DNA of 22,105 nt. Source: Desulfobacterales bacterium. Lineage in GTDB: Bacteria > Desulfobacterota > Desulfobacteria > Desulfobacterales > UBA5852. Below are positions 1 through 22,105 of this stretch, piece after piece; the first letter of the stretch is position 1, and every line of letters begins with the position of its first letter. The stretch spans positions 1 to 22,105 of the forward strand of contig JASJBQ010000018.1 in NCBI GenBank assembly GCA_030066455.1, read 5' to 3'. A model generated the notes under the pieces. That model was not told the DNA's origin. It searched no databases and worked only from the letters and a program-made list of their open reading frames with translations. The translations under genes and the position numbers were made by a program.

Positions 1-464
1 CCCTTGTATTGCTTGGCCCAGGCCATGCCCTTGGCCTTGGAAATGCCCATGCCCAGGGAGCCGGTGTTGGCTTCCATGCCGGGGACGCTAAGGTCCGGGT
101 GGCCGTGGGTGCCGCCAAGACGTCGCAGTTTGATGAAGCGATCCTTGGGGATCAGTCCCAAAGCGTAAAGCACGGCGTAATGTCCGGGGACATCGTGGCC
201 TTTGGAAGAAAAGTAGATGTCGCGGTCGGGATGGTCGACACCGACGTCGACGACATTCATTTCATCGAAGTAAAGCAGGGTGACAATATCCAGGGAACTC
301 AGGCTCGAACCCAGATGCCCGGAGCCCGCCCGTTTAACCGTGGCCAGGGCATTGGCCCGGCACATGTCGGCGATCAACCCCAGTCGGTCTGCGCGCGGCA
401 GCGGTTGCGTGTTGATCCGTTCAAATTCGTCCACCGGTATCAGCCGGATTTCGTAGGTCTCCAT
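1..464 (-). CDS. Transketolase, N-terminal (thiamine-diphosphate) part, cut by window edge
   Basis: The frame opens at an ATG and gives 154 complete codons before the window ends, so the 3' part is missing. Visible transketolase features are SGHLGSSLSSLD (about residues 48-59), SKGHDVPGHYAVLYA (87-101), GGTHGHPD (117-124) and EANTGSLGMG (131-140), which lead toward the GDG cofactor motif just outside the window. Transketolases move two-carbon ketol units between sugars using thiamine diphosphate. It may be the N-terminal subunit of a split enzyme or a full-length protein; the window cannot decide. It starts 6 bases after the neuA stop, with AGAGGA as ribosome binding site inside the end of neuA, so it is very likely the next gene of the same operon. 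I infer that it makes or remodels a sugar precursor for the NeuB/NeuA cassette rather than serving general metabolism. Confidence 0.85.
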   Translation of the reverse strand, partial: METYEIRLIPVDEFERINTQPLPRADRLGLIADMCRANALATVKRAGSGHLGSSLSSLDIVTLLYFDEMNVVDVGVDHPDRDIYFSSKGHDVPGHYAVLYALGLIPKDRFIKLRRLGGTHGHPDLSVPGMEANTGSLGMGISKAKGMAWAKQYK

Positions 465-470
465 GATCCT

Positions 471-1268
471 CTATCGTGCCTCCGTTTTGTAGGGCGCTTG
501 GTCGATGTCGGGAAGCCGCGCCTCGCTTGTATTTACCAGGGTTTCCGCCAGCTGCCAGTCGTAGGGGCTGTTGACATCGAAACCTTCATAGTCCTCCGTC
601 AGGAAGGGCATCACCACATTGCCGGCAATCGTGCGCTCCTCGAAAACAACGTGTGACCAAGCCATCTCCAAACTCGCATTCTGAACGTAGACTTCCGGCA
701 GTGACGGATACTGGCTGCTGTGCCAGGGCTGCTCCGGCGGCCCCAGCGGCAGCAGCGGTGTCATCCGCTGCCCCCGAATGATCCACATCTTGCCGGGGTG
801 TTGGCTGCATTTCTCGACCGCCCGCAGGGAATCCACGCCGTCTTGGGCCGAGAAGGCCTTCCAGGCGCGGCGGATGGTCGCGGGCAAACGAAAGGGGCTC
901 GTGGGCCTTAGGATACTGAAGCCGTCATACGAACGGCCGGCATCCCTCAGGCGCTGCAACGTGTCGGCCACCCAGTCGATATCCGGCGAGGTATCGCCGG
1001 CAATCGCCTCCGGCCGCATGAAAGGGATCTCGGCCCCGTAATGGCCCGCGATATCGGCATAGCGTGGGCTGTCGGTCGAGACGATCACGTCGGCAAAGAT
1101 ACCGCTGCCGCGGGCGGCCGCAATGCTATAGGCGATGAGCGGATGGCCGGCCAGCGGGCGTATATTTTTATCCAGCACCCGCTTGGATCCGGATCGGGCC
1201 GGTATCAGCGCCACGATGGTCGGTTGGTTGCTCTGCCTGGCCGCTCCCGCTGTTCTCGATTGCGTCAT
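471..1268 (-). CDS. neuA: Acylneuraminate cytidylyltransferase family (CMP-sugar synthetase)
   Basis: The protein has about 265 residues and belongs to the CMP-sialic acid/CMP-Kdo synthetase family, which activates a 3-deoxy-ulosonic acid with CTP. The nucleotide-binding start ALIPARSGSKRV lies at residues 20-31. DSPRYADIAGHYGAEIPFMRP, ILRPTSPFR and the late DVNSPYDW are also family landmarks. I chose the ATG at 1268 because GGTGA lies 8 bases upstream; an in-frame GTG at 1280 would add four residues. It stops 6 bases before the transketolase start. About 140 bases separate it from the upstream aldehyde dehydrogenase, so a weak internal promoter is possible. The sequence alone does not say whether the sugar is sialic, legionaminic, pseudaminic or another acid. 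Confidence 0.88.
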   Translation of the reverse strand: MTQSRTAGAARQSNQPTIVALIPARSGSKRVLDKNIRPLAGHPLIAYSIAAARGSGIFADVIVSTDSPRYADIAGHYGAEIPFMRPEAIAGDTSPDIDWVADTLQRLRDAGRSYDGFSILRPTSPFRLPATIRRAWKAFSAQDGVDSLRAVEKCSQHPGKMWIIRGQRMTPLLPLGPPEQPWHSSQYPSLPEVYVQNASLEMAWSHVVFEERTIAGNVVMPFLTEDYEGFDVNSPYDWQLAETLVNTSEARLPDIDQAPYKTEAR

Positions 1269-1410
1269 TATTGGCGTCACCCATTAAAAAAGATTGCGGT
1301 TGGCAGGCTTTACCGCAATCCAAATCTGCCTTCGGTCCGGAAATCCTTATCGGAAAAAAAAATGCCGTGCTCTCAGGATTCCAGCGATCAATGCCTGCCG
1401 GACCACGAAA

Positions 1411-2889
1411 TTAATGTTCAATCAGGTCGGGCTCGACACAAATATAGACATCCTTGAGATTCGAATAGACGTCGAGCGCCTCCGTGCCCGGCTCGCGGGA
1501 CCCATTTCCGGATTGTTTGACCCCCCCGAAGGGCATGTGGGGCTCGCTGCCGTACGTGCCGGCATTGGCCACGGCCACGCCGGCCTGAACCTTCTGAATA
1601 AACTCCATCACCCGGTGGATGTTGCGCGAATGAATGCAGGCGGTCAGGCCGTAGGGCGAATCGTTGGCCATTTCAAGGGCTTCGTCGAAACCCTTGACGC
1701 GGTAGAGACAGGTAATGGGGCCGAAAACCTCCCGGGTGGATATACCCGCCCGGGGATCGACATTTTCAATCACGGTCGGCGCCATGTAAAAGCCGTCGGC
1801 ATGATCAGGATCCATCATTCGCGACCCGCCGATAAGGATTTTAGCACCCTCGGTACCTGCCTGTTCGACGGCCGCAAGCATATTGTTCAACTGGGTCTCG
1901 TTGATCACCGGTCCGAGATCGTCCAGATCCGTCGGTCCCACCTTGAGTTTTTGGGTTGCGGCGACAAGTATCTCGCGGAACTGATCGTAGACCGCATCAA
2001 ATATGATGATCCGGCTGCCGGCGGCACACCGTTGCCCGGCGTTGCTGAATGCGGATAGCAACACCCACTTGACGGCTTTGTCCAGATCGGCGTCGTCGCA
2101 GACCACGAGTGGATTCTTCCCCCCGAGCTCGAGCGAAACTTTGGCCAGACGGCGACCGGCGATCTCGGCGATCTGGCGGCCCACCTGACTGGAACCGGTA
2201 AAACTGATCACGGCCACGTCCGGATGCGCGACGAGCGGCGCCCCCGCCTCCTCGCCCAAGCCCTGCACAATATTCAGCACACCCGGGGGAAGACCGGCGT
2301 CGCGGGCCAGTTTGCCGAAATACCAGGCGGTTGCCGGTGTGTCCTCGGCAGCTTTCAAGACGGCGGTATTGCCGCAGACCAGGGCCGGGAAGACTTTCCA
2401 GGCCACGTTGGCGATGGGCGTGTTGGCCGCGATGATCAGACCGGCCACCCCCAGCGGGTGGCGCACGGTCATGGCATATTTATTGGGCACCGCACTGGTG
2501 GTCGTGCGACCGTAAAGGCGCCGGCCTTCGCCGGCCATGAACTCGGCCTGGGCGATGGCCCCTCCGGTCTCCCCCAGCGCCGCCGAAGGCGCCATTCCGG
2601 TCTCGGCGGCCACGATGGCGGCCATGGTCTCGGCGTTTTCACGCATGCTGCGGGCGATGGCCATCAATATGTCGCCCCGCTGCACCGGTGTCATGCCAGC
2701 CCATGCAGGATAGGCGTTCTTGGCGGAGGCCACGGCCTTTTCCACATCGGTCTGATTGGAGCCAACCGCCTGGCAGAGCATCTTGCCGGTTGCCGGCGAC
2801 AAATTGTTGAAAAGGGCTCCGTCGGCCGCCCCTTTTTCGGCGCCATCGATCCAGTTCAGCACGATTTCGGGAAACAGGGTCGTATGCAT
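1411..2889 (-). CDS. NAD(P)-dependent aldehyde dehydrogenase
   Basis: At 492 residues this is a full-length member of the aldehyde dehydrogenase superfamily, which oxidises an aldehyde to a carboxylate. The nucleotide-binding part shows AANTPIANVAWK (154-165), K179 and FTGSSQVG (230-237). The general base is E254 in LELGGKNP and the catalytic cysteine is C288 in NAGQRCAAG. The C-terminal EVFGPI and MPFGGVKQSGNG segments are also present, so all key residues look intact. AGGA lies about 9 bases before the ATG. It follows the SDR gene by about 33 bases and precedes neuA. Aldehyde dehydrogenases are not a standard part of sialic, legionaminic or pseudaminic acid pathways, so I infer a role in making an unusual sugar acid or modifying a side chain; the substrate cannot be read from the sequence. 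Confidence 0.92.
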   Translation of the reverse strand: MHTTLFPEIVLNWIDGAEKGAADGALFNNLSPATGKMLCQAVGSNQTDVEKAVASAKNAYPAWAGMTPVQRGDILMAIARSMRENAETMAAIVAAETGMAPSAALGETGGAIAQAEFMAGEGRRLYGRTTTSAVPNKYAMTVRHPLGVAGLIIAANTPIANVAWKVFPALVCGNTAVLKAAEDTPATAWYFGKLARDAGLPPGVLNIVQGLGEEAGAPLVAHPDVAVISFTGSSQVGRQIAEIAGRRLAKVSLELGGKNPLVVCDDADLDKAVKWVLLSAFSNAGQRCAAGSRIIIFDAVYDQFREILVAATQKLKVGPTDLDDLGPVINETQLNNMLAAVEQAGTEGAKILIGGSRMMDPDHADGFYMAPTVIENVDPRAGISTREVFGPITCLYRVKGFDEALEMANDSPYGLTACIHSRNIHRVMEFIQKVQAGVAVANAGTYGSEPHMPFGGVKQSGNGSREPGTEALDVYSNLKDVYICVEPDLIEH

Positions 2890-2922
2890 TCGATTATTCC
2901 TAGTAAAATGTAAGCAGCCTGG

Positions 2923-3735
2923 TTACCAAGCCGTGAACCCGCCATCGACGACCAATTCGGTGCCGGTCACATAGGCCGATGCCTCCGACGCCAGAAAAAG
3001 CAGCGGCCCGCGCAGGTCATCCTCGGTGGCCATGCGCCCCATGGGCACCCGCGCACAGAATTTGCGTTTGAAATCATCGTCCTGCCCCCCCAGCACACCG
3101 CCGGGTGAAAGGGCGTTCACCCTGACACCGCTCGATGCCCACAGGGTTGCCAGGTAGCGGGTCAGATTGACGACGGCCGCCTTGGATGCGCCGTAGGCCG
3201 GTGGTTTCAGAAAGGGGGGATCACTTTGGATATGATCGTAAAATCGGCTGTCCGGGGCCACACTGGCATACAGCGAACCGATGTTGATGATCGAGCCGCG
3301 GCCGGCATCGACCATTGGCTGACCGAAAATCTGGGTCACCAGAAAAAGCCCAAGGGTGTTGACTTCGAATACCTTGCGATTGACCTCCAGCGGAATGTCT
3401 TCGAGTCGATAGCCGCCGCCGGGCTGGTCGGGTGGTTGGTCGATGCCGGCATTGTTGACCAGTATCGACGGGATACCGAAGGCTTCCCGGCAGTCGGCGC
3501 AGGCTTGCTCGAGTTCATGGCGATTGCAGACATCGGCCGCGATCAACCGCAAGCGATCTTCGCCATAGTGTTGCTGAAGCCGCTGAAACGCCTCACCGGG
3601 ATTTGGTTCCGGGCGATCGAGCCCCAGGACGCAGGCGCCGGCATCAAGCAAGGCGCCGGTCCATATTGGACCGAGCTTACCCAAGGCACCGGTGACAACC
3701 GCCACCGTTCCATCGAGTCGGAAAAGCCCTTGCAT
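2923..3735 (-). CDS. Short-chain dehydrogenase/reductase, PtmA-like
   Basis: A classical SDR of 270 residues. The Rossmann motif TGALGKLG is at 15-22, NNAG at 94-97, the catalytic serine is S154 in NIGSLYAS, and YGASK places Y181 and K185. SPGGV follows at 210-214, and the C-terminus VTGTELVVDGGFTAW is typical of the family. The segment between the serine and tyrosine is longer than usual and resembles the PtmA group found in legionaminic/sialic acid flagellin-glycosylation clusters. The gene starts at an ATG that overlaps the neuB stop by one base (TGATG), indicating translational coupling; a TTG three bases upstream (3738) is a possible alternative. It probably reduces or oxidises a sugar hydroxyl or keto group in the same pathway as NeuB and NeuA. 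Confidence 0.88.
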   Translation of the reverse strand: MQGLFRLDGTVAVVTGALGKLGPIWTGALLDAGACVLGLDRPEPNPGEAFQRLQQHYGEDRLRLIAADVCNRHELEQACADCREAFGIPSILVNNAGIDQPPDQPGGGYRLEDIPLEVNRKVFEVNTLGLFLVTQIFGQPMVDAGRGSIINIGSLYASVAPDSRFYDHIQSDPPFLKPPAYGASKAAVVNLTRYLATLWASSGVRVNALSPGGVLGGQDDDFKRKFCARVPMGRMATEDDLRGPLLFLASEASAYVTGTELVVDGGFTAW

Positions 3736-4811
3736 CAAGATGCGGCTCCGGATGCCTTCTGGGCGCCGTTCAGAACATCGAATGTAATGTCGTCATCCAC
3801 ACCGACCGATTTGACCGTCGTCCGACCGATGACCTTGTCGATCTCATAGGGAGGCAATCCATCACCGGGGCATTTGATGGCCAGGTCTTCCATCTGGATG
3901 GCATGGCCCAGCGGCAGATCGCGCGCCGCAACAATTTTTTTGCCCATCTTGACCATCGGGTTGACTTCGCTCTCGTAAACCCGCTTGACCCCGTCGCCCA
4001 GGGCCACTTTGACGCGCTGGAGGTCCCTCACCATCTTGCGGAACCCGATCGGCTCCAGCGAAAAGGCGTGATCGGTGCCTTTCCAGGTGTGGTTCAGGGT
4101 GAAGTGCTTTTCGACGACGCGCGCCCCCAGCATATAGGCTGCCAGCGCCATGGCGATCCCATTGTCATGCGAAGACAAGCCGACCACACAGTTCGGGAAG
4201 CGTTCGCGGAATGTGGTGATGACATTCAGGTTGAGTTCTTCGAATGCGGCCGGGTAGCCGGCTGTGCACTGCAGGATGCACAATTGCGGGTTGATCGGCA
4301 TGATGGCGTCGTGCGCACGACGCACATCCTCCATGGTGCCGCCGCCGGTGCTGAGGATCATGGGTTTCTGGAACCCGGCGATATGCGTGAGAAGCGGAAT
4401 GTTTTTCAGATCGCCGGAAGCAATCTTGAAAGCGGGCATATCCATCTTGGCCAAAAAATCCGCACTGGAAAAATCAAAAGCGGTCGCGAACATGCTCAGC
4501 CCCAGTTCTTTGGCGTAGGCCATCAACTCGGTGTATTCGGGCCACTCGAACTCCAGAAACTCGCGGTGCTCGCCGTAGGTCTTGCCGTAGCTGTTGGGGT
4601 TCTCGTAGGGTTTGGCATAGGCATCGGCGGTGTAGAGTTTGCGGTTATCGCGCTTCTGAAGTTTGACCGCATCGGCACCGCTCTCCTTGGCGACCTTGAA
4701 CATCTCCTTGGCCGTATCCAGGTTGCCCTGGTGATTGTGTCCGACTTCGGCAATGACGTAGCAGTCGCTGCTGTCTTGAATGCTCTTGCCTTCAATCGTA
4801 ATTTCGCGCAT
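3735..4811 (-). CDS. neuB: NeuB-family sialic/legionaminic acid synthase with SAF domain
   Basis: This 358-residue protein has the two-domain build of N-acetylneuraminate synthase. A TIM-barrel NeuB domain (about 15-270) is followed by an antifreeze-like SAF domain (about 291-348, from KKIVAARDLPLGHAI to VIGRTTVKSV). Landmarks are AEVGHNHQGN (21-30), KLQKRD (50-55), KIASGDL (129-135), LQCTAGYP (180-187) and EKHFTLN with H236 followed by GTDHAFSLEP (245-254). The family condenses phosphoenolpyruvate with an aldose to make a 3-deoxy-ulosonic acid. The segment usually reading GYSDHT is GLSSHDNG here, which suggests a divergent substrate. AAGGAG lies about 9 bases before the ATG. No epimerase (NeuC) or UDP-sugar enzyme is visible, so the aldose precursor must come from elsewhere or from the neighbouring transketolase. 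Confidence 0.92.
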   Translation of the reverse strand: MREITIEGKSIQDSSDCYVIAEVGHNHQGNLDTAKEMFKVAKESGADAVKLQKRDNRKLYTADAYAKPYENPNSYGKTYGEHREFLEFEWPEYTELMAYAKELGLSMFATAFDFSSADFLAKMDMPAFKIASGDLKNIPLLTHIAGFQKPMILSTGGGTMEDVRRAHDAIMPINPQLCILQCTAGYPAAFEELNLNVITTFRERFPNCVVGLSSHDNGIAMALAAYMLGARVVEKHFTLNHTWKGTDHAFSLEPIGFRKMVRDLQRVKVALGDGVKRVYESEVNPMVKMGKKIVAARDLPLGHAIQMEDLAIKCPGDGLPPYEIDKVIGRTTVKSVGVDDDITFDVLNGAQKASGAAS

Positions 4812-4926
4812 GTATCATGTCTCCTTGATTATCCGTTGCCTTGGCGGGTCGGCCGTTTTCTTTCGGCGCCCCATTTTCTGCCTTAAAATGGCTTTTTCCT
4901 TGACCAGTATTCTGGGCCCTCTGACG

Positions 4927-6729
4927 CTATATACTTGCGGGTTGGCTCGCCACGGTTGTCACAACCTTCTCGGGAACCGCATCAACAGTATTGTCTGTGC
5001 CATCTAAGGGGTTCAGCCTTTTGAGAATTCCCCCCTCGAGGCGATAGGCGATATCGGCGGCCTCCAGCAACGCCTTCTGGTGAGAGATGGCAAAAATGGT
5101 AATCTCACCAGCAAGCTTTTTCATGGTTTGGCAAATGGCTTTTTCGGTTTCCGGATCGAGCGCCGTCGTCGCTTCATCCAAGATCAACAACTTGGGTTTG
5201 TTCACGAGGGCGCGTGCAATGGCAATGCGCTGGCGCTGTCCACCGGAGATTTTGCTGCCTCTTTCCCCCACGACGGTGTGGATACCCTCATCGAGTTTGG
5301 AGACGAAATCCCAGACGCCAGCAGCCTTGAGCGCGTTTTCGACGTCAGCTTCCGAGATGCCCTTGCTTCCCAGGGTGACGTTGATGAATACGCTGTCGTG
5401 CAGCAGTAAAGTCTCCTGCGGAACGTAGCCGATCATCTGCCGCCACTGGTTGATGTCAACCGTACCGAGAGGCAGGTCATCGATCCAGATTTCACCTTCC
5501 TGCGGACGGATAAGCCCGATCATCAAGTCAGCCAGTGTCGTCTTGCCGGCCCCGGAGGGCCCAATGACGGTGACGAATTTTCCCTGGGGCAGGTCCAAAC
5601 AGAGATTGCGGAGGATCTCCTTCTCGTCGTACTTAAAGCCGATGTGATCCAGCCGGATGGCTTTGTTCAAATGCGGTTTTTCCCTTCCCGCAAAGGTCTC
5701 TTCTTTTTCCTCCGCTTCGCGCATCTTCTCCAACAGGGACCAGTAGGAGCTTTCCGTGAGGACAAACTTCTGGTATTCCTGCTGGACCTTGTGGACATTC
5801 TTCAGGACCCTTCGAATCAGGTAGATCATGGCTACAACGACCGGCAGCGCCATTTTCATTTGGATGACGGCCACGTAAAGTATGATCGCCACGAAGCCGA
5901 TCATCAATGGTTCCTGCACGTTCGACAGAACCGCCTTGCTGGTGACGACTTCCTTCTGCAGACGTTTCAGACCCTTGGTTTGTCTTTTCAGCACGGTGAG
6001 GGTCGATGCTTCCCGGCCCATGGCCTTGAGCGGCTTGATCGAAACCAGGCTGTCCACCATCTGCGCATTGTAGGCCTGGGCAAGAACGACGTTATCCTTA
6101 CCCGCCCGGCGTGCCTTTCTAACGAACGGTCCCAGGAGAAAGACGATCACAAGGCCAATGGCCAGGGCCATGAGGCTGGCCTGCCACGAAACCATAAGGG
6201 CGATACAGGTATAAAAGCCGGCTTCGATCATGTAGCTGAGCATGCGCGCGCTGTGGTCGAAAGCCATGGCCGTGTTAGTGCTCTCAAGGGCGACACCGGT
6301 CACCAGTTTACCGGTGGGCTGCCGCATAAAATGCTCCCAGCGCGTCCGGAAGAGGATTTTCAGATATTGGAGCCTGAGGTCGGTGGTGATACGTGCGGCG
6401 GTAAAGCCGATTTGGTTCTGGGCAAGGAGCACCAGAGCGCATTTCAGGGTCATGCACACAACGAACAATACCAGCAGGGTCGCGATCACGTTGGCGATAC
6501 CGAAGGTCGTCAACATGTCCTGCAGATACATCAGGAGGGTTTGTTCCAATTCGGTTGCGTCCGGCCTGACCGCACCAAGACCTTTCTCATCCTGCCCCAG
6601 AATCAAGGCCAAGAGGGGGACAAACACCGAAATCCCGAAACCCTCCGACAAGCCGGCAAAAATCATGGCCATAACCATGAGCAGGCTGCGGTAGGGATAG
6701 CGACGCGCAAAAATAAAAAAAAGTTTCAT
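4927..6729 (-). CDS. Type I ABC exporter, membrane and ATPase domains fused
   Basis: A 600-residue half-transporter of the MsbA/PglK-like exporter group. Hydrophobic helices lie at about 15-45, 80-105, 165-200 and 270-305, with the long linkers expected of a six-helix domain. The ATPase has Walker A GPSGAGKT (390-397), Q-loop Q438, signature ISGGQ (494-498), Walker B LLILDE (514-519) with E519, and H550, so it appears active as a homodimer. The last 30 residues are a polar tail. The gene lies between spt and neuB in the same direction, 147 bases after spt. I see no good ribosome binding site at the ATG. Candidate cargo is a sphingolipid or a lipid-linked glycan flipped across the inner membrane; the sequence does not distinguish them. 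Confidence 0.93.
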   Translation of the reverse strand: MKLFFIFARRYPYRSLLMVMAMIFAGLSEGFGISVFVPLLALILGQDEKGLGAVRPDATELEQTLLMYLQDMLTTFGIANVIATLLVLFVVCMTLKCALVLLAQNQIGFTAARITTDLRLQYLKILFRTRWEHFMRQPTGKLVTGVALESTNTAMAFDHSARMLSYMIEAGFYTCIALMVSWQASLMALAIGLVIVFLLGPFVRKARRAGKDNVVLAQAYNAQMVDSLVSIKPLKAMGREASTLTVLKRQTKGLKRLQKEVVTSKAVLSNVQEPLMIGFVAIILYVAVIQMKMALPVVVAMIYLIRRVLKNVHKVQQEYQKFVLTESSYWSLLEKMREAEEKEETFAGREKPHLNKAIRLDHIGFKYDEKEILRNLCLDLPQGKFVTVIGPSGAGKTTLADLMIGLIRPQEGEIWIDDLPLGTVDINQWRQMIGYVPQETLLLHDSVFINVTLGSKGISEADVENALKAAGVWDFVSKLDEGIHTVVGERGSKISGGQRQRIAIARALVNKPKLLILDEATTALDPETEKAICQTMKKLAGEITIFAISHQKALLEAADIAYRLEGGILKRLNPLDGTDNTVDAVPEKVVTTVASQPASI

Positions 6730-6876
6730 ACGATTAATTGAATGCTGGTTCCAAGTTTCAAGCCGTGGAGGACTGACCGGCCGGGTTGGATCCCAACTTG
6801 CGGGATTTACTTACCAACCCGCCAAAGCCAACCACTATGGCAACTGTGCCGGGGCAAATTGAATCCCCGTATCTAA

Positions 6877-8067
6877 TCAGCGATGCTCCGGTTCTTGTTT
6901 CGACTTAGAAAAAGCGGCAATAATCGCATCCACCTGCTCCGTGGTGTGGCCAGCGCTCATGCTGCATCGCAGCAATGCGCTGCCGTCGGGCGTAGCCGGA
7001 GGGAGCACAAGGTTGACGTAAACACCGTTTTCAAGGAGGGTGCACCATTTGCGGACGGCCTCCTCCTTGTTTTCCAATCGGATGGCGATAATCGGGCTCG
7101 GCTCGGGGCTGAGCTCGAATCCCAGCGTTTTGAGTTGGTCATACAGATGGTGGGCATTCTCCCAGAGCTTGGCTTTCAGTTCCGGGTGCCGTCGCATGGT
7201 CGCCAGAGCCGTGCGGGTGGAGGCGATAATCGAGGGAGACGGTGAGGCAGTGAAGACATAGGGCCGATTCGCAAATCGAATGATATCCAGTTCCGGATGG
7301 TTGCTCGCGCAATACCCGCCGATGGCACCCAGGCTCTTGCTGAAGGTGCCGACGATGAAGTCCACATCCTTTTCAACACCCTCCTCTTCGGCCAACCCGC
7401 GGCCATTGGCCCCCAGGACCCCCAGCGAGTGGGCCTCATCGACAAGGAGATAGGCGCCATAACGTTTCTTGACCTCGGTAATTTCAGCCAACGGGGCCTG
7501 GTCGCCGAGCATGCTGTACATGCCCTCAACAATCACCAACGCGCTTGACGCCCGTTCGCCGAGCCGCCGCAGTCGCTTATCGAGATCGGCGGGATTGTTG
7601 TGACGAAAACGAATGATATCGGCGCCGCTGAGCTGGCAGCCGTCATAGATGCTGGCATGGCAGTCCGCGTCGATCATGATGACATCGTCTTTGCCTGCCA
7701 GTGTTGAAATCATCCCCAGATTGGCGACATATCCCGTTGAAAATACGATGACATTCCGACAATCAAAAAAGTCGGCCAAGTCCCGCTCCAACGCGATGTG
7801 GGCATTATAGGTGCCATTGGCCGCACGCGACCCGGTGGTCCCCGTGCCCTCGGTCTTGAGGGCATGGCAGGCTGCTTCCACACAATCCGGGTTAAAGGTC
7901 AGACCCAGATAGTTATTCGTTCCCGCCAGAATGGTGGGGCGCCCATTGACGATGGCCTCCGTGGGGGAAATAACCTTTTCCATCACCACGTTGACCGATT
8001 TCAGCCCGCATTCGGCAAGGGCCTGCCGCGTTGCCGCCAAGGTCTCAAATTTAGCGAAAAGCGTCAT
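6877..8067 (-). CDS. spt: Alpha-oxoamine synthase, probable serine palmitoyltransferase
   Basis: This 396-residue PLP enzyme belongs to the alpha-oxoamine synthase family (SPT, KBL, BioF, ALAS). GTNNYLGL (49-56), GTGTTGSRAANGT (74-86), H137 in DADCHAS, VDEAHSLG with D210 and H213, and the PLP lysine K244 in TFSKSLGAIGG are all intact. SPT condenses an acyl thioester with L-serine to 3-ketosphinganine, the first step of sphingolipid synthesis. The family alone would leave KBL or BioF open. The adjoining ACP, acyl-AMP ligase, CerR-like and bCerS-like genes make SPT by far the best reading. It begins 2 bases after the acp stop with GGAAG upstream, so the acyl donor is probably this ACP. The amino acid used is an inference. 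Confidence 0.88.
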   Translation of the reverse strand: MTLFAKFETLAATRQALAECGLKSVNVVMEKVISPTEAIVNGRPTILAGTNNYLGLTFNPDCVEAACHALKTEGTGTTGSRAANGTYNAHIALERDLADFFDCRNVIVFSTGYVANLGMISTLAGKDDVIMIDADCHASIYDGCQLSGADIIRFRHNNPADLDKRLRRLGERASSALVIVEGMYSMLGDQAPLAEITEVKKRYGAYLLVDEAHSLGVLGANGRGLAEEEGVEKDVDFIVGTFSKSLGAIGGYCASNHPELDIIRFANRPYVFTASPSPSIIASTRTALATMRRHPELKAKLWENAHHLYDQLKTLGFELSPEPSPIIAIRLENKEEAVRKWCTLLENGVYVNLVLPPATPDGSALLRCSMSAGHTTEQVDAIIAAFSKSKQEPEHR

Positions 8068-8069
8068 TT

Positions 8070-8318
8070 TCAGTTCTTCCCGGTCAGGCGCTCGAGTTGC
8101 AGCGCCAAATCCTTGATGGTCCTTACGTCCGCCAGCACGTTGAGGGGGATCGATATGTCGAAATGATCCTCGACATCCTCAATCAGATTCATGACCTTGA
8201 GGGAATCAAACTCGAGATCGGAGATCAGGTCCGTATTTTCGTCGATATCCAAGTCGTGTGCCACGATTTCCTTAATCGCCACGATGACTTGGGAAACAAT
8301 TTGCTCATATGTCGGCAT
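8070..8318 (-). CDS. Dedicated acyl carrier protein
   Basis: An 82-residue acidic four-helix carrier protein. The phosphopantetheine attachment site is S39 in the motif DSL (EFDSLKVMNLIEDVE). I chose the ATG at 8318 rather than a longer upstream extension because the ACP fold starts right there (MPTYEQIVSQ) and AGGGA lies about 6 bases before it. The extra 39 upstream residues would simply be cerR read in another frame. The gene overlaps the end of cerR by 14 bases and stops 2 bases before spt, so cerR, acp and spt are translationally coupled. Sphingolipid loci in Caulobacter-type bacteria carry a similar ACP beside SPT. I infer that it delivers the acyl group loaded by the upstream ligase to SPT and possibly to the ceramide synthase. 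Confidence 0.93.
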   Translation of the reverse strand: MPTYEQIVSQVIVAIKEIVAHDLDIDENTDLISDLEFDSLKVMNLIEDVEDHFDISIPLNVLADVRTIKDLALQLERLTGKN

Positions 8319-9291
8319 GCGGTGTCCCTGTGGTCTGTCTGTTCGGGTTATCGGTGATAAACCCCATAAAAACAAGCGTTTTTTTAATTCCCTGCTCCAA
8401 ATTGACGCTGGGTTGCCAGCCGATTTGGGCTGCAATCGATGTATTGTCGCAGGTCCAATCCGGGTGTGTGAGTTCCCGAACTTTCCCGGGCGTCAGCATC
8501 GGCGCGTAGCCAAAGGTCCTGGCTCCCAGCAAATTGACCGCGGCCGCAGCGAAAACCGCCAGAGATGGCAGCCTGAGGCTGCGAATCGGCCGGCCCGCCA
8601 CCTTGGCGACCATCTGTACGACGTCGCCCCAGGCGTAGCCGCCGGGGCGGCCGTCATGCAATTCAAAAATGGCGCCGGGCCATCGCTTGTGCTCGATGAG
8701 GGTGACAATCGCTTGGACCAAGTCGTCGACATAGAGCATCGAAAACCTCGATGTCCGTGAGGACGTCTGGGGTGCCATCCCCTTGCACATCAACCTGAAA
8801 AGCGGTGCGATTTCGCGATCGCCCGGTCCGTACACCGCAGGGGGCCGCAGGGCGGACCATTGCAGCTGGTTGCCCTGGGACGCGAGCATTTCCTCGCCCT
8901 GGCGTTTGCTGGCTGCGTGGTGCGACAATTGAGGCTCGCGAGCAGCCAGCGAAGACAACAATAAAAAGCGTGGCGAGGGGTGCATTCGCTTCGCTGCACG
9001 CACCATTCGCGCCACGCCTTCGGTGTTTACCCGTTTAAACTGTCGCCATTCGGCCCCGCGCACAGCACCTGCGCAGTGCACGACCGTATCGGTCCTTTTT
9101 AGTAGCCGCTTCAGGCTCTCAGGATCATCGAGTTGTCCCGGAACCCAGCGGATGTTTGCCCCTGCGGTTCGTGCCGAAGCACTGGATTGGCGGTAAAGCG
9201 CACGCACATGGTTTCCGTCGGAAGCCAACCGTTTCAGCAGTGCACCGCCAATAAAGCCAGTGGCTCCCGTCAGAGCGATAACTCTGGGCAT
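8305..9291 (-). CDS. cerR: Extended-type SDR, probable ceramide reductase (CerR-like)
   Basis: A 328-residue NAD(P)-dependent epimerase/dehydratase-type SDR. TGATGFIG is at 8-15, VVHCAGAVRG at 70-79, the serines of LLSSLAARE at 113-114, and RPPAVYGPGD at 149-158. In Caulobacter an NAD-epimerase-like protein encoded beside spt reduces the 3-keto group of keto-ceramide, and gene context suggests the same job here. One striking oddity is that the usual YxxxK reads HAASK, with His125 where the catalytic tyrosine should be and K129 present. The DNA at this place clearly encodes His-His. The gene starts 26 bases after the ligase stop without an obvious ribosome binding site and ends inside acp. A sugar or hopanoid epimerase is the alternative. 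Confidence 0.8.
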   Translation of the reverse strand: MPRVIALTGATGFIGGALLKRLASDGNHVRALYRQSSASARTAGANIRWVPGQLDDPESLKRLLKRTDTVVHCAGAVRGAEWRQFKRVNTEGVARMVRAAKRMHPSPRFLLLSSLAAREPQLSHHAASKRQGEEMLASQGNQLQWSALRPPAVYGPGDREIAPLFRLMCKGMAPQTSSRTSRFSMLYVDDLVQAIVTLIEHKRWPGAIFELHDGRPGGYAWGDVVQMVAKVAGRPIRSLRLPSLAVFAAAAVNLLGARTFGYAPMLTPGKVRELTHPDWTCDNTSIAAQIGWQPSVNLEQGIKKTLVFMGFITDNPNRQTTGTPHADI

Positions 9292-9317
9292 GGTGGTCTA
9301 GTGAAAAACCCCCTCCG

Positions 9318-11120
9318 CTAACGATGCCCGACCGCCGCGCTGATGATTCGGTGCTGGTAATTGCAGGCTGCAAGATCGATGGCTGGCGTTTCGGTCTGGC
9401 CTTTGGCGACGCGTTCGAGGAAATCGCGTTTGGCCCCTGAGCGGGAAAGCTTCCCGGAGGTCGTGCGCGGCAAGGTGTTGCGCGGAACAAGCTCGATGAA
9501 ACAATCAATGCCAAGTTCGTTGCAAACCATCCCTTGCAGGTTTTCGACCAGCATGGCCCGCTTCTCCGGAGCTGACAGCCGGCACTCGATGACCAGAACC
9601 GCCTTGTCTTCACCATCATCGCCACTGACCGAAAAGGCCGAAGCGTCCCCCGAGCGCACCTCTGGCTGGCTTTCAGCGAGGTACTCGAGATCCTGCGGCC
9701 AGATGTTACGGCCGTTGATAATAATAAGGTCTTTTTGCCGGCCGGTGATGATCACACTCTCATCGGCGATGTAGGCCAGATCGCCCGTATTGAGCCATCC
9801 ATCCGGCGACAAAACCTCCCCCGAAAGCTCGACTTCGCCGAAGTAGCCCGACATCACGCTCGGCCCCTTGACATAGAGGGTTCCAACATGGCGATCGGGT
9901 AAGGTATTGCCTTTTTTATCGCGCACTTCGACGACGTGGCCGGGCAAGGCAAATCCGCACTTGACGAATTCCTTGGCATCCGCGGCACGATTGGCCGGTT
10001 TCAAGGCCGGGAAAGCCCTCTGGGTCACGGCCAGGGTTTCAGCTTCGACTTCATCGACCTGGATGCCCTGCCCCAGCGGAGAAAAGCTTACGGCCAGGGA
10101 ACATTCGGCCATGCCGTAACAGGCCAGAAAGGCACCGGGATTGAAGCCGCTGGATGCCAGCGTCTCGGAAAAGGCCAGAAGCGGTTGCGCCCGTATGGTT
10201 TCGGCTCCGACGCCAGCCACGCGCCAGGAACTCAAATCGTACTTGCTGAGATCGTTTTCCCGCAGCCGCTGCATACAGAGCTCAAACCCGAAAGGCGGAC
10301 TGAATGAAATCGTGGCCTTGTTTTTCGTAATCAGTGCCAACCACAACCGGGGTCGCATGGCAAAGTCGCGGGTCCGCAGGTAGTCCACCGAAACCTGGGC
10401 GGCCATGGGGGAGAGCACCAGCCCCACCAACCCCATGTCATGATAGTAGGGCAGCCATGAAATCGCCCGGTCACCCGGGCGAATTTTCACACCGTTGCGT
10501 ACGATATGCCCCAGGTTGTTCATGACCGTTCGGTTGGTGATCATGACGCCGCGCGGGAATTGCGTGCTTCCGGAAGTGTATTGAAGATAGGCCAACTCGT
10601 CTGGACCGGACGGCATCACTTCACTGCCGCTCGCCGGGAGTGACCTCAGCGACTGCACCGACCCGATGTAGGACAGTGGCAGTTCTTCCGCCGCTTCACG
10701 CAGAAAAGACAAATATACTTCCGGAGCAATAGCCACCGAAGCGCGGCAACTCATCAAGAGCCGTTTCAACTGAGCTACGTAAGTGGCGTGGCCGCCCAGA
10801 CGCAACGATGCCGGCAGCGGAACGGGAACCATCCCCGCGTACTGGCAGGCGTAGAACATCTGCAAAAAGCCTGGATCGGTATCAGCCACCAGCGCCACAC
10901 GCGAACCACGTTCGATCTTCAGCCCTTGTAAGCGCTTGGCGATCGCAACGGCGTCTGCTCTGAGTTGGGCGTAGGGAAGTACAAAATCAAGCTGCCCTTT
11001 GCCGTTATAGAAGTTATACCCTGTCTCTCCTTGGGCAGCGTAATCCAGGGCTTCTGTTAAAGTTGAAAAGTCGCCGTATCTCAGCTGTAACCCGTTTTTA
11101 GTAGGTGTCGCCTCCAACAT
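9318..11120 (-). CDS. Fatty-acyl-AMP ligase / acyl-ACP synthetase
   Basis: A 600-residue ANL-superfamily adenylating enzyme. The P-loop YTSGST is at 181-186, SWLPYYHDMGLVG at 221-233 is the FAAL-type motif, YGMAE is at 335-339, GWLNTGDLAY at 441-450 and GRQKDLIIINGRN at 460-472. The catalytic lysine is K557 in TTSGK. FAALs activate a fatty acid as acyl-adenylate and pass it to an ACP rather than to CoA; the adjacent acp fits this. It is the first gene of the leftward set, read from the divergent promoter region near 11.26-11.29 kb, with AAGGA about 11 bases before the ATG. I infer that it supplies the acyl-ACP used by SPT and/or the ceramide synthase. A CoA ligase is less likely but not excluded. 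Confidence 0.9.
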   Translation of the reverse strand: MLEATPTKNGLQLRYGDFSTLTEALDYAAQGETGYNFYNGKGQLDFVLPYAQLRADAVAIAKRLQGLKIERGSRVALVADTDPGFLQMFYACQYAGMVPVPLPASLRLGGHATYVAQLKRLLMSCRASVAIAPEVYLSFLREAAEELPLSYIGSVQSLRSLPASGSEVMPSGPDELAYLQYTSGSTQFPRGVMITNRTVMNNLGHIVRNGVKIRPGDRAISWLPYYHDMGLVGLVLSPMAAQVSVDYLRTRDFAMRPRLWLALITKNKATISFSPPFGFELCMQRLRENDLSKYDLSSWRVAGVGAETIRAQPLLAFSETLASSGFNPGAFLACYGMAECSLAVSFSPLGQGIQVDEVEAETLAVTQRAFPALKPANRAADAKEFVKCGFALPGHVVEVRDKKGNTLPDRHVGTLYVKGPSVMSGYFGEVELSGEVLSPDGWLNTGDLAYIADESVIITGRQKDLIIINGRNIWPQDLEYLAESQPEVRSGDASAFSVSGDDGEDKAVLVIECRLSAPEKRAMLVENLQGMVCNELGIDCFIELVPRNTLPRTTSGKLSRSGAKRDFLERVAKGQTETPAIDLAACNYQHRIISAAVGHR

Positions 11121-11259
11121 TAATCAACTTTTCCTTTTCGTTTTCTTGGCTAGAATCGATAATCGGTGCCGATCGCCTGATTGCTATCGAAGCACTCTCA
11201 GGCGCAACGCGTAACTCTTCGCTTGCACCGCAGCGATAATGCAAGATTAACAGTCAATA

Positions 11260-11288
11260 TTTTTATCGAATATTCTTTGTATTGTCAA
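11260..11288 (-). promoter_or_regulatory. Sigma70-like promoter for the leftward sphingolipid operon
   Basis: On the minus strand a perfect TTGACA (11283-11288) is followed after 17 bases by TAAAAA (11260-11265, four of six matches to TATAAT). The predicted start near 11253 leaves a leader of about 130 bases before the ligase ATG. The -35 box overlaps the -35 box of the rightward promoter on the other strand. Confidence 0.45.
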
Positions 11289-11309
11289 ATACAAGCGCTT
11301 ATCTATCAT
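11282..11309 (+). promoter_or_regulatory. Sigma70-like promoter for the rightward sphingolipid genes
   Basis: TTGTCA (11282-11287, five of six) and TATCAT (11304-11309, five of six) are separated by 16 bases. The predicted start is near 11316. The -10 box overlaps the left arm of the 11307-11351 inverted repeat, so a protein bound there could block transcription. Confidence 0.4.
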
Positions 11310-11351
11310 CGGCAAAGCCGAGGGAACCTTTAGCCACGGGTCGTGCCGATG
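11307..11351. repeat. 8-bp perfect inverted repeat over the divergent promoter (operator or RNA stem)
   Basis: CATCGGCA (11307-11314) and TGCCGATG (11344-11351) are perfect reverse complements separated by 29 bases. The enclosed stretch contains a possible small AGG-GAA-CCT hairpin and the string AGCCACGGGTC (11332-11342), words also met in class I cyclic-di-GMP riboswitches (GEMM). The long second stem of that aptamer is missing and the left arm overlaps a predicted -10 box, so an operator is at least as likely. Confidence 0.3.
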
Positions 11352-11532
11352 GCAAAATTGGGGCACTTGGTAAACCAAATTTGTGGTAAATGCAAGGGTT
11401 TATTAAAAAAAAGGAAAATAAGCTTGAAAACGACCTAAACCTGTGAAAAGGTTAGCGGTTATTTATTCTTGAAGTGGTGTATCTATACGGGCGTGGCTGG
11501 CCGGCGACCCATCAAACAAGGGGGGCGGGGCG

Positions 11533-12660
11533 ATGGCGGGAATCGAGATAAAAGCAGTTGAAGATCGTGGTCTGCAGCAATGTTTCCTCAAATTGCCCAG
11601 CCGTATTTATCGCGCTGACCCGGCCTGGGTGCCCCCTCTCCTCTTTGAGCGCAAACAATTTCTATCACCCCACAATCCTTACTTCGAACATGCGCGCTAC
11701 AAAGCCTGGATCGCCTATCGCAACGGCGACCCTGTCGGCCGCGTCAGCGCGCAAATCGACCAATTGCATCTTGACCGCTACCGGGACGACACTGGCTTCT
11801 ATGGCTTGCTTGAGGCGGAAGACGATCCGTCGATATTCGAAGCCCTTTTCGGAGCGGTCGAATCCTGGCTGCGCGGACATGGAATGCGACGGGTACGCGG
11901 CCCCTTCAATCTCTCCATCAATCACGAGTGTGGAATGCTTGTTGACGGTTTCCAAACCCCGCCGATGGTTATGATGGGGCATGCGCGTCCTTATTATACC
12001 CAACGCATCGAACAGCAGGGCTACCGGGGTGAAGTCGATCTTCTGGCTTACCTGGCGCCGACCGACTTTACTTTCACGCCGGCAATGCAAAACATTGTCC
12101 GGCGCTATGAAAACACCATCTCCGTGCGCGCTTTTCAATTCAACAATTTGGATACAGACCTGGCGATTCTCAAAGACATCTACGAAGACGCCTGGTCACA
12201 GAACTGGGGGTATCTTCCCTTTACAAACAAAGAGCTCAAGCACCTGGGCCGCGACCTCAAACAATTCGTGCCGGAAGAGTTTGTGGCCTTCGCCGAGATC
12301 GACGGCCAGCCGCAGGGATTTATCACCGTATTCCCCAACCTCTACGAAGCCATGCGCGACCTGCGAGGACGCTTGCTGCCCTTTGGCTGGCTTAAACTTT
12401 TGTGGCGACTCAAAACCGGTGCCATCAAAACCTTGCGCGTCCCTCTGATGGGGGTGCGCCAGAAGTACCATGACAGCCTGACAGGGGCTGCGCTGGCCCT
12501 CAGCCTGGTCGCGCATGTCCAGCAGGTGGCTCTCAAACGCGCCTACGAACATGTCGAAATGTCATGGATCCTGGAAGACAACAAGGGCATGCGCAACATG
12601 ATCGAAAATATCGGTGGGGACGCCTACAAACGGTATCGTATCTTTACCAAATCCCTCTGA
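11533..12660 (+). CDS. bcerS: GNAT-fold acyltransferase, probable bacterial ceramide synthase
   Basis: A 375-residue protein of the large GNAT-like group usually annotated as hypothetical or N-acetyltransferase, which includes the Caulobacter ceramide synthase bCerS. Landmarks are the N-terminal RIYRADPAWVPPLLFE (about 24-39), the RVRGPFNLSINHECG block (about 121-135) and a C-terminal GNAT-like end with EMSWILEDNKGMRNMIENIGG followed by a tyrosine/arginine-rich tail. bCerS N-acylates 3-ketosphinganine before the keto group is reduced, the reverse of the eukaryotic order. It is the first gene rightward of the divergent promoter, opposite the SPT set, which strongly supports the role. A G-rich stretch beginning AAGGGGGG precedes the ATG. 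The acyl donor (CoA or ACP) is not determinable. Confidence 0.82.
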   Translation: MAGIEIKAVEDRGLQQCFLKLPSRIYRADPAWVPPLLFERKQFLSPHNPYFEHARYKAWIAYRNGDPVGRVSAQIDQLHLDRYRDDTGFYGLLEAEDDPSIFEALFGAVESWLRGHGMRRVRGPFNLSINHECGMLVDGFQTPPMVMMGHARPYYTQRIEQQGYRGEVDLLAYLAPTDFTFTPAMQNIVRRYENTISVRAFQFNNLDTDLAILKDIYEDAWSQNWGYLPFTNKELKHLGRDLKQFVPEEFVAFAEIDGQPQGFITVFPNLYEAMRDLRGRLLPFGWLKLLWRLKTGAIKTLRVPLMGVRQKYHDSLTGAALALSLVAHVQQVALKRAYEHVEMSWILEDNKGMRNMIENIGGDAYKRYRIFTKSL

Positions 12661-12710
12661 GCATCGCTATAGGCGCCTTGCCGACCAATTAGATGAAGGA
12701 CGCTGCACTC

Positions 12711-13511
12711 ATGCCGGCCCAATCTACCATGTTCACGGCGATCGTACTGGCGGCTGACCGCGGCCATTCCGATCCCGTCGCCCGGGCGGCCGGAGCCAGC
12801 TGCAAAGCCATGGCCCCGGTCGGTGGGACACCGATGCTGGTTCGCGTGCTCGAGGCCTTGCACGCCGCCGATAGCGTGACATCCGTTATCCTGTGTGGCC
12901 CCCCCCGCGCGGTTATCGACCATGACAACCGCCTGCAGCAGATTCTGAAATTCTATCGACCTCAGTGGCGGCCCAGCGGGTCGTCGCCGAGCACAAGCAC
13001 CGCCATGGCCCTCGAAACGCTGGCCGTGGATACACCCGTTCTGCTCACGACCGCGGACCACGCCCTGCTGACCCCGGCCATGGTGGATCATTTTTGCCAC
13101 CAGGCCCGCCGTGCATCCGCCGACGTCCTGGTGGCCCTGGCCGCCTATAGAGACGTTATGGATGCCTACCCCGGGATGCGGCGCACGGCCACCCGTTTCC
13201 AGGATGGGCCTTTCTGCGGGTGCAACCTGTTTGCCATCCTCAACGCCCGCGGCCGCCGGGCCGCCGATTTCTGGCGCCAGGTCGAAGCCGAACGCAAGAA
13301 ACCGTGGAAGATGATCCAAAAGCTCGGGTGGCTGATGGTTCTGAAGTACCTGGCGGGTCGGTTGACCCTCGCGGAAGGCCTTGAACGCGCTTCGGAAATG
13401 ATCGGCCTAAAGGCCGATGCCGTGCTGATGCCTTTCCCGGAGGCGGCCGTTGATGTCGACACGCCCGCCGATTGGTCTTTTGTCGAGCGCCTTGTACGCA
13501 ATTCTGGTTGA
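12711..13511 (+). CDS. MobA-like nucleotidyltransferase, candidate headgroup-activating enzyme
   Basis: About 266 residues with the Rossmann-like NTP-transferase fold of the MobA/IspD type. FTAIVLAADRG lies close to the N-terminus and is followed by CKAMAPVGGTPMLVRVLEAL, the nucleotide- and substrate-binding region. TTADHALLTP stands where these enzymes bind metal, and VDVDTPADW closes the domain. The glycine-rich LAAGxGxR loop is altered to LAADRGHSDPVAR. I prefer the ATG at 12711 because AAGGA precedes it and the fold begins almost at once; the ATG at 12693 would add six residues. It lies between bcerS and lptF. In Caulobacter a nucleotidyltransferase (CpgD) makes CDP-glycerate for ceramide phosphoglycerate, so a similar headgroup-activating step is a reasonable inference; the substrate is unproven. 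Confidence 0.78.
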   Translation: MPAQSTMFTAIVLAADRGHSDPVARAAGASCKAMAPVGGTPMLVRVLEALHAADSVTSVILCGPPRAVIDHDNRLQQILKFYRPQWRPSGSSPSTSTAMALETLAVDTPVLLTTADHALLTPAMVDHFCHQARRASADVLVALAAYRDVMDAYPGMRRTATRFQDGPFCGCNLFAILNARGRRAADFWRQVEAERKKPWKMIQKLGWLMVLKYLAGRLTLAEGLERASEMIGLKADAVLMPFPEAAVDVDTPADWSFVERLVRNSG

Positions 13512-13573
13512 TGACCGACGGTCAACGTTATGATCGTAATACTGATACCAACCCGGATACGCGCGGTTATAAT
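13512..13573 (+). promoter_or_regulatory. Palindrome and consensus -10 box upstream of lptF
   Basis: Directly after the nucleotidyltransferase stop is a perfect 13-bp palindrome, TGACCG-A-CGGTCA (13512-13524). A consensus TATAAT lies at 13568-13573, about 98 bases before the lptF ATG. No good -35 box is seen 16-18 bases upstream of it, so activator dependence or a false positive are both possible. The 160-base gap is unusually long for this otherwise tight gene set. Confidence 0.3.
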
Positions 13574-13671
13574 CAAGGAACGATAGCGGAATATGTCGGT
13601 ATTACACGCGAAACCTTTCTGAAGCCTGAACGCCACGCAAGCGCGCCAATCACGCGCCTGCCGAACCGACC

Positions 13672-14736
13672 ATGATCATTCGTCGCTATATCATCTCCGA
13701 GATCACCAAACCGGCAGCCAACATCCTTTTCCTGATGGTGGCGATATTTGCCAGCTATACGGCCATCACCTACCTGACGGATGCGGTCGGTGGGTTGATG
13801 ACGCCCGCTCAGGTCGGCACATTGATCGGCCTGCGTGTCGGGATGGCCCTTGAAATCCTACTCCCCGTAACGCTGTATCTATCCGTCATGATTGCCCTGG
13901 GACGGCTTTACAAGGATTCGGAAATGACCGCGCTGGCAGCCTGTGGCCTTGGAACCAGCGGGGTCGTTTGGCCGGTGATGATGTTGTCCCTGCCGGTGGC
14001 GCTGATGGCCGGTGGTGCTTCCCTGTATATCCGCTCAGCCGCCTACACGCAGATCTATAAACTGCGCACGCAAGCCCGGGCCGATTTCTCCATCGGCCAG
14101 CTTGAATCCGACCGTTTTCTCGAGATTGCCGACGGCCGCTATACTTTTTTCAGCGAGGAAATCGACTACCGACGAAATGTCGCCTACAAGGTGTTCCTGC
14201 GTGAAAAAAAGGACGATGCCTGGGTCGTCATTCAAGCCGAGGAGATGGCCGCCGGCGGGCGCAACAAAATGGGCTACCCGGTCATGATCCTGCGCAACGG
14301 CAATCTGGTGGAATTTCCATCATCCGGCAAGGGAGCGAATATCATCCGCTTCGAGAAAGCCCACTACCCCATTCTGTCGGACGTGGGAAGGTCGGAGCGC
14401 TATCGACGCAAAGCCGCCGCGACCGCCCACCTGCTTCAATCCGACCGTCTGGAAGACATCGCCGAATTGCAGTGGCGGCTTTCGACGCCCCTGTCGACGC
14501 TTCTGCTGGCGCTGCTCGGCATCCCTCTGAGCCGCACCAATCCAAGGCGCGGCAAGTATGCCAAGCTGGGAACGGCGCTGATCATCTTCGCCGTTTATTA
14601 CCAGATGTTCACCATCGCCAAAACCAACGTGGAAAATGGCACCGTTGCGCCCGAGATCGGTATCTGGTGGGTTCCCGCCCTGCTGCTGGCGTTCGTACTG
14701 GTCATGCTGTGGCGCACGGGAAGACTGAGGCCCTGA
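13672..14736 (+). CDS. lptF: LptF-family permease (YjgP/YjgQ)
   Basis: A 354-residue inner-membrane protein of the LptF/LptG family: three N-terminal helices (about 15-40, 55-82, 95-125), a periplasmic beta-jellyroll domain (about 130-255) and three C-terminal helices (about 265-350). GRLYKDSEMTALAACGLG (about 81-98), ELQWRLSTPLS (about 264-274) and the PLSRTNPRRGKY segment match LptF proteins closely. With LptG and the LptB ATPase the family extracts LPS from the inner membrane and pushes it to the LptC-A-D bridge. No lptB, lptC or lptA is seen here. Lying among ceramide genes, this copy may serve sphingolipid export, or it may simply be the host's only LptF. No strong ribosome binding site is visible. 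Confidence 0.93.
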   Translation: MIIRRYIISEITKPAANILFLMVAIFASYTAITYLTDAVGGLMTPAQVGTLIGLRVGMALEILLPVTLYLSVMIALGRLYKDSEMTALAACGLGTSGVVWPVMMLSLPVALMAGGASLYIRSAAYTQIYKLRTQARADFSIGQLESDRFLEIADGRYTFFSEEIDYRRNVAYKVFLREKKDDAWVVIQAEEMAAGGRNKMGYPVMILRNGNLVEFPSSGKGANIIRFEKAHYPILSDVGRSERYRRKAAATAHLLQSDRLEDIAELQWRLSTPLSTLLLALLGIPLSRTNPRRGKYAKLGTALIIFAVYYQMFTIAKTNVENGTVAPEIGIWWVPALLLAFVLVMLWRTGRLRP

Positions 14737-14738
14737 CG

Positions 14739-15821
14739 GTGAGATTCAGACGCATCAACAAAATCGATTTCCACATCGGCCGCAACACCCTTCAGGGCGT
14801 CTTTCTGGTGCTGGCGGGTCTGCTGTTTCTGTTCGGATTCCTGGAACTGCTCTCGCAGTTGAACGATGTCGGCAAGGGTCAGTTCCGCCTGGCGGACGCC
14901 TTCGTCTACGTCGCTCTCACCCTGCCCCGGCAGGCGGTCATTCTGATGCCCATCAGTGCTCTTCTGGGGTGTACGGTTTCGCTCGGCATGATGGCCGACC
15001 ACAATGAACTGACCGCCATGCAGGCCGCCGGCATATCGGTCCGACGCATCGGCCTCTCCGTGGCGACCGCCAGCATCCTGCTCATGCTGATTTCCGTATT
15101 CGTGGCCGAATTTATCGCCCCACCGCTGGACCAGCACGCCCGCCTGCGGCGCTCCCAGGCGCGCTATGGAAAAACGGTCCTGGTGTCCAAAAGCGGTTTC
15201 TGGATGCGCCAGGAACGTTTTTTTATCCACGTGGCCGGCTCCTTTTCGGAGAAACAGGCGGCGGACATCGAGCTGTATGAACTCGATCCGGAAGGTCAGA
15301 TCAGCCGTTTCCTGCACGCCCGCACAGCGACGCTTCAGGATGACCGCACCTGGCTGCTGGAGGACGTCTCTCAGCAGCGTATCGAAGGCGGGGTCATTCA
15401 AACGCAGGCGCTCGAAAATTACCGCCTGAACCATTTTCTCACACCCAGCCAGATGCAGATCTTCAAACTTCCCCCCGACAGCCTCTCGATCAGCGACCTG
15501 TGGGCCTATATCCGCAGCCTGAAGGCGCGCAATCTGAACGCTGAGAACTATGACCTTGCCTTGTGGCAGAAAATAACGCAGCCGGTGACCACCGCATCGA
15601 TGGTGCTCCTGGCGTTGACCTTCATTTTCGGCCCGGTGCGCATGCGCTCGGCAGGCAAGCGTATCGCCACCGGTATGATCGTCGGCATCCTGTTTTATCT
15701 GCTGAACCAGGTTTTTGGCCACATGGGGCTATTGTTCAATATCCCCCCGCTGCTGACCACCCTGATGCCCGTCGGCCTGATTCTGCTCTATGCGCTTCGG
15801 CAGTTGGGCCGTACGTTCTGA
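14739..15821 (+). CDS. lptG: LptG-family permease (YjgP/YjgQ)
   Basis: The 360-residue partner of LptF with the same three-helix, jellyroll, three-helix plan. LMPISALLGCTVSLGMMADHNELTAMQAAGIS-like sequence lies at about 67-100, PPDSLSISDLW at about 248-258, and LTFIFGPVRM and the final helices follow; these resemble E. coli LptG clearly. I chose the GTG at 14739, two bases after the lptF TGA, with GAGG about 10 bases upstream. The frame stays open 89 codons further left, but that stretch is lptF read in another frame. The tight spacing means LptF and LptG are made together. Its cargo, LPS or a sphingolipid, cannot be read directly. Confidence 0.92.
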   Translation: MRFRRINKIDFHIGRNTLQGVFLVLAGLLFLFGFLELLSQLNDVGKGQFRLADAFVYVALTLPRQAVILMPISALLGCTVSLGMMADHNELTAMQAAGISVRRIGLSVATASILLMLISVFVAEFIAPPLDQHARLRRSQARYGKTVLVSKSGFWMRQERFFIHVAGSFSEKQAADIELYELDPEGQISRFLHARTATLQDDRTWLLEDVSQQRIEGGVIQTQALENYRLNHFLTPSQMQIFKLPPDSLSISDLWAYIRSLKARNLNAENYDLALWQKITQPVTTASMVLLALTFIFGPVRMRSAGKRIATGMIVGILFYLLNQVFGHMGLLFNIPPLLTTLMPVGLILLYALRQLGRTF

Positions 15822-15894
15822 TCGATCGCCATCCGGAAGCCGGAAACGCGACGCTTGCAACGCATCCGCCTTCGATCGACATCGGTATTGGCTG

Positions 15895-16848
15895 TTATTC
15901 CGTAATATTGGGAGGTGTTCGCCCGAGGGTCCATTGCGAGCAGACCGGCGCTTGAGAACCCCTGGCGTCATGGTTGGGCCGTAAATCCTGGACATTGATG
16001 CGCCAGCCACCGCTTTGGGTGCCGATCGAAAAAATGCGCAGGCATGCTTTCTTGTCCGGATCGGCGTAGTCGGCGGTCGCGGACGGCAATCCGATGACCG
16101 GGATCGGTGCCACTGGACCGTCCACACTTTCCCGGGAATGGCGGTGCGTGTGCCCGTGCAGCACCAGCTCGGCCCCATAGCGGCTTAAAACGCCCCGCAG
16201 ACGATCGGCGTCGCGAAGACTTTTACGCGCCTTGACCTGGCCTCTGATGATGGGGTGATGAACGAGAACAACGCGAAAAAGGCGCTTCCGGCCGGTTCGC
16301 TCCAAGACGGCTGCAAGGCGCCGGCATTGCGCTGCACCCAGCCGACCGGCGGCTGAAAACGGTAGCGTGGGCAAAGCCGAAGACAAACCGATCAGGGCGA
16401 CACCGTTTTGCTCACGAACACGGGGGTAAGCTCCGGGATCTGAGCCGGATTCAGGCTCTCCCCGGCCCCGATCGGCCGCCAGGTAGTCGCCCCAGGCACG
16501 CCCAAGGGATTCGCTCGAAGCGGCCACGAGGGCGTCGTGGTTCCCGGGAATGACAAAAACACGTTCCGGTGAACCGATCCGCTCCAAAACCCCCCTGGCA
16601 CGTAAAAGCTCGCGAGGCAGGCCCATGTGGGTCAAGTCGCCTGTCACCACGACGTGGTCCGGTGTACCGGAAGGAAGACATGCAAGCAGACGGGTAAGCA
16701 TCTCCGGCGGGTTGGTACGGCCGCGTCGCAGTCGCCAGGACAGGTAGCTCAGGAAGCGTTTGTTGGTAAAAAACCGCCAGGACGCGCCGGTGGAATGGAA
16801 GATATGAAAATCCGTCAGATGCACCAAATGAAAATCGGCTTGCGGCAT
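15895..16848 (-). CDS. Calcineurin-like metallophosphoesterase
   Basis: A 317-residue two-metal phosphoesterase. All five motifs are present: LTDFH (residues 11-15), VTGDLTH (about 68-74), IPGNHDAL (about 100-107), VLVHHP (about 193-198) and LHGHTHRHS (about 229-237). No signal peptide is seen, so it is probably cytoplasmic or peripheral. The family includes LpxH-type pyrophosphatases and many other phosphomono- and diesterases. It stands convergent to lptG and divergent from the lipid kinase. I infer a role in trimming a phosphorylated lipid or nucleotide intermediate of sphingolipid headgroup synthesis. That rests on context only; a 3',5'-cyclic nucleotide or nucleotide-sugar substrate is equally possible. 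Confidence 0.88.
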   Translation of the reverse strand: MPQADFHLVHLTDFHIFHSTGASWRFFTNKRFLSYLSWRLRRGRTNPPEMLTRLLACLPSGTPDHVVVTGDLTHMGLPRELLRARGVLERIGSPERVFVIPGNHDALVAASSESLGRAWGDYLAADRGRGEPESGSDPGAYPRVREQNGVALIGLSSALPTLPFSAAGRLGAAQCRRLAAVLERTGRKRLFRVVLVHHPIIRGQVKARKSLRDADRLRGVLSRYGAELVLHGHTHRHSRESVDGPVAPIPVIGLPSATADYADPDKKACLRIFSIGTQSGGWRINVQDLRPNHDARGSQAPVCSQWTLGRTPPNITE

Positions 16849-16906
16849 GGGCGACCTATATCGGCGTCGTAGCGTCCTTTAGCGTGTGCGGGGCAAAGCG
16901 GCAGGC

Positions 16907-16935
16907 TTTACAAAGCGGTGTTGGGCTTATATATA
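16907..16935 (+). promoter_or_regulatory. Sigma70-like promoter for the lipid kinase gene
   Basis: TTTACA (16907-16912) and TATATA (16930-16935) are separated by 17 bases. The predicted start near 16942 gives a leader of about 95 bases. The self-complementary TATATA could also serve as a -10 box for the leftward phosphoesterase gene. Confidence 0.4.
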
Positions 16936-16944
16936 CCACCTTGC

Positions 16945-16973
16945 TTGACGGATGCAACCAAACCGCCCGTCAA
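16945..16973. repeat. TTGACGG / CCGTCAA inverted repeat just downstream of the kinase promoter
   Basis: Perfect 7-bp arms (16945-16951 and 16967-16973) flank 15 bases. The repeat begins at about the predicted transcription start, a usual place for a repressor site; it could also form a hairpin at the 5' end of the leader. Confidence 0.3.
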
Positions 16974-17036
16974 ATAAGATGCTCCGGTCTTCAAACGATC
17001 GACGGAGCTTAAGCCAAAAACACATTTGGAGATTTC

Positions 17037-18098
17037 ATGCCCCACGAGCAAAACCACGGCATCGGAGATGCCGACGAATCATTAATGCCCAATCATCACC
17101 TGTCGGCCGCGGCGAAGGTTCCGGCGGCCGGACGCTGGCGAATGGGTGTGATCAGCAACCCCACCAGCGGCAGCAATCGACAAAAATTCTCCCAGATACG
17201 CCGCTATATCGACGACCAGGGGAACTTGCCGCACAAGATCGTCACCAATGCCGGCGATGTCGTCCGCGCCGTAGAGGAACTGGCCCGCCAGGAGGTCAAC
17301 CTGATTGTTGTCAATGCCGGCGACGGCACCATCCATGCGGTCCTCACGACGCTTTTTCACCAACGCCCCTACCAGACATTGCCGCTCCTGGCCCTTCTGC
17401 GTGGTGGCACCACGAATATGACCCCCAAAGACCTGGGCCTGCGGGGCTCTCGCATCCAGTCGCTCGCGCGTATCCGGTCCTGGTCGCGATCGGGGGGCAG
17501 CGAGGGTTTTATCGTCCGACGCCCGATTTTGAGACTCCAGCACCCGACCATCCGTCTCCCCCTCTACGGTCTCTTTTTCGGCGCGGCCAGCATTTCCAAA
17601 GGCATTCATCTATTTCACAAGCGCATTCACGGAACGGGACTGGAAGGCAATCCAGCCAACGCCCTTATTCTGGCCCGCTTTCTAATGGCCATCGCCGCGC
17701 GCGACCTCGACGAACTGGGTGCCGCGCGGGCGACCATCACCGTCGACGGCAACACACTGCCCGCCGAGCACTTCATATTGATTCTGACCTACACGCTGGA
17801 GCGTCTGATATTCGGCATGCAGCCCCATTGGGGCACGGAAGACGGCGTGCTGCGTCTTACGGCCGCCGCCGCCACCTCGCGGCACTTTCTGCGTGTCATG
17901 GCGGCCATGTGCCAGGGCCGGCGTTCGCGGCTGGCCATCCCCCCCAATGGCTTCTACAGCCATAACGCCCATGAGGTGCGAATGGTTTTGAATGGCAGTT
18001 TTACGCTGGACGGTGAGCTTTTCGAGGTCGATGCCCACCAGGGAGAATTGGTGCTGGATGCCGGTGGGCAGGCTGCCTTTCTTCAGCTGAGTCGCTAG
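17037..18098 (+). CDS. Diacylglycerol/ceramide kinase-family lipid kinase (LCB5-like)
   Basis: A 353-residue lipid kinase of the DAGK catalytic family, which includes sphingosine, ceramide and diacylglycerol kinases and bacterial YegS/DgkB. Motifs are ISNPTSG (39-45), the nucleotide loop NAGDGT (93-98, in place of GGDGT), RGGTTNMTPKDLG (122-134) and the C-terminal DGELFE (325-330). About 30 polar residues precede the fold. GGAG lies 5 bases before the ATG. The gene is coupled to the next one (2-base gap). In Caulobacter a kinase of this family (CpgB) makes ceramide-1-phosphate; by context the same reaction is the best inference here, but diacylglycerol or another lipid cannot be ruled out. 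Confidence 0.85.
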   Translation: MPHEQNHGIGDADESLMPNHHLSAAAKVPAAGRWRMGVISNPTSGSNRQKFSQIRRYIDDQGNLPHKIVTNAGDVVRAVEELARQEVNLIVVNAGDGTIHAVLTTLFHQRPYQTLPLLALLRGGTTNMTPKDLGLRGSRIQSLARIRSWSRSGGSEGFIVRRPILRLQHPTIRLPLYGLFFGAASISKGIHLFHKRIHGTGLEGNPANALILARFLMAIAARDLDELGAARATITVDGNTLPAEHFILILTYTLERLIFGMQPHWGTEDGVLRLTAAAATSRHFLRVMAAMCQGRRSRLAIPPNGFYSHNAHEVRMVLNGSFTLDGELFEVDAHQGELVLDAGGQAAFLQLSR

Positions 18099-18100
18099 AC

Positions 18101-19045
18101 ATGTCGGACACACTTGCGGACATCATCGGGCAGAAGGTCAGCCAGCCCGTCTATCCGGCCATTCAGGCGTTGACCGACCAGATTCGCGCGAAGATCCCGA
18201 ATGCCGCCGCCATTCTCTTCTATGGCTCCTGTCTGCGCTCCGGGCAGGATATCGGGGGCATGGCCGATCTTTACGTACTCGTGGACGCGTATCGGCATTC
18301 GGGGCAAAACCGTTTCTGGGCGGCCATGAATGCCCTGCTGCCACCCAATGTCTTCTACCTCGAAATCCCCTTTGAAGATCGACGCGTGAGGGCCAAGTAT
18401 GCGGTTCTCTCCCTGAGCGACTTCGAGCAAGGGGTGTCGATGCGGTGGTTTCATTCCTATATCTGGGGCCGATTCGCCCAGCCCATCGCCATCGCCTATG
18501 CACGCAGCCGGGCCGACAGGGAACGGGTCATCACGGCCCTGGAGAAAGCCGTCACAACCTTCATGCGGCGGGCCCTGCCATGCACCCGGGCACCGTTTGC
18601 GGCCCGGGATCTGTGGTTCAAGGCCCTTTCCTTGAGTTACCGGTCGGAGTTAAGGGCCGAAAAGCCGGACAAACTCGCCAAACTCGTCGCCCTGTACGAC
18701 GCCTACTACGAGCTTATAACGCGTGCCGCCATTGCCGCCCTTCCCTATGATGTCGCCATCGAAGAAGATGGCGCGAAGCGACGCTATAACCCCCGGGTTT
18801 CAAAAAACCTGCGTTTCAGGGCGCGCCAGATCTGGCGCCTGCGATTTTTTCAGGGCAAGGTCTTGTCGATCCTGCGGTTGTTGAAAGGTGCGTTTACCTT
18901 CTCGGGGGGCATCGCCTACGTGCAGTGGAAGATCGAGCGTCACACCGGGGTCAGGGCCGACGTCCCTGCCCATCTGGAGCGTTTTCCGATCATCGCCGTC
19001 GGTGTTCTGGCCTGGCGCACCTACCGGCAGGGCGGGTTTCGCTAA
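18101..19045 (+). CDS. Nucleotidyltransferase-fold protein resembling Tam41-type CDP-lipid synthases
   Basis: A 314-residue protein I do not firmly recognise. Its N-terminal third shows FYGSCLRSGQ (40-49) followed by MADLYVLVD (54-62). This is the glycine-serine and spaced acidic pattern of polymerase-beta-fold nucleotidyltransferases and resembles the start of Tam41, the mitochondrial CDP-diacylglycerol synthase. The second carboxylate of the classical DxD is a tyrosine here (DLY), with D62 as a possible substitute. The remainder is rich in helices and basic residues, with a hydrophobic stretch near 215-225 and a basic RFRARQIWRLRFF segment that could sit at a membrane. It starts 2 bases after the kinase stop, so the two are made together. 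I infer that it acts on the phosphorylated lipid made by the kinase, perhaps to form a CDP-lipid. Confidence 0.55.
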   Translation: MSDTLADIIGQKVSQPVYPAIQALTDQIRAKIPNAAAILFYGSCLRSGQDIGGMADLYVLVDAYRHSGQNRFWAAMNALLPPNVFYLEIPFEDRRVRAKYAVLSLSDFEQGVSMRWFHSYIWGRFAQPIAIAYARSRADRERVITALEKAVTTFMRRALPCTRAPFAARDLWFKALSLSYRSELRAEKPDKLAKLVALYDAYYELITRAAIAALPYDVAIEEDGAKRRYNPRVSKNLRFRARQIWRLRFFQGKVLSILRLLKGAFTFSGGIAYVQWKIERHTGVRADVPAHLERFPIIAVGVLAWRTYRQGGFR

Positions 19046-19147
19046 TCCCGCCGCCGGAGGCCGGGTTCAGCGTTGGTCGGCGGATTTGAACGTCTCCCCG
19101 GCCTGAGCCTCATCCCCGAACCGAAATCAATCCCCCGCCGTAAGACT

Positions 19148-19327
19148 TCATTGCTTTTTGACGTCGATAAACGCGAAATAGACAAAGGTGGCAGCAAAGG
19201 CCAAGCCCAGAACGGCTGACCAAAAGGTCGAGATCTTGATCAGCTTTTCGGATTGGTAACCAAAGATACACATCCAGGATCCCAGAAACAGGCAAACGGC
19301 CATAAGGGTTTTCAATACCGCGTTCAT
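19148..19327 (-). CDS. Small two-helix membrane protein (59 residues), unknown function
   Basis: A short frame with a near-ideal ribosome binding site (GGAGGT 4 bases before the ATG). The protein has 59 residues with two hydrophobic segments, about 7-24 (LMAVCLFLGSWMCIFGY) and 34-54 (TFWSAVLGLAFAATFVYFAFI). They are separated by a short polar hairpin (QSEKLIKIS), and the protein ends in the charged DVKKQ. It is convergent with the Tam41-like gene. I do not recognise the family. Clear ribosome binding site, two well-formed helices and a charged end argue for a real gene. Possible roles include a membrane subunit or a small regulator; nothing in the sequence points to one. Confidence 0.72.
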   Translation of the reverse strand: MNAVLKTLMAVCLFLGSWMCIFGYQSEKLIKISTFWSAVLGLAFAATFVYFAFIDVKKQ

Positions 19328-19720
19328 TTTGACCTCCGGGCAATGTTGTACCCCATCTGTTTAACGCTCCGATCCGTTTAGGTCAATCACATCTGGCGCA
19401 ACGTTTGCCGTCATTTCATTCTCCGCGGCGGTGCGATCATCCATCCCCGCGTTTCGATGCCGTCTCCGGTTTTACCTCGACTGAAGCCTGTGCATCGCAC
19501 AGGCAGGGCGCTTTATGCCACCCAGCCGCCAGATTCTCGCCGCATCCCGATGAACCCTTCACCATGTCCGTGCCCTCGGCAACATCGCTATATTTATTGC
19601 ATGCAAGCATGTAAGATTGCATGTTTTAAATTATTATGTTTATATTTATTTAATTTTTATAATAAAAATATATTAATTTTATTATTGATTTAATTTTTTA
19701 TGTATATTAAGAATTCTTAC
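19328..19720. other. Non-coding region with an extremely AT-rich right half
   Basis: I find no supported gene in these 393 bases. The left two thirds have ordinary composition. From about 19590 to 19720 the DNA is overwhelmingly A and T, unlike the rest of the window, and it ends directly at the ribbon-helix-helix gene. Three GCATG words sit at its left edge (19599-19603, 19607-19611, 19619-19623), including the palindrome TGCATGCA. It probably holds the promoter and operator of the following operon, and may mark recently acquired or H-NS-type silenced DNA. Confidence 0.55.
19358..19386 (-). promoter_or_regulatory. Possible promoter of the small membrane protein gene
   Basis: On the minus strand TTGACC (19381-19386) and TAAACA (19358-19363) are spaced by 17 bases. 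The predicted start near 19351 gives a leader of about 24 bases carrying the ribosome binding site. The -10 match is weak. Confidence 0.3.
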
Positions 19721-19876
19721 ATGTCGAAGAAGACCTTTTCAACCCGTGTTGCCGAAGACCGCATCAAGGCCCTCAAGCATCTTGCCGTCGATGTGGATAA
19801 ATCCCTCGGCGTCTTGCTCGAGGAGGCCATAACGGATCTCGTGAAGAAATACGAAAAGAAAGGAATTCGATCATGA
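19721..19876 (+). CDS. Ribbon-helix-helix DNA-binding protein, 51 residues
   Basis: A 51-residue protein starting MSKKTFSTRV. It has a short beta strand (KKTFSTRV), a helix (AEDRIKALKHLAVDV), a turn and a second helix (SLGVLLEEAITDLVKKYEKK), the plan of CopG/Arc-type ribbon-helix-helix regulators and many antitoxins. Such proteins bind operators as dimers. Its stop overlaps the next start in ATGA (19873-19876), the arrangement typical of antitoxin-toxin pairs, but the partner here is a PilZ-like protein rather than a recognisable toxin. The upstream AT-rich DNA with GCATG words is the natural place for self-regulation. No strong ribosome binding site is visible. Confidence 0.75.
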   Translation: MSKKTFSTRVAEDRIKALKHLAVDVDKSLGVLLEEAITDLVKKYEKKGIRS

Positions 19877-20247
19877 ATGACCGGTTCTCACCCCTGTGCG
19901 CCGGCAGGTTGAGCGATGCGGACTTCTCTTCATTCGCAGACGGGACTGCTTCCCGGGGAAAGTGGGACGAGAAACGTTCATTTCCGCGCTACCCCCTTGA
20001 AGAACCGGTCATTCTTGAAACCGACGAGGGCGAAATGATCGGTGCCGTGGTCATCAACTACGGACGCCACGGACTGTATTTTGAATCGTATCTGGAAATG
20101 AAACGGGGCAGTGTTCTCAAAATCCGGAACGAATCGTCCCTTTCGGTGCCCTGCCAGGGCGGGTGTCGCGCACAGGTGCGCTGGACGCGCCGGGTCGGAC
20201 ACCAAAAAGCCGATTACCGCTATGGTGCGGGTGTTGAGTACTGCTGA
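19873..20247 (+). CDS. PilZ-domain protein
   Basis: A 124-residue protein whose residues about 33-122 fit a PilZ domain, the common receptor for cyclic di-GMP. The N-terminal arginine motif RxxxR is present as RSFPR (35-39). The second motif, usually D/NxSxxG, reads NYGRHG (62-67), with glycine in place of serine. Beta-strand sequence continues through VRWTRR to YGAGVEYC. The first 30 residues are polar and probably flexible. It overlaps the ribbon-helix-helix gene by 4 bases, so the two are co-translated. The altered second motif may weaken nucleotide binding. No output domain is present, so it would act by binding another protein. Confidence 0.75.
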   Translation: MNDRFSPLCAGRLSDADFSSFADGTASRGKWDEKRSFPRYPLEEPVILETDEGEMIGAVVINYGRHGLYFESYLEMKRGSVLKIRNESSLSVPCQGGCRAQVRWTRRVGHQKADYRYGAGVEYC

Positions 20248-20415
20248 AACGATGTCCACGCGTCAGTTTGGGAGAGGTGGGCGTCAAACGGTCGCCCTCG
20301 TAATAACTCGGTACAACACAGCGGCAAAGGTGTTGGGCGCATGAAAGTGAGGGCAGCAAAACGCAGTGGCCGGTTCATTTTATCCTTTTTCCCCCAACCG
20401 AATGGAGGCAGACAA

Positions 20416-20655
20416 ATGCCAACCGAAAAGGAAGTGATTTCTACCGAGCAGGGTATCGAATGCATCCAAACCATCTGTCTGAGTGAAAAATCGACGGAAT
20501 GCATGTGCCCCAAATGCGGCGCCAAGCACCGCGTCAAAATGGCATGGACCGGTCGGGGCAAGCCGCGCAAGTTCTGCCCGATTTGCAAGCACTACTCGTC
20601 CTCGATCAACGACGCCGAGCCGTGCAGCGTGAGTTCGATCTCGGCGCAGCCCTGA
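20416..20655 (+). CDS. Small zinc-ribbon protein, 79 residues
   Basis: A 79-residue protein with two CxxC pairs, CPKC (31-34) and CPIC (54-57), set about 20 residues apart as in a zinc ribbon, with a basic loop between them (HRVKMAWTGRGKPRK). I chose the ATG at 20416 because GGAGG lies 7 bases before it; a longer frame from 20341 would add 25 residues without a good site. The N-terminal 25 residues are acidic and the C-terminus is serine-rich. Such proteins bind nucleic acid or protein partners. I do not recognise a named family. It stands alone, 168 bases after the PilZ-like gene. Confidence 0.7.
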   Translation: MPTEKEVISTEQGIECIQTICLSEKSTECMCPKCGAKHRVKMAWTGRGKPRKFCPICKHYSSSINDAEPCSVSSISAQP

Positions 20656-20662
20656 GGATTCG

Positions 20663-20696
20663 TTTCCGGACGAAACGGCCTCTGGCCGTCCGGAAA
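20663..20696. repeat. Strong hairpin after the zinc-ribbon gene
   Basis: TTTCCGGACG (20663-20672) pairs with CGTCCGGAAA (20687-20696) as a 10-bp stem. An alternative inner stem ACGGCC-TCT-GGCCGT (20675-20689) stacks on the outer seven pairs. It begins 8 bases after the stop. There is no T-run after it on either strand, so it is not a textbook intrinsic terminator, though it could stabilise the 3' end of the message. Confidence 0.5.
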
Positions 20697-20724
20697 AAGC
20701 CAGACACGATCTTAGCCGGCGTCC

Positions 20725-20752
20725 AGGCACCTGAAGCCGCTGTCAGGTGCCT
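20725..20752. repeat. 10-bp perfect hairpin
   Basis: AGGCACCTGA (20725-20734) pairs perfectly with TCAGGTGCCT (20743-20752) around an 8-base loop. It has no T-run. It is the second hairpin of the convergent region and could be a transcription end point, a protein site or a mobile-repeat relic. Confidence 0.5.
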
Positions 20753-20977
20753 CCCGTCCGCCGGTGCCCTCGGTGAGTGGAGATCTAAACCACCGGCACC
20801 ATCCGTTGTCGCCGCTCAGCGGACGAATTGGCACCTAACGTGCATGGCGCCGCATAGAAGCGCAAACGTACGCGGAAAGTCCTCCCGTCCCCTCCCCCGG
20901 CACACACCGCTGCCTGAAAACCAACAGCCTACATGGAAACTGGAGCCTGCCGTGCGTAGGCGGCGGCACGATTTGTC

Positions 20978-20992
20978 CTGGCCTCTGGCCAG
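20978..20992. repeat. CTGGCC-TCT-GGCCAG hairpin near the feoA end
   Basis: A 6-bp perfect stem with a TCT loop. Its core GGCCTCTGGCC (20980-20990) is identical to the core of the hairpin at 20677-20687. On the minus strand it lies about 55 bases after the feoA stop. Confidence 0.4.
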
Positions 20993-21048
20993 AACGTCGT
21001 CATTTGTGAAGGGGGAGGTATTGCAACGGATAATGGCGGCCGTTCGGT

Positions 21049-21279
21049 TCAGCTGACCAGGATTTTCTGCGCCATTCCCCTGCCGATAACCAACTGTCCG
21101 CCTTTGAGCCCCAGAATAAAGGGGCCGCCGGGAGCGTTGCGCTTGACTTCGACTTCAACCCCGGGAATGAGCCCCAGGGCGGCGAGATGCGAACAGAAGG
21201 CCCGACCGCCGGTGACGGATACGAGGCGCACTTTGCGGCCGGAGCCGGCCATGGCAAGCGGTATCTGGTGTGAATGCAT
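21049..21279 (-). CDS. feoA: FeoA-domain protein
   Basis: A 76-residue protein of the FeoA family, an SH3-like fold that assists the FeoB ferrous iron transporter. LAALGLIPGVEVEVKRNAPGGP (about 33-54), LGLKGGQLVIGRGMAQKI (57-74) and the length of about 75 residues are typical. There is no FeoB next to it on either side: downstream is the hairpin-rich region and upstream the RNA methyltransferase. It may be a stand-alone FeoA, a second copy, or a FeoA-like protein with another role. The ribosome binding site is weak. A possible promoter lies upstream on the minus strand (TTGACT, 15 bases, CATAAT), between this gene and the methyltransferase. No clear Fur box is seen there. Confidence 0.85.
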   Translation of the reverse strand: MHSHQIPLAMAGSGRKVRLVSVTGGRAFCSHLAALGLIPGVEVEVKRNAPGGPFILGLKGGQLVIGRGMAQKILVS

Positions 21280-21457
21280 GCTGAACTTTCGCCATCGTTG
21301 GATAGAAACGTTTTTGGATGGCCTAACTCATTATGGCAGCCTGAACCGGAAGTCAAGTGAAATTTGGTATTCCTAACATTTTTTTTTGTCAGCGATATCA
21401 ATGGGTAAAAAACAGAATGACCGATGCCGCCCGATACCGTCTCCAGGTGATCAGCGT

Positions 21458-22105
21458 TCAGCGGCGCTCCAGCCGGGCCACGGATTCGACGTGCCAGGTA
21501 TGCGGGAACATATCCACGGGCTGAACTTCGGCCACCCGATAGGCGCTCTTGAGCACGGCAAGGTCACGGGCCAGAGTGGCCGGATTGCAGGATACATAGA
21601 CGATACGCCGCGGGCCCATGGCCGTCACCTGCGCCACGACGTCCTTATGCATCCCGTCGCGCGGCGGATCGATGATCATGACATCCGGTGTCTTGAGCTC
21701 CGACAGGAGGCCGCGGACGTCGCCGCACCAAAAACGGCAGTTGTCGATGCCGTTCAGCGTGCTGTTCCGGCGAGCGTCCTCGACGGCGCTCGCCACGATT
21801 TCGATCCCGTCGATCTGACGCGCCGCATCCGCCATGAAGATCGCTATCGTTCCGGTACCGCAGTAAAGATCGAGCACGCGCTCCGATCCGCTCAACCGGG
21901 CGTAATTCTTGGCGATAGCGTAAAGTCGCCGGGCTGAACGGGTGTTGGTCTGAAAAAATGAATTGGCGGATATTTCGAACATATACGGTCCGATGCCATC
22001 CCGCAGACAACGCTCGCCGGCCAGCGCAACCTCGTATTCACCGAAGGCGATGGCGGCCTTGCGGGAGGTGACATTGTTCACCACGCTCACCACCTCGGGG
22101 TGTTT
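21458..22105 (-). CDS. rlmD: 23S rRNA uracil-C5 methyltransferase (TrmA/RlmD family), 5' end outside window
   Basis: The C-terminal 215 residues of a TrmA/RlmCD-family SAM-dependent RNA (uracil-C5) methyltransferase; the frame is open to the window edge, so the N-terminal part is missing. Landmarks in order are HPEVVSVVNN, SFFQTNT, the SAM loop DLYCGTGTIAIFMA, a further acidic residue in GIEIV, the catalytic-site DPPRDGMHKDV, the nucleophilic cysteine in YVSCNPATLARDL, and the C-terminal DMFPHTWHVESVARL. These enzymes methylate U1939 or U747 of 23S rRNA or U54 of tRNA. RlmD is the likeliest choice but the C-terminal part cannot separate the subgroups. A methionine-like GTG at 22093 is internal to the domain and not the true start. 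The gene ends about 180 bases before feoA in the same direction. Confidence 0.88.
   Translation of the reverse strand, partial: KHPEVVSVVNNVTSRKAAIAFGEYEVALAGERCLRDGIGPYMFEISANSFFQTNTRSARRLYAIAKNYARLSGSERVLDLYCGTGTIAIFMADAARQIDGIEIVASAVEDARRNSTLNGIDNCRFWCGDVRGLLSELKTPDVMIIDPPRDGMHKDVVAQVTAMGPRRIVYVSCNPATLARDLAVLKSAYRVAEVQPVDMFPHTWHVESVARLERR

Follow-up and report, generated by a model that had tools for sequence, protein, structure and literature searches.

Gene content of the window

The window, by which we mean the whole stretch of 22,105 nt analysed here (JASJBQ010000018.1; Desulfobacterales, UBA5852), is by its gene content one sphingolipid region (Table 1). The initial annotation had placed four genes, those for a MobA-like nucleotidyltransferase, an LCB5-type kinase, a Tam41-like protein and a metallophosphoesterase, in a sphingolipid setting, which is right since the left side holds serine palmitoyltransferase (SPT), a fatty acyl-AMP ligase, a carrier protein and an epimerase/reductase. 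All four families were borne out by Pfam (matches to NTP_transf_3, DAGK_cat, Tam41_Mmp37 and Metallophos), while strand and gene list needed correction: the phosphoesterase, counted in a rightward set, is encoded on the minus strand, and the export genes LptF and LptG, both above their model cut-offs, had gone unmentioned although they lie between the others. The plus-strand order is CerS-like, MobA-like, LptF, LptG, kinase and Tam41-like, with the minus-strand phosphoesterase between LptG and the kinase. The ABC exporter, which fell below the cut-offs of the MsbA, HepA and PglK models alike, adjoins SPT in a position resembling that of the published potential flippase CC_1166. Beyond it, on the minus-strand side, lie NeuB-like, SDR, aldehyde dehydrogenase, NeuA-like and transketolase genes.

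Table 1. Genes of the sphingolipid region and the matches behind their names
Feature	Coordinates	Strand	Basis
ABC exporter, MsbA/PglK-like	4927..6729	-	Pfam ABC_tran and ABC_membrane; putative role
Serine palmitoyltransferase (SPT)	6877..8067	-	NF047599, 643.1 bits (cut-off 500)
Specialised acyl carrier protein, AcpR-like	8070..8318	-	Pfam PP-binding; open frame extends to 8435, start picked by eye
Epimerase/dehydrogenase, putative CerR-like ceramide reductase	8305..9291	-	Pfam Epimerase, 5.9e-27; named from position
Fatty acyl-AMP ligase, AasR-like	9318..11120	-	NF006624, 797.7 bits (cut-off 600)
GNAT N-acyltransferase, putative CerS-like ceramide synthase	11533..12660	+	Pfam Acetyltransf_1, 8.9e-5; named from position
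MobA-like nucleotidyltransferase, CC_1153-like	12693..13511	+	Pfam NTP_transf_3, 6.6e-15
LptF-type permease	13672..14736	+	TIGR04407, 307.6 bits (cut-off 230)
LptG-type permease	14739..15821	+	TIGR04408, 346.5 bits (cut-off 240); GTG start at 14739 read by eye
Calcineurin-like metallophosphoesterase	15895..16848	-	Pfam Metallophos, 1.2e-13
DAGK_cat lipid kinase, CpgB-like putative ceramide kinase	17037..18098	+	Pfam DAGK_cat, 1.6e-14; presumed substrate
Tam41-fold nucleotidyltransferase, CpgC-like	18101..19045	+	Pfam Tam41_Mmp37, 1.9e-7, 31.2 bits (cut-off 24)

The region resembles the CC_1168-CC_1152 cluster of Caulobacter crescentus as described in PMC11324152, with its SPT operon, CerS, a CofC-like nucleotidyltransferase (CC_1153), LptG2/LptF2 (CC_1155/CC_1156), a protein with a phosphoesterase domain (CC_1158), the ceramide kinase CpgB (CC_1160), CpgC with a CDP-DAG-synthase domain (CC_1161) and a potential flippase. 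In contrast to that cluster, the window, which belongs to another phylum, is without CpgA (CC_1159), described as having a domain that displaces CMP from a CDP-alcohol, and CpgD (CC_1152), described as making CDP-glycerate (PMC11324152). The second nucleotidyltransferase, initially regarded as added relative to Caulobacter, is already in the published set (CC_1153 besides CC_1161; PMC11324152), and the window differs by lacking CpgA and CpgD. The window cluster is real, well conserved and mostly explained by the published pathway; its novelty is the new phylum and the contiguous, reduced form. The Zymomonas mobilis set, described as capable of CPG but not of CPG2 synthesis, is like the window without CC_1159 (PMC11324152), but its genes are scattered over 10 regions whereas those of the window are contiguous. 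Spt-like genes and sphingolipids were also reported for Black Sea Desulfobacterota, members of the same phylum (PMC11334938), in a paper whose main text contains 'phosphoglycer' and 'ceramide phosph' 0 times.

Protein searches with alphaproteobacterial queries listed Dongia, Methylopila, other relatives and one Caulobacterales MAG protein, with Caulobacter crescentus absent among the 120 matches listed for each. Stand-ins were used for comparison, among them the Dongia-like locus L105, whose gene order broadly matches the published Caulobacter order. The window kinase, which carries a DAGK catalytic domain and lies in an SPT-bearing cluster, shares 26% identity with the L105 kinase over 317 columns (standing in for C. 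crescentus CpgB), the MobA-like protein 35% with the neighbour of CerS in L105 over 199 columns (standing in for CC_1153), and the Tam41-like protein 35% with the Caulobacterales protein P0301 over 316 columns (standing in for C. crescentus CpgC). The metallophosphoesterase shows 40% identity across 304 columns with the phosphoesterase neighbouring LptF in L105, and its counterpart in Caulobacter may be CC_1157 or CC_1158. The Tam41-like protein has the three-dimensional fold of Tam41 and a Pfam match above the gathering score. The Foldseek and VIA lists are compatible with other families as well. The Tam41-like protein is 17% identical, over the aligned part, to Tam41 and bacterial Tam41 CDP-DAG synthases (PDB 6ig2, 6ig4, 7ecd); unlike these, it sits in a sphingolipid cluster and its substrate is presumably ceramide-1-phosphate.

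Recurrence of the module and variation in CpgA and CpgD

A scan of GTDB species genomes yielded 233 stretches encoding Tam41-like relatives, of which the best 80 were kept and analysed together with the window (81 loci); each locus was limited to 10 kb or by the end of its contig, and most genomes are drafts. Among these 81 loci, a module made up of CerS, nucleotidyltransferase, LptF, LptG, phosphoesterase, kinase and Tam41-like protein recurs, complete or partial, in records whose titles name Desulfobacterota and its orders, Deltaproteobacteria, Gammaproteobacteria, Nitrospirota, Nitrospinota and Calditrichota. Nearest among the relatives are Desulfobacterales MAGs (L001, 84%; L002, 79%). The coupling of kinase and Tam41-like gene, pointed out at the outset, is not due to chance, since the two are separated by 2 bp in the window and the kinase lies directly 5' in 71 of the 81 loci (best 80 of 233 plus window); genome G002 has a Tam41-like gene without an adjoining kinase.

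CpgA was variable. CpgA-type PF01066 proteins (U0) were present in 33 of these best 80 loci plus window, directly before the kinase in 30 of 32 long frames. The region 5' of the kinase was covered in 69 of the 81 loci and contained CpgA and phosphoesterase in 28, phosphoesterase only in 33, CpgA only in 4 and neither in 4. On the tree the presence of CpgA changes at least 8 times, while the kinase remains next to the Tam41-like gene, in most cases together with the phosphoesterase. Of the 37 loci counted as CpgA-less, 3 have a CpgA-like match in the genome (L051, L074 and, as a fragment, L080). When 49 genomes were searched, with 3 controls positive, 42 of the 46 without CpgA in view at the locus gave no match at 1e-10.

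A CpgD-like protein (U1) was encoded in 15 loci of the same set (best 80 of 233 plus window), and in five others (L026, L027, L031, L037, L054) a TagD/RfaE-like cytidylyltransferase occupies the place usual for CpgD; the titles of these five read Desulfuromonadales, Desulfuromusa or Deltaproteobacteria. The locus of the cultured Desulfoprunum benzoelyticum (L035) carries both CpgA and CpgD. Among the 49 genomes, CpgD was found at 1e-80 or better in 8, the 3 controls included, and in 8 further genomes the best matches ranged from 1e-33 to 1e-20 and were taken for other, putative enzymes of the fold. Three genomes (G032, G042, G046) have CpgD without CpgA, each with a Tam41 locus that ends no more than about 300 bases ahead of the kinase, and 39 of the 49 have neither gene at the thresholds used. 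With the TagD-like enzymes counted as CpgD, 31 loci from the best 80 of 233 plus window gave raw counts of 17 with both, 11 with neither, 2 with CpgA only and 1 with CpgD only (Fisher 1e-5). However, only a single independent contrast is available when starred branches are used, and five with the best tree, so that the association may be inherited. L051, the locus counted as 'CpgD only', in fact carries CpgA.

None of the 20 window frames scanned with Pfam contains a CDP-alcohol transferase domain (PF01066), in agreement with the initial statement that a recognisable final transferase is absent from the cluster, although the contig may end before CpgA and CpgD. CpgD was likewise absent among the window frames scanned, the MobA-like and NeuA-like genes being of other families. 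In the drafts G011 and G012, CpgA gave no match at 1e-10 and CpgD no A2 match at 1e-20. The PF01066 proteins of ten plus six genomes were examined as sources of the final transferase, with no outstanding candidate. In the near relative G011, six PF01066 matches fall in five proteins, among them PgsA-like, 510-aa PssA-like and PIS/archaetidylinositol phosphate synthase-like ones, the last near a second CdsA-type gene; all are below the cut-offs of their own models. Since none stands out, no transferase candidate is named.

Enzymes of the CofC type make NDP-activated small acids. The example named in PMC11324152 is 2-phospho-L-lactate guanylyltransferase. The window's MobA-like protein appears to be an intact nucleotidyltransferase. 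The MobA-like gene was less than 300 bp from CerS and on the same strand in 28 of 36 places, non-adjacent by that rule in 7 and at an edge in 1. It does not follow CpgA, because it was present in 20 of 37 CpgA-less loci (21 if L020, missed by the gene caller, is included) and in 19 of 32 CpgA-bearing covered loci (best 80 of 233 plus window). A CC_1153 mutant of Caulobacter still makes CPG according to PMC11324152, and a plain 'CPG only' product therefore does not explain why the gene persists. The enzyme could instead activate, as an NDP derivative, some acid or alcohol that is not glycerate, giving an undescribed phosphosphingolipid; an acidic sugar for it might come from the neighbouring NeuB-, NeuA-like, transketolase, aldehyde dehydrogenase and SDR genes. 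We regard such a different headgroup as rather unlikely. In its favor are the retention, in clusters without CpgA and CpgD, of an enzyme that Caulobacter can spare for CPG, the position of the NeuB module directly beyond the SPT operon, and the replacement of CpgD in five loci, which suggests that headgroup parts may be swapped. However, the whole sugar module was found in only 1 other of the best 80 of 233 loci (L042), where it is 71-80% identical and the lipid genes 37-53%, so that it resembles a surface-glycan block that moves on its own; in the two nearest relatives the locus ends before reaching this place. To our knowledge TTHA0179 of Thermus thermophilus, one of the nearest described counterparts, has no link to sphingolipids. 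This protein is deposited as a hypothetical transferase (PDB 2dpw), and phosphatidylglyceroylalkylamine, followed as a lead since the protein comes from Thermus, led to one meeting report.

Co-occurrence with sphingolipid genes and the lipid substrate

Among 297 Desulfobacterota genomes, SPT exceeded its cut-off in 14, a Tam41-like gene was present in 22 and both in 13 (Fisher 3.9e-16), corresponding to a Tam41-like gene in 13/14 SPT genomes versus 9/283 others; the 13 include G006, on which the draw was centred; G021 and G034 were already familiar. The single SPT genome without a Tam41-like gene (G430) carries SPT on a 5.4-kb contig. Of the nine with a Tam41-like gene only, G404 has a divergent SPT-like gene and an acyl-AMP ligase beside it, G359, G379, G397 and G433 have weaker SPT matches (198-216 bits), and G021 belongs to an SPT-less branch. 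Of 299 Pseudomonadota genomes, 14 gave a Tam41-like match (centre G007 included), several with kinase and SPT alongside. The expected co-occurrence with spt thus mostly held in this direction and was incomplete in the other: of 49 genomes chosen through Tam41-like loci, 35 have SPT above cut-off and 14, several of one clade, do not, which speaks against the explanation that we favor. In G012, which belongs to these 14, fragments of SPT lie at the edges of contigs.

In seven genomes (G001, G002, G014, G018, G020, G021 and G023), SPT was absent over similarity levels of 1e-4 to 1e-8, as were an acyl-AMP ligase (threshold 1e-40) and CerR (threshold 1e-30). Except for G023, which is elsewhere on the tree, they lie on one branch of the Tam41 tree (support 84 with L011); G001 and G002 are single-contig chromosomes. 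These genomes, together with the fact that the Tam41 enzymes described make CDP-DAG (PMC11646218; PMC7018664), from phosphatidic acid in those papers, would fit a kinase and Tam41-like protein acting on diacylglycerol and phosphatidic acid in ordinary phospholipid synthesis. We consider this improbable, as a CdsA-type enzyme was present in 20/20 genomes, co-occurrence with SPT is strong and CpgB phosphorylates ceramide in vitro (PMC10331486). Moreover, the complete set including CpgA and CpgD is retained in G001 and the reduced one in G018, each with a CerS-like gene in the cluster, and a fragment of an acyl-AMP ligase (1.0e-159) was found in G016 of the same branch. The SPT-less branch and a nucleotidyltransferase kept beyond the needs of CPG nevertheless leave room for another headgroup or backbone.

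A putative route through CDP-ceramide

On balance, the stretch is probably that half of a CpgB/CpgC-type phosphosphingolipid cluster which serves headgroup synthesis and export, here in a genome of Desulfobacterota type. Judged from their families, SPT, acyl-AMP ligase, carrier protein, CerR and CerS would build ceramide, which the kinase would convert to ceramide-1-phosphate, a reaction published for CpgB of Caulobacter. The Tam41-fold protein would then transfer CMP from CTP to give CDP-ceramide, which a transferase presumably encoded elsewhere would join to glycerate or phosphoglycerate; the metallophosphoesterase may strip a spare phosphate, and LptF/LptG would carry the product towards the outer membrane. 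Use of a phosphoglycerate acceptor and then of the phosphoesterase would parallel phosphatidylglycerol synthesis. The simplest chain would lead from ceramide through ceramide-1-phosphate and CDP-ceramide to ceramide phosphoglycerate, and since CpgA and CpgD are missing, the product is likely ceramide phosphoglycerate or a close relative and not the diphosphoglycerate. As for the initial interpretation, a headgroup cluster with a missing transferase stands, and the Tam41-like protein makes its CDP-ceramide route plausible, an NDP-activated ceramide having been suggested already by Olea-Ozuna et al. 2024 (PMC11324152); the added nucleotidyltransferase does not stand. A May 2026 preprint (PMC13228409) states that the conversion of ceramide-1-phosphate to ceramide phosphoglycerate by CpgC is open, and no mention of 'CDP-ceramide' was found in the open-licence literature searched.

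Enzymes of the nucleotidyltransferase fold transfer NMP and not the acid. That CpgC itself transfers the glycerate unit, using NDP-glycerate from the MobA-like enzyme, is therefore highly improbable, even though it would account for the kept nucleotidyltransferase and the missing transferase and fit the CofC-like description of CC_1153, since ceramide-1-phosphate and NDP-glycerate would give a pyrophosphate whereas CPG by its formula carries one phosphate, and the CC_1153 mutant still makes CPG (PMC11324152). Returning to the CDP-ceramide route, we give only a low probability to the wider claim that CDP-ceramide is a real liponucleotide intermediate, formed by a Tam41 branch which turned from phosphatidic acid to ceramide-1-phosphate and occurs across Desulfobacterota, Gammaproteobacteria, Nitrospirota and Alphaproteobacteria, and at the same time that CpgA/CpgD-less clusters keeping the MobA-like enzyme make a class other than CPG/CPG2.

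The collected loci amount to a natural dissection of the pathway, in which the kinase/Tam41-like pair is constant and CpgA variable, thereby narrowing the genes that serve the first headgroup unit; they also offer enzymes for a direct assay of CDP-ceramide formation, and the reduced Desulfobacterota cluster is useful for testing how the first headgroup is attached. Since such lipids help Caulobacter to live without LPS (PMC12275187), their distribution among uncultured bacteria matters for the biology of the outer membrane.

Phosphoesterase, cytidylyltransferase and transferase genes

A metallophosphoesterase gene like that in the window was present in 61 of the 69 loci covering the region 5' of the kinase, and the window protein could be the counterpart of Caulobacter CC_1157, which PMC11324152 describes as probably unrelated, instead of CC_1158. 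The position of CpgD was occupied by a TagD/RfaE-like cytidylyltransferase in five Tam41-like loci (L026, L027, L031, L037 and L054), the protein of L031 scoring under the cut-offs of both the TagD and the RfaE model. Since such a protein stands in the place of CpgD, the sequences hint at a CDP-alcohol different from CDP-glycerate in these loci.

Locus L105, from a Dongia-like genome, carries CpgA adjoining the kinase, and its phosphoesterase gene adjoins LptF. A second PF01066 protein, adjoining LptG and 30% identical to the CpgA-like query, is a possible candidate for the first-step transferase. Only one CdsA-type match was found in 16 of the 20 genomes searched; in G011 and G012, near relatives of the window's genome, a second CdsA-type gene lies near a PIS-like PF01066 gene.

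Coordinates of features in the window and related loci
Locus	Coordinates	Feature
Window	3-4811	NeuB-like block
Window	15895-16848	Metallophosphoesterase
Window	19873-20247	PilZ-domain protein
Window	21458-22105	RNA uracil methyltransferase, partial
L042	about 15-20.9 kb	Counterpart of NeuB-like block
L105	16126-17334	Second PF01066 protein
L111	1860-8333	Giant acyl-AMP ligase frame
L112	11696-17524	Giant acyl-AMP ligase frame
L157	6649-7254	Second CdsA-type/PIS-like site (G011, G012)
L158	5340-6886	Second CdsA-type/PIS-like site (G011, G012)
L011 (G001), L016 (G002), L004 (G014), L008 (G018), L010 (G020), L014 (G021), L017 (G023)		Tam41-like loci of SPT-less genomes

Export pair and flanking genes

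In G004 (locus L029, an assembly of one contig) and G024 (L020, more than one contig), the sole LptF/LptG pair found was that inside the sphingolipid cluster; LPS may be absent from these organisms, or the exporter may be common to both lipids.

The NeuB-like block of the window (transketolase, NeuA-like, aldehyde dehydrogenase, SDR and NeuB-like genes) shares 71-80% identity with that of L042. The NeuB and PseF models match in it at scores under their cut-offs, and the block perhaps serves an unusual acidic sugar. Right of the cluster lie the PilZ-domain and methyltransferase genes. Two Pseudomonadota genomes of low GC content encode the acyl-AMP ligase within a very long open frame, about 2,000 residues in size, and in one of them (L111) a fatty acid hydroxylase is flanked by LptG and the nucleotidyltransferase.

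Tam41-like genes in SPT-less genomes

Seven genomes carrying Tam41-like genes, among them the single-contig chromosomes G001 and G002, gave no match to SPT, acyl-AMP ligase (1e-40) or CerR (1e-30) at the thresholds used. The whole CerS-to-Tam41 set, CpgA and CpgD included, is present in G001, and an acyl-AMP ligase fragment was found in G016, a member of the same branch of the Tam41 tree as the SPT-less G001 group. Do such organisms salvage sphingoid bases, or do they build on a different backbone?
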